Shown: positions 1 through 64,000 of the stretch, piece after piece | Numbering within the stretch: position 1 is the stretch's first letter | Layout of the letters: every line of letters starts with the position of its first letter | Assembly (NCBI GenBank): GCA_026003755.1 | Contig: BPHV01000003.1 | Span: 310,001 to 374,000, forward strand | Direction of reading: 5' to 3' | From: Candidatus Roseilinea sp. | GTDB taxonomy: Bacteria > Chloroflexota > Anaerolineae > J036 > Brachytrichaceae | Length of the DNA stretch: 64,000 nt | Made by a program: the position numbers and the translations under genes | Notes under the pieces: model-generated | Seen by the model: only the letters and a program-made list of their open reading frames with translations | Told to the model about the DNA's origin: nothing | Databases searched by the model: none

Positions 1-252
1 AGGCCGATAGATGGCGCCGAGTATCCGACCGATGCGCGGATCGGTGAAACCGGTTGCGGCTTTCCGACCCGCCAGGATGGCGACGGTGGCAGCGGTGGCG
101 AGATTGCCCCACCAACCGGCCGAAAGCGCCGCGCCGGCCATGAGCGTTTGGTTCCGCTCCAGCAGAGAGAGGATGAAGAGCTGAACGAGGATTGCGACTA
201 TTGCCGTGGCGATGAACGAAATGATCAAATACCGCAAATGCAGACGATTCAT
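1..252 (-). CDS. membrane protein, partial (cut by window edge)
   Basis: The reverse strand from 252 to the window edge is open for 84 codons from an ATG preceded by the purine-rich GGTAAGAGG. Two hydrophobic segments are visible, at about residues 8-32 and 38-61, followed by a polar stretch (RKAATGFTDPRIG), so this is an integral membrane protein of at least two passes. Its 3' end lies outside the window and I do not recognise the family. It starts 48 bases after the purH stop in the same direction and is probably read from the same transcript. The coding call rests on the sensible hydrophobic pattern and the upstream purines. Confidence 0.6.
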   Translation of the reverse strand, partial: MNRLHLRYLIISFIATAIVAILVQLFILSLLERNQTLMAGAALSAGWWGNLATAATVAILAGRKAATGFTDPRIGRILGAIYRP

Positions 253-300
253 ATCCTCTTACCTGACCGTGGACTCGTTGAGCAGCCGCGCGTCGCGCGC

Positions 301-1859
<1,559 letters not shown>

Positions 1860-1878
1860 GGTGCGCGCTATTATCTCA

Positions 1879-2486
1879 CTATCCCCCCGCGCGGGTCTGG
1901 GTGGTCGGGGATGTCCTCCGTGCTGCTTGGCTGGGATTCTCGATTACTTCTCTGATCGCCGCCGCGAGCGGTTCGTGCTCTGCGGCGTGGTCGTTCAGGT
2001 TGTCGGTGGGGCGAAGGGCACTTCGCGCGCCGCGATTCGCCGGCCCGGTCTCCACAACGTAGTGCACCCATCACTCCGGTGCGCTGAATTTCGCCTCGCC
2101 CGGAAGGCCTGGTCTGCGGCTTCGATGCTGTGCATCCCAGGGAACATGGCGGGGAGTGCGGGGTGCAGATTGATGATCTTGTTGGCGAAGCGCCGCACGA
2201 AGGGAGGGCTGAGGATGCGCATCCGGCCGGCGCAGACGATCAAGTCGGGTTGGTAGTGTTTCGATGACCTGGGTCCGCGCTTCATCGTAGCCGGCGCGGT
2301 CGCAGTGCAGGTGCCTGCAAAACGGGAGTGGGATGGCCGGCACGCCGGCGTCGCTCGCCCGTTGTAAGCCGAAAGCGCCGGCCCTGTTGCCGATGACTGC
2401 CACGACCCGCGCCGGCAGGCGTCGAGGATGGCCTGCAGATTGCTGCCGTAGCCTGAGATCAAAACAACACAACTCAAGCGTTTCAC
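1879..2486 (-). CDS. purN: phosphoribosylglycinamide formyltransferase, frameshifted
   Basis: GAR transformylase, third step of purine synthesis, using formyl-tetrahydrofolate. The likely start is GTG at 2486, giving VKRLSCVVLISGYGSNLQAI, the family N-terminus with its phosphate-binding SGxGSN loop. Further on come PDLIVCAGRMRILSPPFV, then NKIINLHPALPAMFPGMHSI with the conserved catalytic N and H (INLHP), and VHYVVET. The C-terminal AAIREVIENP ends at a stop near 1879. At least three frame changes occur, near 2080-2100 and in the middle third. It lies 23 bases after the lipoprotein stop and 19 bases before purH, so a purN-purH operon is clear. The exact 3' end depends on how the last frame change is resolved. 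Confidence 0.82.
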
Positions 2487-2509
2487 GGGCGTGGCCGGGC
2501 TACGCCGCG

Positions 2510-4024
2510 TCACTGGGTTTTGTAGCAATCCACGATCACATGCCGTGGGATGGTGGGTCGTCGTGCCATCGGACTTGACGACGTAGATCATGAACAAGTA
2601 GTAGCCCTTGTCGGGGATCGTGAATTGGAAGGTGCCGCTGGGCAACAGCATGGGCATGCGTTTGTTCACGGGCGTTCGCTCGGCGCGATGCTCGATAGGT
2701 TGCCCGCCGGACAGTTCGCGAAGATGCCGGGTCCCTGCTGTGTGGTGATCTCCAATTCAGCCTTGATCGCGCCGTTGATTTGCCATTCCAATGTTGCCGT
2801 CTTGGGTTGGCCTTGGTAGCCGAGCGGAACATCGCCGATGTCGTCGCGTGGCGAGAAGCGCACGTTCTGACTATAGGGCAACACCGCTGAAGCCGGGATG
2901 GGCGGCGTGGGTGTTGGCTGAGGCGGTGCCGGTTGTAGGCGCGCTCGCGGGTATCGCTGCGGTTGGCGGCGGCGCGACGACTACCGGGACGGTTGCCGCG
3001 TCACCGGTCAAATCCACTAACTGCCCAAACACCCAAGCGACGCCTCCCGGCGCGCCGTCAAACGCGATTTGCCACCACTGGCCGTTGGCGCTCCTGCCCT
3101 TCACGGTGGCGGCATTGTTCCCCGTCGCCTTTAATTCGCCCCACTTTCTGATAAGCCGTGTCCGGCCCAGTGCGGAGGTTGGCGAATTCTTGCCCGGCCT
3201 TCAGCGTGACGAAACGGCGGCTTCAGGCCGGTTGGATTGGGCGGGCGAGGCGGCCGCGGATGTAGAGGCCGCGCGCGGCGTGACCACCGGCAGCGTCCTC
3301 TATTGGGCCGTTGACGCTGACGACAGGCGCGTATACCCATCCAGCGCCGTCGGCGCCGGCCGGGAAGTTGATTTGATACCACGAGCCGTCGGCGTTCTTG
3401 CCGCGCACAGGAACGCTTTGGCCTTTATTGATCTGGCCGATGAGCCGCGCGTTGAGATCGGGGAGTTCGCGCACGTTGACAAAATCGTTCTCGGGGCGCG
3501 GGCTGAGCAGCACGTTGACGACGGCCGCCGGTGCGCCGGAGGCAGGTGTAGCTGGCCGGCTGCGCGGCCGCAAAGGGCGTGGCCGTCGGTATCGGCGTTG
3601 GCTCGGCGGTGGGCGTCGCCGTTGGCAGCGGAGCCTGAATGGTGATAAAGACCGCATCCGAAGCGATGACGGATTCGCCTTGGTCGTTGATGCCCTTGAT
3701 TTGGATGACGCTTGTCCCGACAATTTCTGACGGCGCGATCCAGGTTACGCTAATCTCGAACTCGTTAGGACGGATGGCCTGATCCACAGTGGCAAATCGC
3801 TCGTTGTTGATGAAAACGTCCACCTGCTTGACGGCGCTGCCGACTACTTTGCCAGAGATCCGGATTTCGTCTCCGGCTCGAAACTGCGCGTTGGGTGCCG
3901 GCGATGTGAGCAGCGCCGTAGGCGGGGGAGCAGGATTGCCACAGGCCGCAAGCAGCCCGACGGCGAGCACGATCCAGCCGATGAAGAGTTTGTGGGCGAA
4001 GAGTTGCTTCATCATACATATCAT
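2510..4024 (-). CDS. lipoprotein with Ig-like and two SH3b-type domains, frameshifted
   Basis: Predicted exported lipoprotein of about 505 codons. The N-terminus has a hydrophobic signal and a lipobox ending LLAAC at about residue 28. An Ig-like domain follows (SPAPNAQFRAGDEIRISGKV through VIQIKGINDQGES), then a PTATPTAEPTPIPTATP linker. Two bacterial SH3-like domains come next: VNVRELPDLNARLIGQINKG...WYQINF...GWVYAPVV and LRTGPDTAYQKVG...GQWWQIAF...AWVFGQLVDL. A third C-terminal beta-rich domain ends YVVKSDGTTT...HVIVDCYKTQ. At the second SH3 domain the run GTGGGGCGAA has one G too many, and near the end CCACC has one C too many. SH3b repeats often bind cell-wall glycan. The gene lies between the hydroxylase/membrane-protein genes and purN. 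Start could also be the Met five codons in. Confidence 0.75.
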
Positions 4025-4098
4025 ACCGCGCAGCGGCGATTCATCCTCGCGCTATAGCCGCTCAGGCTCGTCTTGCGGCGGAAAGGGACGGCGTGGAC

Positions 4099-4815
4099 TC
4101 AGATGATTTCAGCCAACGACGTTAACCGAGATCGGCCGCCGGCCCTCACCGAGGGTCGGATGGCGCGTTTTGGCGCGGATTGGGCGAAAATTCTAGCACC
4201 GGTGATGCCCAAGAGCAGGGCGATGCCGGCCAGTGTGAACCACCATCCCGCCCCTACGCCGACCGGGCTGCGGTAGAGCGCCTCGATGGATGGCTTGACC
4301 GCGAAATAACCGATGAGCGGCGCCGTTGAGGCAACCGCGCAAGCGATTGAGCAGGCCGCGTGCACTTGCGTCGGGAGCGCGTTGGTCAAGAGTATCGCGC
4401 TGACCAGCGCGAAGACGCCCAGGGTGATGAAGAATTGCAGCCGGTAATCGGGTTGGGCGTAGGCGGTCAGGGTGTGCGGATAGGCCGGCAGCCCCAGTGA
4501 AGCGATCAGCAGGGCGGAGGCGCCGCCGAGCGCGCGCCGCGGCCAGGGGGCGTTGCGAATCGTCAGCGCCATGAGCACAGAAGCGGACCACAGCGGAAGC
4601 AAGAACCACTCGTTGAGGAAGATGCCGGCGCCCGGCGTGAAGTTGGTCGAGATAGATAAGTCGTGGCCGCTGCGAGTTAACGGTGCGACGGCGTGCGCTG
4701 CCCAGGGCAAGAAGTGGCCAATGAGGAGCGCGAGCGCTGCCGTGAAATCGAGAGCGGGGAATTGAGAATCGAGGACTGAGAACCGCCTGCGCTCGCTCAT
4801 CTTCTCAGCGCTCAT
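4099..4815 (-). CDS. multi-pass membrane protein of unknown function
   Basis: A 238-residue protein starting MSAEKMSERRRF. Six hydrophobic segments can be traced: about residues 18-36, 60-80, 88-104, 120-140, 145-165 and 185-205. It carries no motif I recognise. It starts 35 bases after the hydroxylase large subunit and ends 74 bases before the lipoprotein, all in one direction, so it may belong to the same transcript. Codons near 11-20 (FSVLDSQFPAL) are encoded by a heptamer repeat tract at 4759-4786, which therefore seems to have supplied part of the N-terminus; the Met at residue 6 would be an alternative start. The stop is TGA after ITSLAEII-like residues. Confidence 0.6.
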   Translation of the reverse strand: MSAEKMSERRRFSVLDSQFPALDFTAALALLIGHFLPWAAHAVAPLTRSGHDLSISTNFTPGAGIFLNEWFLLPLWSASVLMALTIRNAPWPRRALGGASALLIASLGLPAYPHTLTAYAQPDYRLQFFITLGVFALVSAILLTNALPTQVHAACSIACAVASTAPLIGYFAVKPSIEALYRSPVGVGAGWWFTLAGIALLLGITGARIFAQSAPKRAIRPSVRAGGRSRLTSLAEII

Positions 4816-4826
4816 CTCAATTCCCC
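4756..4826. repeat. heptamer repeat tract with 12-bp inverted partner
   Basis: Direct units read GAATTGA, GAATCGA, GGACTGA, GAACCGC at 4759-4786. The 12 bases GGGGAATTGAGA at 4756-4767 recur exactly inverted as TCTCAATTCCCC at 4815-4826. The inverted pair brackets the start codon of the reverse-strand membrane protein, so its 5' mRNA could fold into a hairpin that sequesters the start region. Confidence 0.65.
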
Positions 4827-4850
4827 TGTGGCAAGTTTCTGACCGTCGGT

Positions 4851-7157
4851 TCAGATCTTCCCCAGCGCCTGAAGCACGTTTTTTCGGGTTCATCGGCAGC
4901 ACGGTCATGCGCACGCCGGTGGCCCGATAGATGGCGTTGGCGATCGCCGCGGCCGGCGGGACGATGGGCACTTCGCCAACGCCCTTCACACCAAAGGGAT
5001 GGTTGGGGTTGGGCACTTCGACGATCACCGCCTCAATCATGGGCAGGTCGAGCGCCGTCGGCATGCGGTAATCGAGCAGGCTGGCGTTCATCAGGTGGCC
5101 GTCTTTGTCGTAGTAGTACTCTTCATTCAGCGCCCAGCCGATGCCCTGCGCCACACCGCCATGGATCTGGCCCTCGACGTAGCTGGGGTGGATAGCGCGC
5201 CCCACGTCTTGCGCGGCGGTATAGCGCAGGATGTTCACCTTGCCCGTCTCGGTGTCCACCTCGACGTCCACCACGTGCGTCGCCAGCGCAGGAATGGCGC
5301 CCTTCGTGTCCAATGACACGCTTACGCTCATGGGGCCGCCGGTCTCATCCAGCTTCGCGCACAACTCCTTAAAGGTGATCCGCTTTTTCGCCGTAGGAAT
5401 ACACGTCGCCTTCGACGTTGATGTCATCCGCCGGCACTTCCCACAGCACGGCAGCGCGCTGTTTCATCTCCTTGATGATCTCTTTGCCGAGATGATATGC
5501 AGCCATGCCGGAGCCGTAGGTGGTGCGGCTGCCGCCGGTGCCGTCGTTGTAACCCACGGTCTGCGTGTCGCCCACCATCGGCTTGACATCTTCGTAGTGG
5601 ATGCCGAGCGTCTCGGCCAGCATCATCGCCAGCGAGGCCCGTGTGCCGCCGATATCGGTGCTGCCTTCCAGGTAGGACACGGTGCCATCCGGGTTGACCA
5701 CGGCCGAGGCCGACGATTTGCCATCCCAGTTGTACCAGAAGCCACAGGCCACGCCGCGCCCAACCTTCATGTAAGGCGCGCGAGGCTCCGGCAGCGGCGC
5801 GTGGTAGTGCGGATGCTTCTCGATAGCGTCCAGCGTCTCGATGAAGCCGATCCGGCCATAGATCGGGCCGTCGGCGCGTCGGTCGCCTTCCTTGGCCGCG
5901 TTGATGCGGCGGAACGTGATGGGATCCATGCCCAGTTTCTCGGCCAGCTCGTCTATCACCGTCTCGCCGGCGAACGCCGCGTTGGTGCCGCCAGGCGCGC
6001 GATACGCTTTGGCGGCCGGCTTGTTCACCACCACGTCGTAGCCGTCAATTTGTACGTTGTCGAGCTTGTAGGGCGCGAAGATCACGCCCATGCCTGCGCC
6101 CACCGGCGAGCCGGGGAAGGCGCCGGCCTCGTAAGCCAACCAGGCCTGTGCGGCGGTGATCTTGCCGTCTTTGCGCGCGCCCATCTTCACGCGGATGACC
6201 GAAGCGCTGGTCGGCCCGGTGGCCTTCAGCACTTCGTCGCGCTGCATCCACATCTTCACCGGGCGATGGCCGGACGTGAGCGAGAGCAGGGCAGCCAGCG
6301 GCTCCAGATAAACCGGGAACTTGCCCGCCGAAGCCGCCGCCGATCTCCATCGGGATGACGCGAATTTGCGAGAGCGGCACGTGTAGGATTTTCGCTCAGG
6401 TCGGCGCCGCTGATCCCATGCGCCCTGCGTGCTCGTCCACACGGTGATCTGGCCGTCGGCGTTCCACAGCGCCGTGCCGTTTTGCGGCTCGATGTAGCCC
6501 TGGTGCACGGTGTTGGTGTGGAACTCGCGTTCGACGATCACGTCGGCCTCGGCGAAGCCGGCGGCCAAGTCGCCGCGCGCATACTGTTCGTGGCTGGCGA
6601 TGTTGGTCGGCTTGTCGCTGACCACCTCGCCCAGTTCTTTGGTGCGCAAGTTGGGCAGGCAGGATGGGGGGCGTCGTCCTTCATTGCGTCGAGCACGTGC
6701 ATCACCGGCGGCAGCACCTCGGTACTCGACCTGGATCAGCGCCAGCGCTTCCTCGGCGATGTGGATGCTTGTGGCGGCGACCGCGGCAACCGGGTGGCCG
6801 TGATATAGCACTTTGTCCTGCGCCAAGACGTTCTGGCTGAGATAGCTGTAGTTCACGCTGCTCTCGCCGCTCTTGGCTACCTTGTCCTCGGCGGGTTTGA
6901 GGTCTTTGCCGGTGATGACGGCCTTCACGCCGGGCAGCTTCTCCGCTGCGCTGGTGTCGATCGAAAGGATGCGGGCGTGCGCGTGCGGGCTGCGCAGCAC
7001 CTTGCCATACAGCAAGCCCGGCAGGATCACGTCGGCGCCGTATTGGGCCCGTCCGGTCACCTTGTCCACACCGTCCGGGTCGGATCACGCGCTGGCCGAT
7101 GACCTTGAAGGGCTTGCCGTTGGTCTTCGCTTCTGTCTTCTCAATCACAGGGGTCAT
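4851..7157 (-). CDS. xanthine dehydrogenase-type molybdopterin-binding subunit, frameshifted
   Basis: Large catalytic subunit of a molybdenum hydroxylase, about 769 codons, the usual size. It starts MTPVIEKTEAKTNGKPFKVIG with GGAGG upstream. Family features in order: DKVTGRAQYGADVILPGLLYGKVLRSPHAHARI split over two frames, YHGHPVAAVAA, HQGYIEPQNGTALW, a GGGFGG turn, AYRAPGGTNAAFAGE, and the C-terminal FGVKGVGEVPIVPPAAAIAN with the catalytic Glu (GVGE). The active-site loop reads AYRAPG, as in xanthine/aldehyde oxidoreductases, and lacks the AYxCSFR signature of form I CO dehydrogenase. Frame breaks occur near 7080, 6690, 6370, 5390 and 4880 (one extra A in CCGAAAAAACG). It follows the 2Fe-2S subunit by 64 bases. 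Placement beside purN-purH fits a purine substrate, but this is inference. Confidence 0.85.
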
Positions 7158-7221
7158 TTCCTCAGCCTCCGGTCTTTCTGCAAGGAGCGATAAGCGATGG
7201 TTGATGTGTATACGCTTGGGG

Positions 7222-7717
7222 TCACGCGGCCTGCTTCTCCGCGCGCATGATCGCTGCGGCGTCGAGCACGGCGCGTACGATTTTGTCGTAGCCGGTGCAT
7301 CGGCACAGGTTGCCCGGCCAGCCAGTAGCGCAACCTCTTGCTCGGTGGGGTTGGGGGTTCTTATCCAGCAGCGCCTTGGCGGCCACGATGAACCCCGGCG
7401 TGCAGATGCCACATTGCAGCGCGGCGTCTTCCAGGAACTTTTGCTGCAGCGGATGCAGGCCTTCCTTGGGGGGTGATGCCCTCGATGGTCGTGATGGTCG
7501 CGCCGTTGGCCTCGACGCCCAGCACCAGGCATGAATTCACCAACACGCCGTTCATGATCACGGCGCATGCGCCGCAGTTGCCGTTGTTGCAGCCTTCCTT
7601 GGCGCCGGTGAGGTTGAGCACGTCGCGCAGCACCTCGAGCAGGCTCTGGCGCGGCTCGCACAAGAAAGACTTCTCTTCGTCGTTAATCGTCGCGGTAACG
7701 AGAACTTTGTTGGACAT
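7222..7717 (-). CDS. xanthine dehydrogenase-type 2Fe-2S subunit, frameshifted
   Basis: Electron-transfer subunit of the same hydroxylase, about 165 codons. The N-terminal plant-type ferredoxin domain shows the cysteines in EGCNNGNCGACAVIMNG and the later NSCLVLGVEA. The second, helical cluster domain is in another frame: QCGICTPGFIVAAKALL and CRCTGYDKIVRAVLDAA, ending MRAEKQAA before TGA at 7222. Two frame changes, near 7460 (a run of Gs) and 7320, interrupt it. It is read between the FAD and molybdenum subunits, the standard order FAD, FeS, Mo for this family. It is cytoplasmic, as no signal is visible. Confidence 0.87.
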
Positions 7718-7720
7718 GGT

Positions 7721-7851
7721 CTGGGGATTGGTAATTGGTAAAGTGGTGAGTGGTAAGTGGTGATTAGAGATCAGAGATTAGAGATTAGAGATTAGAGATT
7801 AGAGATTCGCATTCCACCTCCAATCTCGAATCTCCAATTACCAATGACGAA
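7721..7851. repeat. heptanucleotide tandem repeat array, two opposed arms
   Basis: The spacer between the FAD and FeS subunit genes is built almost wholly of seven-base units. The left arm reads GATTGGT, AATTGGT, AAAGTGG, TGAGTGG, TAAGTGG, then GATTAGA repeated (7762-7803, one unit GATCAGA). The right arm reads CCAATCT, CGAATCT, CCAATTA, CCAATGA. ATTGGTAATTGG at 7727-7738 is repeated exactly inverted at 7834-7845, so the arms can pair. It resembles the short tandemly repeated sequences known from filamentous cyanobacteria. Confidence 0.85.
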
Positions 7852-7854
7852 TAA

Positions 7855-8734
7855 CTAGCCGCCACGCGCTCGTTCGATCGCCCTCAACAACGCGCGCTTG
7901 GTCATGACGTACGATAGATGCTTGCGCTGTTCGGCCGCTGCCGCGCATATCGGTGATTGGTCGCGCCGCGGCTTGCGCGGCCCGCGCGGCGGCCTCGATC
8001 ACCTCGTCCGAGACCGGCTGTCCGGTCAACGCTGCGCCGGCTTCCGGCACGAACAGCGGCGTAGGGGGCCACCGCGCCGAGCGCGATGCGCGCGCCGACG
8101 AAGCGCATCTTATCCGCGTCGAGCACGACCACCGCACCCGCGCTGGGTCACGGCGATGTCCATTCTCGTTGCGCGGGGTGAAGCGCAGATAGCAGCGCCG
8201 GAGTTGGGCTTCGGCGGCGGCAGCTTGAGTGCGACCAGGAGCTCGCCCGGCTGCAGCACCGTGCGGCCCGGCCCCACGAAGAACTTCTCTCAACGGGATG
8301 GCCTTGGTGACGTTGCGCGAGGCGACGATACACGTTGTTTCATAGGCGATCAAGATCGGGATGGAATCGCCGGCGGGTGAGGCCGTGCACACGTTGCCGC
8401 CTAAGGTGGCGCGGCCTTGAATGGCGATGCCGCCGATCAGCGTCGCCGCGTCAATCAGCCCCGGATAGTGTTCGATCACTTGAGCGTCGTTGTAAATCCG
8501 GTGCAGCGGCACGGCTGCGCCGATGGTCAACCCTTCCTTAGGGCTGTAACTGAGCTGATTGAGTTCGGGGATGCCCTTGACATCCACCACGACTTTTGCG
8601 CTGCGCCGGCCCTCGCGCAGGAAGACGATGAGATCGGTGCCGCCGCTCAGACACTTGGCCTGGTCGCCCTCGCGGGCCAGGATGTCGGCAGCCTCCGAAA
8701 GTGTGCGCGCGGAAACGTAGGAGAACGCTTGCAT
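7855..8734 (-). CDS. xanthine dehydrogenase-type FAD-binding subunit, frameshifted
   Basis: Medium subunit that takes electrons from the iron-sulfur centres to FAD. From ATG at 8734 it reads MQAFSYVSARTLSEAADIL, then the flavin-binding KCLSGGTDLIVFLREG and TLGGNVCTASPAGDSIP loops. After two frame changes (near 8285 and 8080) the C-terminal domain continues with EAGAALTGQPVSDEVIEAAA and PITDMRGS, and in a third frame ends KHLSYVMTKRALLRAIERAR before TAG at 7855. Family length is about 290 residues and this span gives 293. It is the first gene of the reverse-strand hydroxylase operon. The gap to the divergent PBP gene at 8735-8813 must hold promoters for both, but I see no strong hexamers there. 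Confidence 0.87.
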
Positions 8735-8813
8735 ACTCGGGCTTATACCACAGACTGGCTATACTGACACGCCTAGGGAACGAGTCGCGAGCCTCTGGCG
8801 TCTTTGTGGAACG

Positions 8814-11424
8814 ATGAACGATCAACATGATGCTGATCGCCGCGCGGGGCGGGTGGTTCGCAACACGCCGCCCTCGCAGCGCGCCGGCTATGTGCCGGCG
8901 GGCGACCCTGCCGCGTCGAAGCCGGTGATGCAGCCCGGCGATGCCCCGCGTCACTCTGGCCGACGACGCTGTCCCACGGGCGGCCGACCCGCGCTGCGGC
9001 GCCGCAGCCCAAGTCGCGATCGCTCGGCGGGCGACTGCGCGCCTCTTCTTTGCCTTCGCGCTGGCCACGTTCGTCGTGTTCTTCGCTGGCGTCATCCTCG
9101 GTCTGACCGGTTAATCTGCTGATCGCCGCGAGATTCCCGACCCCCCGGTCAGCTCGCAGCGGCGCAGAGCGCGTTCGCCAGCACGAAGATCTTCGACCGC
9201 GAAGGCAACCTGATCGTGGAGCTTACCGATCCGACTGACCCAACGGCCGGCCGACGCACGCGCGTGCCGCTCGGCCAGATCAGCCCTTACCTGATTCAGG
9301 CGACGCTGGCGACTGAAGATTCCGAACTTTTACCGCTACGCGCAAGGTGTGGGCTTCGACCCGGTCGCCATCGCTCGCGCGTTGTACTTACGCCGTGACC
9401 GAACGCGAGTTCGTCAGTGGCGGCAGCACCATCACGCAGCAGGTGGCGCGCAATTTGCTGCTCTCGCCGGCCGAGCGCAGCGCGCGCACGATGCAGCGCA
9501 AGATTCGCGAGATTGTGCTGGCCAACGAACTGACGCGCCGCTACACGCGCGATCAAATTTTGGAGATCTATCTCAACGAGAACTACTACGGCAATCAGGC
9601 CTACGGCGTCGAAGCGGCGGCGCAACTCTACTTCGGCAAAGCCGGCGAGCGCGTTGAACCTTGGCCGAAGCGGCGATGTTGGCCGGCATCCCGCAATCGC
9701 CGGTGTTGTGGGATCCGGTGACGAACAAGCCCGGTGTGCTGCGCCGGCAGAACGACGTGCTGCGGCTGATGGTGAAGGCTGGCTACATCACCCCCGATCA
9801 ATTTACGAGGCGCAGCGCGAGATCGCGCGTCGTAACGTTCACCGCTACGTTGCCGAACATCTCAACGATCGCGCCGCACTTCATGCAGTTTGTCAAGCAG
9901 CAGCTCGATGCCGAGTATGGCGCGCAGGGCTTGTATCGCGATGCTTGCGGGTGTACACCTCGCTCGATCCGCGCATCCAGGCCATCGCCGAGAACGCCAT
10001 CCGCCAGCAGATCGCCCAACTGCGCGATAAGAACGTGACCAACGGCGCAGCCGTGGTGATCGAACCGAAAACTGGCGAGATCCTGGCCATGGTGGGCAGC
10101 GCTGACTTCAACGACCCCAAGATTGATGGCCAGGTGAACGTCGCGCTCATGCTGCGCCAGCCGGGGTCGGCGGTTAAACCGTTCACCTATTTGGCGGCGT
10201 TAGAGCGCGGCTGGACGGCAGCGACGCTGTACTGGGACCGGCCGGTCACTTTTACCAACGAATATGGCCAGGTCTACGCGCCGCGCAACTATGATGGCAA
10301 GTTTCACGGCCCGATGCTCATGCGTGAGGCGTTGGCACGCAGCATGAACATCCCGGCCGTCGAAACGTTGAATTTCGTCACCGTGCCCGCCTTCCTGGAG
10401 ATGGCGCAGCGCGTCGGCTTGAACTTTCCGCCCAACCCAGCCTATGGGCTGGCTGTGACGCTGGGCGGCGCTGAGGCGCGGCTGCTCGACTTGACCGCGG
10501 CTTATGCAGTGCTGGCGAACGGCGGCGTGCGCATGCCGCCGATCGCCATCACGTATGTGACGAGCGCCGACGGCCGACTGCTGCGCGACTACCGACACAC
10601 CGCAAGGGCAGCAGGTCGTTCGGCCAGAGCATGCCTGGCTGATCACCAGCATCCTGAGCGACAACGCCGCCCCGCGCCAAGTCCTTCGGCTTGAATAGCC
10701 CGCTGCGGTTGTCACGGCCGGCCGCCGCTAAGACCGGCACCACAAACGACTTCCGCGATAATTTGACGGTCGGCTACACGCCGGAGTTGGTGGTCGGCGT
10801 GTGGGTGGGGCAACAGCGACAACAGCCCGATGCAGAACGTGAGCGGCATCACCGGCGCGGCGCCGATTTGGAAGCAAATCATGGAAGAGGTCGCTCGCGG
10901 GTAGACCGGCGCTCGACTTTGCGCCACCGCCCGGCGTGGTGGCGGCGGAGATCTGCGAGTACGGCGGCCGCGCGCCTTCCACCCCCATTGCCCGCGCCGG
11001 CGCATCGAGTATTTCAGCGCCGACCAGTTGCCGCCCCCGCCCGATGAGAACGTGGAACGCGCCGTGCAGGTTGGCGATCCCGATTTGCTGAACAACGCGC
11101 AGTCTCCAGTCTCCAACCCTCAGTTCCCCGACATCCTGATCACGCATCCCGCCCTGGGTGAGCCGATCGCGCGTGGCTTGCTCTCGATCCGTGGTACGGT
11201 GAACCCGCCGGGCTTCCAGCAGTATGTCGTTGAGTATGGCGAGGGCGACAACCCCAGCGAGTGGAAGTGGATCAGTGGGCCGCACCTCGCGCCCGTGGTG
11301 GACGGTCAGCTCACGGAGTGGGGCATTGAAAGCTTGCCCGCTGGGGCGCTACACCATCCGCGTCACGGCGAGCACGGCGAACGGCCTGCTCGTCGGCTAT
11401 GCGCGCTTCGACGTGGGGCCATAG
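8814..11424 (+). CDS. class A penicillin-binding protein, frameshifted
   Basis: Bifunctional peptidoglycan glycosyltransferase/transpeptidase. After a polar cytoplasmic leader, a membrane anchor ([20 protein letters not shown]) precedes the GT51 domain with [28 protein letters not shown] and [18 protein letters not shown]. The transpeptidase domain has the SxxK nucleophile in [12 protein letters not shown], an SMN second motif and [12 protein letters not shown]-terminal Ig-like domain ([15 protein letters not shown] ... [12 protein letters not shown]) ends DVGP. Single-base changes break it many times: an extra C in GATTCCGAAC near 9320, an extra T in TACTTACG near 9389, and losses near 9805 and 9950. 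A second, intact class A PBP is encoded at 33634. The start is uncertain because the leader and anchor are in different frames. Confidence 0.85.
11100..11134. repeat. heptamer repeat inside PBP coding sequence
   Basis: Units CAGTCTC, CAGTCTC, CAACCCT, CAGTTCC, CCGACAT follow one another without gaps and encode the linker [12 protein letters not shown] between the transpeptidase and the Ig-like domain. The tract belongs to the same seven-base repeat class as the arrays at 7721 and 46457. Confidence 0.6.
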
Positions 11425-11588
11425 CGGCGGCGTTTGCCGGCCTCTTCTTTCTCGCGCGAAGCGGGCCGCGCACGTTTGGGTGCGACTGTCTCCGGCACAG
11501 CGCCCCAGATGCAGTTGCTCATCCGCGGCCCGCGTTGTACAAACAGCCCGCGCTGGTATGACGCTTTCCTCCTCAACTGGCTGCGACG

Positions 11589-12776
11589 TTGCGACACCTC
11601 GAAACGCAACTCGCCGGCTCGCTGGAAGACGACGTGCGTTACAACATGCGCGTCGAAATCGTCAGCGCCGTTGTCTATGGCGTGTTCATGGCCGCGCTGA
11701 CGTTTATGCCGGCGGTGCTGACCAAGCTGGGCGGCTCACCAGCGATAGTCTCGATTTACCTCTCCCTGAGCTACCTCGGCCATATCTTCAGCAGCGTCAG
11801 CCTGTGGGTCGTGCGCAAGATGACGCCCAAGGCCTTCGCCGTGACGAGCTGGACGCTGGGGCGCATCATGCTCATCGTGATGGCTTTCGCCGGTGACGCG
11901 CCCACCTTGCTGGCATTGGCGACGGTGCTATGGTTGTTGGAGATTGGCCCTGGACCGGCCTATACGCGCATTCTGCAGAGCATCTATCCGATTGCCCATC
12001 GGGGCAGGATCATGGCCCTGGTGCGTTTTGGCATGGCGCTGACCATTTTGGTCGCCACGCCGCTGATCGGCCTGGGGCTTGATCGGCTGGGCTATCCGCT
12101 GGTCTTCCCGCTGGCGGGCGCGCTGGGCTTGGTCTCTTCGCTGGTGTTCATCAGAATCCGCATCGTCGTCGAACCGAGTGGGGCGCAGGCGCGCAGCGCG
12201 ACGCTGGACGCCATGCGCGTTGTGACTCGCAACCGGCGCTTCATGATGTATCAGCTTGGCTTGATACTCTTTGGCCTGGCCGCGCTGGCCGCAAGCCCAA
12301 TGTATCCCGATGTGCAGATCAACCGCTTGCAGTTGTCGTACACCGAGCTGGGCTTGCTGGGACTGGTGCAATCCGTCAGTTGGCTGATCGGCTATTTCGT
12401 TTGGGGGCGGGTGGTAGACCGCTATGGCGCGTTGCGGTGCATTATGCTCACGTTCGCCATCCAGGCAGTCGCGCCGCTGACCTACGCTTTTGCTACGGCG
12501 GGGTGGATGCTGCTGCCGGCGTTCGTCGCCATTGGGCTGGTGATGGCCGGCGGCGACATCGGCTTTACCAACGCCTGCCTGGAGTTATCTGAGCCTGATC
12601 GCACCCAGGAGTACGCTGTGGCGCAATCCACGATCATCGGCTTGCGTGGTTTCATCGCGCCCTTTCTGGGAGTGGGCTTGCTTAGCCTGGGCGTGGCTCA
12701 GCCGATCGTCTTCCTCCTGGCCGGTTTGCTGGCGCTTGTGGCCGCGGTGTGCGCCGAGCGCGCTGGGCGCATGTGA
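11589..12776 (+). CDS. major facilitator superfamily transporter
   Basis: A 395-residue polytopic protein with about twelve hydrophobic segments, starting near EIVSAVVYGVFMAALTFMPAVL and ending in IVFLLAGLLALVAAVCAERAG. The basic loop RIMALVRFGMA and the motif DRLGYPLVF in the first half, and WGRVVDRYGALRCIML at the start of the second half (an MFS motif-A-like D-R-x-G loop), support the family. Substrate is not evident. The start is TTG at 11589 (LRHLETQLAGSLEDD, with initiator Met); an ATG at 11646 (MRVEIVS) would give a shorter protein that keeps every helix. From here to 23 kb the sequence reads without frame breaks. It is followed by the GNAT gene after 24 bases. Confidence 0.82.
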   Translation: MRHLETQLAGSLEDDVRYNMRVEIVSAVVYGVFMAALTFMPAVLTKLGGSPAIVSIYLSLSYLGHIFSSVSLWVVRKMTPKAFAVTSWTLGRIMLIVMAFAGDAPTLLALATVLWLLEIGPGPAYTRILQSIYPIAHRGRIMALVRFGMALTILVATPLIGLGLDRLGYPLVFPLAGALGLVSSLVFIRIRIVVEPSGAQARSATLDAMRVVTRNRRFMMYQLGLILFGLAALAASPMYPDVQINRLQLSYTELGLLGLVQSVSWLIGYFVWGRVVDRYGALRCIMLTFAIQAVAPLTYAFATAGWMLLPAFVAIGLVMAGGDIGFTNACLELSEPDRTQEYAVAQSTIIGLRGFIAPFLGVGLLSLGVAQPIVFLLAGLLALVAAVCAERAGRM

Positions 12777-12800
12777 CGGCGCGGGTACAATTTCGGTCAC

Positions 12801-13781
12801 ATGGTCGCCGACGTTCGCACTGCATTCAGCCCGGCCGATCCGCATATCCGGCAGATCGATCCCTGGCGCGATGGTCGCGCCGTCGCCAACCTGCTCGAGA
12901 CTTCCTTTCGCGATGAGGCGATGGATGATGATGGCGTTCGCCTGATCCACGCCTTGCGCAACTACAGCCTGCTGGATGCGCTGGCGCTCGGTGGTGCGAC
13001 GGGCTTCGTGTGGATCGAAGGAGGGCAACTGATTGCGAATGCCTCGGTGCAACGCAACTATACACGTCGGGATACCTGGATCATCGGCAACGTGGCGACC
13101 CAGCCGGCTTACCGCAACCGAGGCATCGGCCGAGCTGTCGTCGAGGCGTGCATCCAGTACGCGACCTCGCGCGGCGCGCGCTATATTGCGTTGCAGGCCG
13201 ACGTTAACAACCTGCCGGCGTTGCACCTCTATGAGAAACTCGGCTTTCGGCGCTTGGGCGAGGTGACGCACTATCTGCGCCCGGCAAAATTGAATCTGCC
13301 GGGTGACGCACCACCACGGCGCGCGCGCAAGGCCAAATGGTCGGATCGCGCCGCGGTGTGGGCGCTGGCGCAGCGACATATCCCCGAGCCGTTCACCTTC
13401 GCCGAGCCGTTCGATGCAAACCTGTATCGCCTCGGTCTGCGCTGGTCGTTGCTCAATTCGCTGAACGGGAATGCGCAGCAGTGGCGGGTGATGGACGCAG
13501 ATCAGGGTGGGGAATTGATCGGTGCCGTGCGGACGCGTGCGACCTTCGAAGGGAGCTATCATCACCTCGAAGTGCTGCCCGGCGCCGGCGCAACCGTCGC
13601 GGATGCCCTCCAGTTGGTCGTGAGCGGCCTGCACCGGTTGGGCGATTACGCGAGTAAGCCCGTCTATGCTGCGCACGCGCGCATTGATGAGACGCCCCAT
13701 GCAGCGCTGCAAGCTGCCGGCTTTCGCCCCACGCGCACGCTTGTTCACATGCGGCTTACGCTGGACGAGTGCGAAGACTGA
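12801..13781 (+). CDS. tandem GNAT-family N-acetyltransferase
   Basis: A 326-residue protein with two acetyltransferase-like halves. The first (about residues 15-160) has the acetyl-CoA loop QPAYRNRGIGRAVVEACI, matching R-x-x-G-x-G, and the C-terminal NNLPALHLYEKLGFRRLGE. The second half (about 175-320) keeps the fold outline (DADQGGELIGAVRTRATFEG, ALQLVVSGLHRLGDYASKPV, ALQAAGFRPTRTLVHMRL) but has no clear glycine loop and may bind substrate only. Cytoplasmic, with no signal. The acceptor is unknown. It begins 24 bases after the MFS gene and ends 18 bases before mutM, so the three are probably co-transcribed. Confidence 0.85.
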   Translation: MVADVRTAFSPADPHIRQIDPWRDGRAVANLLETSFRDEAMDDDGVRLIHALRNYSLLDALALGGATGFVWIEGGQLIANASVQRNYTRRDTWIIGNVATQPAYRNRGIGRAVVEACIQYATSRGARYIALQADVNNLPALHLYEKLGFRRLGEVTHYLRPAKLNLPGDAPPRRARKAKWSDRAAVWALAQRHIPEPFTFAEPFDANLYRLGLRWSLLNSLNGNAQQWRVMDADQGGELIGAVRTRATFEGSYHHLEVLPGAGATVADALQLVVSGLHRLGDYASKPVYAAHARIDETPHAALQAAGFRPTRTLVHMRLTLDECED

Positions 13782-13799
13782 CGCGCCGTCGCTAGCTTC

Positions 13800-14642
13800 A
13801 TGCCTGAGCTGCCGGAAGTCGAGACCGTAGCGCGCGCGCTGCGCGAGGGCGCCCCCAACGGCGCCTTGCCGCTCGTGGGTCGCACCATTCAATCCGTCAA
13901 AGTGCTATGGCCGCGCGAGGTGGCCCGCCCAACGCCACGCGCGTTCGCGCGTCGGATCGCCGGTTCGCGCGTGCAATCCGTCGGACGCTACGGCAAGTAT
14001 CTCCTGATCGGCCTGCGCGGCTCAAGTGATGACGCAGATGCGCTTAGCTTGCTCGTCCATCTCAGGATGAGCGGGCGGCTGGAAGTCGTCTCACGTTCGG
14101 CGGCGTTCACCCCGCATGCGCGCTTGGTGTGGCTGCTGGACGATGGCCTAGCGCTGCGCTTTGAAGATGCGCGCAAGTTCGGTCGCGCCTGGCTGGTGGA
14201 AGACCCGGCTGAGGTCATCAGCAAGCTCGGCCCGGACGCGCTCGCCATAACGCTTGAGGCGTTCGTCTCTCGCCTGCGCACCCGACGCGGCGCATTGAAG
14301 CCGCTCCTGCTCGACCAAACGTTTATCGCCGGCGTTGGCAACATCTATGCCGACGAAGCGTTGCACCTTTCCCGCCTGCATCCCTTGCGCGCCGCCCATT
14401 CTCTCTCAGAGGACGAGGCAGTTCGGCTCTACGCCGCGATCCGGCAAGTTTTGTTAGAAGGCATCGCGGCCAATGGCGCCAGCTTCGATTGGGTATATCC
14501 CGGCGGGAAATTCCAAGAGAACTTCAAAGTCTATGGCCGAACCGGTCAGCGCTGTCTAACGTGCGATGGCCCCATCAGGCGCCTTACCGTGGCCCAGCGC
14601 AGCACATACTTCTGTCCCGTTTGTCAATCCCCGGCCGGCTGA
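13800..14642 (+). CDS. mutM: formamidopyrimidine-DNA glycosylase
   Basis: Base-excision repair enzyme that removes 8-oxoguanine and ring-opened purines and nicks the strand by beta,delta-elimination. The protein begins MPELPEVETVARAL, so after Met removal the catalytic Pro1 and Glu2 are in place. LVHLRMSGRLEVV holds the region of the conserved lysine loop. The helix-two-turn-helix segment includes FIAGVGNIYADEALHLSRLHP. The C-terminal zinc finger is complete: CLTC, then about 17 residues, then CPVC. Length (280 residues) is typical. It starts 18 bases after the GNAT gene. No frame disturbance. Confidence 0.96.
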   Translation: MPELPEVETVARALREGAPNGALPLVGRTIQSVKVLWPREVARPTPRAFARRIAGSRVQSVGRYGKYLLIGLRGSSDDADALSLLVHLRMSGRLEVVSRSAAFTPHARLVWLLDDGLALRFEDARKFGRAWLVEDPAEVISKLGPDALAITLEAFVSRLRTRRGALKPLLLDQTFIAGVGNIYADEALHLSRLHPLRAAHSLSEDEAVRLYAAIRQVLLEGIAANGASFDWVYPGGKFQENFKVYGRTGQRCLTCDGPIRRLTVAQRSTYFCPVCQSPAG

Positions 14643-14828
14643 TCCTCCGTTCAGCTTGTGCTAAATTTCACTATCAAAATCTATCGCTCCGGCCGCCCTG
14701 CCAAGCTTGCCTGGTTTTGACAGGATAGCGCCCTTAGAATGCGGGTCGGTAGTAAGAGTGCAATCTTCAAGAGTCCAAGAGGGTGAGATAACCCAAGAGA
14801 ATTTGGGATAAATTTGGGAAATCGAGAC

Positions 14829-15893
14829 ATGACGCTGATGAAACCGGCGAAACCGGTTGGAATAACGGGTTATGGTGCGTATGTGCCGCGATATCGCTTG
14901 TCAGGACAAGCGGTATCGGAGTTATGGACTGGGGGCAATGTTGTGCCGCCGGTGAACGAAAAGGCGGTTCCTGGGCTGGACGAAGATGTCGTCACGATGA
15001 GCATCGAGGCGGCGCGCAATGCCATCGCGCGCGCCGGCTATGCTGACCCCGGCTTCAGCCCGGCGGGTCTGGGTGCAGTCTGGGTGGGCAGCGAGTCGCA
15101 TCCCTATGCCGTGAAGCCTACCGGCACGATAGTCGCCGAGGCAATCGGTGCGACACCCTATACCCAGGCTGCCGACTGGCAGTTTGCTTGCAAAGCAGGC
15201 ACGGAGGCCATCCAAGCAGCGATCGGCTTCGTTGGCAGCGGCATGGTGGCCTACGCACTGGCGATTGGGATGGACGCTGCGCAAGGGCGACCGGGTGATG
15301 CGTTGGAATATACCGCCGGCGCCGGCGGGGCGGCCTTCGTCATTGGCCCGGCCGAGCACGCGCTGGTCGAGATCGAGGGCTCGGTGTCGTATGTGACCGA
15401 TACGCCCGACTTCTGGCGGCGGCAATACGAGAAGTTCCCTGAGCACGCCGGGCGTTTCACGGGCGAGCCGGCCTACTTTCATCACATCACGTCGTCCGTC
15501 ACGGCGCTGCTGCAAGCCATGAACCTCTCAGCGCGCGATTTCGCGTATGCCGTCTTTCACCAGCCCAACGTCAAGTTCCCGCTCAAAGTGGGCGAGGAGT
15601 TGGGCTTTACGCGTGAGCAATTGCGCCCGGGCTTGCTGGTCAACGAGATCGGCAACGCGTATGCCGGCTCTTCGGTGATCGGGTTGACGGCCATCCTGGA
15701 TGTCGCGCAGCCGGGCGATCGCATCCTGCTGGCCTCATTCGGCAGCGGCGCAGGCAGCGATGCGTTCTGTCTGCGCGTCAAGAAGGCTGTGCCGGCAAAG
15801 CAGGTGTGGACGACGCACGAATACGTGCAACGGCGGACGCCGATCAATTACGCGCAGTATGCGCGGATGAAAGGGAACTACAAGTTGAGTTGA
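14829..15893 (+). CDS. hydroxymethylglutaryl-CoA synthase, archaeal type
   Basis: Condenses acetyl-CoA with acetoacetyl-CoA in the mevalonate pathway. It follows the short archaeal/bacterial form (354 residues): VGITGYGAYVPRYRL at the start, EDVVTMSIEAARNA, the nucleophile Cys in WQFACKAGTEAIQ, catalytic His in YAVFHQPNVKFP, and the closing IGNAYAGSSVIGL and LASFGSGAGSDAF. ATG at 14829 is chosen; an ATG three codons on is possible, and a TTG at 14814 would add five residues. The 186-base leader after mutM contains a small hairpin CCCAA-loop-TTGGG just before the start. It is the first gene of a three-gene set with thiolase and DUF35 protein. Confidence 0.92.
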   Translation: MTLMKPAKPVGITGYGAYVPRYRLSGQAVSELWTGGNVVPPVNEKAVPGLDEDVVTMSIEAARNAIARAGYADPGFSPAGLGAVWVGSESHPYAVKPTGTIVAEAIGATPYTQAADWQFACKAGTEAIQAAIGFVGSGMVAYALAIGMDAAQGRPGDALEYTAGAGGAAFVIGPAEHALVEIEGSVSYVTDTPDFWRRQYEKFPEHAGRFTGEPAYFHHITSSVTALLQAMNLSARDFAYAVFHQPNVKFPLKVGEELGFTREQLRPGLLVNEIGNAYAGSSVIGLTAILDVAQPGDRILLASFGSGAGSDAFCLRVKKAVPAKQVWTTHEYVQRRTPINYAQYARMKGNYKLS

Positions 15894-15910
15894 TGTGACG
15901 GCTTTTGCTT

Positions 15911-15967
15911 CTCACTCCCGACTCCTGAGCCAGTCGGGGGTGGGCGGGAGAGTAGGAAGTCGGAAGT
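15911..15967. repeat. heptamer repeats forming a 10-bp hairpin
   Basis: The spacer between the synthase and thiolase genes has units CTCCCGA, CTCCTGA on one side and AGTAGGA, AGTCGGA, AGTCATG on the other. ACTCCCGACT (15914-15923) pairs with AGTCGGGGGT (15932-15941), one G-U pair included, over an eight-base loop. No T run follows, so it is not a classic terminator; the last unit supplies the thiolase ATG context. Confidence 0.7.
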
Positions 15968-15968
15968 C

Positions 15969-17126
15969 ATGATGCGAGACGTTTCAATTATTGGGATTGG
16001 ACAGACGCCGGTGGGCGAGCACTGGGATAAGAGCCTGCGCGAGTTGGGCTTTCAGGCGCTCCAAGCGGCGATGAACGATAGCGGAGTCGAGCGGATTGAT
16101 GCGCTCTACGTCGGCAACATGCTGTCGGGTGAGTTGACCGGCCAAGAGCACCTGGGCGCATTGATCGCCGACTTTGCCGGCCTGCGCGGCATCGAGGCCA
16201 TCAAGGTCGAGGCGGCCTGCAGCAGCGGCGCAGCCGCGCTGCGCGTGGGCTACATGGCGGTCGCGAGTGGGTTGCACGACATCGTCGCCTGCGTCGGTGT
16301 GGAGAAGATGACCGACCAACAAAGCGACACGGTGACGAGCGCCCTGGCGACCGCAGCGGATGCCGAGTACGAGGCGCTGCAAGGGTTGAGCTTTGTAAGC
16401 ATCAATGCGTTGTTGATGCAGCGCTATATGCACGAGTATGGCTACAAGAAGGAGGATTTCGCCAACTTTGCCATCACCGCGCATGCCAACGCGATGAACA
16501 ATCCGTATGCCATGTTCCACACGCCGATCACGCGCGAGCAATTTGCGGCGGCCAAGCCGATCGCTGACCCGATCAATTTGCTCGACTCGTCGCCGATTGC
16601 CGATGGCGCGGCGTGCGTGATCCTAGCGCCCACGGCGATTGCCAGGGAGTTCACCAGCAAGCCGGTTCGCGTGCGGGCGATGTCCATCGCAACCGATACC
16701 CTGGCCGTCCACGATCGGCGCGATCCGCTCTACCTGGAGGGTGGGGCGATCAGCGCGCAGAAAGCCTATGCCATGGCGAACGTGGGGCCATCGGACATTG
16801 ATTTGTTCGAGGTGCATGATGCGTTCACCATCATGAGCGCGTTGTCGCTGGAGGCAGCCGGCTTTGCGCCGCGCGGCCAGGGCGTCCGATTGGCCATGGA
16901 GGGCGAGATCGGCCTGAGCGGCCGCATTCCGATCACTACCATGGGGGGGCTGAAGGCGCGCGGCCATCCGGTCGGCGCGACCGGCATGTATCAGATCGTC
17001 GAGGTGGTGGAGCAGCTCCGCGAGGAGGCCGGCGCCAACCAAGTGAAGAACGCGCGGCTGGGGATGGCCCAGAACATCGGCGGCAGCGGCGCAACGGTGG
17101 TGACCACGATACTGGAAAGACTGTGA
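15969..17126 (+). CDS. acetoacetyl-CoA thiolase, SCPx/archaeal type
   Basis: Joins two acetyl-CoA to acetoacetyl-CoA, feeding the synthase encoded just upstream. The 385-residue protein shows the acylated Cys in VEAACSSGAAALRVG, the family VHDAF motif in FEVHDAFTIMSAL, and GGLKARGHPVGATG with the catalytic His. It lacks the C-terminal CxG Cys context of biosynthetic thiolase I, as is usual in the archaeal and SCPx branch, where the His of GHP acts. It is followed by the DUF35 gene after 22 bases. Linkage to both partners makes a role in mevalonate synthesis more likely than in beta-oxidation. Confidence 0.92.
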   Translation: MMRDVSIIGIGQTPVGEHWDKSLRELGFQALQAAMNDSGVERIDALYVGNMLSGELTGQEHLGALIADFAGLRGIEAIKVEAACSSGAAALRVGYMAVASGLHDIVACVGVEKMTDQQSDTVTSALATAADAEYEALQGLSFVSINALLMQRYMHEYGYKKEDFANFAITAHANAMNNPYAMFHTPITREQFAAAKPIADPINLLDSSPIADGAACVILAPTAIAREFTSKPVRVRAMSIATDTLAVHDRRDPLYLEGGAISAQKAYAMANVGPSDIDLFEVHDAFTIMSALSLEAAGFAPRGQGVRLAMEGEIGLSGRIPITTMGGLKARGHPVGATGMYQIVEVVEQLREEAGANQVKNARLGMAQNIGGSGATVVTTILERL

Positions 17127-17148
17127 TCTCAGAGAGAGGGATGAAGGT

Positions 17149-17652
17149 ATGGAAGTAGCACGATTCTGGAGGACAACGGGACAGCGCTATCGCCTGATCG
17201 GCGAGGTATGCCCGAACTGCGGCAAGCGCCTCTTTCCGCCGCGCGATGTGTGTCCGGTGTGCGCGAAGGAGGCACGGGTGCCGTTCACCTTTAGCGGGCG
17301 GGGTGAGGTGTATTCGTACAGCACCGTCCATGTGCCGCCGCAGGGCTTTGAGAAGTTCGCGCCATATACCGTGGCGTTAGTGCGGCTGGCCGAGGGGCCG
17401 CTCGTGACCGCGCAACTCACCGACGTGGACGAAGCCGAGATTTACATCGGCATGCCGGTAGAAATGGTGACGCGTGTGCTGCGCGAGGATGGCGAGCGCG
17501 GCATGCTCGTGTATGGCTACAAGTTCCGCCCGGCGCGCCCGGTGCGCGATGACGCTTCGCCGTCCGTTACTGAACCGGCGCACGTGCCCGAGCCGGCAGA
17601 GGGCGCGCCGCCTGAAGGCGAGCCGGCGGCGGCGCAGCCTGTAATGGCATGA
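17149..17652 (+). CDS. DUF35 zinc-ribbon/OB-fold protein of the thiolase-HMGCS complex
   Basis: A 167-residue protein with an N-terminal helix, a zinc ribbon CPNC-(12)-CPVC at about residues 23-41, and an OB-fold (GEVYSYSTVHVPPQGFEKF ... TAQLTDVDEAEIYIGMPVEMV). In archaea such a protein bridges thiolase and HMG-CoA synthase into one complex that passes acetoacetyl-CoA along a shared CoA site; the gene order here predicts the same. The last 35 residues are a disordered Pro/Glu/Ala tail not seen in the core family. A purine-rich GAGAGAGGGATGAAGGT precedes the ATG. It ends at a hairpin terminator. Confidence 0.9.
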   Translation: MEVARFWRTTGQRYRLIGEVCPNCGKRLFPPRDVCPVCAKEARVPFTFSGRGEVYSYSTVHVPPQGFEKFAPYTVALVRLAEGPLVTAQLTDVDEAEIYIGMPVEMVTRVLREDGERGMLVYGYKFRPARPVRDDASPSVTEPAHVPEPAEGAPPEGEPAAAQPVMA

Positions 17653-17658
17653 ACCACC

Positions 17659-17683
17659 AGAGGCGGGACTGAAAACCGCCTCT
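17659..17683. terminator. bidirectional hairpin terminator
   Basis: AGAGGCGG at 17659-17666 pairs exactly with CCGCCTCT at 17676-17683 across a nine-base loop that includes AAAA. It lies between the convergent DUF35 gene and the zinc-ribbon membrane protein gene, seven bases from each end. T-rich bases after the stem are few, so its strength is uncertain, but the position is ideal. Confidence 0.65.
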
Positions 17684-17689
17684 TGCTGT

Positions 17690-18817
17690 CTATGTTGTCG
17701 GTGTCAGACGCGAGCCGCAACTGCGGCAGAACTTCTCCGTGCCCAGGATCGGTGCGCCGCATGTTGGACAGACGCGTTGCAAGGTCGGCGAGGGCGACGA
17801 CGGCGGCGCCGGTGCAGGCGGGGGGGAAGCCTGCGGAGATGGTGATTGCGGCGGAATAGGCGGTGATGCCGATACGACGGACGGTGGCTTCACCCGCGCA
17901 GGCATCACTGGCGCGGGCGAAGGTGTTGCCGGCGGGGGAGCGGGAGGCGGCTCGGGATTCAAACGTTGCGTCGGTTGGATCGGCCCACTCGCTGTTGGCG
18001 CCAGGTAAGGGTTGGGCGTCATCGGCGCGCCGTTCGCGCTGACTTGCGCCTGGAGCATGGCAGCCTGGGCGAGTTGGCGCGGGTTCAAGCCGGGCTTCCG
18101 CGCGGCGAGCGTCGCGCCGAGCATAGCGACGATTGCGCCGATCAACCCCACGCCGCTGGCGATTACCGGCGTGCGCGTGTCAATCAAGTTGATCACCCCT
18201 ACGCGCAGCTCGGGTAGTTTGTCGTTCACCGAGACGCCGAGCCCGGGGAAGCCGGCGGCGTTCTGCGTGAGCGAAGCGCGGATCACTGCGTCCAGTCGCT
18301 CGCTCAGATAGAGCATCGAGCCGGCGGTCGTCGCGGAAGCCAGCAATGTGAGCGCGATTAGCGTGACGCCCTTGACCAACTGCTCACCGAAGTATCCCCG
18401 GCTGAGCGCCACGATTATGGCCATGAAGAGCGCCAGCGCCGGCAGCGTGAAGAACGCCGCCTGGAAGAGCATGATCGGGCCGGGGAGCGACTCGGTTTGG
18501 GCGGCGAGGTCGCGAAGGTAACCTTGCTGCCGCTCTCCAACGTCATATTGGCCGATGAACTGCTCGCCGCCTTCCTGCTTCTGAAGCTCGCCAATGAGCG
18601 CCACGGTCTTCGTGGGAATCATCGCCAGGCCGTTCGCCATCATCAGCGCCTCGTAACCCGTGACATTCAGGAAGATCGGCGTGCTATCCGCCCTGAGGTT
18701 GATCTGCAGCCGGGCAAACGTGCGCGTAGGTAGCCACACCAAGACCGCCATCGCTAGCGCGACGGTGATGCAGCCCAACATGCAGATCAAGTTGTTGATG
18801 AAACGAATCACTCCCAC
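17690..18817 (-). CDS. four-helix membrane protein with C-terminal zinc ribbon
   Basis: A 375-residue protein. Four membrane segments lie at about residues 5-29, 117-140, 150-173 and 217-240. Between the first two is an extracytoplasmic loop of about 85 residues. A long Pro/Ala/Ser-rich linker (about 265-345) leads to a terminal zinc ribbon CPTCGAPILGTEKFCRSCG at about 350-368. The same CxxC...CxxC ribbon appears in the FHA protein at 22301, tying it to the signalling genes. No enzymatic motif. It lies 18 bases after the first kinase gene in the same direction and is the last gene of the island, probably a structural or sensing partner. Function unknown. Confidence 0.75.
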   Translation of the reverse strand: MGVIRFINNLICMLGCITVALAMAVLVWLPTRTFARLQINLRADSTPIFLNVTGYEALMMANGLAMIPTKTVALIGELQKQEGGEQFIGQYDVGERQQGYLRDLAAQTESLPGPIMLFQAAFFTLPALALFMAIIVALSRGYFGEQLVKGVTLIALTLLASATTAGSMLYLSERLDAVIRASLTQNAAGFPGLGVSVNDKLPELRVGVINLIDTRTPVIASGVGLIGAIVAMLGATLAARKPGLNPRQLAQAAMLQAQVSANGAPMTPNPYLAPTASGPIQPTQRLNPEPPPAPPPATPSPAPVMPARVKPPSVVSASPPIPPQSPSPQASPPPAPAPPSSPSPTLQRVCPTCGAPILGTEKFCRSCGSRLTPTT

Positions 18818-18835
18818 AGCCCCGATTTTAAACTG

Positions 18836-20785
18836 CTACGGCGAGTTACCTGCGACGATGACGTAATAACGGCGCACCGGAAAGAATTGCTGATCGCGGT
18901 GGGGGGTCTCGGCCTCGTTCGGCGCGATGAGCGCGCTGCAAGGGCGATCGTTTGCCCGCGCGCTGGTCATGGCGACGCGAATGTCCACGACCACGGTTTT
19001 TGTGTCAGGCCTAGGCGTGACGCGCGCGTGGATGTAGTGTTGCTGGCCCGGTTCCCAGTTCAGGAAGTACGACTCTGCGACGGGGTAGGTGATGGGCGTC
19101 TGCGATGGCCCGCAGGTGATGTAGGACACCATCTGGTTGCAGCGGTTCTTAGGAGTGATCACGCGGGCGTAGGAGTCGGTGCTGAAGATGCAGTTGTCCG
19201 GCTCGACGTTGACGATGTTGTTGTCCACGTTGAGCAGTTCGATGGCCTCGGCTTCCTGGAAGGAGATCGTGATCGAGCCGGCATCGGCTGCCGTGCCGCC
19301 GGCGTTGCTGCCCCAGACGATCACATCGAACGGCTGGCCGGGCCGGATGGTGCCTGGGATGGCCACGCCGTCAATGCGCGGTTGCGGCAGGTTGCCCGCG
19401 CCTTTGCTCGGCGCGAGCACGATGACGACCGTCGGCGACGGCGTGGGCGTCGGGCTGGGCGTCGGCGTCGCGGTCGGCGTGCGTGTGGGTGTTGGCCGGG
19501 GCGTTTGTGTCGGCGTCGCCGTTGGCGTGGGCGTCGCTGTGGGTGAAGGTGGGGGCGTCGGCGTTCGTGTTGGCGATGGTGTGAGCGTTGGTATCGGGAG
19601 TGGCGTTGGTGTCGCGGTTGCCTCGCCGTCGGTGGGCGGGACGACGGCCGGCGCCTCAATGGGCGTAGGTGTAGTCCTGGGCGTGTTCGTGGGCCGCGGC
19701 GTCGGGGTGACGGTCGGCGTGGGTGGGGGCGTCGGTGTCGGTGTGTCGGTCGGCGTAGATGTGTCGGTCGGTGTCAACGTGCGCGTTGGCGCGGGGGATG
19801 CAGCAGCCGTGATCTCATTGGCGTTCGCGCTGCCGGCCAGCACCGATGCGCCAGGCAGCGAGATGCCGAACGCGCTGCTGAGCATCAGCCCAACCCCGGC
19901 GCACAGCACCAGGCTGATCATGAGCGCGGTGAAGCTCAGGCCAATCCGCGCGCGTTTGCTGAGCGAGGCCAGCCCCTTGCGATGTAGCGCTTTGCGGAAT
20001 TCCTCAACGGTTTGAAAGCGTTTGCTGATCTCGACCTGAGTCGCTTTAGCGATAGCGTCGGCGACGGCTGGGCTGACCGCTTTTAAGTCGCCATGCACGC
20101 GGTCGGCGCGCGGTAGCACAAACGGTGTCAAGCTTGGGTCGTAGCCGGTCAGCGCATGCAGCAAGGTGGCACCCAGCGAATAAATGTCGCTGTAGGGGCC
20201 GGTTTGCCCTTTGCCATGTTGCTCCGGCGGCGCGTAGCCCGCTGTGCCGAACGGTTCGGTGTCCGACGTTTTGCCTTGTTTGAACGTGCGGGCGATGCCG
20301 AAGTCAATCAGCTTGATTCGGTCGCCGGCGGTGAGGATGATGTTGCTGGGCGTGAGGTCCCGGTAGATCACCGGCGGCGATTGCGTGTGCAGGTAGGTGA
20401 GCACGTCGCACAGTTGGTCGGCCAAATCCAGCACCTGCTCTTCCGGCAAGCCATACCACTGGCCCACCATGCGTTCGGCCAGCGTTTCGCCCTGGATGTA
20501 CTCGGTGACGAGGATCGGCTTGTCGTCCTCGGTGACGAAATAGTCTATGACTTGAACGATGCCGGGATGGCTGAGCTGCGACAGCATGCGGGCTGTCGTC
20601 TCGAACTGGCGCCGGGCGGCTTCGGCGTCGGAGGACATGCCGATGCCGAGCTTGAACACCTTGACCACGACTTGCCGGTTGAACGTGCGCTTGTCGGCCG
20701 CCAGGTAGATCGTTGATTGCCCCCCGTCAGCCATCCAGCGGAGGATCTCGTAACGATCGTTGAGAATCGTTCCCGGGTGTAGCAT
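18836..20785 (-). CDS. receptor-like Ser/Thr protein kinase with extracytoplasmic domain
   Basis: About 650 residues. The kinase domain (about 10-270) has GGQSTIYLAADKRTF with a modified glycine loop, the ATP-binding Lys in VVVKVFKLG, the catalytic loop YRDLTPSNIIL (Tyr in place of the HRD His), IDFGIAR, and PFGTAGYAPPEQ. One membrane helix follows (about 275-298), then a roughly 125-residue Pro/Thr-rich stalk, then a beta-sandwich-like domain (IPGTIRPGQPFDVIVWGSNAGG ...) with two Cys pairs possible. ATG at 20785 is chosen because MLHPGTILNDRYEIL aligns exactly with the start of the neighbouring kinase; a TTG eight codons earlier is possible. It is the last kinase of the island, with the ligand domain outside the cell. 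Confidence 0.9.
   Translation of the reverse strand: MLHPGTILNDRYEILRWMADGGQSTIYLAADKRTFNRQVVVKVFKLGIGMSSDAEAARRQFETTARMLSQLSHPGIVQVIDYFVTEDDKPILVTEYIQGETLAERMVGQWYGLPEEQVLDLADQLCDVLTYLHTQSPPVIYRDLTPSNIILTAGDRIKLIDFGIARTFKQGKTSDTEPFGTAGYAPPEQHGKGQTGPYSDIYSLGATLLHALTGYDPSLTPFVLPRADRVHGDLKAVSPAVADAIAKATQVEISKRFQTVEEFRKALHRKGLASLSKRARIGLSFTALMISLVLCAGVGLMLSSAFGISLPGASVLAGSANANEITAAASPAPTRTLTPTDTSTPTDTPTPTPPPTPTVTPTPRPTNTPRTTPTPIEAPAVVPPTDGEATATPTPLPIPTLTPSPTRTPTPPPSPTATPTPTATPTQTPRPTPTRTPTATPTPSPTPTPSPTVVIVLAPSKGAGNLPQPRIDGVAIPGTIRPGQPFDVIVWGSNAGGTAADAGSITISFQEAEAIELLNVDNNIVNVEPDNCIFSTDSYARVITPKNRCNQMVSYITCGPSQTPITYPVAESYFLNWEPGQQHYIHARVTPRPDTKTVVVDIRVAMTSARANDRPCSALIAPNEAETPHRDQQFFPVRRYYVIVAGNSP
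19425..19795. repeat. low-complexity Pro/Thr linker-coding tract
   Basis: GTCGGCGT-like hexameric and longer units run on the forward strand; read on the coding strand they give PTPTP, PTATPTP and PTNTPR runs of the kinase stalk. A similar, shorter tract lies at 20985-21200 in the second kinase. Length polymorphism by slippage is likely. Confidence 0.7.
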
Positions 20786-20950
20786 CTCCGTTGGGCAATT
20801 GTCGCACAACGAATCAGCTCGGCGCCGCTTGGCTGAGGCGAGTTTGCGCTCGCCGCCGGAGAGCAGCCTGTGCGCCTGGGCGATGGGACCGGATATCGCC
20901 GCGAACTGGGCCGGCGGCGCGGGTTTCTGGGGTTGCGGGGGCGCCGGTCA

Positions 20951-22243
20951 TCAAGTGGTAGCTGTCGGCTTAGGCTGTGGCGTCGGCGTATCTACGAAGA
21001 CGGGCCGGCGAGTTGGCGTGACCGTGATCGCTCCGGTTGGCGTCGCCGAGGGTGATGGCGAGAATGTGGGCGTCGGCGCTTTGGTCGGCGTTGATGTCGG
21101 TGCGGGTGCCCTCGTGGGCGTTGCGGTAGGTGGAGGGGATGACGTCGGCGTGGGCGACGATGTAGGCGTTGGCGGCAGCGTGTCAGTTGGTGCGACGGTC
21201 GCCGTGGTGGTTTCGGTTAAGCTGAGCGCTGCCGGGGCCTGTGCGCCGCCGGGCAGCACGATGGCGGTCGCATTGTCACCCGTCGGGCCGCCGGGCAATG
21301 TGCCGAGCGCGCTCGCCAGCATCAGGCTGATGCCGCCGCATAGCACGAGGACCACGAAGGCGAGCCCGGCGATTGCGCCGACGTATGCGCCGCGAATGGG
21401 CGACCGACCGATGGTGATGTTGGGTGAGCGGCGGCGGGCGCGCCGGATGTCGCGTCGAAATTCTTCGACCGACTGGTAACGCTCGGTAATATCTAGGCGC
21501 GTCGCCTTTTCGATTGCGTCTGCCAGCGCCGAGCTTACTTCCTTCAGATCAGGATGGACGAGGTCGGCGCGCGGCAGCATGAACGGCGTCAGGCTGGGAT
21601 CGTAGCCGGTCACTGCGTAGAGCAGCGTGGCGCCGAGCGAGTAGATGTCGCTGTAGGGGCCGGTTTGCAGGTTGCCGTACTGCTCGGGCGCGGCGTAGCC
21701 TGTCGTCCCGAGCGGTTCGGTGTCCGATGTTTTGCCCACCTTGACCGTGCGGGCGATGCCGAAGTCAATGAGCTTGATCCGGCCGCTTGATGAGATGATG
21801 ATGTTGCCCGGCGTCAAGTCGCGATAGATGACCGGCGGCGTTTGGCTGTGTAGGTAGCTCAGCACATCGCACAACTGCTCGGCGATGTCCAGGACTTGCT
21901 CTTCCGGCAGGCCGAACGCTTCCAGTTGCATGCGGTGCTGCAGCGTCTCGCCCTCGGCGTATTCGGTGATCAACAGCGGTGTGTCTCCGTTCAGCACATA
22001 CTCGATCACCTGGATGATGCCGGGGTGGTGAAGCTGGGCCAGCATGCGCGCGGATGCCTCGAATTGGCGCAGCGCTGCCTCGCGGGATGCCGGCGTGCCC
22101 ACCCCGATTTTGAACTCTTTCACCACCACGCGATGGCCGAACGCTCGCTCGTCGGCAGCAAGGTAGACGATGGACTGTCCACCCTCGGCGATCTGCTCGA
22201 TGATGCGGTAGCGTCCGTTAATGAGTTGGCCGGTGATCAGCAT
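20951..22243 (-). CDS. Ser/Thr protein kinase with Pro/Thr-rich tail
   Basis: A 430-residue paralogue of the kinase at 18836. The kinase domain covers about residues 10-270: GGQSIVYLAADERAF, Lys in VVVKEFKIG, YRDLTPGNIII (again Tyr for His), IDFGIAR, PLGTTGYAAPEQYG and SDIYSLGATLLYAVTGYDPS. A membrane helix is at about 288-312, and then comes only a Pro/Thr-rich tail ending TPQPKPTATT. The tail stops at a double TGA, after which the same frame stays open for another 46 codons up to the next kinase. Compared with its neighbour, it lacks the extracytoplasmic beta domain. It starts 57 bases after the FHA gene. Probable role is phosphorylating the island's FHA ligands (inference). Confidence 0.9.
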   Translation of the reverse strand: MLITGQLINGRYRIIEQIAEGGQSIVYLAADERAFGHRVVVKEFKIGVGTPASREAALRQFEASARMLAQLHHPGIIQVIEYVLNGDTPLLITEYAEGETLQHRMQLEAFGLPEEQVLDIAEQLCDVLSYLHSQTPPVIYRDLTPGNIIISSSGRIKLIDFGIARTVKVGKTSDTEPLGTTGYAAPEQYGNLQTGPYSDIYSLGATLLYAVTGYDPSLTPFMLPRADLVHPDLKEVSSALADAIEKATRLDITERYQSVEEFRRDIRRARRRSPNITIGRSPIRGAYVGAIAGLAFVVLVLCGGISLMLASALGTLPGGPTGDNATAIVLPGGAQAPAALSLTETTTATVAPTDTLPPTPTSSPTPTSSPPPTATPTRAPAPTSTPTKAPTPTFSPSPSATPTGAITVTPTRRPVFVDTPTPQPKPTATT

Positions 22244-22300
22244 GGCGGATGAGTGTGGCCGGTGTGCGACGACCGTCTGCTTGTCGGCGTCGGGCGCGAG

Positions 22301-22879
22301 TTAGCTGTGTATATCGAAGGTGACGACACACCGGCCGAATTCGATCCGATCCCCCGGACACAACAGGACGGGCTGGCCGGTTTCGATGCGCGTGCCGTTG
22401 ATCTTCGTCCAGTTCGTCGCCGTGATGCTGACGATTGTGGGCTGATTGCCGGCCGTCAGCATAATGCGCGCGTGTCGTCGTGACACCGTGCGATCCGGAT
22501 CGTACGGCGTCAAATCAATGTCGGGATGAATGGCGTTGACGGGGTCTTCGCGGCCGATCAACCAGGCGTTCGCCGGGTTCGGCGGGAAGTGGATGATTGT
22601 GCCGTTGCTGCTGATGAGCCGCAGCGCGGTGCTCACGACCGGCTCGGCCGGCGGCTGGCCGACGAGATGCACGGGCGCGGTCGGCTGAGGCGACATCGGG
22701 GCGGCTTCGAGCGGCGCGCCGCACTCCCCGCAGAACTTGCTGCCGGCGGGGTTGACGTGTCCGCACCGAGCGCACGTTAAATTGATAGATGTCAGCACCG
22801 GCGGGGATAGGCGCGTCCCGCACCGGTTGCAAAAGTTCGCCCCCTCGGGCTGCTCTGCACCACAATTCGGGCAAATCAT
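22301..22879 (-). CDS. double zinc-ribbon FHA-domain protein
   Basis: 192 residues. Two zinc ribbons sit at the N-terminus: CPNCGAEQ...FCNRCG and CARCGHVN...FCGECG, about residues 3-20 and 36-53. A short linker leads to an FHA domain at about 85-190 with the phospho-threonine-binding loops GRED, TVSRRHARIML and the closing NGTRIE. FHA domains read pThr marks, here presumably laid down by the two kinases encoded directly downstream. Cytoplasmic, with no membrane segment. It is 146 bases after the vWA gene, the largest gap of the lower half of the island, so an internal promoter is possible. Confidence 0.9.
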   Translation of the reverse strand: MICPNCGAEQPEGANFCNRCGTRLSPPVLTSINLTCARCGHVNPAGSKFCGECGAPLEAAPMSPQPTAPVHLVGQPPAEPVVSTALRLISSNGTIIHFPPNPANAWLIGREDPVNAIHPDIDLTPYDPDRTVSRRHARIMLTAGNQPTIVSITATNWTKINGTRIETGQPVLLCPGDRIEFGRCVVTFDIHS

Positions 22880-23025
22880 CTTGCTTTCCCCTGAACTTGA
22901 TCACCCCTTTGCTCCGGACGCAGCGCGCTCGCGGGCGCGCGGGTCTTTGAGCGATCCTCTGGCGGCATGTCAACACGATGTCGCGGCGTTGGCTGCGCGG
23001 CGGCGGAGATGGGCCGGCAGGGCGC

Positions 23026-24985
23026 TCACGAGTTCAAGCGTTGCGTCCTCCGGCCTTGTTGAAAGATCAGTTTCGTCATGCCCACTTCGATCTCGGCATC
23101 CTCCGGCAGCAGCGTGCGTGTTTTGATGGGCAGCGGCATGCGATTGACGCGGGTGCCGTTGGCCGTGCCTTCATCGAGGATGTAGAACTGCTGCGTGACG
23201 GGGGTCGCGCGTAATTTGGAAGTGGCGGCTTGAGATGTACGGATCGCTCATCAGCACGACCTCGCACTGGGAGGGATCGCGGCCGACCCATACGGTATCC
23301 GACCCCACCGGTAACGAGGTGCCGGTCATCGGGCCGGATACTACCTTGAGTTCGGCGATTGGCTGGCGGTTCAAGCCCAGTCGCTGCGTGACCATGCGGA
23401 TGCCGCTCTGCACGCCCTTCGACATGTTCGCGCGGAGCACGGCGAATTGATCGCTGTAGCGGCGGTTCATGATGATGAGGGCCACGATCAGGCCGAGCGT
23501 GATGAGCGCTAGGCCGCACAAGCTGGCCGCGAGGGCGGTATTCTGGCGCAGCCACTGGTCGAACGACGGCGCTTCGGTGGGCACGAACGGTATGGCGGGC
23601 ACAGAGGCCACCTGGAGTACGGTGCGCACCGATGGGCTGTTGCTCGTCGTCCCGAGGTACGAATCTGTGGCGACGGCTTGGAAGGCATACGGAAGCGTCT
23701 TGGTCACGACGCTGCGGTCTTCCTTCGGCGGTTGCCAGACCAGCGCGTAAGGGGGGGCGTCCAACCGTCCGATGGACGCGCCGTTGGCGAAGAATTCGAT
23801 GCTTACGTCGCGCGCTCGGCCGTCGGGGAAATCTACCTGCGCAGTGATCGTGATCGGAGGCGCGGGTTCAGCGGTCTCCTGGAAGAAGGTTTCGCCTTCC
23901 AGTGGGGTGAGCAGCCTCACGGTGGGCGGCCGAAGCGCGGACGCAAAGCGCACCTCGGCTGTGTCGCTGCCGAGTTGGGTGTTCACCGTCAGCCGCGCCG
24001 AGTGCTCGCCGGCCGGCCTGATGCTGGTGAAGCGCAAAATGTACTGCGACCGCTGCGAGTCTATGCGGCCGTACAGGGCGCGCAGTTGCTCCTCGGCCTG
24101 CGCCAGCGGCACGCTCGAATCCAATAGCACGTAGCCGCCGTTGGTCTGTGCTGCCAGCGCGCTCATGTTCGTGAATTCGCGCGGGCCGCGCTGGTTGACT
24201 TGCACGGCGAAAATGGAGACGCCGGCTTCGTTGGCCCGCCGCAGGATGTCGCCGCGGATGCCTTCGTCGCTGAATTTGTTGTCGGCGCCGTCGGAGAACA
24301 GCAGGATGATCTTGCGGCGCTGGGCGAGCGCTTCGCGTGTGGGGACGTCGGGGTTGCGCGTCAGCAGGTTGAGCGCTTGGTTGAGTCCATCGAACAACGC
24401 TGAGGTGCGCTCTATCGGTAATCGCGGAATCGCCTCCAACTGGGCGGTGATGGCGCCGAGGTCATTGGTCGGTGGGATGAGCGCGGCGATCTTGTTGTCG
24501 CCCGTGCCGGTGGTGACCACCAGGCCGACGTAGTCCTTGCCGCCACTGTTTGCCGAGATCGCTTGCATGAATTGCTGCGCGACGCGGCGGACGTTCTCGG
24601 TGTTGACCACGTTGTAGTCGCGCGTGTTGTTGAGGCCGGCCAGGTCGGCCACGATGATTGCGCCGATGCCTGCGTTGTCCGATTCGACGTTGGTGATGGG
24701 AATCGGGCTGTTATCGGCCAGGTTGGTGAGCGTGAAGTTCTGCGCCGTCAACCCAGTCGCAGCGCTGCCGTCCGGCCAAACGACCGAGGCTGTAATGGTG
24801 TAGTCCGGGGCGCGCGTGCTGTCCACCTGCTTTACCTCGAGCGTGGGCCCGCCGGTTTGCGCAGCGGCCGGATAAGGCCGGAGCGCGGCGCCAACGATGA
24901 GCGAAGCCAGCGCGGCCATGACGGAAGCACGTTGCCAGGTTAGTAGTTTGAACATCTCCATGTTGCTTTGCGTGAACATCTTCAT
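23026..24985 (-). CDS. vWA-domain membrane protein with cytoplasmic FHA domain, frameshifted at 3' end
   Basis: About 653 residues. A signal peptide (about 14-42, ending YPAAAQ) precedes a region with GIGAIIVADLAGLNN, then a vWA domain whose remaining MIDAS-like elements are SALFDGLNQALNL and RKIILLFSDGADNKFSDEG. Ig-like segments follow (TVRLLTPLEGETFFQ ... RDVSIEFFANGASIG), then a membrane helix at about 488-512, and a cytoplasmic FHA domain (VWVGRDPSQCEVVLMSDPYI, SSRHFQI). A run of five Cs at about 23200 should be four; with that, the frame continues DPVTQQFYILDEGTANGTRV and ends QGRRTQRLNS. The topology puts vWA outside and FHA inside, a receptor-like arrangement. A second Met at 24961 is an equally good start. 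Confidence 0.88.
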
Positions 24986-25120
24986 CTCGGCTGCTCGATC
25001 AGCGCCTCTTTATCGCGTGAGTGCTGAGACCTCAGAAAACTACCCGAGTGATGCGCCAAACCTGACGCGAACGTGGCGGTTCGCGCGCCTGATGCCCCTG
25101 ATTTTAACTAAGTGCGTTTC

Positions 25121-26644
25121 TCACAAGAACCTGCCGATCGCCACGGCGATATTATCCTCGCCCCCATTGGCATTGGCCAGATCTACCAGGCGATCACAGG
25201 CGATTTGTGCATTCGCAGCAAAGGTTAATACATCTCGCATCGCTTCGTCGCGCACCATCTCCCATAGGCCATCGGAGCATACGATCAGCCAATCGCCCGG
25301 CTGCAGGCGCACCGGCTCGTATGCATCGGATACGCCGGTCTTGGGGTCGCCCAACGACCGGTAGATCAGGCTGCGTTCCGGGTGAGTGTAGCGGTCTTCA
25401 TCGCGCAGTATGCCGGCGTCCACCAGCGACTGGACGAGTGAATGGTCCTTCGAGAGGCGGACGAGCGGGCCGTCCTCCTGCGAGCGCCACAGATAGATGC
25501 GGCTGTCGCCGACGTTGCCTAAGTAAGCCTGGTCGTCCACCACCAGGGCGAAGGCGAGCGTGGAGCCCATCTGATTCCCGCGGCGGCTGCCTTCGGCGAC
25601 GATCCGGTCATTGATGTCCTTAACGGTGTGCAGCACCCAGGCGTTGATCTCGGCGGGCGAGCGTGTTGTGCCAGAGGCGAAGAATTGCTGCGCCGCTTCC
25701 ACTAGGGTGCGGATGGCGATCTCGCTGGCGACTTCGCCGGCTTCCACGCCGCCCATGCCGTCGGCGACGGCCAGGAGGATGGGCCTGCGCTGGGGTTTGT
25801 CGTCGCTCGACGGGCCAGGCGTGATCTCGATGGCGCACACGTTGTCCTCGTTTTCGGTGCGCACCAAGCCGGTGCTCGTCGCGTGGCCAAGCTCGGCTTC
25901 CAGGCTGTCGCCACGATGAGCGGCGTCGGCTTGGGCGCGCCGCAGCCCGACCAGCAGCATCGCTGCGCTGATCCGTTCGCGTGGATCGGCTGCCCGGCGC
26001 AGGGCATAACGCACATGCGATTGCGCTTCGACCAGCCGCGTGTGCGCGAGCGCCGCGCACAGTGCGCGCACGTCGGCATATGAGGCGTCAGGGTTGTCCT
26101 CTAACAAAACGAGCGTGCCGAGGTTCCGCCAGTGCGCGCCGCCGGCGTTCACGCCGATGTGCTGCAACACGGCATCGTCATCGGCCAGGCCGAGCGCTAC
26201 GCCGCACTGGTGCAGCGCGTTCAGCCCCTCCACCAATTGTTCGAACCACGCCTCCCACTGTCGCTTTGATTGTTGATTGAGCCAGGCTACGCTCATCAGA
26301 TCCGGCGCGACCACCTCTGGCACATAGTAGCGCACGACGCGATCGAACCAGCCCATCTCGAACATGGGCAACAGCCGCGCCACATAGGGGATCGGCTTTT
26401 GTTGGAGTTGTTCGCTCAGCGTGATGGCGCCGGCGAGGTCGAGCGGCGCCAGCCCTTCGTGCAACAAGAGGCGCGCCGATCCATCCGACACGATGGCCTC
26501 GTAGGTGCGCGATCGGCTGTTTGCCGGCGAGCCTTCGGCGAACGCAGTGATGATGTACGACGTGTGGCGCGTCGCGTCGGTCACGTATTCACCGATCGGC
26601 AGCGGATCGGAAGCTGTGGAGAGTGTGGCAGTCGAAAGAGTCAT
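25121..26644 (-). CDS. pseudokinase-PP2C fusion, Ser/Thr phosphatase
   Basis: 507 residues in two parts. The C-terminal part (about 255-507) is a complete PP2C phosphatase: RTENEDNV, LAVADGMGGVEAGE, MGSTLAFALV, LGNVGDSRIYLW, LIVCSDGLWEMV and GGEDNIAVAIG, with all metal-binding Asp in place. The N-terminal part (about 20-220) has the outline of a kinase C-lobe (EQLVEGLNALHQCGVALGLADDD, NLGTLVLLEDNPDASYADVRALCAAL) but no catalytic Lys, HRD or DFG, so I read it as a pseudokinase; that part is inference. The start overlaps the previous gene by four bases (ATGA), so the two are coupled. It should reverse the kinases of the same island. Confidence 0.9.
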   Translation of the reverse strand: MTLSTATLSTASDPLPIGEYVTDATRHTSYIITAFAEGSPANSRSRTYEAIVSDGSARLLLHEGLAPLDLAGAITLSEQLQQKPIPYVARLLPMFEMGWFDRVVRYYVPEVVAPDLMSVAWLNQQSKRQWEAWFEQLVEGLNALHQCGVALGLADDDAVLQHIGVNAGGAHWRNLGTLVLLEDNPDASYADVRALCAALAHTRLVEAQSHVRYALRRAADPRERISAAMLLVGLRRAQADAAHRGDSLEAELGHATSTGLVRTENEDNVCAIEITPGPSSDDKPQRRPILLAVADGMGGVEAGEVASEIAIRTLVEAAQQFFASGTTRSPAEINAWVLHTVKDINDRIVAEGSRRGNQMGSTLAFALVVDDQAYLGNVGDSRIYLWRSQEDGPLVRLSKDHSLVQSLVDAGILRDEDRYTHPERSLIYRSLGDPKTGVSDAYEPVRLQPGDWLIVCSDGLWEMVRDEAMRDVLTFAANAQIACDRLVDLANANGGEDNIAVAIGRFL

Positions 26645-27069
26645 CTGGGACGCATCACCCGCTCATTTTGCAACACGAACTGGAAGACGGCTTGCTGAGA
26701 CTTGCCCAGCGAGATAGTCGCGCCGGAGCGCAAGCGATTGTGGCGTGAGCGCCGGCCGTCCACGAACATGTGTTCACCTTCGACCAGACGCGCCTCCCAT
26801 ACGCCATCTGACGCGCGGAAGATCTCAGCATGATCCTCGGCCAGATCGGCCACTGACTTGCCGGTGATGCGGTACCACGACGTGCGACCGAGGCGAATCG
26901 GCTCGGTCAGCGGGAAGCGCTTGCCGCCGATCACCAGATAAGCCGAAGGTGTCCTGGGCGCGCGGCGGCGTGAGAACAAGCCGAACAGGCCGGCCAGGCC
27001 GCCGATTCCGAGGAGCGCTGCATCGGCGCAGGTGGCAACAACGTCGTATAGCGGGAAGGGAGCGTTCAT
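26641..27069 (-). CDS. FHA-domain protein with N-terminal membrane anchor
   Basis: 142 residues. A hydrophobic stretch at about 8-32 (VVATCADAALLGIGGLAGLFGL) followed by RRRAPR suggests an anchor with the rest inside the cell. The FHA domain covers about 44-140: RLGRTSWYRI, EDHAEIFRASDGVWEARL, DGRRSRHNRLRSGATISLG. The usual SxxH is replaced by EDH, so the phospho-peptide grip may be altered. ATGA overlaps join it to the genes on both sides (27066-27069 and 26641-26644), so all three are translated together. Confidence 0.85.
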   Translation of the reverse strand: MNAPFPLYDVVATCADAALLGIGGLAGLFGLFSRRRAPRTPSAYLVIGGKRFPLTEPIRLGRTSWYRITGKSVADLAEDHAEIFRASDGVWEARLVEGEHMFVDGRRSRHNRLRSGATISLGKSQQAVFQFVLQNERVMRPR

Positions 27070-27761
27070 TTGTGGGATGCTCTGCCGAGGATGCTGCTCA
27101 CGAACGAGCGCTGTGGGCCGAAGACGATTGCTCCCAGGGCGCCTTGCGCGCCTTGCTCCTTCGCCATCGCCAGCAAGCGTTGGACGGCGCCCTGCGGGTT
27201 GCGCGAATACACGGTCAGCGCAATGTCATATTCATCGAGCTTTTCGCTCACCGAAGACGTGCAAATCAATAGGCTGTCCGCCGGCTCCAGCTTGCGCTGG
27301 GCGGTGGGTTCCATGCGGATGACGTCAATGCGACCGCTGGCCTGGATGCAGTAGCAGCGAATCGCGCCGACGCCGATACCATACCATTGATTGCCGACCA
27401 CAGCAGCGATCACCATCGGCATGTGCGTCGGCGCGTCGGCGTCTTTCGACTGGCGCTTGAGCATCCGGTTCGCTTTGTCGAGCGTGGCGCGCAGGGCGAT
27501 GAGCCGATCTACGTCGGGCGGAACTTCTTCATAGGCCTGGCGGATTTGTTCTATCAAGCTCTGGCCGGCGAGCGACGCGCCGCTGGCATCGGCGAGGGCC
27601 ATCAACAGCCCGCGCTGGGTTGAACTGGCAGCCTGGGCGTCGGGGTGTGGGCCTAATGGGTAAACGGCGGCGCCGGCTGCCCCACCGAATGCGCTCCGGG
27701 CCGGCTGCCCGCCGGAGCGCAGTCGTACGCGGAATTTATCGAGCGTCTGTCGGCTGAACAC
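27066..27761 (-). CDS. PP2C-like protein lacking metal-binding residues (putative pseudophosphatase)
   Basis: 231 residues, no signal. The last 120 residues line up with the second half of PP2C: MPMVIAAVVGNQWYGIGVGA-IRCYCI where active enzymes have GDSRxY, then LEPADSLLICTSSVSEKLDE for LxPGDxLLxCSDGLxE, and LLAMAKEQGAQGALGAIVF for the LAxxxGxxDNxxVxV end. The Asp of GDS, SDG and DN are replaced by A, S and A, so it should not hold the two metals. This assignment is mine from reading the pattern and is moderately sure. It is the first gene of the tightly overlapping trio and may be a binding scaffold or decoy for the PP2C encoded two genes on. Confidence 0.6.
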   Translation of the reverse strand: MFSRQTLDKFRVRLRSGGQPARSAFGGAAGAAVYPLGPHPDAQAASSTQRGLLMALADASGASLAGQSLIEQIRQAYEEVPPDVDRLIALRATLDKANRMLKRQSKDADAPTHMPMVIAAVVGNQWYGIGVGAIRCYCIQASGRIDVIRMEPTAQRKLEPADSLLICTSSVSEKLDEYDIALTVYSRNPQGAVQRLLAMAKEQGAQGALGAIVFGPQRSFVSSILGRASHK

Positions 27762-27825
27762 AGGCCGAGTTTAACGCGGTCCGGGGAGATGTTCGACGGC
27801 TGATGCGCGTCTCGCCACGGCTGGA

Positions 27826-28587
27826 TTATAGGAACAGCTCCTCGCTTGTCCCGCGCACGTCCAACTCGAACTCGACCTCCTGGATGGGCGGCTTGCTATA
27901 CATCCAGTGCAAGCCGTAGTGCCCTGCCGGACCGATGCGGGCGAAGACCGCCTCGTCGAGATAGCCGCCCTCTACGTGCGCGGTGTAGAGATTGATCTGC
28001 GTCGCATCGTCCCAAGTCGCTCCCAGCGCCTTCAAAGTTCCCTCGATGGACGCCATGACGAATTTGGCTTTCTCGCGCATGGCATCGGGTGTGGTCTCGC
28101 CGACGCGCACGATGGACTCGCGGGTGGGTGGGCCGTCTTTCAATTCGCCGGCGCCGGAGACGATGAACGCTTTGCGATCGTCGGCGCGCGTCCGCGGCGC
28201 GGTGTAGGTAAACGCGAACAGCCCAGGTTCGCTTGGGGCGATGGCTGCCGGGAGCGGTGCGACGTTGGTGCGGGTCATCGTCGCGCGCCCATCCTGACGC
28301 AGCGCGTACTGGTCGAGCAGGGCGATATAGGTTTTGTTGAACGCGCCGAAGCCTTCGAAGGTGAGCGGCTGCGGCACGCGCACCTCGGCGCCGCACAGCG
28401 CGGCCATCGGCCGGCCGACGCTTTCCAGGTGGCGTCGTATAGCCTCGAACGCCTGGGCGACCGGTATCACACGGCGGAAGGTGGCGTGAACCAACACGAA
28501 GCCGGCGTCGGCCCGCACGCCGCGGCAGAAGGCGCCGCCGCCTTCGAGATAGGAGAAGTTGCCTTCGGGTCTGTGGATCATGGACAC
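27826..28587 (-). CDS. RidA/YjgF-like family protein
   Basis: 253 residues, about twice the length of a single RidA. The C-terminal part shows the YjgF-type strand-helix pattern FIVSGAGELKDG, RVGETTPDAMREKAKFVMAS, IEGTLKALGATWDDATQINLYTAH. The first half (FVLVHATFRRVIPVAQAFEAI) could be a second, degenerate copy; this two-copy layout also resembles the chorismatase-like branch. The deaminase Arg of RidA is not obvious. It begins the reverse-strand block of catabolic-looking genes downstream of the oxidoreductase at 28674, with an 86-base gap. Substrate unknown. Confidence 0.6.
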   Translation of the reverse strand: MSMIHRPEGNFSYLEGGGAFCRGVRADAGFVLVHATFRRVIPVAQAFEAIRRHLESVGRPMAALCGAEVRVPQPLTFEGFGAFNKTYIALLDQYALRQDGRATMTRTNVAPLPAAIAPSEPGLFAFTYTAPRTRADDRKAFIVSGAGELKDGPPTRESIVRVGETTPDAMREKAKFVMASIEGTLKALGATWDDATQINLYTAHVEGGYLDEAVFARIGPAGHYGLHWMYSKPPIQEVEFELDVRGTSEELFL

Positions 28588-28673
28588 CGGGGATTATCGC
28601 GCATCACATGTTCGGTTGCATGTCGCGCCGATGCGCTCGAGTGGTGCGGGAGCGGAGAGAGCTTGCGCCACGC

Positions 28674-29900
28674 TCACCTCAGCCCTGATCCAGCTAACAA
28701 GTCGGCGATGGCCACCGACTGGCCGGATGCGATGCTCCGGTTTGCGCCGACGCCGATTAAAACACTCATGGCGCCGTCGCGCGAGCCGGCCATGTGGCCG
28801 AGCGGATCGGGCATCGGCTTGTTGCCGAACAGCCGCTCCAGCAGCAGCGGGTCGCCGCCGCCATGCCCGCCCTCGGCGGCAGCCACCTCGCGCACGGTCA
28901 GATTGCCTCGGGCGTCGAACAGTCTGATCTGCCGCGCTTGGCCGGCCAACGGCCCGCTTTCGATTTCTTCCAGCTCCATGCGCCCGACCGTGCCGGTGAT
29001 GCTGGCGCGCCAGCCCTCGTATGGCGCGTAGGCGATGAGCGAATAGGCCAACTGCGCGCCGCCGGCGTAGCGCACGCTCACGCTCATCGTGTCGTAGATG
29101 TCTATCGCTTCGCTGAAGACGCAGCGGTCGCGGAAGTAGCCATCGTATTGCTCGGCGTCGAAGTAGAGCGCTTTCATGGTCGGGTCGCCGGCGTAGTTCA
29201 CGAAGAACTCGCATGTTTGCGCATGGTGGCATGTGCTGCACCGTTCACCGCGCTCGGCGCGGGTGGGGCCGTAGAACTGGCGCGACCCGAAGCCGAACAC
29301 GCGCTCCGGCTCGTCGTCCAACCACCAGTTGACCAGGTCGAAGTGATGTGTGCTCTTGTGCACCAGCAGGCCGCCGCTGTTCTCCATGCGGCGGTGCCAG
29401 CGCCGGAAGTAGTCCGCGCCGTGCCGGCGGTCGAGCATCCACTCGAAGTCCACGTTGAGCACGCGGCCCAGCGCGCCGGAGCGGATGACCTCTTTGGCCA
29501 GCGTGACGTAGGGCATGAAGCGATAGTTGAAGGTGACGGTGACTTTCCGGCCGCTGCGCCGTTCGGCCTCCAGGATGGCCCGGCATTTCTCGTCGTCAAT
29601 CGTCATCGGCTTTTCGGTGATGGCGTCGCAGCCGGCCTCCAGCGCGCGGATGATGTATTCGTGGTGATAGCGATCCACAGTGGTCACGATCACGCAATTC
29701 GGCTTCGTCTCGCGCAGCATGGCGTCGAAGTCGTCGAAGACGGGCGGATGCGTGGTGCGCTCGCTCAGCAAGCGGGCGCGATGGGGGTTGATGTCGAACA
29801 CGCCGGCGATGCGCGCTGTATCGCGGAATTGCCGGGCGATGGGGATGGCGAACATGCTGATGGCGCGGCTGCTGGCGCCGGCAAATGCGTAAGTCTTCAT
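28674..29900 (-). CDS. Gfo/Idh/MocA-family oxidoreductase
   Basis: 408 residues. The N-terminal Rossmann fold starts MKTYAFAGASSRAISMFA with a degenerate glycine loop (GASSRA). VIVTTVDRYHHEYIIRALEAG and the hallmark EKPMTIDDEKCRAIL follow, EKP carrying the catalytic Lys. The C-terminal domain contains SGGLLVHKSTHHFDLVNWW, the typical active-site HxxD strand. An insertion CSTCHHAQTCEFF has three Cys and could bind metal; I do not know this from the classical members. It acts on a sugar or cyclitol-like substrate with NAD(P). ATG at 29900 is chosen since the upstream in-frame stretch has no family similarity. Confidence 0.87.
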   Translation of the reverse strand: MKTYAFAGASSRAISMFAIPIARQFRDTARIAGVFDINPHRARLLSERTTHPPVFDDFDAMLRETKPNCVIVTTVDRYHHEYIIRALEAGCDAITEKPMTIDDEKCRAILEAERRSGRKVTVTFNYRFMPYVTLAKEVIRSGALGRVLNVDFEWMLDRRHGADYFRRWHRRMENSGGLLVHKSTHHFDLVNWWLDDEPERVFGFGSRQFYGPTRAERGERCSTCHHAQTCEFFVNYAGDPTMKALYFDAEQYDGYFRDRCVFSEAIDIYDTMSVSVRYAGGAQLAYSLIAYAPYEGWRASITGTVGRMELEEIESGPLAGQARQIRLFDARGNLTVREVAAAEGGHGGGDPLLLERLFGNKPMPDPLGHMAGSRDGAMSVLIGVGANRSIASGQSVAIADLLAGSGLR

Positions 29901-29979
29901 CGGTCGTGTTAGCGCGTGCAGCGCCAATGCGCTATGTTGTTTGTATCCATAGTTGCGCCCGACCGGCGGCCATCTGTTC

Positions 29980-31068
29980 TCATCGAGCCAGCGCGATGCG
30001 CAGGAAGCGCACCCAGTTCCTGAACATGATTTTCTCGATGTCGTCGTGACGGTAGCCGCGCTCAGCGAGCAGCCCGGCCAGCTTTTGCAGGTCGGCGATG
30101 GTGTCGAGGTCGCGCGGTGACTGTTCGCGGCCAAAGCCGCCGTCGAGGTCGGAGCCAATGCCGACATGATCGGCGTTCCCGGCCAATTGGCACACGTGGT
30201 CAATATGATTCACCACCTCGCGCATCATGACCGGGTTCGGCGCGGTCAGGTTGTTCATGGCTGCCCACTGCCAACCGTCGCGCACCATGACGATGTCGAA
30301 CGATGCGCCCAGCACGCCGCCCCGCTCGATGACCAGCTTGATCTGTTCATCGGTAAATTGCCGCTGGAGCGAGGCGATGGCGCGACAGTTCTGATGGCTG
30401 GCCAGCAGCGGCCCGTCATACAGGCGTACTGCTTCCCAGAATGCCTCGTCGCTCAGATGGGTGCAGTCGAGCGCGATGCCCAGGCGGCGCATCTCGCGCA
30501 ACAACGCCGGGCCGATGCCCTCGGTGATGCCCAGCGCTGTGCCGGTGCCGCCGGCGTAGCGGTTCGGCCCATAGTGGGCTAGGCCGAGCAGGCGCAGCCC
30601 CAGCTCGCGCCAGTGCGCCAGTTCGTCGGGCGTCGTGATTGGGTCGGCGCCCTCCATCGAGATGACGAAGCCGAGGGGCGGCATTTCAGGGGAAGGGGTG
30701 CTTTCCCACGTCAGCCACTCGGCCACGTGCTCGTCGAGTTGTGCTGCAGTCTCGATCACGCGCACGACGCCCTGTCGTTCGAGCGCACGGTAATACGCCA
30801 TTTGGCCCTTGGCTATGGCATGCGCCTGGGCCACCGAGCCGTACTCGATGCCGGGCGCGGGCCGGCCGGAGGCGCGCGCCAGCAGTGTGGCGACGCTGAG
30901 GAAGATGCGCCCACGACGCATGTCCGGCAGCGCTACGGTGTTCATGGCGCGGCTTTTGCCGGTCATCGGCGCTTCGATCTGGCGGATGACGTGCACAGGC
31001 AATTGCAGGTCGCGCTCGAACGTCAGCGCGTTCCACGCCAGGTCGAGGTGTGCGTCGGCGATGAGCAT
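29980..31068 (-). CDS. membrane dipeptidase-family (M19) hydrolase
   Basis: 362 residues, the usual length. Metal ligands of the M19 barrel are visible: DAHLDL at the N-terminus, the bridging Glu in VISMEGADPITT, and His in DCTHLSDEAF and LLASHQNCRAI; IGSDLDGGFG gives the last Asp. These zinc enzymes split dipeptides, including D-amino-acid ones, and some beta-lactams. No signal peptide is seen, so it is probably cytoplasmic. It is 79 bases upstream of the oxidoreductase gene and 120 bases downstream of the creatininase-family gene, all on the same strand, suggesting a shared catabolic role. Confidence 0.92.
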   Translation of the reverse strand: MLIADAHLDLAWNALTFERDLQLPVHVIRQIEAPMTGKSRAMNTVALPDMRRGRIFLSVATLLARASGRPAPGIEYGSVAQAHAIAKGQMAYYRALERQGVVRVIETAAQLDEHVAEWLTWESTPSPEMPPLGFVISMEGADPITTPDELAHWRELGLRLLGLAHYGPNRYAGGTGTALGITEGIGPALLREMRRLGIALDCTHLSDEAFWEAVRLYDGPLLASHQNCRAIASLQRQFTDEQIKLVIERGGVLGASFDIVMVRDGWQWAAMNNLTAPNPVMMREVVNHIDHVCQLAGNADHVGIGSDLDGGFGREQSPRDLDTIADLQKLAGLLAERGYRHDDIEKIMFRNWVRFLRIALAR

Positions 31069-31188
31069 GTTAGATTCCTAAGCCTATAGTACGTCGGATC
31101 GAGCCTGGCTTTGTCGAATGCGAATGTGTCGCGGGCGCAGGGCGGCGACGTGAAGGCTGCGTCCAATGTGCGGGCCATTCGGCGTCGG

Positions 31189-31977
31189 TTAGTTGGGCCG
31201 GACGGGCTGCCAGGTGGCGAACTCGCGCACGAAGCGCACCACCTCGCGCGTCGCCGTGGCGAGGATTTGCTCGCCTTTGTCGGCTGTCGCTAGTTCGGGA
31301 TGCCCTAGCGCGCCGGTCGGGGTGATCTGGTCGAAAGACACGCCGACCGTCACGCGGCTGGGGCCGGCGGCGTCCGGCGTCCAGAATGCCGATGGGTAAG
31401 TGTAGTGCGCGCCGCGCGCCAGATCCATGTGCACCAACGTCGGCCGGATGCGCAGGATGGCGCTGGTCTCCAGCTCGCAGGCGTGCGTCACGAATTTCTG
31501 CTGCAGGGCTTCGATCTGTGCGATCTGCTCGCGGGCGATGCCCCCGAACCAGCTCGAGAAGGCGATGAACAGGTCCGGGTGTTCCTTATAGCGCTGGAGT
31601 TGCAGTTGCTGGATGGCCATCATGGCCGGCACTTCGTTGCCGCCGTGGGCATTGAGCATGAAGATGCGCCGGAAGCCGGCGGCGATGATGCACGCCAGCA
31701 TCTCCTTCAACACTTCGGTGTAGAGCGACGCGCTCAGGCTGACGGCGGCGAAGGGCAAATGGTGGTGCGACGCGCCAACCCACAGCATGGGCAGGAAGAT
31801 CGCCGCATCGCCCAGCTCGGCTTCGGCGCGCCGGGCGATCTCGCTGCCGATCATGCTGTCGGTCAGCAGCGGCAGGTGATGCCCGTGCTGCTCGAGCGAA
31901 CCGGTGGGGAAGACGACGACTTTGCCGGCCTGCGCCTGCGCGCGCAGCTCCGGCCAGGTGAGTTCTCCGTACTGCAT
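31189..31977 (-). CDS. creatininase-family amidohydrolase
   Basis: 262 residues. Metal-binding motifs of the family are complete: PTGSLEQHGHHLPLLTD (Glu, His and Asp ligands) near residue 25, LNAHGGNEVP near 110, and THACELETSAI near 165. Members open cyclic amides (creatinine) or process peptides such as the mycofactocin precursor; nothing here fixes the substrate. The start ATG is followed by QYGELTWPEL, the family opening. With the M19 dipeptidase, the oxidoreductase and the RidA-like protein it forms a four-gene reverse-strand block. Confidence 0.88.
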   Translation of the reverse strand: MQYGELTWPELRAQAQAGKVVVFPTGSLEQHGHHLPLLTDSMIGSEIARRAEAELGDAAIFLPMLWVGASHHHLPFAAVSLSASLYTEVLKEMLACIIAAGFRRIFMLNAHGGNEVPAMMAIQQLQLQRYKEHPDLFIAFSSWFGGIAREQIAQIEALQQKFVTHACELETSAILRIRPTLVHMDLARGAHYTYPSAFWTPDAAGPSRVTVGVSFDQITPTGALGHPELATADKGEQILATATREVVRFVREFATWQPVRPN

Positions 31978-32034
31978 GGCACGATAAGGTTGAATGCACT
32001 CGCGTATCGTGTCAAGCGAGCGCAGTGCCGAATG

Positions 32035-32164
32035 TTACGCGAAAGTGCGATCGAGCGGCACGTCGGGGTCCGGCTCTCGCAAAGGCACGGGGACGACTGG
32101 GATGGGTTGCTGGAACGCGATCGGCCACACCGTAAGGGTTCATGCCGGGGAAGGGCGAGGGCAT
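32035..32164 (-). pseudogene. DUF4058 gene remnant with internal deletion
   Basis: Only the two ends of a DUF4058 gene remain. The start is intact: an ideal GAGGAGG box seven bases before ATG, then MPSPFPGMNPY, the family N-terminus. After about 11 codons the sequence jumps, in another frame, to IPVVPVPLREPDPDVPLD, the family C-terminus, and ends at TAA. The family normally spans some 220-260 residues, so roughly 600-700 bases are missing. This is a real deletion rather than a base-calling slip. Confidence 0.75.
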
Positions 32165-32182
32165 GGTTACCTCCTCTGTGCG

Positions 32183-32356
32183 TCAGGCGTCTGAATGACT
32201 ATGAGCCCACTCGAGCCTGGCGCCGAACTTAATCATCGTCTCCGGGCGTTTGCGGATGTCCGCTGGCACTTCCGGCGCATCCTCGCGAACGACACGATCG
32301 GCGCAACCACGCCTGCGACGATCAGCCTGTCGCGGAAGAGTTCGATCGTCCGTCAC
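32183..32356 (-). CDS. possible 57-residue ORF, unknown
   Basis: Open from GTG at 32356 to TGA at 32183, just upstream of the DUF4058 remnant in the same direction. The second half (REDAPEVPADIRKRPETM then IKFGARLEWAHSHSDA) looks protein-like, while the Arg-rich first half does not. It could be the tail of another broken gene. The remaining bases up to 32413 hold nothing I can identify. Confidence 0.2.
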   Translation of the reverse strand: MTDDRTLPRQADRRRRGCADRVVREDAPEVPADIRKRPETMIKFGARLEWAHSHSDA

Positions 32357-32413
32357 ACTCCGGCCGCTCCGTCGGCTGAGGTGGATCCAGCGCCGGACAG
32401 CGTTATGAGCGCA

Positions 32414-33607
32414 TCAGGCCGCGGCGTAGATGCGCTCCAGCGCGCCGATGCGTTCTGCCCAGCCGAACTGCGCCCAGAGGCGCTGCTGCGCCGCATGACC
32501 AAGCTGTTCGGCGAACGCCGGTTCGTCCAGCAATCGCTTCATCGCCGCATAGAACGCTTCGGCGTCGCCCGGCGGGGTGAGCAGGCCGGATCGCCCGTGC
32601 TCCAGATAGACGCGGTTCATCCCCACGTTGCTTACCACCATCGGCTTGCCGCAGGCCATGTAGTCCATCACTTTGCCGCTGCACTTGGCGCGGTTGATGT
32701 TCGTGTCGCGGTAAGGGTAGATCGCGAGGTCGGCGGCGACCAGTCGCTCTACGAGTTGAGCGTGTGGCATGAAGTCGTGCCATTCGACGCGGTGGGCGAT
32801 GCCGGCGGATGCGATAGCTTGCCGGAGCGAGGCGATGCCACTGCCCGTCGCGACGATCACCCAGCGCACGTCGGGCAGGCGCCGAAGCGCGCAGGCCGCG
32901 ATGTCTAGGTCGTGGTTGAGCGGGATGGTGCCGGTGTAGATGGCGATGGGCTGATGCCAGCCGAACTGCGCGCGCAACGCCTCGCGCCGAGACTGCGCTT
33001 GAGCGACCTGCGCGCGCACCGTCTCGTTTGGCCCGTTCGGCAGGAGATGGATGCCATGCGCAGACCGCCCGCGCGCCCCTCTGAATCGGCGTGTGCGCTC
33101 GACCAGGACCTCGCTGGCGCAGGTGACCTGTGAGGCAGCGCGCAACGCCCAACGCTCCTGCCACTGCATGAACAACTTCTGCGCGAGCGGATAAGGGTTG
33201 ACGTCCAGCCATCCGCCGCGGCCTTCCCAGTCGTCGTTGTCGAGGATCAGCTTCAGGTCGCGGGTTGCAGGTTGCTGTTTGAGCAACCACATGGCGAGCG
33301 CGGCGACGCCAACCGGCTTGAAAATGTGAATCACGTCGGGTTGGAGCTGGCGCGCGCGCCGAGCAAGCTGATTTGCCAGGCTGAGATACACACCCACTCC
33401 CGACTTCTCATTGCCGAGCCTGGCGTTCTCCACCTGCACGCCCTCACGCTCCCACGTCTTGCCGGTATCGGCCGGTTTGTCGTAAGGCGGGATGAGGACG
33501 GTCACCCGATGACCGCGCCGGGCGAGCGCCGTCGCCATCGGCAGAATGCGCGCGCTCACGGTGGCCTTGGGCGAAAAGGCGAAAGGCGCGAGATGGACGA
33601 TGTTCAT
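32414..33607 (-). CDS. glycosyltransferase, GT4-like
   Basis: 397 residues with the GT-B fold. The N-terminal domain starts MNIVHLAPFAFSPKATVSAR with a loop for donor phosphate, and includes PDVIHIFKPVGVAALAMW. The C-terminal donor domain has IAIYTGTIPLNHDLDIAA, VIVATGSG, the IYPYRDTNINRAKCSGKVMDYMACGKPMV region that carries the conserved E/D-x7-E equivalent, and LEHGRSGLLTPPGDAEAF. No signal. It is divergently placed, 26 bases from the class A PBP gene, so the two may share a control region and both work on the envelope. Sugar donor and acceptor unknown. Confidence 0.88.
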   Translation of the reverse strand: MNIVHLAPFAFSPKATVSARILPMATALARRGHRVTVLIPPYDKPADTGKTWEREGVQVENARLGNEKSGVGVYLSLANQLARRARQLQPDVIHIFKPVGVAALAMWLLKQQPATRDLKLILDNDDWEGRGGWLDVNPYPLAQKLFMQWQERWALRAASQVTCASEVLVERTRRFRGARGRSAHGIHLLPNGPNETVRAQVAQAQSRREALRAQFGWHQPIAIYTGTIPLNHDLDIAACALRRLPDVRWVIVATGSGIASLRQAIASAGIAHRVEWHDFMPHAQLVERLVAADLAIYPYRDTNINRAKCSGKVMDYMACGKPMVVSNVGMNRVYLEHGRSGLLTPPGDAEAFYAAMKRLLDEPAFAEQLGHAAQQRLWAQFGWAERIGALERIYAAA

Positions 33608-33633
33608 TCCGACTGACGAATTATCATGCTACT

Positions 33634-36129
33634 ATGTGCGCGATGCTCCGTCGTTTGCGGCTCAGACGCGCCTTGATCATTTTGCTGGTCATCGCCGTCG
33701 TTGCGCCGTTGGCGGCCTTTGCTGCGCTGTGGTTCACGCTGCCGGATGTGGGCCAGCTCTACCGACGCGCCCAGACGCCCAGCACGCGCATCCTGGATCG
33801 CCACGGCCGGCTGCTGTATGAGATCTTCGATCCACGCAGCTTGAGCGGCGGACGCCACACGCCGATCCCGCTCGAACGCATCCCGCTGCGCTTGCGCCAG
33901 GCGACGATTGCCGTCGAAGACGCCAGCTTCTACGACAACCCCGGCGTGGACCTCGTCGGCATCGCCCGTGCGCTGTGGATCAACCTGCGGGGCGGCGAAG
34001 CGCTGGCCGGCGGCAGCACCATCACCCAGCAGCTCGCCCGCCTGTTGCTGCTCGACCCCGGGGAGCGCGGCCAACGCACGCTGCTGCGCAAGCTGCGTGA
34101 GTCACTGCTGGCATGGCAGATCGCGCAGCGCTACTCGAAGGATGAAGTGCTGGCGCTTTACCTGAACCAGGTCTACTACGGCAACTTGGCCTATGGGGTT
34201 GAGGCCGCCGCGCGCACCTACTTCGGCAAGTCGGCGAGCGAACTTGACCTGGCCGAATGCGCGCTGCTGGCCGGCTTGCCGCAGTCGCCCGTCGCCTACG
34301 ATCCGTTCAACGATCCGGCGCTGGCTAAACGCCGCCAGTTGATCGTGCTCGACCTGATGGTGAAGCATGGCATGATGAGCGAAGATGAGGCGTTGGCGGC
34401 AAGGCAGGCGCGCTTATCCTATGCGCCGGCGCCGTTCGAGATCCGCGCGCCGCATTTTGTGAGCTACGTGCGGCATTGGTTAGAGCGCGAGTTCGGCGTG
34501 GACGCGGTGGTGCGCGGCGGATTGGTGGTGACGACCACGCTCGACCTGGCGCTGAACGACGCCGCGCAGGACATCGTGCGCGCACATCTGCGCCGTTTGG
34601 CGAACCCGGCCGACCGGCCCGGCCTGAGCCACAACGCGAATAACGCCGCGCTGGTGGCGCTCGACCCACGCACCGGCGAAATCCTGGCCATGGTGGGCAG
34701 CCCGAATTACTTCGACGCCCGCATCAGCGGCGCGGTGAATGCGACCATTGCGCTGCGCCAGCCCGGCAGCGCCATCAAACCGATCACCTACGCCACGGCG
34801 TTCGCCCGAGGCGCGCTGACGGCAGCCACGCCAATCTACGACGTGCGCACGGCCTTCTCGACGCGCGAGGGGTTGCCGTATGTGCCGGTGAACTACGACC
34901 GCCGGCATTACGGCCCGCTCAGCGCGCGCCAGGCGTTGGCCACCTCCAACAACACCGCCGCGGTGAGCGTTCTGCAGCGCATCGGCATCGCGGCCATGCT
35001 CGACCAGGCCCACGCGATGGGCATTCGCTCTTTCAAAGCCCCCGATCGTTACGGTCTGGCGCTCACGCTCGGCGGCGGCGAAGTGCGGCTGCTTGAGCTG
35101 GTTGCCGCCTATGGCGCGTTCGCCAACGAAGGCCGATACGTAGACCCTTACGCCGTCATGGCAGTCACCGCCGCGGATGGCCGATCGCTCTTCAAGCGCC
35201 CAACGCAAGTCGCAGGGCGATCCGTCCTCGACGCGCGTGTGGCTTGGCTGATCAGCGACATCCTGGCCGACAACGCCGCGCGCGCGCCGGCCTTCGGCGA
35301 ATCGAGCGTGCTCCGGTTATCGCGCCCGGCTGCCGTCAAGACCGGCACGACGACCGACTTCCGCGACAACTGGACGGTGGGCTACACGCCGCAGATCGTG
35401 GCCGGGGTGTGGGTGGGCAACGCCGACGGCCAACCGATGCAGCGCATCAGCGGCGTGACCGGCGCCGGCCCGATCTGGCACGACTTCATGGAGATCGCCC
35501 ATCGCGCGCTGCCGGTGCGTTGGTTCGAGCGTCCGCCTGGCCTGGTGCGCGTCGAAGTGTGTGCGCTGTCCGGCATGTTGCCGTCGCCCGATTGTCCTCA
35601 GACGCGCATGGAGTGGTTTCTGGAAGGCACGCAGCCGACGCAGCCGGACACCTGGCATCGCCGTGTCCCTGTGGATGGGCTGACCGGCCGGCCGGCTTCG
35701 CCCGATACGCCGCGCGAGCGCATCGTCGAGCGCGTGATGCTCGATTTACCGGCCCCACTGCGCGATTGGGCGCGCGCGCAGGGCTGGCCCGTGCTCGACC
35801 CCGTCGCCGATTCCGCCCCTCGCGCGTCAGTCGTTCCCCGTCAATCCGTCGCCATCCTGCGTCCCGACCCCGGCACGATCTATCGCGCGGCGAAGGAGCT
35901 GCCGCCCTCGGTTCAGCGTGCGCCGTTGGAGGTGCGCGTGGATGCAGCCGATGTGGCAAGTGTGGATGTGGCGTTGGCCACCGGCGAGGTGCTCGCCCGA
36001 TTCGACCGCGCGCCGTATCGCGCCTTCTGGCAGCTTCACGTCGGCCGCCACACCCTGGTGGCGCGGGCGCGCTTGCGCGATGGCCGCGTCATCGAGAGCG
36101 AACCGGTGCATATCACTGTGCTGCCATGA
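33634..36129 (+). CDS. class A penicillin-binding protein, PBP1C-like
   Basis: 831 residues, intact. Anchor at about 13-36. GT51 domain: ATIAVEDASFYDNPGVD with the catalytic Glu, [33 protein letters not shown]. Transpeptidase domain: SxxK in RQPGSAIKPITYATAF, SNN in ALATSNNTAA, and KTGTTTDFRD. The C-terminal part (about 625-831) has VCALSGMLPSPDC followed by a beta domain (VAILRPDPGTIYRAA ... HTLVARARLRDGRVIESE), the layout of the PbpC C-terminal domain. Start ATG at 33634; a Met four codons on is possible. Compare the damaged paralogue at 8814, which ends in a different Ig-like domain. Confidence 0.94.
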   Translation: MCAMLRRLRLRRALIILLVIAVVAPLAAFAALWFTLPDVGQLYRRAQTPSTRILDRHGRLLYEIFDPRSLSGGRHTPIPLERIPLRLRQATIAVEDASFYDNPGVDLVGIARALWINLRGGEALAGGSTITQQLARLLLLDPGERGQRTLLRKLRESLLAWQIAQRYSKDEVLALYLNQVYYGNLAYGVEAAARTYFGKSASELDLAECALLAGLPQSPVAYDPFNDPALAKRRQLIVLDLMVKHGMMSEDEALAARQARLSYAPAPFEIRAPHFVSYVRHWLEREFGVDAVVRGGLVVTTTLDLALNDAAQDIVRAHLRRLANPADRPGLSHNANNAALVALDPRTGEILAMVGSPNYFDARISGAVNATIALRQPGSAIKPITYATAFARGALTAATPIYDVRTAFSTREGLPYVPVNYDRRHYGPLSARQALATSNNTAAVSVLQRIGIAAMLDQAHAMGIRSFKAPDRYGLALTLGGGEVRLLELVAAYGAFANEGRYVDPYAVMAVTAADGRSLFKRPTQVAGRSVLDARVAWLISDILADNAARAPAFGESSVLRLSRPAAVKTGTTTDFRDNWTVGYTPQIVAGVWVGNADGQPMQRISGVTGAGPIWHDFMEIAHRALPVRWFERPPGLVRVEVCALSGMLPSPDCPQTRMEWFLEGTQPTQPDTWHRRVPVDGLTGRPASPDTPRERIVERVMLDLPAPLRDWARAQGWPVLDPVADSAPRASVVPRQSVAILRPDPGTIYRAAKELPPSVQRAPLEVRVDAADVASVDVALATGEVLARFDRAPYRAFWQLHVGRHTLVARARLRDGRVIESEPVHITVLP

Positions 36130-36181
36130 TCGGGCCTGGCCGCGGCAGTGAGTCACCGACCATCGGCGACCGACGATCATG
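36125..36181. repeat. heptamer-like junction with inverted ends
   Basis: Seven-base units GAGTCAC, CGACCAT, CGGCGAC, CGACGAT fill the gap between the PBP and the GT39-like gene. CATGATCG at 36125-36132 is repeated inverted as CGATCATG at 36174-36181; the second copy contains the start codon of the downstream gene. Confidence 0.45.
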
Positions 36182-38155
36182 AGAACTTCTCGGCACACTG
36201 AATGGCTCGGCTTTGGCCTGGTGATGGCGCTGGCCGCCTTCTTGCGTCTGTATCGCCTCGACCTGATAGATGTGCGTTTCGACGAGGCTTCTGCGCCGCA
36301 ACTTGCGTTGAGCATTGCGCAGGGCAACTGGTTGCCGGTCGCGCCGTTCAGCGGCAGCGTGGCGAACCACCCGCCGGTCTACTTGTATCTGCTCGCCTTG
36401 CCCTACTGGGTCACGCGGGATTTCATGGTCATCGCTGCTTATCGCGCCTTGCTCGATGTGGGGGCGATTGCTTTGTGTTGGTGGATCACTCGGCGCTTCT
36501 TCGGCGCGCGGGTGGCGTTCTTCGCCTGCCTGCTGTTCGCTGTTGCGCCATGGGCGGTGCAGTTCGCCCGCCGCACCTGGTTGGCGCCGATGCCGCTGTT
36601 CTCCACCTTGCTGCTGTTCGGGCTGTTCGAAGCCGTGCAGAAGCGCAATCCCTGGGGATGGGCGGTTGCCGGCTGGGGGTTGGCGCTCAGCGTTGGCTCA
36701 CACCTGGCTGCCCTTTACCTCGTTCCGGTCGTGCTGGTGGCGTTGCTGATCGGCCGCGCGACGTTGCGGCCGGCGCCGTGCTGGGTCGGGGCGTTGCCGC
36801 TGATTGCGCTGGCCGGCGTTTACCTCGGCTTCGACGCCGGCCAAGCCTTTCGCAACACGCGCGGCCTGCTCGGCGCAGCGTCCGGCCCGGCGACGGTCTC
36901 GCTCGACGCGTTGCGCTTCACGCTGTGGCTCAGCGGCGGGACGCACCTGAGCGACCTGACCGGCGGGGCGTTCCCTATCTGGCGCGACCAAACACCGGCG
37001 GCGCTGGCGTGGATTGACGCGATGCAGATGGCGCTGCTGGTCGTCGGCGGGGTGGGGCTGATCGTGTGGCTCGTGCGCCGGCCGGCAGTCTATTCCCCCG
37101 CAACCGTCGCCGTGCTGTTGGCATGGCTGGTTTTGCCCGTCGCGTTGCAGACTCGCGCCGCTCGTCCGTTGCAGCTTCACTACTTCACGGCGTTCTATCC
37201 GGCCTCGTTCATCGTGATGGCGTTAGGTGTGGACGCTGCGATTCGCCTCGCCCGCCGCCCACGGCGCGACGCTGCCGACGCTGATACCCCCGCCGCCTTC
37301 TCCGCCCTGGCTGCCATCGCCGCGTTAGCCATCGCGCCCATCCTCGGCTGGCAGCTCTTCACCACACTGCGCTTCACCGAGTTCATCCAGCGCTACGACA
37401 CCGGCGCGGGCGGCTATGGGCCGCCGCTGCGGAGCGCGCTTGACGTGGCGCAGCGCGCGCGCGACGCCATCCGCGCTGGCCAGGCGCCCGACGTCATCGT
37501 CATCGCGCCCGGCGGCGACCCCAGCGTGAACGAGCCGGCGACGGTGATGGACGTGTTGCTCGCCGACTTACCGCGCCGCTTTGCTGACGCGAACGCCGGA
37601 TTAATCCTGCGCGAGGATGCGGCGCAATACATCATCACGCCGGCGGCGCGCGATGCGCTCGACCGCTTGATGCAACATGCCGACGCGGAGGCCGTCGTGC
37701 AGACCATCCCCCTGCGTGCGGGCAGCCAGGACGCGTATGTCTATGTCCGCATCAATCGCGCGCAACTGGGTTCCTTGGTCGTGTATCCGGCGCAGTGGGA
37801 AAATGGCGTGGGCATGTTGGGCTATCGCGTCGCCGGCGACGATACGCTGCTGTTGGACTACTATCTGCGCGTCTTCCGCGAAGCTGCGCCCGGCGTAGAT
37901 TACCACTGGTTCAACCACCTGTATCATGGCGATCAAAAGTTCGCGGCGCTCGACGGCGGCGGCATCCATCCGTCAAACTGGCGGGCCGGCGACATCTTGC
38001 TGCACCATTTCGCCATCCCGATACCTGCGGGTGCGCCGGCTAAACCCTACGCGCTGCACATGGGCGCATATCTTTACCCACAGTTGCGGAATGTCATGTT
38101 GCTGGATGTGTCGGGCCGACCGACGTCCGATCACGTGGCGCTGAAGATCGAGTGA
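36179..38155 (+). CDS. GT39/ArnT-like membrane glycosyltransferase
   Basis: 658 residues. The first extracytoplasmic loop has DVRFDEASAPQLAL, with the Asp-Glu pair that is catalytic in the PMT/ArnT superfamily, and GSVANHPPVYLYLLALPYWV. Ten or more membrane segments run to about residue 400, with the basic loop FARRTWLAPMPLFST typical of the family. The last 230 residues form a soluble extracytoplasmic domain (VVYPAQWENGVGMLGYRVAGD ...). These enzymes move a sugar from a polyprenyl-phosphate donor to lipid or protein. It lies 49 bases after the PBP gene and one base before panE-like gene, so envelope work is likely. Confidence 0.85.
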   Translation: MRTSRHTEWLGFGLVMALAAFLRLYRLDLIDVRFDEASAPQLALSIAQGNWLPVAPFSGSVANHPPVYLYLLALPYWVTRDFMVIAAYRALLDVGAIALCWWITRRFFGARVAFFACLLFAVAPWAVQFARRTWLAPMPLFSTLLLFGLFEAVQKRNPWGWAVAGWGLALSVGSHLAALYLVPVVLVALLIGRATLRPAPCWVGALPLIALAGVYLGFDAGQAFRNTRGLLGAASGPATVSLDALRFTLWLSGGTHLSDLTGGAFPIWRDQTPAALAWIDAMQMALLVVGGVGLIVWLVRRPAVYSPATVAVLLAWLVLPVALQTRAARPLQLHYFTAFYPASFIVMALGVDAAIRLARRPRRDAADADTPAAFSALAAIAALAIAPILGWQLFTTLRFTEFIQRYDTGAGGYGPPLRSALDVAQRARDAIRAGQAPDVIVIAPGGDPSVNEPATVMDVLLADLPRRFADANAGLILREDAAQYIITPAARDALDRLMQHADAEAVVQTIPLRAGSQDAYVYVRINRAQLGSLVVYPAQWENGVGMLGYRVAGDDTLLLDYYLRVFREAAPGVDYHWFNHLYHGDQKFAALDGGGIHPSNWRAGDILLHHFAIPIPAGAPAKPYALHMGAYLYPQLRNVMLLDVSGRPTSDHVALKIE

Positions 38156-38156
38156 G

Positions 38157-39215
38157 ATGCGGTTTTTAATCCTGGGCGCCGGCGCCGTAGGCAAGTGGAT
38201 CGGGGCCAACCTGGTGATGGCGCGCCAGTCGGTCACGTTTGTGGGCCGTCTGGCGTTTGTGCAGTCGGCCTGCGCGCAGGGCGTTCGCGTCACGCTGCCC
38301 GGCGGGGAGACCTGGCGTTTGTGTGATGTGGATGCGGCGACCAGCTTGGCCCAGGCGCTACAGCGCTCCCCGCGGGCGTACGATGCTGTGTTGTTGTGCG
38401 TGAAGGCGTATGCGCTCGACCGGGCCATTGACGAGTTGCGTAGCTGCGCGGATAAGCTCTCCAACGCGCTGTTTATCGCCTTCCAGAACGGGGTGGGGAA
38501 CGAAGAGAAGCTGGCGACAGCCTTCGGCGAACGCCGCGTCCTTGCCGCGACGTTGACCAGCCCAATCGCCGTCGAAGGGCCGGCCGCGGTGCGCTTGGAG
38601 CGCTTGGGCGGGGGCGTTGGCTTGGCGGCGCTCTCGGCGGATCGGTGGTGGCAGCCGGTCGCGCATGCGCTGTCGCGCGCGCCGCTGCTCAGCCTGAAGA
38701 CCTATGCTGACTGGCGTGCGATGAAGTGGTCGAAGCTGTTGCTCAACATCATGGGCAATGCGACCAGCGCGCTGTTGAGCGCGCCGGTGGCCGAGATCTA
38801 TCACGACCGCCGGCTCTTCGCGCTGGAGATGCGCATGTTGCGCGAGGCGTTGAGGGTGATGGCAGCGCATGCGCCACCCATCGCAGCGGTCAATTTGCCG
38901 GGGCACCCGGCGCGTTTCCTAGCGCTTGCCCTCAAGCTGCTGCCGGATTCGGCCTTGCAGGCATTGCTCTCGCGTCGGGTCGCCCAGGGGCGCGGCAACA
39001 AATATCCGTCGCTCTACTATGACGTGGCGACTCGCTCCGGTCGGTCCGAGGTCGGTGTGCTGAACGGCGCAGTCGCCGAAATTGGGCGCAAGTTAGGCGT
39101 GCCCACGCCGGTCAACGTTGCCCTGACGGAGCTGGTTCAGCAAGCGATTCAGCCCGACTCAGTGTTATCACCTCAGGTCGCTCGGCGCGCGCTCGAGCAG
39201 CTTGCGGGGGGCTGA
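38157..39215 (+). CDS. 2-dehydropantoate 2-reductase-family protein
   Basis: 352 residues. MRFLILGAGAVGKWIGANL carries the NADP-binding GxGxxG loop, NGVGNEEKLATAFG follows, and MKWSKLLLNIMGNATSALL holds the catalytic Lys of ketopantoate reductase. The C-terminal part has SLYYDVATRSGRSEVGVLNGAV, the family KxPSMxQD-xxxGRxTEID equivalent in altered form (KYPSLYYDVATRSGRSEV). That supports the family; whether it makes pantoate for CoA or reduces another keto acid is not decided. Its ATG is one base after the upstream stop. PanB or panC are not nearby. Confidence 0.85.
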   Translation: MRFLILGAGAVGKWIGANLVMARQSVTFVGRLAFVQSACAQGVRVTLPGGETWRLCDVDAATSLAQALQRSPRAYDAVLLCVKAYALDRAIDELRSCADKLSNALFIAFQNGVGNEEKLATAFGERRVLAATLTSPIAVEGPAAVRLERLGGGVGLAALSADRWWQPVAHALSRAPLLSLKTYADWRAMKWSKLLLNIMGNATSALLSAPVAEIYHDRRLFALEMRMLREALRVMAAHAPPIAAVNLPGHPARFLALALKLLPDSALQALLSRRVAQGRGNKYPSLYYDVATRSGRSEVGVLNGAVAEIGRKLGVPTPVNVALTELVQQAIQPDSVLSPQVARRALEQLAGG

Positions 39216-39286
39216 TATGCGCGCGTTGGCGCGCAGGATGTCAGACGCAGGGGCGCAGCCGAGCCAAGCGCCGGATCGGGATGCGC

Positions 39287-41041
39287 TCAGACGCGAGGCT
39301 GCGGCGTCGGCGCCGGGTGCGTGTCGAGCCGATCGCCGCGTTGCGCGGGGGCGACGCGCAGAAACTCGACGTCGGCGATCAGCACCGAACCGCTGCGTTC
39401 GCCGGCGACGCCGATTTCGAGCGTTTGCACGCGCGTCAGGTCCACGCCGGCGAACTCGGTTAGCCGCACGCGCACTGAGGCGAGATAGGCGTGCCCGATC
39501 CACCCCCAGGCTTGTCGGTTGACTTCGCCGGCAGAATGGACCGGTGCTAATGTGCTCGCGCTGCGGCCGGCGGCGTCAGTCAGCGTCAACGTGAGCGTCA
39601 CCGGCTCGCGATGGGCGTTGAGGTAGTCGGTGGGGTCGAGCGCGATGCGCAGGTGCAGGGTGCTGAAGGCGGAAAGGTTGGCAGGCACCTCGCCCAGCGG
39701 CAGGGTCCACTTGGCCCCGGCGGGGTTGGTCCACGAGAAGCGCACCTGAGCGGGGTTGCCGGGCTGGATCGCCCAGCGCATGCAGGGTTGGCGGTATTCG
39801 CAGAAATCCAGATGGCTGGCGTTGCCGCGCAGCGCATATCCTCCGAAGTCGTTGAATCCCAGGTCGTCGCGCGTGCGCGGCTGGACGACGATCGCGCGTT
39901 GGCCCGCGCCGAGCGCCAGCGCCGTGCGCACAGGCAAGTCGTACAGGCTGACCGGCGCAGGGTCGAGCGGGTTCAACCCGGCGCGCGATGCAGGTGCGCC
40001 GTGCGATGCTGAATGCGACGCCGGCACGCTGGCGTCGAAGAAATCGGGTGCGTAGCGCGCCAAGAAGTCGCGTTGGCGCTGCGGAGAGAGGCGCGCGTTG
40101 CCGGCCGGGCAACCGGCGACGGGTGAAGGCGTCAGCGGCTCGTCCTGGGGCGCGACCTCATTGAAGGCGTTGTGGGTCGCGCCGATCAGGTAGACCGAGG
40201 CCGCGAAATGCTTCCGGTTGCGCGCCAGCCGGGCGTCTTCGTAATACCCTTGGCCGTTGAGATCGGGCGCAATCCCATCGCACGCAGGCAAGATCACGCC
40301 GAGCGGCACATCGGCGTCGCCCTCCAGAGAATACAGCGGCGCGACCAGCAGCACCGCGGCGAGCGGGCCGTTGGCATCGGCCGAGCCGGCGCGAGGCCGT
40401 CCCTGGCGCGCGCGAGCGCTCTGCATGGCCAGTAATGCGCCATGGCCATGGGCCAGGATGCCGATGCGCGACAGGTCGAGTTTGCCGACCAGCGACACGC
40501 CGAATGGCTCGATGCGCCGGCGATGGGCGGCAACCAGGCCGCTCAGATGCGCCTCGAGCACCGCCGGATAGCGCCGCAGCTCCGGCCCGACCGAACCATA
40601 TGCCGCAGCGTAAACGGCATTGAGATTGGGCGCGACGGCGACGTAACCGCGCGCAGCTAACGCGCGCGCCAGATAGGCGAACCCAGCGTCGTTGCGGCGC
40701 TCCTCGCTCGGCTCGCATGGCCAGCGCTCCAGCTCGAGTTCAGCGATGGACGCGTCGGGTGGGCAGCCCCCGTGCGCGCTGTGGAAGATCAGAATGAGCG
40801 GGAAGGGGCCATCGCCTTCTGGAATAGCGATGATGCCCTCGACGCGGTAGGGCATAGATCGCGCAGAGTCGCGGCGCGGCCGCCAGGTTTGCTCGATGGT
40901 GCGCTCGCCGAAGCTGTAGGCGCGGGCCGGCGGCAGCGTCGGTTGCCCCCTCACCGGTGGCGCAGACCAGACCAAGGCGACGAGGGGGAGCGCAACGAGG
41001 GCGAGGCCACGCGCGAAGCGCCAACAAGGACGTCGCCACAT
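39287..41041 (-). CDS. secreted alpha/beta-hydrolase-like protein, altered nucleophile
   Basis: 584 residues. A signal peptide covers about 1-32 (LALVALPLVALVWSAPPVRG). The hydrolase domain (about 40-340) has FPLILIFHSAHGGCPP as the oxyanion strand and LSRIGILAHGHGALLAMQ at the nucleophile elbow. The usual GxSxG reads AHGHGA, so the Ser is replaced by His; GATHNAFNEV would carry the catalytic-type His. It may therefore be inactive or use another mechanism. A C-terminal beta-sandwich (about 385-570) with LNAFSTLHLRIALDP-like strands (the text reads LSAFSTLHLRIALDP) resembles a carbohydrate-binding module. It is convergent with the panE-like gene. Confidence 0.75.
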   Translation of the reverse strand: MWRRPCWRFARGLALVALPLVALVWSAPPVRGQPTLPPARAYSFGERTIEQTWRPRRDSARSMPYRVEGIIAIPEGDGPFPLILIFHSAHGGCPPDASIAELELERWPCEPSEERRNDAGFAYLARALAARGYVAVAPNLNAVYAAAYGSVGPELRRYPAVLEAHLSGLVAAHRRRIEPFGVSLVGKLDLSRIGILAHGHGALLAMQSARARQGRPRAGSADANGPLAAVLLVAPLYSLEGDADVPLGVILPACDGIAPDLNGQGYYEDARLARNRKHFAASVYLIGATHNAFNEVAPQDEPLTPSPVAGCPAGNARLSPQRQRDFLARYAPDFFDASVPASHSASHGAPASRAGLNPLDPAPVSLYDLPVRTALALGAGQRAIVVQPRTRDDLGFNDFGGYALRGNASHLDFCEYRQPCMRWAIQPGNPAQVRFSWTNPAGAKWTLPLGEVPANLSAFSTLHLRIALDPTDYLNAHREPVTLTLTLTDAAGRSASTLAPVHSAGEVNRQAWGWIGHAYLASVRVRLTEFAGVDLTRVQTLEIGVAGERSGSVLIADVEFLRVAPAQRGDRLDTHPAPTPQPRV

Positions 41042-41047
41042 CGCAGG

Positions 41048-41143
41048 CTAGGCTTCGATGCGCAGGGTGCGCGTCACGTCGTGGATCCCGGCCTCCTCAG
41101 CCGGCTCGATGAGCTGCGCGCAATGGAGGCACACTGCTTGCAT
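41048..41143 (-). CDS. possible 31-residue CxxC peptide
   Basis: ATG to TAG on the reverse strand, ending six bases before the start of the hydrolase gene. The peptide begins MQAVCLHC, then AQLIEPAEEAGIHD and a short basic tail. The CxxC and tight spacing are suggestive, but there is no clear ribosome-binding site and the length makes chance likely. Confidence 0.25.
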   Translation of the reverse strand: MQAVCLHCAQLIEPAEEAGIHDVTRTLRIEA

Positions 41144-41238
41144 GACGCTCAGTCTCGCACGATCTGCCGTCCGTGGCAAGCGCGCGCCGAGGGCACGGCC
41201 TGCTCCCTGTGATTTCCGGGCGATACAATCCTGCGCAC

Positions 41239-42240
41239 ATGAAAGCGATCATTTTCGACGCGAAGAAATACGACCGCGAGACGCTGCAGGCCGCAAATCA
41301 GGCGAACGGCGCGCCCCATGAGCTGATCTTTGTGGAATCGCAGTTGAACGAGCAGACTGCTGCGTTGGCCGACGGCTTTCGCGCAATCAGCATCTTCGTC
41401 AACGACGATGCTTCCGCGCCGGTGTTGGAGCGCCTGGCGCGTGGCGGCGTCCGGCTGTTGGCGCTGCGCAGCACCGGCTTCAACCACGTCGATCTGAACG
41501 CCGCGGCGCGCTGCGGCATCACTGTGATGCGTGTGGCGCACTATTCGCCCTATGCCGTGGCCGAGTTCGCCGTCGGGTTATTGCTGGCCGTCAACCGCAA
41601 GATCCATCGCGCCTACAACCGCATACGGGAGGGCAACTTTCTGCTCGACGGTTTGCAGGGCCGCGACATCCATGGCAGGACCGTCGGCGTGATCGGCACC
41701 GGGCGCATTGGCGCGGTGTTTGCCCGCATCATGGCCGGCTTCGGCGTCACACTGCTTGGCTACGACGTTGCGCCGAACCTCGAGTGCATCCAGCTCGGCA
41801 TGCGTTACTGCCCGCTCGATGAGCTGCTCACGCAGTCGGATGTCGTCAGCCTGCATGCGCCGCTCTTGCCCGAGACTTATCACCTGATCAACGCTGAGGC
41901 GCTGGCCAAGATGAAGCCCGGCGTAATCTTGATCAACACCAGCCGGGGGGCGTTGGTAGATGCCGAGGCGCTAATCGAGGCCCTCAAGTCCGGCCACGTC
42001 GGCGCCGTCGGCCTCGATGTGTATGAGGAAGAGGACAACTTGTTCTTCCGCGATCGTTCTGACCAGATCATCACCGATGACGTGTTCGCCCGTTTGATGA
42101 CCTTCCCTAACGTGCTGATCACCGGTCACCAAGCGTTCTTCACGCATGAAGCGTTGGCGCAGATCGCCGAGACGACCATCCGCAACCTCAGCGACTTCGA
42201 GGCCGGCCGCGCCAACGAAAATGTGTTGCTCCCGCGCTAG
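41239..42240 (+). CDS. D-2-hydroxyacid dehydrogenase (D-lactate dehydrogenase-like)
   Basis: 333 residues. Catalytic residues are in place: Arg in LINTSRGALVDAEALIEAL, Glu in LDVYEEEDNLFFRD, and His in ITGHQAFFTHEAL. The NAD loop is VGVIGTGRIGAVFARIM. The substrate-side LLALRSTGFNHVDLNAA and the length match the D-lactate dehydrogenase branch (LdhA), which reduces pyruvate to D-lactate. ATG at 41239 is chosen because MKAIIFDAKKYD is the family start; an upstream in-frame ATG at 41173 would add 22 unrelated residues. It is 11 bases before the Ca2+-ATPase gene. Confidence 0.93.
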   Translation: MKAIIFDAKKYDRETLQAANQANGAPHELIFVESQLNEQTAALADGFRAISIFVNDDASAPVLERLARGGVRLLALRSTGFNHVDLNAAARCGITVMRVAHYSPYAVAEFAVGLLLAVNRKIHRAYNRIREGNFLLDGLQGRDIHGRTVGVIGTGRIGAVFARIMAGFGVTLLGYDVAPNLECIQLGMRYCPLDELLTQSDVVSLHAPLLPETYHLINAEALAKMKPGVILINTSRGALVDAEALIEALKSGHVGAVGLDVYEEEDNLFFRDRSDQIITDDVFARLMTFPNVLITGHQAFFTHEALAQIAETTIRNLSDFEAGRANENVLLPR

Positions 42241-42251
42241 CCTTTGAGCGC

Positions 42252-45059
42252 ATGTCATCGCCGAGCGTGCAACTCCTCTCCCCGTTGCCGGCGTATCAGG
42301 AATCGCCGGAGGCTGTGCTGGCGCGCCTGGGCGCCGATCCCGCGCGGGGTTTGACTGCCGACGAGGCGGCGGCGCGTCTGCGCCAGTATGGCTGGAATGA
42401 ATTGGAATCGTCGCCGACTACGCCGGCCTGGCGCAAGTTCCTCGCTCATTTTCAGAGTCCGCTCGTGCTTCTGTTGTGGGTCGCCACGCTCATCTCGTTC
42501 GTCGCCTGGCTGATCGAGCGCGAATCCGAGCTGCCGTTCGAGGCCCTTGCCATCCTCGTCATCGTGCTGCTGAATGCCGTATTGGGCTTCATACAAGAGG
42601 AGCGCGCGGAGCGCTCGGTTGCTGCGCTCAAGGCGATGTCGGCGGCGATGGCAACGGTGATGCGCGATGGACAGCGCCAGAAGATCCCGGCGCGCGAAGT
42701 GGTGCCCGGCGACATCCTGCTGGTGGAAGAAGGGGACACGATCGCGGCAGACGCGCGGCTGATCGAGGTGATCGGCTTGCAGGTTTCCGAGGCGGCGCTG
42801 ACCGGCGAAAGCCTGCCCGTGGCGAAGTCGCTCGCTGCGATTCGTGAAGAAGTGGGTCTGGGCGACCGCCGCAACATGCTCTTCGCCGGCACCGCAGCGA
42901 TCTATGGCCGGGCCCGTGCCGTCGTCACGGCAACCGGCATGCAGACCGAGATGGGCAAGATCGCCGGCCTGCTGCAACGCACTGAAGACGCCGCCACGCC
43001 GCTCCAAGCCGAGATCGAGCGCGTTGGCCGAGCGCTGGGCGTAGCGGTGATCGTCATTGCCATCATCATCATCGCCGTGGTCTTCCTCACGCAGCGGGTG
43101 ACCACGGTGAAGGCCGTTGTGGATGTATTGATCGTCGGCGTGTCGCTGGCGGTGGCAGCCGTGCCGGAAGGTCTGGCGACCGTCCTCACCATCGTGCTGG
43201 CGCTCGGCATGCAGCGGATGGCTCGGCGCAACGCCATCGTGCGCAAGCTGGCTGCTGTGGAGACGTTAGGTTCGGCCAATGTGATCTGCACCGACAAGAC
43301 CGGCACGCTCACCCGCAACGAGATGACCGTGCGGACGGTGGTCACGGCCAGTGGGCGTGTCGCGTTGAGCGGCGCTGGTTATGCGCCCGAAGGTCAGGTC
43401 CTGGCCCAGGATGGTCGGCCGCTCACCGATCCGATCTTGCGCGCTGAGGTCGAATATGCCCTGCGCGCGGCCGATCTGGCCAACAACAGCGTGCTGCAGC
43501 GAGGTGATGGCCGCTGGATTGTGCAGGGTGACCCGACGGAGGGCGCGCTACATGTAGCAGCCGCCAAGCTCGGTTTGCAACACGCAGCGCTCGAACAGCG
43601 CTTCCCGCGCATCGGCGAAGTGCCGTTCTCCTCGGAGCGCAAGCTCATGAGCACGGTGCACGCCGACGCCCAGAAGCCGGAGCGCGCAGTGATCTTTGCC
43701 AAGGGCGCGCCGGATGTGCTGCTCGCCCGCTGTTGCGCCGAGCGCGTGGGTGAAGCGGCACGACCGTTGACGGACGAGCGACGGCGGGAGATTCAGGCGT
43801 GTATAGACCAGCTCGCCGGCGAGGCGCTGCGCACGTTGGGCGTGGCCTTCCGCACCCGGCCGCGTGACCAGATCGGGGATGGGGTGATTGGTGAGGAGAT
43901 CGAACGCGATTTCGTCTTCCTGGGCTTGATCGGGATGGTTGACCCGCCGCGACCGGAAGCGAAGGATGCTGTGGCGCGCGCCCAACAGGCCGGCATCCGG
44001 GTCATCATGATCACCGGCGATCATCCGCTGACCGCCCAGGCCATCGCGACCGAACTAGGCATCATCGCGCCGGGGGGCCGGGTTATGACCGGCGCGGAGT
44101 TGGCGAAGCTGGATGAATCGGCGTTGCGCCAGGCCGTGCGCGAGGTCTCGGTCTATGCGCGCGTCAGCCCGGAGCACAAGCTGTTGATCGTGCGCGCCCT
44201 GAAGCAGAACGGCGATGTGGCGGCGATGACCGGCGACGGCGTGAACGACGCGCCGGCGCTCAAGCAGGCCGATATTGGCGTAGCGATGGGCATCACCGGC
44301 ACGGATGTATCCAAAGAGGCCGCCGACATGATCCTCACCGACGACAACTTCGCCTCCATCGTTGCAGCGGTCGAAGAAGGGCGCGCGATTTTCTCCAACA
44401 TTCGGAAATTCCTGCGCTATCTGTTGTCGTCCAACCTCGGCGAGGTGATGACGATGTTCTTCGGGCTGGTGTTCGCCGCCCTGCTCGGCTTATCGGCGGA
44501 GCACGCGGGCGCGCTGGCCTTGCCGCTGTTGGCCACGCAGATTCTATGGATCAACCTGGTGACCGACAGCGGTCCGGCGCTGGCCCTGGGCGTAGATCCG
44601 CCGGCAGCCCATCTGATGCGCCGGCCGCCGCGCCCGCGCGACAAGGGCGTGGTTGATCGTGAGATGTGGGTAGGGCTGTTCTTCGTCGGCGCGATCATGG
44701 CGCTGGGCACGTTGTTCGTGTTCGACTACGCGCTGGTCGGCGGGTTGATCCCCAGCACAGGCGACCTGGTCTACGCCCGCACGATGTCATTCACCACGTT
44801 GGTGCTCTTCCAACTGTTCAACGTCTTCAATGCGCGTTCGGATCGGGAGAGCGCGTTTCGCGGCCTGTTTCGCAATCCTTGGCTGTTGTTGGCCGTCGCG
44901 ATCTCGCTCATCCTGCAGGCGATCGTGGTTCATGTGCCGTTTTTGCAGCGCGCCTTTGGCACGGTGGCGTTGTCCCCGGGCGATTGGCTTGTTTGTGTGG
45001 CCACCGCTAGCAGCGTCATCTGGGCCCGCGAGTTGTTCAAGTCTGTCGTTCGACCTTAG
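42252..45059 (+). CDS. P-type cation-transporting ATPase, Ca2+ type
   Basis: 935 residues, class II P-type pump. N-terminal cation-ATPase domain (GLTADEAAARLRQYGWNEL), actuator TGES in SEAALTGESLPVAK, ion-binding helix 4 PEGLATVLTIVLALGM, phosphorylation site VICTDKTGTLTRNEMTV, KGAPD nucleotide-binding loop, MITGDHPLTAQAIA, GDGVNDAPALKQADIGVAMG hinge, helix 6 ILWINLVTDSGPALALGVDP. PEGL in helix 4 and NLVTD in helix 6 point to the SERCA/PacL group, exporting Ca2+ from the cytoplasm; Mn2+ is also possible. Length and all motifs are complete. Follows the dehydrogenase by 11 bases. Confidence 0.93.
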   Translation: MSSPSVQLLSPLPAYQESPEAVLARLGADPARGLTADEAAARLRQYGWNELESSPTTPAWRKFLAHFQSPLVLLLWVATLISFVAWLIERESELPFEALAILVIVLLNAVLGFIQEERAERSVAALKAMSAAMATVMRDGQRQKIPAREVVPGDILLVEEGDTIAADARLIEVIGLQVSEAALTGESLPVAKSLAAIREEVGLGDRRNMLFAGTAAIYGRARAVVTATGMQTEMGKIAGLLQRTEDAATPLQAEIERVGRALGVAVIVIAIIIIAVVFLTQRVTTVKAVVDVLIVGVSLAVAAVPEGLATVLTIVLALGMQRMARRNAIVRKLAAVETLGSANVICTDKTGTLTRNEMTVRTVVTASGRVALSGAGYAPEGQVLAQDGRPLTDPILRAEVEYALRAADLANNSVLQRGDGRWIVQGDPTEGALHVAAAKLGLQHAALEQRFPRIGEVPFSSERKLMSTVHADAQKPERAVIFAKGAPDVLLARCCAERVGEAARPLTDERRREIQACIDQLAGEALRTLGVAFRTRPRDQIGDGVIGEEIERDFVFLGLIGMVDPPRPEAKDAVARAQQAGIRVIMITGDHPLTAQAIATELGIIAPGGRVMTGAELAKLDESALRQAVREVSVYARVSPEHKLLIVRALKQNGDVAAMTGDGVNDAPALKQADIGVAMGITGTDVSKEAADMILTDDNFASIVAAVEEGRAIFSNIRKFLRYLLSSNLGEVMTMFFGLVFAALLGLSAEHAGALALPLLATQILWINLVTDSGPALALGVDPPAAHLMRRPPRPRDKGVVDREMWVGLFFVGAIMALGTLFVFDYALVGGLIPSTGDLVYARTMSFTTLVLFQLFNVFNARSDRESAFRGLFRNPWLLLAVAISLILQAIVVHVPFLQRAFGTVALSPGDWLVCVATASSVIWARELFKSVVRP

Positions 45060-45372
45060 CCCAGGCTATAGCGTTTCGTTTGCCGAGCGATCTGCTCGCG
45101 CCGGCATGGGCGATCTGCTGCAGCAGACCGAATCATGCGCTCAACCGCGCTGCTTCGCGTTGCGCTGCGGTCATCGCCGGTGTGTTTGGCGGTTTTCTTC
45201 CCAGCGCTGGACTGCGCAAGCGCAACGCTCCACTGTGGGCTTGCGCTGAGCTTGCCGGCACAACGCGATGTGCATGGCGCCGCGCGGCGGGAACATTGAC
45301 GGCAACCTGCTGGCGCGCGTGATCGAGTCAGTGCGGGTGCAGCGCGGCCGGGCGAATGGCCAAGTTAAGAGC
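45060..45372. other. non-coding gap with inverted repeats
   Basis: About 310 bases between the ATPase and a convergent small gene. It contains GCGTTGCGCT at 45157-45166 and its exact inverse AGCGCAACGC at 45219-45228, with a further inverse TTGCGCT near 45240, and the palindrome CCAGCGCTGG near 45202. Short open frames exist in several phases but none has a start with a ribosome-binding site or a recognisable product. It may be the relic of a small mobile or repeated element; I see no transposase or target duplication. Confidence 0.4.
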
Positions 45373-45771
45373 CTATCGCTTAAGTGAGTTGATGAGCGCC
45401 TGTGGATCGGTCGTCCGTTCGTCGGGAATGAATAGCAAAAGAATATGCAAGCGCGTCTTGTCTGGATCGGCATCGGCCCACGGCTTGAGGGAGAGGTGAT
45501 GCATCCGGCCATGGGGATCAGGGATCTCGATCTCATCACCACCGAACAATTCACGCGCCTGCCGGAGCGTGACCGCACCGACCGGTCTGCCCTGCGTCCA
45601 TTGCTGCAGATCCGGATCTGCGAAAGCCCGGCTACCCTCCGGAAGTCGCCACTGTAGATGCGCGCCGGAGCGAGATTCGATCGTCACCGCTTGGCCGGCC
45701 GCGACGACGACCGCACGATATTCTCCCGGCAGGCTCTTGGTTATCTCATTGAATTTGAGTTTTGTGTTCAT
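45373..45771 (-). CDS. hypothetical protein, 132 residues
   Basis: The protein begins MNTKLKFNEITKSLPGEYRAVV. It alternates short strands (VTIESRSGAHLQWRLPEG) with charged turns and ends in a helix (DERTTDPQALINSLKR). No signal, membrane segment or known motif. Codon third positions are GC-rich, as in the neighbours, and the composition looks genuine. It is alone on its strand, convergent with the Ca2+-ATPase and divergent from the flavin reductase, whose leader it shares. I do not recognise it. Confidence 0.6.
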   Translation of the reverse strand: MNTKLKFNEITKSLPGEYRAVVVAAGQAVTIESRSGAHLQWRLPEGSRAFADPDLQQWTQGRPVGAVTLRQARELFGGDEIEIPDPHGRMHHLSLKPWADADPDKTRLHILLLFIPDERTTDPQALINSLKR

Positions 45772-45943
45772 CGCTTCTCGACCTCATACATCAGCGGATG
45801 CTGATTAACTCACATTACACAGCAGTTGGCAATCGCGCTACGCGCAGCCAAGTCGCCCTTCGGCGCTATCCATGCCGAGCCAGCACCCCCGAACAGCGAT
45901 TACAGGTATCATCCCCAGCAACAATTCGGAGTGCAAAACGACG

Positions 45944-46435
45944 ATGGTCTCTCCCGATGCTTTCAAGCAGGTGATGCGGCGCTGGGCCAGCACCGTCACC
46001 ATCATCACCACCAAGGCCGGCGACACGATCTACGGGCTGACGGCGACCGCGTTCTCATCGCTCAGCGTCAACCCCCCCGAAGTCTTCGTCAGCATCAACA
46101 AGCAAACGCGCACCCACCCGCTGATCGCGCAGGGCGGCGTGTTTTGCGTGAACTTCCTCGCGCCGGAGATGATCCACATCTCCGACCGCTTCGCCGGCCG
46201 CTACCCGAACGAAGAGCGCTTCCAAGATGTGCGCTACCGCGCCGAAGCGACCGGCGCGCCGGTGCTCGATGACGCCATCGCTTATCTCGATTGCACCGTG
46301 GCGCGCGCGCTCGACGCCGGCGATCACACCATTTTCATCGGCTTGGTGCAGGCCTCCGGCGTGCAGCGCCCCGACGACGCGCCGCTGCTCTACTTCAACG
46401 GCCGCTACCATCGCCTCGGCGACGCGGCAACCTGA
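45944..46435 (+). CDS. flavin reductase-domain protein
   Basis: 163 residues, single flavin-reductase-like split-barrel. FKQVMRRWASTVTIITTKAGD and YGLTATAFSSLSVNPPEVFVSINKQTRTHPLI carry the FMN phosphate-binding strands, followed by FCVNFLAPEM and LDCTVARALDAGDHTIFIGLV, ending LLYFNGRYHRLG. Such proteins reduce FMN with NAD(P)H for a monooxygenase, or are stand-alone reductases; no monooxygenase gene is close. ATG at 45944 gives the family start (SPDAFKQVMR); an upstream in-frame ATG would add 24 unrelated residues. A GGAG lies about 14 bases upstream. Confidence 0.88.
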   Translation: MVSPDAFKQVMRRWASTVTIITTKAGDTIYGLTATAFSSLSVNPPEVFVSINKQTRTHPLIAQGGVFCVNFLAPEMIHISDRFAGRYPNEERFQDVRYRAEATGAPVLDDAIAYLDCTVARALDAGDHTIFIGLVQASGVQRPDDAPLLYFNGRYHRLGDAAT

Positions 46436-46456
46436 CGCCCTGATGGACCCGGCGAC

Positions 46457-46547
46457 CGATTCACGATTCATAACCGATGACTCGCCAGCAACAACCGACG
46501 ACTCATCCCCAGCAACCAACGACCGGCGACCCACGACCGCACACCGG
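46457..46547. repeat. heptamer repeat array running into trpA
   Basis: Thirteen consecutive seven-base units: CGATTCA twice, TAACCGA, TGACTCG, CCAGCAA, CAACCGA, CGACTCA, TCCCCAG, CAACCAA, CGACCGG, CGACCCA, CGACCGC, ACACCGG. The first ATG of trpA (46477) arises at a unit junction, and the rest of the array encodes the Gln/Pro/Thr-rich leader of the protein. Confidence 0.8.
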
Positions 46548-47337
46548 ACTCGCCGCCATCGCCGCTGCATTTGCCCGCGCCAAGGCCGAGGGCCGGCCGG
46601 CGCTCATGCCCTATTGGTCGCTGGGCTATCCCGACGTTGAAACTTCGCTGCGCGTGATCGAAGCCATCGCCCGCGCCGGCGCCGACCTGATCGAGCTCGG
46701 CGTGCCCTTCAGCGACCCGCTGGCCGACGGACCGGTCATCCAGCGCGCCAATCAGATCGCGCTCGAGCGCGGCATCACTGTAAGCCGAGGCATGCAGATC
46801 GCTGCGCGCGCCCGCGCGGCCGGCGTCCCCATCCCCTTCCTGGCGATGGGCTACCTCAACCCCGTCGTTGCCTACGGCGAGGCGCGCTACGTGGCCGACT
46901 GGCAGCGCGCCGGCGCCGATGGGTTGATCGTGCCCGACCTGCCGCCGGAAGAGTGCGGCGCGCTCAAGCGCGAGTGCGACGCGCGCCAGATGGCGCTGGT
47001 GCAGTTCACGGCGCCCACCAGCACCGATGCTCGCATCGGCCTGGCGACGAAATATGCCAGCGGGTTCATCTATGTCGTCTCGGTGGCCGGCGTGACCGGC
47101 GCGCGCGACCGGCTGGCCGAAGGGCTGCGCGACTACGTGGAGCGCGTGAAGGCTCGGGCCAGCGGCGTGCCGGTCGCGGTTGGCTTCGGCATCAGCAAGC
47201 CGGAGCACGTGCGCGAGGTCGGCCAGTTTGCCGATGGCGTGATCGTCGGCGCGGCGCTCATCCGCGCTGCCGGCGACGCGCCCGACCCGGCCCGCGCGGC
47301 ATACGAGTTCGTCTGCGGCCTGCGATACTGGGCATGA
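46477..47337 (+). CDS. trpA: tryptophan synthase alpha subunit
   Basis: Splits indole-3-glycerol phosphate to indole and glyceraldehyde-3-phosphate, then passes indole to the beta subunit. The catalytic Glu is in DLIELGVPFSDPLADGPVIQ, which also holds the catalytic Asp. PFLAMGYLNPVVAYG, ADGLIVPDLPPEE, FIYVVSVAGVTGAR and VAVGFGISKPEHV follow in order. The core (from LAAIAAAFARAKAEGRPAL) is preceded by about 24 residues of low complexity (MTRQQQPTTHPQQPTTGDP) translated from the heptamer array; no better start is visible. trpB is not in the window, unusual since trpB-trpA are normally adjacent. The stop overlaps the ATG of the GH32 gene (ATGA). Confidence 0.93.
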   Translation: MTRQQQPTTHPQQPTTGDPRPHTGLAAIAAAFARAKAEGRPALMPYWSLGYPDVETSLRVIEAIARAGADLIELGVPFSDPLADGPVIQRANQIALERGITVSRGMQIAARARAAGVPIPFLAMGYLNPVVAYGEARYVADWQRAGADGLIVPDLPPEECGALKRECDARQMALVQFTAPTSTDARIGLATKYASGFIYVVSVAGVTGARDRLAEGLRDYVERVKARASGVPVAVGFGISKPEHVREVGQFADGVIVGAALIRAAGDAPDPARAAYEFVCGLRYWA

Positions 47338-48752
47338 TCCCGCGCCCCACGCTTTCACTTCACCGCCCCGCGGGGCTGGCTGAACGACCCCAACGGCCTG
47401 GTCTATTTCGACGGCGAGTGGCACCTGTTCTACCAGCACAACCCGTTCGGCGACGACTGGGGACACATGAGCTGGGGGCACGCCATCGGTCACGACCTGG
47501 TGCAGTGGGGAGCATTTGCCGGTGGCGCTGCTCGAACAGCCCGAGTACATGATCTTCTCCGGCAGCGCAGCAGTGGACTGGGGCAACACGAGCGGCTTTG
47601 GCGATGGCGCTCGTCCGCCGCTGGTCGCCGCCTATACCGCGCACAGCCCGCACGAGCAAACCCAGCACATCGCCTTTAGCCTCGACCGCGGGCGCACGTG
47701 GACGCCCTACGGCGGCAACCCCGTGATCGCCATCGGCTCGCGCGAGTTCCGCGACCCCAAGCTGCTCTGGCACGCCCCGTCGAGGCGGTGGATCATGGCC
47801 TGTGTGCTGGCCGTATCAGCACCGGGTGCGCTTCTACGGCTCGCCTAACCTGCGCGACTGGCAGCACCTGAGCGACTTCGGCCCCGCCGGCGCGAACCAC
47901 GGGCGTGTGGGAATGTCCCGATCTCTTTCCATTGCCGGTCGAAGGCCGGGTTGGCACAGCAGCGCTGGGTGCTCAAGGTGGACGAACAGCACTTCGGCGC
48001 GCAGTACTTTATCGGCGTGTTCGACGGCGAGCAATTTGCCTGCGACGACCCGCCGGATGTTGTCCGGCGCGTGGACTTCGGCAGAGACTTCTACGCTGCG
48101 CAAAGTTGGAACGACGCGCCCGACGGCCCGGCGCATCTGGCTGGCCTGGATGAGCCACTGGGACTATGCCGCGCGGAACGGCCGACCGCGCCTTGGCGCG
48201 GCATGATGAGGCGCGCCGCGCGAGTTGGCGCTGCGCCGCACCGGCGACGGGCTGCACCTCACACAGCGCCCGGCGCGTGAGCTGCGCTGGCTGCGACGCG
48301 CGCACTGGCGCATCGAGGATTCGCCCATCGGGGCGGCCAACGATCGGCTGCGCGCCATGCGCGCCCGCGGGATGGCGCTGGAGATCGCCGCGACGTTTGC
48401 CCACGCCGGCGATGCCGAGTTCGGCCTGAAAGTGCGCGTGGGCGCTGCGGAGGAGACCGTCATCGGCTACAGCCCCGCCGAGGGACGCTTGTTCGTGGAT
48501 CGCAGCCGGTCGGGCGACGTGAGCTTCTCGCCGCGCTTCGACGAGTGGCACACCGCGCCCTGCGCGCTGCGTGGTGGCACGCCTTGTGCTCCATGCCCTG
48601 GTGGATGCGTGCTCGGTCGAAGTGTTCGCGGACGACGGGGCGCGCCGTCATCAGCGACTTGATCTTCCCCCGCCCGGAGAGCGACGGCCTGGCCATCTTC
48701 GGTGAAGGGGGCAACTCGCGTGCAGTCGCTAGACGTGTGGGCGTTGGCGTAA
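47334..48752 (+). CDS. GH32 glycosidase (invertase/levanase type), frameshifted
   Basis: Hydrolyses beta-fructosides such as sucrose or fructans. The three family motifs are present: [20 protein letters not shown] with the nucleophile Asp, [11 protein letters not shown] with the transition-state Asp, and [14 protein letters not shown] with the acid/base Glu. A C-terminal beta-sandwich ends [16 protein letters not shown] and SLDVWALA. Breaks resolved by eye are all one extra base: C in CGCCCCACG at 47345, G in TGGGGAGC near 47508, G in CTGGCCG near 47810, G in CACGGGCG near 47900; more follow near 47950, 48170 and 48570. The ATGA overlap with trpA couples translation. No signal peptide is seen. 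Family certain, exact substrate not. Confidence 0.82.
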
Positions 48753-49401
48753 GCGCCCTTGGCGGCAACCCAGCCCGCGCACGGACGCGCTCAATCGCCG
48801 CGCTGATGCGATCCAAAGTGTAGCCGTTGGCGACGTGCAGAAAGCTGAACACGGGCGGATGCGTCGGCGGGGCGAGCAGGACATCGGCGATGACCGGCAG
48901 GTCGAGGCCGGCTTCGATCTCGCCGTCTCGCTCGGCGGCCTGGAGCAACCCGACGACGGTCATCCGTTGCCACTGGAAGGGCGCGCCGGTCGGGCTTTCC
49001 GGCAGCATCACCTCGCGCTGCGCCGCGCACAGCAGCGGCGCGTGCCGGGCGTTGAAGCGCACCACCGCGTCAAGGAACCACAGCAACTGCTCCAGCTTGC
49101 GTTCGCGCCGGGCGCTCATCTCGCGCAACGTGCTCAACGTGCGATCCTGAAACTCGGCCATCTGCGCGTCGAGCAACGCCAAGCACAGCTCGCCCTTGTT
49201 GGCGAAGTGGCGATAGAGCGTGCCCTGGCCGACCCGCGCGGCCTTGGCGATATCGGCCATATGCACGTTGGCGACGCCGCGTTTGACGAATAGCCTCTCT
49301 GCGGTCGCCAGGATGCGCTGACGATTTGCCACCGCGTCGGCGCGTTCGGCGCGCTGCGGCGCTTCGGCCAGAATCGGCAGGGAGGTGCTGCTTCGTTTCA
49401 T
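48460..49401 (-). CDS. TetR-family transcriptional repressor
   Basis: DNA-binding domain at about residues 20-75: NRQRILATAERLFVKRGVANVHMADIAKAARVGQGTLYRHFANKGEL-type helix-turn-helix (each part is contiguous in the frame). The ligand-binding part runs to about residue 215 (PVIADVLLAPPTHPPVFSFLH, GYTLDRISAAIERVRARAG). The remaining 95 residues of the open frame are Arg-rich and antisense to the GH32 3' end, so the real stop probably lies near 48740, reached through a lost frame. The gene is divergent from yceI-like gene, with two operator palindromes between them. The ligand is unknown. Confidence 0.85.
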   Translation of the reverse strand: MKRSSTSLPILAEAPQRAERADAVANRQRILATAERLFVKRGVANVHMADIAKAARVGQGTLYRHFANKGELCLALLDAQMAEFQDRTLSTLREMSARRERKLEQLLWFLDAVVRFNARHAPLLCAAQREVMLPESPTGAPFQWQRMTVVGLLQAAERDGEIEAGLDLPVIADVLLAPPTHPPVFSFLHVANGYTLDRISAAIERVRARAGLPPRALTPTPTRLATARELPPSPKMARPSLSGRGKIKSLMTARPVVREHFDRARIHQGMEHKACHHAARRARCATRRSAARSSRRPTGCDPRTSVPRRGCSR

Positions 49402-49499
49402 GGGTCGCTCCTGGACGCCAACGCCCGGCGGGGCATCCGCTGCAGCTAGTGTAGTCGCTTTGTGCAGCGGGCGCTAGGGGGAAGTGCCGTTTGCGCCGC

Positions 49500-49548
49500 T
49501 TGACAAACGGACAAGTGTCCGTTATATATAAACGGACAAATGTCCTCT
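49500..49548 (+). promoter_or_regulatory. YceI promoter with twin TetR-type operators
   Basis: A sigma-70 type promoter: TTGACA at 49500-49505, 17-base spacer, TATATA at 49523-49528. The spacer is itself a palindrome, AACGGACA-AG-TGTCCGTT (49506-49523). A second copy, AACGGACA-AA-TGTCCTCT (49531-49548), lies just downstream of the -10. Centres are 25 bases apart. The bound repressor would block polymerase directly. A GGAGATG ribosome-binding region follows at about 49566. Confidence 0.85.
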
Positions 49549-49579
49549 TAAAGAAATTCACGAAAGGAGATGACTGACG

Positions 49580-50137
49580 ATGAGCTGGATACTCGACACC
49601 GCGCACACGAGCGTGAAGTTCTCGGCGCGCCACATGATGATCAGCACGGTCACCGGCCAATTCAGCCGGGTGAGCGGCACGGTGGACTTCGACGAAGCGG
49701 CGCCGGAGAAGACGCAGGTCCACGTCAAGATCGCGGCGGACAGCCTGGATACGAAGGATGAGCGGCGCGACGCGCACTTGAAGTCGCCCGACTTCCTCGA
49801 CGCGGCCAACTACCCTTACATCGAATTCAAGAGCACGCGCGTGGAGCGCACCGGCGAGCGCACGGCCAAGCTGCACGGCGACCTGACCATCCGCGGCGTG
49901 ACCCGGCCGGTGACGTTGGACGTCGAGTACCTCGGCAAGGCCAAGTCGCCCTGGGGCACGTGGAACGCCGGTTTCGAGGCCACGGGCAAGATCAATCGCG
50001 AGGACTGGGGACTGAACTGGAACATGCTGCTGGAGACCGGCGGCTGGCTCGTCGGTAAGGAAGTTAAGATCGAGATCGCTGCTGAACTCATCCAGCAGCA
50101 GGAGCAGCCCGCTGCGGTGGAGGCAACGCCGGCATGA
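49580..50137 (+). CDS. YceI-family protein
   Basis: 185 residues. SWILDTAHTSVKFSARHMM is the family opening (WxxDxxHSxxxFxxxH), followed by FSRVSGTVDFDEAAPEKTQV, DERRDAHLKSPDFLDAANYP and GDLTIRGVTRPVTLDVEYLG, the lipocalin-like barrel that binds isoprenoid chains in known members. No signal peptide, so it is the cytoplasmic type; the last 15 residues are a Gln/Glu/Pro tail. It is divergently arranged from the TetR gene, and its promoter overlaps twin operators, so it is probably induced when the repressor binds a hydrophobic or stress signal. Confidence 0.93.
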   Translation: MSWILDTAHTSVKFSARHMMISTVTGQFSRVSGTVDFDEAAPEKTQVHVKIAADSLDTKDERRDAHLKSPDFLDAANYPYIEFKSTRVERTGERTAKLHGDLTIRGVTRPVTLDVEYLGKAKSPWGTWNAGFEATGKINREDWGLNWNMLLETGGWLVGKEVKIEIAAELIQQQEQPAAVEATPA

Positions 50138-50152
50138 GCGGATGTCACGGTC

Positions 50153-50430
50153 ATGGCCGGCCCGCCCGCGCCCGACGCGCCGATCACGTCCCTCGGTCTG
50201 TTGCCGGCGATCGTGTCTAGCGCCCTGCCGGCGCGCTCATCTACCGCGTGCTCACGAAGATCAGCGCCAAGGGACGCCGGATTTTCATCGCCGTCGCCGT
50301 TGCCGTCTTCCTGCTCTCGCTGCTGCCCATCTTTGCACAGCCTGCGACGCCCGCCGGACTGGCCATCTTAGCGTTGATGCATCTGGTCGCCGCGGCGGGG
50401 ATCGCATGGGCGCTCGTCTCGCGCGCATAG
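50153..50430 (+). pseudogene. DUF6069-like membrane protein, truncated and frameshifted
   Basis: Two frames join near 50232 to give PITSLGLLPAIVSSALPA then ALIYRVLTKISAKGRR, IFIAVAVAVFLLSLLPIF and LAILALMHLVAAAGIAWALVS. The last three segments match the C-terminal two-thirds of DUF6069 membrane proteins as I know their pattern. One base seems lost in GCCGGCGCGCTC. The first membrane segment of the family is missing, so it may be a decayed copy. The upstream start is only tentative. Confidence 0.45.
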
Positions 50431-50474
50431 CGCAGGGTTCGACAGCCTGTGCTCCACGGAGCTATACTCGATTC

Positions 50475-50975
50475 ATGGGCGAGCCACCCATCCACCCGCA
50501 AACTGCGATCGGCCATGTGCATCTGAAGGTGAGCGATCTGGAGCGCGCCGTGCGCTTCTATACTGAGGTGATGGGCTTCGAGCTGATGCAGCGCTGGGGC
50601 GACAGCGCTGCTTTTTTGTCCGCCGGCGGCTATCACCATCACATCGGCTTGAACACGTGGGAGAGCCGCGGCGCTGCTCCGCCGCCGCGCCCCACCACCG
50701 GCCTGTATCACTTCGCCATCCTCTATCCCAACCGCAGGGAGTTGGCCCGCGCGTTCAAGCGCCTGCTCGAGCACGGCTGGCCGATTGACGGCGCCAGCGA
50801 CCACGGCGTGAGCGAGGCAATCTACTTGCGCGACCCGGACGGCAACGGCATCGAGATCTATCGCGACCGGCCGCGCGAGGAATGGCCGCGCGGTGCGGAT
50901 GGCAAACTGGCCATGCACAACGCGCCCCTCGACTTCGCCGGCTTGCTGGCCGAGCTGGAGGCCGAGCCGGGCTGA
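50475..50975 (+). CDS. VOC-family protein (glyoxalase/dioxygenase type)
   Basis: 166 residues with two beta-alpha-beta-beta-beta units. IGHVHLKVSDLERAVRFYTEVMGFEL starts the first, with the metal-ligand His; LYHFAILYPNRRELARAF starts the second, and SEAIYLRDPDGNGIEIYRDRP gives the closing Glu. HHHIGLNTW is typical of the CatE-like extradiol dioxygenase branch, so a ring-cleaving or related role is possible. ATG at 50475 starts close to the first strand. It is convergent with the dehydrogenase gene, seven bases away. Confidence 0.88.
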   Translation: MGEPPIHPQTAIGHVHLKVSDLERAVRFYTEVMGFELMQRWGDSAAFLSAGGYHHHIGLNTWESRGAAPPPRPTTGLYHFAILYPNRRELARAFKRLLEHGWPIDGASDHGVSEAIYLRDPDGNGIEIYRDRPREEWPRGADGKLAMHNAPLDFAGLLAELEAEPG

Positions 50976-50981
50976 GGCCGC

Positions 50982-51956
50982 TCACGCCACGTCGAGCAGC
51001 ACTTTCAGCACGCCCGGCCGCTGCGCGTGTTCGATGGCTTGTGCACCTTGCGCCAGCGGATAGCGGGCGTGGATGAGCGAGCGCACATCCACCCGCTTCT
51101 GTTCTAGCAAGCGCAGCGCAGCGGCGAACGGCCCACAGCGTGAACCGACGATCGTGATCTCGTCCACCACGATCATCGTCAGGTTCACCTCCGGCAGGCC
51201 GTGGTAGGTGCTCTTCAACACCAGCGTTCCGCGCGGGCGCAGCAACTGGCGGGCGTGCTCGAAGCCGACCGGTGAACCGGTGCACTCCACGACGACGTCG
51301 AACGCACGCAGCGGGGCTTCTTGGATAGATGCGGCGCGGATGCCGCGGTCGCGCGCAATCGCCAGCTTGTTGTCGTGCTTGCCGATCACGGTCAGCTCGC
51401 ACGGCGCAGCAGCGGCAATGACTTGCGCGCACAGCAAGCCGAGCTTGCCATCGCCCAGCACGGCGACGCGATCGGTGGGCTTTATGTGCACCTGTTCGAG
51501 GATCTGGCAGGCAGCGGCTAATGGCTCGACGAAGACGGCTTCGTCGTCGCTCACGCCGTCCGGCACGCGGTGCAGGTTGACGACGGGGAGCACGGTGTAA
51601 TCGGCGAATGCGCCGTCGCGCCGGTCAATGCCCAGCGTGTTGCGCGTCGGGTCTTGTGCGCGCTCAAAGGCGTTGCGCGCAGGCGAGTCGCACGGCACGC
51701 AGTTGATCTCGCCGACGACGCGGTCGCCGATGCGGATGTGGGGTGTGGCGCCGGGTAACGGGTTGAGCGACTCGACTACGCCGACGAACTCATGACCCAG
51801 CACGCCGCGAAAGCCGAAGTAGCCTTTGAGGATCTCAACGTCGGTGTTGCAGATGCCGCCGCGCGTGATGCGAATGCGCGCCTCGCCCGGCGGCGGTTCG
51901 GGCGTCGGATAGTCTTCGCGATAGGTCAACCGGTCGGCGACGACAAGCGCGCGCAT
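50982..51956 (-). CDS. zinc-type alcohol dehydrogenase-family (MDR) protein
   Basis: 324 residues. Catalytic zinc region: GGICNTDVEILKGYFGFRGVLGHEFVG with Cys, His and the GHE motif. The structural zinc lobe is reduced: only EINCVPCDS remains of the four-Cys cluster. NAD loop VAVLGDGKLGLLCAQVI lacks the first canonical Gly pair but keeps GDGxxG. It resembles the threonine/polyol dehydrogenase branch, with VGSRCGPFAAALRLLEQKRVDV near the end. The substrate is not known. Start MRALVVADRLTYRED; the small membrane peptide gene lies nine bases upstream. Confidence 0.87.
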   Translation of the reverse strand: MRALVVADRLTYREDYPTPEPPPGEARIRITRGGICNTDVEILKGYFGFRGVLGHEFVGVVESLNPLPGATPHIRIGDRVVGEINCVPCDSPARNAFERAQDPTRNTLGIDRRDGAFADYTVLPVVNLHRVPDGVSDDEAVFVEPLAAACQILEQVHIKPTDRVAVLGDGKLGLLCAQVIAAAAPCELTVIGKHDNKLAIARDRGIRAASIQEAPLRAFDVVVECTGSPVGFEHARQLLRPRGTLVLKSTYHGLPEVNLTMIVVDEITIVGSRCGPFAAALRLLEQKRVDVRSLIHARYPLAQGAQAIEHAQRPGVLKVLLDVA

Positions 51957-51965
51957 GAACGTAGC

Positions 51966-52106
51966 TTACAACATTTTGCCCGGCTGCCTGCGCCGACGCC
52001 GTCGCAGTGCGATGCCCACTGCTGAGGCGATGGGCATCACCACCAGCAGGCAGGCTACGCCGATGAGGAAGGCTTCGCCCGGGCCGACCGTCGTCATGGT
52101 GCCCAT
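51966..52106 (-). CDS. small single-pass membrane protein, 46 residues
   Basis: Reverse-strand ATG at 52106 to TAA. MGTMTTVGPGEAFLIG leads into one hydrophobic helix (about 12-34, GVACLLVVMPIASAVGIAL) followed by RRRRRRQPGK, a strong positive-inside signal. It ends nine bases before the start of the zinc dehydrogenase gene, so they may share a transcript. The pattern of helix plus Arg cluster is unlikely by chance, though no clear ribosome-binding site is seen. Confidence 0.5.
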   Translation of the reverse strand: MGTMTTVGPGEAFLIGVACLLVVMPIASAVGIALRRRRRRQPGKML

Positions 52107-52212
52107 TCTTGCACATTGGCCGTGCGCCAATGGCGGGCATGGTTCGGCTTGCTGCGCGGGTTAACCCTGACGATGGGCGCGTTATACACTATGGGCAGGG
52201 AATTCTGGTTGG

Positions 52213-53541
52213 ATGCGTTGCTTCGGGCCTTATACCAACCTGGTGGAGATCGGACGGGGCGGTATGGCTGCAGTCTATCGCGCCACGGGGCCGGATGGCC
52301 GGCTGGTCGCGCTAAAGTTGCTGCCGCCGCACCTGGCCGCCGATCCAACGATGCGCATGCGCTTTGAGCAGGAGAGTCGCCTGGGCCTGGATCATCCGAA
52401 TATTGTGCGCGTCAACCGGTCGGGCATCGTAGATGGCACGCCATACATTGAGATGGAATATGTGGCAGGGGAGTCGCTCGACCGACTGGTTGCGCGCGCC
52501 GGGCCGCTCTCGCCAGAGGCGACGGCGCGCATCTTGCTCGATGCCGGACGCGCCTTGGATTATGCACATGGGCGCGGGGTGATTCACCGCGATGTCAAAC
52601 CCAGCAACGTCATCGTCCGGACAGACGGCACCGCCATGCTGGCCGACTTCGGCGTGGCCAAGGCGGTGGGCGTCACTGCCTATACGGCTACGATGACGCG
52701 CATCGGATCGGTGTTCTTCATGTCGCCGGAGCAGGCCGCCGGCGCGTTCGAGGTCACGCCGGCGTCCGATATCTACTCATTGGGCGCAACGGCCTACTAT
52801 GCGTTAACCGGTCATGCGCCGTTCGAGGCCGGCAGTGATGTGGCGATTGCGCGGCAGCACATCGAGCAGTTGCCCCCGCACGTCAGCGATCTGCGGCCCG
52901 CCGTCCCACGCGCCGTCGGCGATGTGGTGATGTGGGCGTTGCAAAAGTCGCCGTCGCAGCGGCCGGCGTCTGCCGGCGCGCTTGCCCGCAGCTTTGCTGC
53001 AGCGCTTCGCGCGCCGTTGCCCACGTCGCCTCGCTCTCAAGCAGCGCCCGAGCAGGCGCCTGCCCACGTCGGCAGTCCGATGCCGCTGGATGCGGTGCTA
53101 GAGCGCAATGAACGCATGCCGGCCCGGTTGCTGGCTGGCCTGGTAGGGGTGGCGGCGTTGGCGTGCTTGGCAGTGTTGCTTGTCTGGGTTTTGCCCTCGA
53201 GCCAACCGACCCCGCGGCCTGCCGCCACGCGCGCGTTGTCACAAGCGACGGCGCGGCCGGCGCTGTCCATCTTCACGGTGCAGCCGACTGACACGCCGGC
53301 CGGCGTGCCGGCGCCGGCGACGGCTACGCCGAGGACGATGGTGACCGTCCTGCCTGCGCCGGTTGCGACTGCTACGCCGCAGGGGAGGCGCCCCACGCCG
53401 GCGCCGACGCGCGCGCCGATCGTTCCGCTTACGCCGATCCTGTCGGATGCGACGTTGCCTCCTCCCCCGCTGGTGACCAGCACGCCTCTCCCATCGCCTC
53501 TGCCGACGCCTGCAATCATCGTGGTGACAGCAGGTCCGTAG
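52213..53541 (+). CDS. Ser/Thr protein kinase with Pro/Thr-rich tail
   Basis: 442 residues. A full canonical kinase domain at about 10-265: EIGRGGMAAVYRATGPDGR, Lys in VALKLLPPH, HRDVKPSNVIVR, LADFGVAKAVG, GSVFFMSPEQAAG, SDIYSLGATAYYALTGHAPF. A membrane helix lies at about 303-325, then a Pro/Ala/Thr tail with no folded domain ending VVTAGP. Unlike the two kinases at 18.8-22.2 kb, it keeps the HRD His and belongs to the PknB-like group. It stands alone in front of a DNA-repair gene. ATG at 52213 precedes CFGPYTNLVEIG; no strong ribosome-binding site. Confidence 0.92.
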   Translation: MRCFGPYTNLVEIGRGGMAAVYRATGPDGRLVALKLLPPHLAADPTMRMRFEQESRLGLDHPNIVRVNRSGIVDGTPYIEMEYVAGESLDRLVARAGPLSPEATARILLDAGRALDYAHGRGVIHRDVKPSNVIVRTDGTAMLADFGVAKAVGVTAYTATMTRIGSVFFMSPEQAAGAFEVTPASDIYSLGATAYYALTGHAPFEAGSDVAIARQHIEQLPPHVSDLRPAVPRAVGDVVMWALQKSPSQRPASAGALARSFAAALRAPLPTSPRSQAAPEQAPAHVGSPMPLDAVLERNERMPARLLAGLVGVAALACLAVLLVWVLPSSQPTPRPAATRALSQATARPALSIFTVQPTDTPAGVPAPATATPRTMVTVLPAPVATATPQGRRPTPAPTRAPIVPLTPILSDATLPPPPLVTSTPLPSPLPTPAIIVVTAGP

Positions 53542-53573
53542 GGTGGGCGGTCGCGCACATATAATCCCGCCTT

Positions 53574-54188
53574 ATGGATGACCTCTCTAAAGTTGCCAGC
53601 GAAGTGCGCGCCTGCGCGTTGTGCGGATTATCAGCCGGCCGCAAGAACGCCGTCCCCGGGGAAGGCCCCGCTCGTGCCGAGGTCATGCTGATCGGCGAGG
53701 GTCCGGGTTTTCACGAAGATCAACAAGGTCGGCCGTTCGTTGGCCCCTCGGGGCAATTTTTGACCGAGCTGCTGGCCAGCGCCGGATACAAGCGCGAAGA
53801 CGTGTTCATTACGAACGTAGTGAAGTGCCGTCCACCCGGCAACCGCGACCCACTGCCCGAAGAAATCCAGGCATGTTCTCAATACCTTGATCGTCAGATC
53901 GCGTTGATCAACCCGAGGGTCATTATCACGTTGGGGCGATTCTCGATGGCCAAGTGGTTCCCTGGTCAGAAGATCTCTGCGGTGCACGGCAAAGCTAAGT
54001 GCGTTGATGGGCGCGTGATCGTGGCCATGTTTCATCCGGCGGCGGCGTTGCACCAGCAATCGCTGCGCAGTCTGATCGAGGAGGATTTCCGCCGGCTGCC
54101 GGAGATCGTCAAGTCGGCGCTGGCCGAGGAAGCGCGCGCAACACCTAAACCGCCCGACGGCGCAGGCGAACAGCTCAGCCTGTTCTGA
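53574..54188 (+). CDS. uracil-DNA glycosylase, family 4
   Basis: 204 residues. Removes uracil from DNA; family 4 carries a 4Fe-4S cluster and is typical of thermophiles and archaea. The cluster Cys are in RACALCGL near residue 14, VVKCRPPGNRD and ACSQYLDRQ. Motif A is GEGPGFHEDQQGRPFVG, with the Glu of family 4, and motif B is MFHPAAALHQ. ATG at 53574 gives the usual short N-terminus. The C-terminal tail ends GEQLSLF, a motif-like peptide similar to clamp-binding QxxLxxF endings. It lies 32 bases after the kinase gene and 23 before menA. Confidence 0.93.
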   Translation: MDDLSKVASEVRACALCGLSAGRKNAVPGEGPARAEVMLIGEGPGFHEDQQGRPFVGPSGQFLTELLASAGYKREDVFITNVVKCRPPGNRDPLPEEIQACSQYLDRQIALINPRVIITLGRFSMAKWFPGQKISAVHGKAKCVDGRVIVAMFHPAAALHQQSLRSLIEEDFRRLPEIVKSALAEEARATPKPPDGAGEQLSLF

Positions 54189-54211
54189 CGGCATGGACGC
54201 CCCCTAGCGCC

Positions 54212-55099
54212 ATGGCTGCGGCTCGTCCGAACCCTTGGCTGCTTGCTGCGCGACTCCGGACACTGCCGGCGTCCATCTCGCCTGTGATCGTCGGTACGGC
54301 GCTGGCGTTGCGCGAAGGCCAGTTTAATCCGCTGATTTTCGTCGCGACGTTGTCAGCCGCTATCTTGTTGCAGGTTGGTGCGAACTACGCGAACGATGTG
54401 TTCGACTACATCCACGGCGCCGACCGAACACGGCATGGGCCCATGCGCGCTACGCAGAGCGGCCTGCTCACCCCGCACCAGATGCTGCTGGGCACCGCAG
54501 TCGTATTTGGCCTGGCTGCTGCGGTTGGGGTTTATCTGACGCTCGTCGGCGGCTGGCCGATCTTGCTGATCGGCGCGCTGTCCATCATTTTTGCTTTGGC
54601 GTATACAGCCGGCCCTTTCCCACTGGCCTATCGCGGCCTGGGCGATCTGTTTGCGTTTCTCTTCTTCGGCGTGGTCGCCGTGATGGGCACTTACTTTCTG
54701 CAGTCCGGGCGGTTCACACCCGTTGCGTTCATCGTCTCGCTGCCGAACGCGCTGTTTGCCACGGCCATCATCGTGGTCAACAACTTGCGCGACCTGGATA
54801 CCGACCGCGAAGCTGGCAAACGCACGCTGGCCGTGCGCATCGGCGACCGTGCCACGCGCGTCGAGTACACGCTCATGCTGGTTGGCGCATACCTGGTTCC
54901 GCTTGCGCTGTGCGTCGTTGGCGCTGTGGGGGTGTGGGCTTGGCTGCTGCCGTGGGCGAGTGCGCCGATTGCATGGACGCTAACGCGGCAGCTTTGGCGC
55001 GCGCCGCGCAGTCCTGCGCTCAACCCCATCTTGGCGCGCACGGCGCGGCTCAACCTGATCTTCTCGATTGTGTTGGCAGTTGGTCTGGTGGTGGGATGA
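54212..55099 (+). CDS. menA: 1,4-dihydroxy-2-naphthoate polyprenyltransferase
   Basis: Membrane enzyme that attaches the prenyl chain in menaquinone synthesis. 295 residues, about eight membrane helices. The first Asp-rich motif is NYANDVFDYIHGADRT, the second is NNLRDLDTDREAGKRTLAVRIG; both coordinate Mg2+-diphosphate. PNPWLLAARLRTLPASISPVIVG is the family N-terminus. The stop overlaps the ATG of the methyltransferase gene (ATGA at 55096-55099), giving the usual menA-menG pair. Other men genes are outside the window. Confidence 0.93.
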   Translation: MAAARPNPWLLAARLRTLPASISPVIVGTALALREGQFNPLIFVATLSAAILLQVGANYANDVFDYIHGADRTRHGPMRATQSGLLTPHQMLLGTAVVFGLAAAVGVYLTLVGGWPILLIGALSIIFALAYTAGPFPLAYRGLGDLFAFLFFGVVAVMGTYFLQSGRFTPVAFIVSLPNALFATAIIVVNNLRDLDTDREAGKRTLAVRIGDRATRVEYTLMLVGAYLVPLALCVVGAVGVWAWLLPWASAPIAWTLTRQLWRAPRSPALNPILARTARLNLIFSIVLAVGLVVG

Positions 55100-55791
55100 A
55101 CGAACACTCCAAGCGCGTGCAGGCGATGTTCTCCCGCATCACGCGGCGCTACGACTTGATGAACCGTATGATGACCGGCGGTCGGGATCAGACCTGGCGG
55201 CGCATCGCCGCGCGCGAACTGGGGCTGAGCGCCGGCGGACTGGTGCTCGACCTGGCTACGGGCACCGGCGACCTAGCTTTTGCTGTCGGCGAGGCGTACC
55301 CCGGTGCGCGCGTGGTAGCCGTGGACTTCTCGGAGACTATCCTGCGCGAGGGCGTGCGCAAGGCGCATCTGCGCGACGCCCGAAACATCGCCTGGGGCGT
55401 GGGCGATGCGCTGGCCTTGCCCTTTCCCGACGCGACCTTCGACGGTTGCACGAACGCCTTCTTGCTGCGCAACGTGGCGGACCTGCCGCTGTGCCTGCGC
55501 GAGATGCGGCGCGTGGTGAAGCCCGGCGGGCGCGTGGTGTGTATGGAGATCACGCATCCGCAAGCGCCGATCTTCAAGCCGCTCTTCTGGGCCTACTTTG
55601 GCAAGTTAGTTCCGATCATCGGCGGCGCGATTGCTGGCGATTTGCAGGCGTATCGCTATTTGCCTGACTCGCTGATGCGCTTCCCGCCGGCTGAGCCGCT
55701 CAAACAGCTCATGCAAGAGGCGGGCTATCGCCATGTGCATTACCGTCTGTTGGGAATGGGGGCGATGGCGATCCATATCGGTGAAGTGTAA
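55096..55791 (+). CDS. menG: demethylmenaquinone methyltransferase
   Basis: Last step of menaquinone synthesis, using S-adenosylmethionine. 231 residues. VQAMFSRITRRYDLMNRMMT is the UbiE/MenG opening; LVLDLATGTGDLAFAV is the SAM loop; GDALALPFPDATFDGCTNAF and FLLRNVADLPLCLREMRRVV follow; RVVCMEITHPQAPIF and YRYLPDSLMRFPPAE close the fold. It is translationally coupled to menA. The 108 bases after it hold no gene before the photolyase. Confidence 0.94.
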   Translation: MNEHSKRVQAMFSRITRRYDLMNRMMTGGRDQTWRRIAARELGLSAGGLVLDLATGTGDLAFAVGEAYPGARVVAVDFSETILREGVRKAHLRDARNIAWGVGDALALPFPDATFDGCTNAFLLRNVADLPLCLREMRRVVKPGGRVVCMEITHPQAPIFKPLFWAYFGKLVPIIGGAIAGDLQAYRYLPDSLMRFPPAEPLKQLMQEAGYRHVHYRLLGMGAMAIHIGEV

Positions 55792-55899
55792 CGTGTTGGC
55801 GCTGCCGCCGCTCAGCATCACGCGCTTGACGATCGCCTACAGAGCGCGCCGGAAGCCTGTGAGGGCCAGGACGGCCAAAGTTGCGGTATCCTCATTTTC

Positions 55900-57384
55900 A
55901 TGCCGATTATTCACTGGTTCCGCCGCGATCTGCGGCTGGCCGACAACACCGCGCTGAACGCTGCCGCGCGCGACGGTGAGGGCGCGGTCATCCCTACTTT
56001 TGTGCTGGATGACAACCTGCTGAAGGGGCGCGACGTAGCGCCGGTGCGCGTGCAGTTCATGCTGGAGAGTCTGCGCGCGCTGGATGACGGGCTGCGCCGG
56101 CGCGGCGCGCGACTGGTCGTGTTGCGCGGCGATCCGGCCACCGAACTGGTTCGGCTGGCTCAGACCACCGGCGCCTCGGCCTTGTATTTCAACCGCGATT
56201 ACACGCCGGCCGCCCGCCGGCGCGACAAACGGGTGGTTGCTGCGCTGCAATCGGCCGGCGTGCGCGTCGAATCCTTCAAGGACTTGGTGATCTTCGAGGA
56301 GGACGAGCTGCTGACCGCCTCCGGCCAGCCCTACACCGTGTTCACCCCCTACAAGAAAGCCTGGCTCTCGCGCATCACGCCGATCCAGCCGGAGCGCGCA
56401 GAATGGCGATTAGCACCCCTCCCAGACCTCCCCGCCGATGTCTTTCACATTCCCTCCGCCGCCGAACTCGGCTTCACCCACACACAAGATGGCCCCCAGG
56501 GGGGCGAGCCGGAAGCCATGCGTCTGCTGATGCAGTTCAAAGACAGCGGCGCGTTGCAGGCGTATTCGACCCGGCGCGACTTCCCCGGCGTGGAGGGCAC
56601 ATCGCGGCTGTCGCCGCATCTGCGCTTCGGGACGATCTCGCCGCGCCAGTGCTACGCCGTCGCCGTCTCAACGCTCAGCTATGCCTTTCCGGCCAAACGC
56701 AGCTTCTCGCCGGCGGCTAGCGACGCGAAGAAAGAAGGGGCAGACGCATGGATCAGCGAGTTGATCTGGCGCGAGTTCTACATGCAAATCCTGTATCACT
56801 TCCCTCACGCAGACCGCGCTAACTTCAACCGCGCCTACGACGTCGTGCGCTGGGGCAGCGGCGACGCCGCGCTGGATGAGGCGCGCTTCGCGGCATGGTG
56901 CGAAGGGCGCACCGGATATCCGATCGTGGACGCAGCGATGCGCCAGCTCAACCAGACCGGCTGGATGCACAACCGCACCCGCATGATCGTCGCGTCCTTC
57001 CTGACCAAGGACCTGCTGCTGGACTGGCGCCTGGGCGAGCGCTACTTCATGCGCAAGCTGGTGGATGGCGACCCGGCATCCAACAACGGCGGCTGGCAGT
57101 GGGCGGCCAGCACCGGCACCGACGCTCAACCGTACTTCCGCATTTTCAATCCCAAACTGCAAAGCGAGCGCTTCGACCCCGACGGCGCTTACATCAAGCG
57201 CTGGCTGCCGGAGCTGGCGCGCGTGCCGGTGGAATACATCCACGCGCCGGCGTCCATGCCGCCCCTGGTGCAGGCGCAGGCCGGTTGCGTCATCGGCCGG
57301 GACTACCCCGCGCCGATCGTAGATCACGCCGCGCAGAAGGAAGAGATCCTGCGCCGCTTCAGGGCGGTCAAGACCGGCGCGTGA
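55900..57384 (+). CDS. phrB: deoxyribodipyrimidine photolyase, CPD class I
   Basis: Light-driven repair of pyrimidine dimers. 494 residues. IIHWFRRDLRLADNTALNAA is the N-terminal antenna-domain start. In the FAD domain, TSRLSPHLRFGTISPRQCY, the helix ISELIWREFYMQILYHFP, RTGYPIVDAAMRQLNQTGWMHNRTRM and NNGGWQWAASTGTDAQPYFRIFNP carry the flavin- and lesion-binding residues, with the Trp of the electron chain in WLPELARVP and GWQWA. Its presence implies light exposure. Stop at 57384, convergent with pckA 90 bases away; the gap holds the palindrome CTCTCGAGAG flanked by CCGTC and GACGG, a possible terminator. Confidence 0.95.
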   Translation: MPIIHWFRRDLRLADNTALNAAARDGEGAVIPTFVLDDNLLKGRDVAPVRVQFMLESLRALDDGLRRRGARLVVLRGDPATELVRLAQTTGASALYFNRDYTPAARRRDKRVVAALQSAGVRVESFKDLVIFEEDELLTASGQPYTVFTPYKKAWLSRITPIQPERAEWRLAPLPDLPADVFHIPSAAELGFTHTQDGPQGGEPEAMRLLMQFKDSGALQAYSTRRDFPGVEGTSRLSPHLRFGTISPRQCYAVAVSTLSYAFPAKRSFSPAASDAKKEGADAWISELIWREFYMQILYHFPHADRANFNRAYDVVRWGSGDAALDEARFAAWCEGRTGYPIVDAAMRQLNQTGWMHNRTRMIVASFLTKDLLLDWRLGERYFMRKLVDGDPASNNGGWQWAASTGTDAQPYFRIFNPKLQSERFDPDGAYIKRWLPELARVPVEYIHAPASMPPLVQAQAGCVIGRDYPAPIVDHAAQKEEILRRFRAVKTGA

Positions 57385-57474
57385 TGGGTGCTTTCCCAGC
57401 CCACGCTGCTGCATCCGTCGCCGGCACCTCTCGAGAGACGGCGCCGGGGCAGCGCAGCGCTTGCGGGGTCGGCG

Positions 57475-59088
57475 TCACACGCTCCCTCTCACGCGCGGAC
57501 CGGCTTCGGCGACGGCGGGGCTGACCTGAGCCTCGAATTGCGCGAAATTCTCGACGAACTTCGCCGCCAGCTCACGCGCCTGAGCATCGTAGGCGTCCTT
57601 ATCCGCCCAGGTGTTGCGCGGTTGTAACACGTCGCTGGGCACGCCGGGACAATGCTCCGGGACGTGGATGCCGAACACCGGGTCGGGGCGGGTCGGCACT
57701 GCGGCCAGCGTGCCGTCCAGCGCGGCGGTCACCATCGCGCGTGTGTAGGCGATTTTTATGCGGTGGCCCACGCCATACGGCCCACCGCTCCAGCCGGTGT
57801 TCACCAGCCACACCGTGCACTTGTGCCGATTGAGCCGTTCGGCCAGCATCTCGGCGTAGCGGGTCGGAAAGTGGACCATGAACGGTGCGCCGAAGCAGGT
57901 GCTGAACGTGGCCTGAGGCTCGGTCACGCCGCGCTCGGTGCCGGCCAGCTTGGCGGTGTAACCGGAGAGGAAGAAATACACTGCCTGTTCGAGTGTTAAC
58001 TTGCTGATGGGCGGAAGCACGCCGAACGCATCGGCGGTGAGGAACAGGATGTTGCGCGGATGGCCGGCTGTGCCGGTCGCCACAAAATTGGGGATGAAGT
58101 GAATCGGATACGCCGCGCGCGTGTTCTCGGTGATCTCTTCACTGTCCAGGTCGAGCTGGTGCGTGTCCGGATCCATGACCACGTTCTCCAGCACCGTGCC
58201 GAACTGACTGAGCGTGGCGTAGATTTCCGGCTCGGCCTCTTTCGACAGGCGGATGACTTTGGCATAGCATCCTCCCTCGAAGTTGAACACGCCACTGGCG
58301 CTCCAACCGTGCTCATCGTCGCCGATGAGGGAGCGATTGTGGTCGGCGGAAAGGGTCGTCTTGCCGGTGCCGCTCAGCCCGAAGAACAGCGCCGTGTCGC
58401 CGGCCGGGCCGACGTTCGCCGCGCAGTGCATGGGGAATACGCCCTGTAACGGCAGCAGATAGTTCATCGCCGTGAAGATGCTCTTCTTGATCTCGCCGGC
58501 GTAGCGTGTGCCGGCGATGATCACCAGGCGCTCGTGCGAAGTTCAAGGCGATGACCGCCGCCGGGCCGCTGGCAGGTTTGCGCGTGCCGTGCCGCTGCGG
58601 ATCGGGGTGAAACTCCGGCGCGTGCAGGACGGTGAAGTTCGGCTCGAAGTCCGCCAGGTCGGCGGGATAGGGCCGGATGAACTGGTTGTATGCGAACAAG
58701 GTGTGCCAGGCGCTCTCCGAGATCAAGCCGCACGTTTAGGCGGTAGGCGGGATCGGCGCCAGCATACACATCGCGGATGAACAGCTCCTTCGTGTTCAGG
58801 TAAGCCTTCACATCCTGCGCGAGCACTTCAAATTTGTCGGGGGCGAGCGGGATGATTCACCTTACCCCACCAGATCTGGTCCGCGCTGGATGGCTCTTGG
58901 ACGATGAATTTGTCCTGGGGCGAACGGCCGGTGAAGGGGCTGGTAATGGCGAGGAAGGCGCCGCCGGCCGTCAACTGTCCTTCCCCACGACAGATTGCGA
59001 TTTCGATCGTGCGCGCCGGCGAGGGATTCCATGTCTGCCGGATGCCGGTCAGGCCGATCGCATGGATGCCGTTTTTGCTGTGGATCAT
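57475..59088 (-). CDS. pckA: phosphoenolpyruvate carboxykinase (ATP), frameshifted
   Basis: Converts oxaloacetate and ATP to PEP and CO2 in gluconeogenesis. 538 codons, the family length. N-terminal part: [47 protein letters not shown]. Core in the last frame: [23 protein letters not shown]-loop [15 protein letters not shown], metal site [21 protein letters not shown] and the ATP-binding [14 protein letters not shown]. Three breaks are each one extra base: C in CATCCCGC near 58850, C in CGGCTTGA near 58735, G in TTCGCACGAG near 58541. No residue of the active site is lost. The gene follows the Uma2 gene by 19 bases; the ATG at 59088 is the most upstream plausible start. Confidence 0.92.
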
Positions 59089-59107
59089 GGCTGCAAGTTC
59101 TGCACAT

Positions 59108-59779
59108 TCAGGAGAGGATGCTCCTGAGCGCCTTGAGATTCTCTGCTTGGTCGAAGATCGCCCGCACGGGGATCTCGAAGCCGGGGATCGCGATGCTGGC
59201 CAGCGTCCCCGTGCGCGATTTCATCGCCAGTTCATAGCGGCCCTGCGAAAGCACATACTGCTCCACCGTCTCGGTCTCCGGCTCGACCAGCCAGTATTCG
59301 GTCACGCCGTGCGCGGCGTAGTCCTCGAACTTGATCGTCCGGTCTATTTGCTCGGTGCTGGGCGACAGCACCTCGACGATCAGATCAGGCGCCGGGAAGC
59401 GCGTTTGGTCGCCGGTGAACAGTCGCGCCTTGGCCTCGGCAAAGTAGCAGATGTCGGGTTCGTAGTCGTTGCGCGAGAGCGAGATCATCATCTTCTCTGT
59501 GCCGGCTATGCCCATCCCACGCGCCTCGACAAACGCTGATAGCAGACGAATCAGATGCGTCACTGTTCGCGTATGGTGAAACTGAGCTGGCGAGTGCACG
59601 ATGACTTCTCCGTTGATGAACTCGGCCTTTTGATCCTCGCGCACGGTCTCGTAGAACTGCTCGCGCCGGACCTGCTCCTCCTCCAGCGTCGCGGCGATCC
59701 GGTCGCGCAACTGGACGAGGCGCGGTGAACGCAGCACCGCATACAGCAGATCATCGGATGATCGCTCGGTAGCCGTCAT
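59108..59779 (-). CDS. Uma2-family (DUF820) nuclease-fold protein
   Basis: 223 residues. The PD-(D/E)XK-type core is visible: [35 protein letters not shown] with the Asp, and [21 protein letters not shown] with the E-x-lysine-like E-V-L-S-P-S-T motif, then [20 protein letters not shown]. These proteins are abundant in cyanobacteria and Chloroflexota and often multiply; a restriction-like or mobile role is inferred only. A long N-terminal helix (about 5-50) with charged residues precedes the core. It is between gyrB and pckA, 49 and 19 bases away. Confidence 0.85.
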
Positions 59780-59828
59780 CGCCTTTCAAAAGCACGGGCG
59801 AGCGGGGTACCCGCTCGCCCATGCGCGT

Positions 59829-61807
<1,979 letters not shown>

Positions 61808-62256
61808 AGAGATATGCTTCGATTCGGTGAGGTGTGCGATGGAGCGCAGCGTATATAGGGCTTCCCCAGAACGCATATTCTAGCATGTGACTTCTTCTGT
61901 CATGGGTGCATTTCACAATGAGGGAATGCGGACTACCCAGGCGTTTACGCCGGGGCAGGTCTGCTACATCTGCCCCCGTTGGCGAATGCCCCCTGGCTAT
62001 TTCGCGGCGGCGTCTAGCTCCGGCAGCAGCACTCTTCATTCACAATCACCCTCTGTGGAATGTCTATGACGCCGGCTTGAAGGCGCGACGGCGCAATCAT
62101 CGCGCCAGACCCACCTCATCGCCGAATTATCGTTTATCGCTTCGCGAACGGACGGGCACGAAGCGCGCTCGCGCCACCTTCCTGCGCCCCATCGGTCAGA
62201 GGCAGGCAACGCCCAACTTGCGCCCCAGGGCAGACCGTGCCAACATCCACAGTGCC
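61808..62256. other. intergenic region between divergent gyrB and GH116 gene
   Basis: About 450 bases with both promoters expected. On the gyrB side a TAGAAT hexamer (61877-61882, reverse strand) is a candidate -10. A hairpin GGGGCAG-(11)-CTGCCCC spans 61952-61976, preceded by the small palindrome GGCGT-TT-ACGCC. An open frame in phase with the GH116 gene runs through much of the area, but it is Arg-rich, begins inside the putative promoter and has no family similarity, so I treat it as non-coding. Confidence 0.4.
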
Positions 62257-64000
62257 ATGCAGCAGTTGAACTGGCCCGTCCTCACCCGCTACGATCAGGA
62301 TCATCTCACCCGCATCGCCCTGCCCATCGGCGGCATCGGCACCGGCACGGTCGCCCTGGGCGGTCGCGGCGACCTACGCGACTGGGAAGTGGTCAACCGC
62401 CCCGCCAAGGGCTTCAAACCCAAGCACACCTTCTTCGCGCTCTACGCGCGCGCCACAGGCAGCCCGGGCGTCGCGCGCTGCCTGGAGGGCGCGATTGACC
62501 CGCGCGACTATGAAGGCGCGTTCGGCTGCCCGATCCCCAACCACGGCCTGCCGCGCTTCCGGCGCTGCGCGTTCGAGGCCGCATACCCGCTCGGTCAGGT
62601 GGTGCTGTCCGACCCTGATGTGCCGGTGAAGGTGCGCCTGCAAGCATTCAACCCGTTCATCCCGTGCGACGCCGAGCGCAGCGGCATCCCGGTCGCCATC
62701 CTACGTTTTGTGCTGACGAACCGCACCGGCCAACGCGTCAAGGCGTCGGTGTGCGGCAACCTGGAGAATTTCATCGGCCAGGATGGCAGCCTCGTCGCCG
62801 ATCACCGCATCAACGCAGGCGACCGAGGCGGCGCGCGCAACGTCAACGAATTTCGCACGCTTAAGCATGCCACCGGCTGCGGGCTGTTCATGCACTCACG
62901 CGGGGGTCGCACCATCAGCCGAGCAATGGGGCACGCTTGCGCTGGTCGCGCTGATGACGCGCGGCATTACCCATCGCACGACGTGGGCCGATCTGAGCTG
63001 GGGCGATTCCCTGCTCGATTACTGGGATGATTTCTCTGCCGATGGCGAGCTGGAGGAACGCCAAGCTGAGGTCAACAATCCTATCGGTTCGCTGTGTGTT
63101 ACGCTGAGCCTCAAGCCGGGCGAGACGCGCGCAATCACGTTCCTGCTGGCATGGCACTTTCCTAACCGGCGTGGCTGGGGCCTGCGCAACGAGCCATCGC
63201 TGACCTACGGCGCCGGCACGCGCGATCAACCCGACCGCGTGGGCAACTACTACGCTACACGATACGCCGATGCGTGGGATGTCGTCGAACGCACCGCCGC
63301 CCAGCTCTCCGAGCTCGAAAATGACACGTTAACCTTCGTCAACGTCTTCGTCCAAAGCGACCTGCCGGCGCCGATCAAGGAAGCCGCGCTCTACAACCTC
63401 AGCACGCTTCGCTCGCAGACCGCGTTCCGCATCGAGAGCGGCCACCTGATGGGCTGGGAAGGCTGCGGCGACAAAGCCGGCTGCTGCTTCGGCAGTTGCA
63501 CGCATGTATGGAATTACGAGCAGGCAACCGCTTTCCTCTTCGGCGATCTGGCCAAGACCATGCGCGAGGTGGAGTTCAAGCATGCCACGCGCAGCGATGG
63601 GCTGATGTGCTTCCGCGCCGACCTGCCGCTCGACCGCGCGACGACGTGGATTCATGCCGCCGCCGATGGGCAAATGGGGTGCCTGATGAAGCTGTACCGC
63701 GAATGGCAACTGAGCGGCGATGATGACTTCCTACGCGCGCTGTGGCCGCAGGCGCGACGCGCGCTGGAGTTCTGCTGGCGGCCGGGCGGCTGGGACGCCG
63801 ACGAAGACGGCGTGATGGAAGGCTGCCAACACAACACAATGGACGTGGAGTACTACGGCCCGAATCCGCAGATGGGCACGTGGTATCTCGGCGCGTTGCG
63901 GGCGATGGAAGCGATGGCGCGCTATCTGGCCGAACATTCGACTCCCGACTCCCAACTTCCCTCCAGCGACGTGGGGCGTGAGTCGGGCGTGGGAGGTGAT
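62257..64000 (+). CDS. GH116-family glycosidase, partial at window edge, frameshifted
   Basis: Beta-glucosidase/xylosidase family that includes human GBA2. N-terminal domain: WPVLTRYDQDHLTRIALPIG, GGIGTGTVALGGRGDLRDWE, FALYARATG, FEAAYPLGQVVLSDPDVPVK. The alpha/alpha barrel starts near TFVNVFVQSDLPAPIKEAAL; CTHVWNYEQATAFLFGDLA holds the likely nucleophile Glu, and CQHNTMDVEYYGPNPQMGTW the likely acid/base Asp (109 residues later). Near 62912 the run CGCGGGGGTCG has one G too many. An insert at about 63939-63995 (HSTPDSQLPSSD and so on) comes from heptamer repeats. No signal peptide: a cytoplasmic enzyme acting on imported oligosaccharides or glycolipid is likely. The 3' end is outside the window. 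Confidence 0.88.
63939..63996. repeat. heptamer repeats inside GH116 gene
   Basis: CGACTCC twice, CAACTTC and CCTCCAG, then on the other side GTGAGTC, GGGCGTG and GGAGGTG. CCCGACT at 63944-63950 is inverted as AGTCGGG at 63981-63987, the same pair that forms the hairpin at 15917. The tract is translated as a Ser/Pro/Gly-rich loop. Confidence 0.65.

Follow-up and report, generated by a model that had tools for sequence, protein, structure and literature searches.

The eight genes described here form a real and vertically inherited block, which probably serves as an operon-like hub of Ser/Thr phospho-signalling at the envelope of the hot-spring bacterium Roseilinea and close Thermoflexales. Roseilinea is referred to in a passage of PMC8446752 as a lineage of anoxygenic photoheterotrophs within the Anaerolineae. 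The block lies in the window, the 64,000-nucleotide stretch of DNA that was analysed, taken from contig 3 (positions 310001-374000) of an assembly of 3.34 Mb and 95% completeness. An earlier note on this DNA had described nine genes in a row; eight are present, no ninth was found, and the list in that note also has eight. The ORFs of the window bear out its placing of the genes on the minus strand at 17690-27761, all in one direction, and Pfam agrees with the PP2C, FHA, vWA, kinase and zinc-ribbon domains that it had claimed, backing the domains of g3 to g7 and the zinc ribbon of g8, with the FHA match of g2 weak and below the cut-off.

The phosphatase of the block is g3 (25121..26644, minus strand), which had previously been taken for a plain PP2C phosphatase, its N-terminal pseudokinase domain being missed. 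By its motifs and fold match g3 appears to be an active PP2C: residues of about 250-507 match Pfam PP2C_2 (E 6e-17), this half of the AF2 model (pLDDT 84.7) aligns with PstP (1txo, Z 32.3) and PppA (6jkv, Z 31.5), and the metal-binding Asp motifs (RxxNED, DGMGG, GDSR, DG, DN) are invariant in 16 sequences. The N-terminal ~235 residues match a kinase profile at 96.9%, nearly all of their matches to PDB profiles are kinases, albeit weak ones (best E 8.5e-4), and the order of elements in the AF2 model is kinase-like. No HRD, DFG or other catalytic motifs were seen in this region, and a kinase-like domain lacking them is a likely pseudokinase. There was no kinase among the best 50 fold-search matches listed for the g3 model, because these were filled by the PP2C half, and this is not counter-evidence.

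Two further genes of the block encode proteins that look inactive. The product of g1 (27066..27761, minus strand), a soluble protein of 231 aa, had no Pfam match, but is related to PP2C phosphatases through the NCBIfam Stp1 model (E 4e-8) and through alignment with the g3 family by hhalign (96.7%, E 4.5e-10). Its metal sites have been lost, with GDSR replaced by GAIR, SDG by TSS and GGEDN not kept, making it a predicted pseudophosphatase. The 142-aa product of g2 (26641..27069, minus strand) consists of an N-terminal transmembrane segment (residues 10-28) and a degenerate cytoplasmic FHA domain (Pfam E 0.0015), a layout similar to that of FhaB, and is about 135 aa long in most relatives within the genus. 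In all 11 sequences E-x-H stands in place of the conserved S-R-H, so g2 is unlikely to read phosphothreonine in the usual way. Three apparently "dead" partners are therefore conserved, namely the putative pseudophosphatase g1, the pseudokinase domain of g3 and the FHA domain of g2 that lacks the usual phosphothreonine-contact residues.

The most distinctive protein of the block is g4 (23171..24985, minus strand), predicted to carry a signal or transmembrane segment (18-36), an outer vWA domain, an Ig-like domain (Big_7), a second transmembrane segment (486-504) and an inner FHA domain, with Pfam matches to VWA_2, Big_7 and FHA. Prediction thus agrees with the earlier claim of vWA outside and FHA inside on one chain. 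This chain is intact, at about 650 aa, in nine relatives; in the window its ORF stops within the FHA domain because of a frameshift: at about 23200-23204 it has five consecutive Cs, against four in the orthologue of the close relative L026. The remainder of the FHA domain continues in another frame (about 23026..23199, minus strand, both limits approximate), with at least 54 codons intact down to a stop at about 23026, and both halves were recovered in the window's assembly by a whole-genome profile search. The frameshift is either an assembly or sequencing error or a very recent mutation. The FHA domain of g4 has the motifs expected of a phosphothreonine reader (GR, S-(R)RH, NGT), reading GR, SSRH and NGT in the genus and the second genus and being kept in 9 orthologues. 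We infer a sensor role for the vWA domain, in which the MIDAS motif DxSxS is degenerate in these sequences and reads DLAGL in the genus.

A second candidate reader is g5 (22301..22879, minus strand), a soluble protein of 192 aa with a double zinc ribbon (DZR, E 3e-17) and an FHA domain (E 5e-13) in a layout resembling that of ArnA. Its FHA domain also carries the phosphothreonine-reader motifs, of which GR and SRRH are invariant, and NGT is present in the genus and altered in the second genus. The two kinases follow, and both have Pro/Thr-rich tails after the transmembrane segment, as the earlier note had it. In g6 (20951..22243, minus strand; Pkinase E 1e-36) the HRD, DFG and APE motifs are kept, HRD as YRD and APE as PEQ, and a single transmembrane segment (291-309) leads to the extracytoplasmic tail. 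The kinase catalytic motifs are likewise kept in g7 (18836..20809, minus strand; Pkinase E 1e-33), in which one transmembrane segment and a Pro/Thr-rich linker precede a conserved outer domain whose Cys is invariant in the alignment. This ectodomain was modelled by AF2 as a beta-sandwich of moderate confidence (pLDDT 72) with weak Ig-like, integrin and cohesin matches, and may therefore be Ig-like. The last gene, g8 (17690..18817, minus strand; Zn_Ribbon_1, E 2e-6), encodes a protein with four hydrophobic segments, predicted to span the membrane, and a Pro-rich tail, probably in the cytoplasm, with a zinc ribbon at its end.

Genes g1 to g8 keep one order and orientation throughout the eight other genomes of the genus examined, each of which has g1, with the contig of one (G005) ending within g7. 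The usual flanks are fpg and HMG-CoA-synthase-like, thiolase and DUF35 genes on one side and ridA on the other. In a second genus, G022 carries all eight genes in order, and G010 and G017 keep g2 to g7, with a GDSL-like membrane protein in the position of g8 and the g1 homologue located elsewhere in the genome, indicating that g1 need not act in cis. The earlier note had staked its reading on more than two or three of the genes staying together in other genomes, and eight do so in ten genomes, including that of the window, and six in two more. All eight genes are under purifying selection, with dN/dS against relatives of 0.08-0.38 throughout, even for g1 (0.14-0.28) and g2, which look inactive, and this, together with the order across ten genomes, shows that the block is not a product of chance. 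The same proteins were matched on named contigs of Candidatus Roseilinea, Thermoflexales and other Anaerolineae, and the vWA-FHA protein had no plasmid match at E 1e-10.

The spacing of the genes is operon-like and points to co-transcription. Between g5 and g6 there are always 57 nt, and between g7 and g8 18 nt, in the window and in five relatives from the genus, and in the two most distant carriers every gap is ≤25 nt except that between g3 and g4. The first three genes had been described as joined by ATGA overlaps, both of which are present in the window; that of g1 and g2 is kept in five other genus genomes among those measured, whereas that of g2 and g3 is confined to the window, five relatives having a g2 of ~135 aa that stops 17 nt before g3. 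In some genomes the g3-g4 and g4-g5 gaps reach 100-290 nt, which could leave room for internal promoters. Promoter- and terminator-like sites were no commoner in a consensus scan than in shuffled sequences.

The genome of the window has a single PP2C by PF13672, which is g3, and five kinases by PF00069, two in the block and three elsewhere, one of these three lying inside the window at 52213-53541. Across the carriers, the PP2C of the block is the only PF13672 match in 9 of 12 (that of the window and 8 of the 11 others), a count made with this single profile on assemblies about 91-99% complete and leaving out SpoIIE-type phosphatases. The three carriers with extra PP2Cs (G002, G008 and G022) are the same genomes that have a full EssC-type ATPase, and in G002 the two extra PP2Cs sit in its type VII secretion (T7SS) locus. 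As g3 is the only PP2C detected in most carriers and the window's genome encodes three kinases elsewhere, it probably resets more than the operon, and is most naturally read as the general PP2C-type phosphatase in the majority of these cells. This makes a central hub more likely than an accessory circuit. The complete write-read-erase circuit proposed earlier does have its candidate writers (g6 and g7), readers (g4 and g5) and eraser (g3), but it is probably not self-contained; the block appears to be the main membrane-based phosphorylation control system of Roseilinea.

A sole PP2C is also what has been reported for PstP in many Actinobacteria (PMC6554272), and the strongest of the alternatives, though an unlikely one, is that the PstP/PknA/PknB/FhaB locus of Actinobacteria has its Chloroflexota counterpart in the block, which would then be a housekeeping switch controlling cell-wall growth and division. 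The FhaB-like layout of g2, the best NCBIfam match of the g4 FHA domain (FhaB, E 1e-15), PknB/Stk1 as the best NCBIfam models for both kinases and the vertical inheritance of the block are all in keeping with such a counterpart. These NCBIfam matches of g4, g6 and g7 are, however, under the equivalog cut-offs, no PASTA domain was recognised by Pfam, and neither RodA, PbpA nor any further gene for the wall or for division was recognised beside the block in the loci examined. Moreover, the vWA-FHA gene is missing at E 1e-20 from most other genera of the family, and the block itself is absent from other genera of this family, so that it does not occur throughout the lineage.

Beyond the block, searching with a profile of g4 and its relatives turned up vWA-TM-FHA proteins in 53 of 396 Anaerolineae genomes, representing 35 of 222 genera; in a phylum-wide sample of 400 genomes, 12 had the family. 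Neighbourhoods were taken from 36 loci, one of them a duplicate, and counted over the 27 distinct loci flanked by 6 kb or more. In 25 of these a kinase or PP2C gene lies within 6 kb, in 16 both do, and in 12 there is another FHA gene; set against the one PP2C and five kinases of the window's 3.3-Mb genome, the linkage in 25 loci greatly exceeds chance, though such genes may be more numerous in other genomes. Two loci (G124 and UR.bin201) are type VII secretion clusters with a three-domain FtsK, WXG100 and YukD-FHA, a third (L195) has a WXG100 gene close by, and FHA-ABC exporters adjoin three loci (G027, G620 and G039). In the tree, the Thermoflexales copies form one clade (100/100) with the ABC-linked copy of G027 as its sister, and the clade with both T7SS-linked copies adjoins these, the T7SS copy of G002 lying far away. 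The block belongs to a type of cassette kept by other Chloroflexota beside secretion or export machines, and its Roseilinea form is the fullest among those seen. Some labels from the neighbourhoods were set aside: two FtsK labels, one in L073 and one from a match of g5 to an ATPase, are zinc-ribbon artefacts, and the ABC label of L207 belongs to a separate ABC ATPase without FHA, not to an FHA-ABC exporter. Acidobacterial matches in the contig scan (L078-L115) cover the vWA part only.

These contexts raise a second alternative, in which the block is an orphaned regulatory module of a T7SS or FHA-ABC exporter that still controls a machine encoded elsewhere. The homologous modules in the two T7SS clusters and beside the exporters of G027 and G620 fit this, as does the full EssC in genus members G002 and G008. 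On the other hand, in G002 a separate set of kinases, two PP2Cs and a vWA-FHA of a distant lineage belongs to the T7SS locus, and searches for WXG100 and full-length EssC found neither in G007, whose assembly is one contig and has the block, nor in G001 and G004, which leaves an orphaned module rather improbable. No WXG100 was found in the genome of the window, and its EssC-like sequences amount to two short fragments. T7SS was also rejected as the partner machine of the block itself, there being no EssC or WXG100 in the block and no WXG100 or full-length EssC in G007; since the block is kept in G007 in their absence, it stands alone in Roseilinea.

It is very doubtful that the block is an anti-phage defence or conflict module of the kinase-kinase-phosphatase or TerY type. 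The kinase domains do match PADLOC PD-T4-6 and MADS6 kinases, and a passage of PMC11341870 gives KKP as two kinases plus a phosphatase, but the matches fall in a kinase domain that many families share, none of the other six proteins matches a PADLOC model, no Ter genes were recognised among the flanking ORFs, and a core-genome block inherited vertically, with neighbours that stay fixed, does not resemble a defence island. Equally improbable is that there is no coherent system and adjacent signalling genes act independently, for whilst g1 is unlinked in two genomes and some intergenic gaps are long, the eight-gene order of ten genomes and the family-wide linkage of the core argue against it.

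The favoured reading, that of an envelope phospho-signalling hub, draws on gene content, synteny, motifs, family linkage and the sole PP2C found with one profile, and extends them to phosphorylation, sensing and roles for the inactive domains. The receptor kinases g6 and g7 would sense the envelope through their Pro/Thr-rich and Ig-like outer parts, and would phosphorylate threonines on one another or on partner proteins. The resulting phosphothreonines would be read by two canonical FHA proteins, the soluble zinc-ribbon protein g5 and the transmembrane g4, and the outer vWA/Ig part of g4 may bind an envelope partner, thereby tying contact on the outside to phosphothreonine-dependent assembly inside. 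Erasure would fall to g3, probably also on behalf of kinases encoded elsewhere, while the pseudokinase domain fused to it, the g1 pseudophosphatase and g2, with its degenerate FHA domain at the membrane, would tune or position it, and g8 would be a membrane partner. As the core of the cassette (kinase, PP2C, vWA-TM-FHA and FHA) is common to T7SS and FHA-ABC loci, its job is probably the gating of an envelope machine, and the Roseilinea block would run without such a machine next to it.

These findings identify a probable centre of Ser/Thr phospho-signalling in an uncultured phototrophic Chloroflexota lineage, and show that the kinase/PP2C/vWA-FHA cassette recurs across the class beside different export machines. 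More tentatively, and with the odds somewhat against it, there may be a Chloroflexota-wide and unnamed class of envelope phospho-switch, in which a transmembrane vWA-FHA adaptor turns the binding of an outer ligand into phosphothreonine-dependent assembly of kinase and PP2C, acting as a plug-in controller for T7SS, FHA-ABC exporters and others, and in which paralogues of the kinase, phosphatase and FHA, themselves inactive, are built in as regulators. If true, this adaptor model would explain how one signalling cassette is reused to gate several envelope machines. The likely pseudo-enzymes beside a sole phosphatase also offer a compact set in which to study tuning by inactive paralogues.

The earlier note knew of no named system of this kind, yet there are precedents for the gene set in T7SSc, in the archaeal Arn system and in vWA/PP2C/kinase linkage. 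The last of these, as in the GAP1-N2-linked loci (PMC7159879) and TerY-P, has adjacent genes for a vWA protein, a PP2C and a kinase, as does the block, but with a standalone vWA rather than one fused through a transmembrane segment to FHA, and no Ter, GTPase or MoxR genes were recognised beside the block. Closer is the T7SSc, in which TscD, TscE and TscF are a membrane kinase, a vWA protein and a PPM phosphatase, with FHA and PPM parts in T7SSe/f (PMC11217815). The block and these systems have in common a set of kinase, vWA, PP2C/PPM and FHA, and relatives of the cassette occur in T7SS loci; the block, however, has no EssC or WXG100 beside it, and the description of TscE is of a probably cytoplasmic protein lacking a transmembrane segment (PMC11217815), in contrast to the outer vWA of the block, joined through one to FHA. 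That survey covers Bacillota and Actinomycetota, and the word 'Chloroflexi' is absent from its text (PMC11217815). The Arn network of Sulfolobus, with the zinc-finger FHA protein ArnA, the vWA protein ArnB, the kinases ArnC and ArnD and PP2A (PMC6509490, PMC7472852), is similar in architecture, in that a zinc-finger FHA protein like g5, a vWA partner, two kinases and a phosphatase make up one network. A hallmark of the Arn network is phosphorylation-dependent binding between its zinc-finger FHA and vWA proteins. It differs in that ArnA and ArnB control archaellum expression, its phosphatase is PP2A instead of PP2C, and its FHA and vWA domains are on separate proteins, not on one chain as in g4.

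Only single parts are common to the block and either the T6SS threonine pathway or the actinobacterial PstP locus. The former (PpkA/PppA/Fha) likewise has a membrane kinase, a PP2C, to which g3 aligns with the Z of 31.5 given above, and an FHA reader. PpkA itself carries a periplasmic vWA, whereas the vWA of the block is on a separate FHA-bearing chain and not on a kinase, and no Tss genes were recognised among the neighbours of the block. With PstP/PknA/PknB/FhaA/FhaB the block has in common a sole PP2C (g3 and PstP, Z 32.3), a transmembrane FHA protein and two membrane kinases. The actinobacterial locus has rodA and pbpA in the operon and a PASTA kinase; the block is without these, and adds the vWA-FHA protein, the putative pseudophosphatase, the pseudokinase fusion and zinc ribbons. 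No vWA-TM-FHA chain of the g4 type is found in the compared systems as described in the literature examined, and no paper describing the cassette in Chloroflexota was found in the open-access literature. The kind of gene set is therefore known from precedents, and its Chloroflexota vWA-TM-FHA form is new within that literature.

The eight-gene signalling block (window positions 17690–27761, minus strand) is faced by a row of consecutive plus-strand genes, encoding HMG-CoA-synthase-like, thiolase and DUF35-type proteins (14814–17652), and this row adjoins the block in most genomes of the genus. A tRNA-Thr (tgt) was called by ARAGORN at 28787–28872 on the plus strand, lying within the opposite-strand ORF of a Gfo-like gene, and may be a false positive.

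Elsewhere in the window, the plus-strand gene at 52213–53541 encodes a Ser/Thr kinase (PF00069) with a transmembrane segment and a Pro/Thr-rich tail, the third such kinase of the window and one of the five PF00069 kinases found by a search of the whole genome. None of the surrounding ORFs listed was recognised as encoding a PP2C or FHA protein.

In another genus of the same family, genes for FHA, PP2C, kinase, zinc-ribbon FHA and FHA proteins are clustered at 8216–14974 of locus L214, with no vWA-FHA gene detected in the cluster at the threshold used. The cassette of genome G027 (loci L053/L070) includes an Rv1747-like fusion, ordered zinc ribbon, FHA, FHA, ABC ATPase and ABC2 membrane domain, as well as a kinase with a match to Pfam FlaA in its outer part.

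Two short fragments resembling EssC, the type VII secretion ATPase, were located in the window's own genome, one on contig 3 (387688–388056, within locus L129), where the frames are broken and a contig end is close by, and one on contig 4 (131115–131348); these possibly derive from a type VII ATPase gene that has decayed or was mis-assembled. A type VII secretion-type locus is present in another genome of the same genus (L217, 4833–19493). It encodes an EssC-like ATPase, two PP2Cs, a separate vWA-FHA protein and three kinases, of which one carries an FHA domain at its N terminus. This signalling set is parallel to the block and distantly related to it.

Follow-up and report, generated by a model that had tools for sequence, protein, structure and literature searches.

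A predicted pseudophosphatase of the PP2C fold, probably kept for regulation, heads a signalling island in Candidatus Roseilinea

Introduction

Pseudokinases that regulate live kinases are textbook material. The same cannot, to our knowledge, be said of pseudophosphatases that control live phosphatases sharing their fold, and we know of few dead PP2C domains in bacteria beyond that of RssB.

The mechanistic starting point for such a pairing lies in PP2C dimerization. In SpoIIE, helices α1 and α2 form a switch that is moved by dimerization to complete the metal site, and they provide the dimer and activation face; the M1 and M2 ligands are three Asp residues and a Gly carbonyl, and RssB, TAB1 and similar pseudo-PP2Cs have been proposed to reuse the switch for binding (excerpts of PMC5468089). 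Similar dimer contacts have been noted for RssB and SiaA (excerpt of PMC8080068), and a single residual metal has been reported for PHLPP2 and TAB1 (excerpt of PMC12002173).

Here we analyse a gene of the hot-spring bacterium Candidatus Roseilinea sp. for which a PP2C pseudophosphatase had been predicted from the sequence, and compare it with these systems.

Results

A seven-gene island headed by the pseudo-PP2C gene

The window, that is, the whole stretch of 64,000 nucleotides analysed here, belongs to a genome of 3.34 Mb in 5 contigs whose nearest named relative is Candidatus Roseilinea sp. NK_OTU-006 (93–94% identity). Seven genes on the same strand make up the island. The pseudo-PP2C gene comes first and is followed by genes for an FHA protein, a PP2C fusion, a vWA-FHA protein, a zinc-ribbon FHA protein and two Ser/Thr kinases:

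27066..27761, minus strand: pseudo-PP2C gene, 231 aa, GTG start
26641..27069, minus strand: head FHA gene, with an N-terminal hydrophobic segment (aa 10–32, by hydropathy) and a degenerate FHA domain
25910..26644, minus strand: N-terminal domain of the fusion, a probable pseudokinase with Lys, HRD and DFG replaced
25121..25882, minus strand: intact PP2C domain of the fusion, NF033484 E 6.8e-59
23029..24985, minus strand: vWA-FHA membrane protein, TM segment at aa 482–510, frame broken near 23200 in the assembly
22301..22879, minus strand: zinc-ribbon FHA protein, Pfam FHA E 4.6e-13, canonical FHA residues
20951..22243, minus strand: Ser/Thr kinase 1, Pfam Pkinase E 9.7e-37, YRD and DFG present, one TM segment
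18836..20809, minus strand: Ser/Thr kinase 2, Pfam Pkinase E 1.3e-33, one TM segment

The pseudo-PP2C gene overlaps the head FHA gene (26641–27069) by 4 bases, and the whole fusion gene spans 25121–26644. On the upstream side, a same-strand gene with a weak RidA-like (L-PSP) match (27826–28587) stops 64 bases short of the pseudo-PP2C start, and several relatives have a similar gene in this position. Further down the island, the vWA-FHA open reading frame (23171–24985) stops at 604 aa, compared with 650 aa in the orthologue at locus L031, and the rest of its FHA domain lies in another frame. Either an error in the assembly or a recent frameshift could explain the break near 23200. A role for the island in anti-phage defence was considered and rejected: PADLOC returned no match for the pseudo-PP2C, head FHA, fusion, vWA-FHA or zinc-ribbon FHA proteins, and only the two island kinases matched, to the kinase models of that library.

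A predicted PP2C fold with a degenerate catalytic site

The original prediction had placed the strings GVGAIRCYCI, LLICTSSVSE and GAQGALGAIVF where active PP2Cs carry GDSR, SDG and (E)DN. All three strings are present in the translation of the 27066–27761 open reading frame, and profile–profile alignment to the neighbouring PP2C puts them in exactly that register (E 1.2e-5, probability 81%). BLASTP against the same neighbour aligned the C-terminal part of the protein, again in this register (E 2e-5). Searches with PP2C-family profiles gave a divided answer: the NCBIfam Stp1/IreP model NF033484 matched the protein at E 4.2e-8, but with only 33 bits against a cut-off of 230. The same model matches 7 of the 11 aligned pseudo-PP2C members at E 1 or better, and Pfam found no PP2C domain in the protein.

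An AlphaFold2 model was built from 11 sequences, the window's own and 10 from named genomes (11 of the 12 known orthologues). This model had a mean pLDDT of 74.2 and a pTM of 0.70. Its best Foldseek matches were tPphA, PstP, PppA and MsPP (best E 2.0e-10, TMq about 0.6), and VIA-align paired it with cyanobacterial tPphA at Z 18.4 (rmsd 3.0, 180 aligned). The predicted structure (pLDDT 74) displays the α-β-β-α sandwich of the PP2C/PPM superfamily, so the claim that the fold is kept agrees with both structural searches, and we take the protein to have a PP2C fold on the basis of this model. A model lacking the sandwich, the outcome named in the original prediction as its refutation, was thus not what we obtained.

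The catalytic site presents a different picture. Four places are relevant:

27588..27590, minus strand: codon for D58, at the ADGxGG metal-Asp place (ALADASG); still Asp here
27357..27368, minus strand: GAIR replacing GDSR; Asp lost, with A/T/E/R/S and never D in 12 of 12 orthologues (profile–profile alignment)
27252..27260, minus strand: TSS replacing SDG; Asp lost, with S/A/P/K/G and never D in 12 of 12 orthologues (profile–profile and BLASTP alignments)
27138..27146, minus strand: QGA replacing (E)DN; Asp lost, with G/E/R and never D in 12 of 12 orthologues (profile–profile alignment)

Inspection of these metal-ligand columns supports the predicted loss of catalysis as far as the alignments can tell, and the protein lacks the Asp set in GDSR, SDG and DN that characterizes Stp1/PstP-type enzymes. 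The accompanying statement that all three metal Asp positions are changed holds for these motifs, but it had left the ADGxGG Asp unlisted, which is kept as D58. Every genus member but G007 keeps this Asp (8 of 9) and none of the 3 sister-genus genomes does, which gives 8 of 12 orthologues overall, and the Gly that follows it in ADGxGG is replaced in all 12. D41, which lies roughly at the place of the NED Asp, is Asp throughout the genus (9 of 9) and in none of the 3 sister-genus genomes. Among the places that match the M1 and M2 ligands of SpoIIE, only one Asp is left. Judged from these residues, a dinuclear metal centre should not form; with D58 and D41 still present in almost every genus member, one bound metal is possible, by analogy with PHLPP2 and TAB1.

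The loss extends beyond the metal site. The Asp positions of GDSR and SDG are 36 residues apart in the pseudo-PP2C and 78 in the active neighbour, which shortens the flap region by about 42 residues; the flap subdomain normally found between these two motifs is absent, and the GxxR...NED region is unrecognisable. With the dinuclear site and the flap region both apparently gone, it is highly likely that the product of 27066–27761 is a true pseudophosphatase, unable to work as a PP2C.

The original prediction had suggested that the protein may titrate or target the neighbouring PP2C. These losses also bear on the first of these ideas, taken as a substrate trap or titrator that keeps a PP2C-like substrate surface with which it would shield phosphoproteins from the neighbouring phosphatase. 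It has the same fold and sits in the same operon as the active PP2C, and PHLPP2 has been suggested to keep substrate binding after loss of activity (excerpt of PMC12002173). However, the flap region, which aids substrate binding, is deleted, GxxR...NED cannot be recognised, and the columns of the former active site are free to vary. As both the flap and the metal/phosphate site, which would hold a substrate, have been lost, we regard titration as improbable.

A live PP2C, a degenerate FHA domain and a probable pseudokinase

An active PP2C had been placed two genes away, and this is what the locus contains: the pseudo-PP2C, then the FHA protein, then the fusion with its intact motif set. The PP2C domain of the fusion keeps NED, ADGMGG, GDSR, SDG (TDG in one row) and EDN in all aligned rows, and VIA-align pairs the fusion with the S. 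agalactiae phosphatase at Z 30.2. At E 1e-5, 6 of the 12 carrier genomes, the window genome included, have no Stp1-type PP2C other than the fusion. In one relative (L037 8719–10317), a short tandem array of ASPG units is inserted into this PP2C domain ahead of ADGMGG.

The original prediction had missed that the neighbouring FHA domain is degenerate as well, and probably the N-terminal domain of the fusion too. In the phospho-Thr pocket of FHA domains, the key residues are an Arg, the Ser of SxxH and the Asn of SxNG. The head FHA protein keeps the Arg of GR; the SxxH Ser is replaced by Ala, Val or Glu and the SxNG Asn by Glu (4 of 4 rows, aligned to the island's other FHA proteins), and neither Ser nor Asn occurs in these columns in any of the 9 rows of the head-FHA alignment. 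Two of the three pocket residues are thus lost in the head FHA protein, while the zinc-ribbon FHA and vWA-FHA proteins keep both the Ser and the Asn. The assignment of 26641–27069 to the FHA family rests on its Pfam match (19.4 bits, cut-off 20.7; 9 of 9 members match) and on the alignment to the island's FHA proteins; a profile search against solved structures returned unrelated chance matches at best (E 0.5 or worse).

In the N-terminal domain of the fusion, Pfam detected no kinase domain in 10 of 10 members, the model of aa 1–245 is of low confidence (pLDDT about 33–70 by block), and VIA-align of the whole fusion gave only PP2Cs among the matches listed. Compared directly by profile, the domain gave a weak match to the island kinases (probability 2.9%, E 0.016), and a search of solved structures gave one weak match, the Ser/Thr kinase 9bf3_A (E 0.048). 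The kinase-like reading comes only via intermediate fusions of distant families: a profile of the N-terminal 245 residues matches kinase-like–PP2C fusions of such families at E 3e-5, the N-termini of these fusions match Pfam kinase models weakly (best E 4.4e-4, range 4e-4 to 4e-3), and one of them aligns collinearly with a kinase structure (E 0.03). Aligned through these intermediates, aa 1–245 lack the β3 Lys, HRD and DFG, and the domain is probably a pseudokinase.

Three proteins from distant Anaerolineae (L121 1138–2841, L122 356–2269 and L123 550–2247) join a zinc-ribbon or Cys-rich segment, a kinase-like part and a PP2C in a single chain, and their kinase parts also seem to be without the HRD and DFG residues.

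Distribution and gene order in two genera

Orthologues of the pseudo-PP2C were found in 12 of the 28 genomes of the order/family: in every genome of the window's genus (9 of 9) and of the sister genus (3 of 3), and in 0 of 16 others. A profile search of 400 genomes of the phylum at E 1e-8 matched 5 genomes, all in these two genera. Across 396 genomes of the class, the same profile gave no match at E 1e-8 beyond the two genera; the next best matches started at 9.2e-8 and, from those of the frames that were read, look like ordinary PP2Cs in longer frames. Both searches scored no more than the top few candidates of each genome. The class-wide search likewise returned no pseudo-PP2C of this family in the distant Anaerolineae genomes that carry zinc-ribbon/kinase-like/PP2C fusions.

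All 12 carriers of the pseudo-PP2C also have the head FHA gene and the pseudokinase domain, and both are present in one more genome, G027 (75% complete), from another genus. There (L098 5219–6820), the FHA and pseudokinase genes are present with no pseudo-PP2C upstream and the contig ends at this point; a zinc ribbon precedes the pseudokinase.

All genus loci that were read share one order, with the pseudo-PP2C first, then the FHA gene and then the fusion. The pseudo-PP2C gene lies directly upstream of the FHA and fusion genes in each of the 9 genus members and in G022 of the sister genus, and in G022 a nagZ-like gene, the pseudo-PP2C, the FHA gene, the fusion and the rest of the operon stand in one row. 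In the other two sister-genus genomes, G010 and G017, the pseudo-PP2C follows the nagZ-like gene on its own, and the other operon genes, all of them retained, lie on another contig. This separation may reflect a single rearrangement. That the gene was kept after being parted from its operon argues for a function.

In all three sister-genus genomes, the pseudo-PP2C (L039 6983–7621, L038 8884–9543 and L040 7886–8548) directly follows a gene for a glycoside hydrolase, which we take, naming it by eye, to be nagZ-like and to belong to cell-wall recycling. This neighbour is a possible functional hint.

As an alternative to regulation of the neighbouring phosphatase, the pseudo-PP2C could be an adaptor in the style of RssB or TAB1 that binds some other client, such as an island kinase, a cell-wall enzyme or a regulator, and has no control over the neighbouring PP2C. 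Dead PP2C domains have precedents as protein-binding modules in RssB and TAB1 (excerpts of PMC7226468 and PMC5468089), and the nagZ-like gene in front of all three sister-genus copies indicates that the gene need not be linked to the PP2C operon; in 2 of 3 sister-genus genomes, the protein is no longer encoded beside its proposed partner. Against this stand the conserved position directly upstream of the FHA and fusion genes in ten genomes and the finding that the pseudo-PP2C occurs only in genomes with the FHA and pseudokinase–PP2C genes (12 of 12), a co-occurrence that covers only two genera and hence few independent events. We consider an adaptor for another client somewhat unlikely.

We also tried the idea that the pseudo-PP2C arose by duplication of the neighbouring PP2C, which gained no support from a tree of 28 PP2C domains, with no sister relation between them. 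In this tree, 8 pseudo-PP2Cs form one long-branch clade and the fused PP2Cs another, supported group; the long branches make the deep placement unreliable.

Purifying selection and a conserved helix hinge

All 12 copies of the pseudo-PP2C gene are open, full length and without internal stops, down to 30% identity. Mean dN/dS, averaged over the genus pairs with dS under 1.5, was 0.222 for the pseudo-PP2C (29 of 36 pairs), 0.177 for the head FHA (34 of 36), 0.108 for the N-terminal domain of the fusion (29 of 36), 0.103 for its PP2C domain (31 of 36) and 0.069 for kinase 1 (36 of 36). The pseudo-PP2C thus evolves about twice as fast as the active domain, as might a decaying gene or a functionless open reading frame. 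Yet its dN/dS is far below 1, the reading frame is preserved in every copy, and 27 alignment columns are invariant; neither dN/dS values near 1 nor frameshifts were seen in independent relatives. Decay is hardly credible on these data. A PP2C fold, no catalytic metal set and maintenance by selection together suggest that the protein belongs with RssB- and TAB1-like pseudo-PP2Cs.

The regulatory meaning claimed in the original prediction gains support from these results in an indirect way, through purifying selection, co-occurrence with the FHA and PP2C-fusion genes, and retention after relocation. Taken together, we infer that the pseudo-PP2C is probably kept under selection as a non-catalytic regulatory subunit.

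Within the protein, one segment stands out:

27486..27521, minus strand: PPDVDRLIALRA (aa 81–92), the α1–α2 hinge; densest cluster of invariant residues

Residues 77–97 hold 10 of the 27 invariant columns, which makes this the densest 21-residue stretch (permutation p 0.0008), with the motif PPDxDRxxALRA; in the model, helices run from aa 63 to 79 and from aa 86 to 104. When the same 8 genomes are compared, 17 of 18 catalytic-motif columns are invariant in the active PP2C domain versus 1 of 18 in the pseudo-PP2C, and from late α1 to early α2 the pseudo-PP2C has 10 of 26 columns invariant versus 5 of 37 in the active domain; as the hinge segment was picked after the invariant residues had been seen, Fisher values for these contrasts are descriptive and only the permutation p allows for the choice. 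Conservation is inverted between the two proteins: the active PP2C keeps its catalytic motifs and the pseudo-PP2C keeps the α1–α2 hinge.

Charged invariant residues gathered in one place could also mark a repurposed enzyme, with a new active site built into the PP2C fold, for example around the conserved D83, D85, R86 and R91. However, judged from the order of elements in the model, the cluster would sit on a helix hinge instead of lining a pocket, and we recognised no known catalytic motif in it, which leaves a new enzyme a very slim prospect. A conserved surface on the α1–α2 hinge, away from the active site, fits docking of a partner.

Discussion

Combining the switch role of α1 and α2 in SpoIIE with the conserved hinge of the pseudo-PP2C, we tentatively propose that this protein is a non-catalytic regulatory subunit of the PP2C/pseudokinase unit that docks via its α1–α2 hinge, a statement that, taken as a whole, we hold with less than even confidence. 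The hinge would bind the pseudokinase–PP2C protein encoded two genes downstream, in a manner resembling the protomer–protomer pairing of PP2Cs through their switch helices, and the pseudo-PP2C would thereby set the activity or the location of the fused phosphatase. The site of action would probably be the membrane, together with the hydrophobic-tailed FHA protein encoded between the two. The remainder of the signalling island would consist of the kinases, the vWA receptor and those FHA proteins that are intact.

A bolder version, which we think rather unlikely, is that the first three genes of the island specify a regulatory assembly in which a degenerate phosphatase, a degenerate FHA protein and a degenerate kinase surround one live PP2C, with the pseudo-PP2C pairing with the live PP2C through the switch helices. 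If true, such a heterodimer of pseudo- and active phosphatase would be the phosphatase counterpart of pseudokinase–kinase pairs, and the live PP2C at its centre is often the sole Stp1-type enzyme of the cell. The genes for a dead PP2C, for its living relative and for their probable partners lie side by side in a small genome, and the conservation signature marks the surface to mutate. Should the pairing be real, the locus would offer a simple system for how PP2C switch helices are controlled in trans.

Several described proteins share parts of this design. The best structural matches of the pseudo-PP2C model are tPphA, the S. agalactiae phosphatase and PstP (Z 18.4, 17.8 and 17.3); tPphA, PstP and Stp1 have the metal Asp residues and the flap, whereas the pseudo-PP2C is without the three Asp and the flap region. 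Distant Anaerolineae fusions of a zinc ribbon, a kinase-like part and a PP2C (partial match to PRK14559/NF011149) have the same kinase-like–PP2C order as the neighbouring fusion. TAB1 is likewise an inactive PP2C fold that serves as a non-catalytic subunit of a kinase pathway (2pop_A, VIA-align Z 14.3), but it is a eukaryotic (animal) pseudophosphatase. It binds TAK1 through a region outside its PP2C domain.

By fold order, the α1–α2 switch helices of SpoIIE and RsbU match the most conserved region of the pseudo-PP2C (excerpts of PMC5468089 and PMC8080068). SpoIIE is an active homodimeric phosphatase, whereas for the pseudo-PP2C a heterodimer with an active enzyme is only proposed. The C-terminal domain of RssB is likewise a bacterial PP2C fold without catalytic residues, in which one of three Asp is kept (excerpt of PMC7226468). 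RssB differs in being fused to a receiver domain and in delivering sigma-S to ClpXP, whereas the pseudo-PP2C is free-standing in an FHA–PP2C–kinase operon; RssB is absent from the best 50 VIA-align matches of the pseudo-PP2C model. In the open-licence literature searched, RssB was the one bacterial pseudo-PP2C that we found, and no paper described an operon of pseudo-PP2C, FHA and fusion genes. Bacterial pseudo-PP2Cs are known from RssB (excerpt of PMC7226468); what appears new here is a free-standing one encoded beside a live PP2C, a degenerate FHA protein and a probable pseudokinase.
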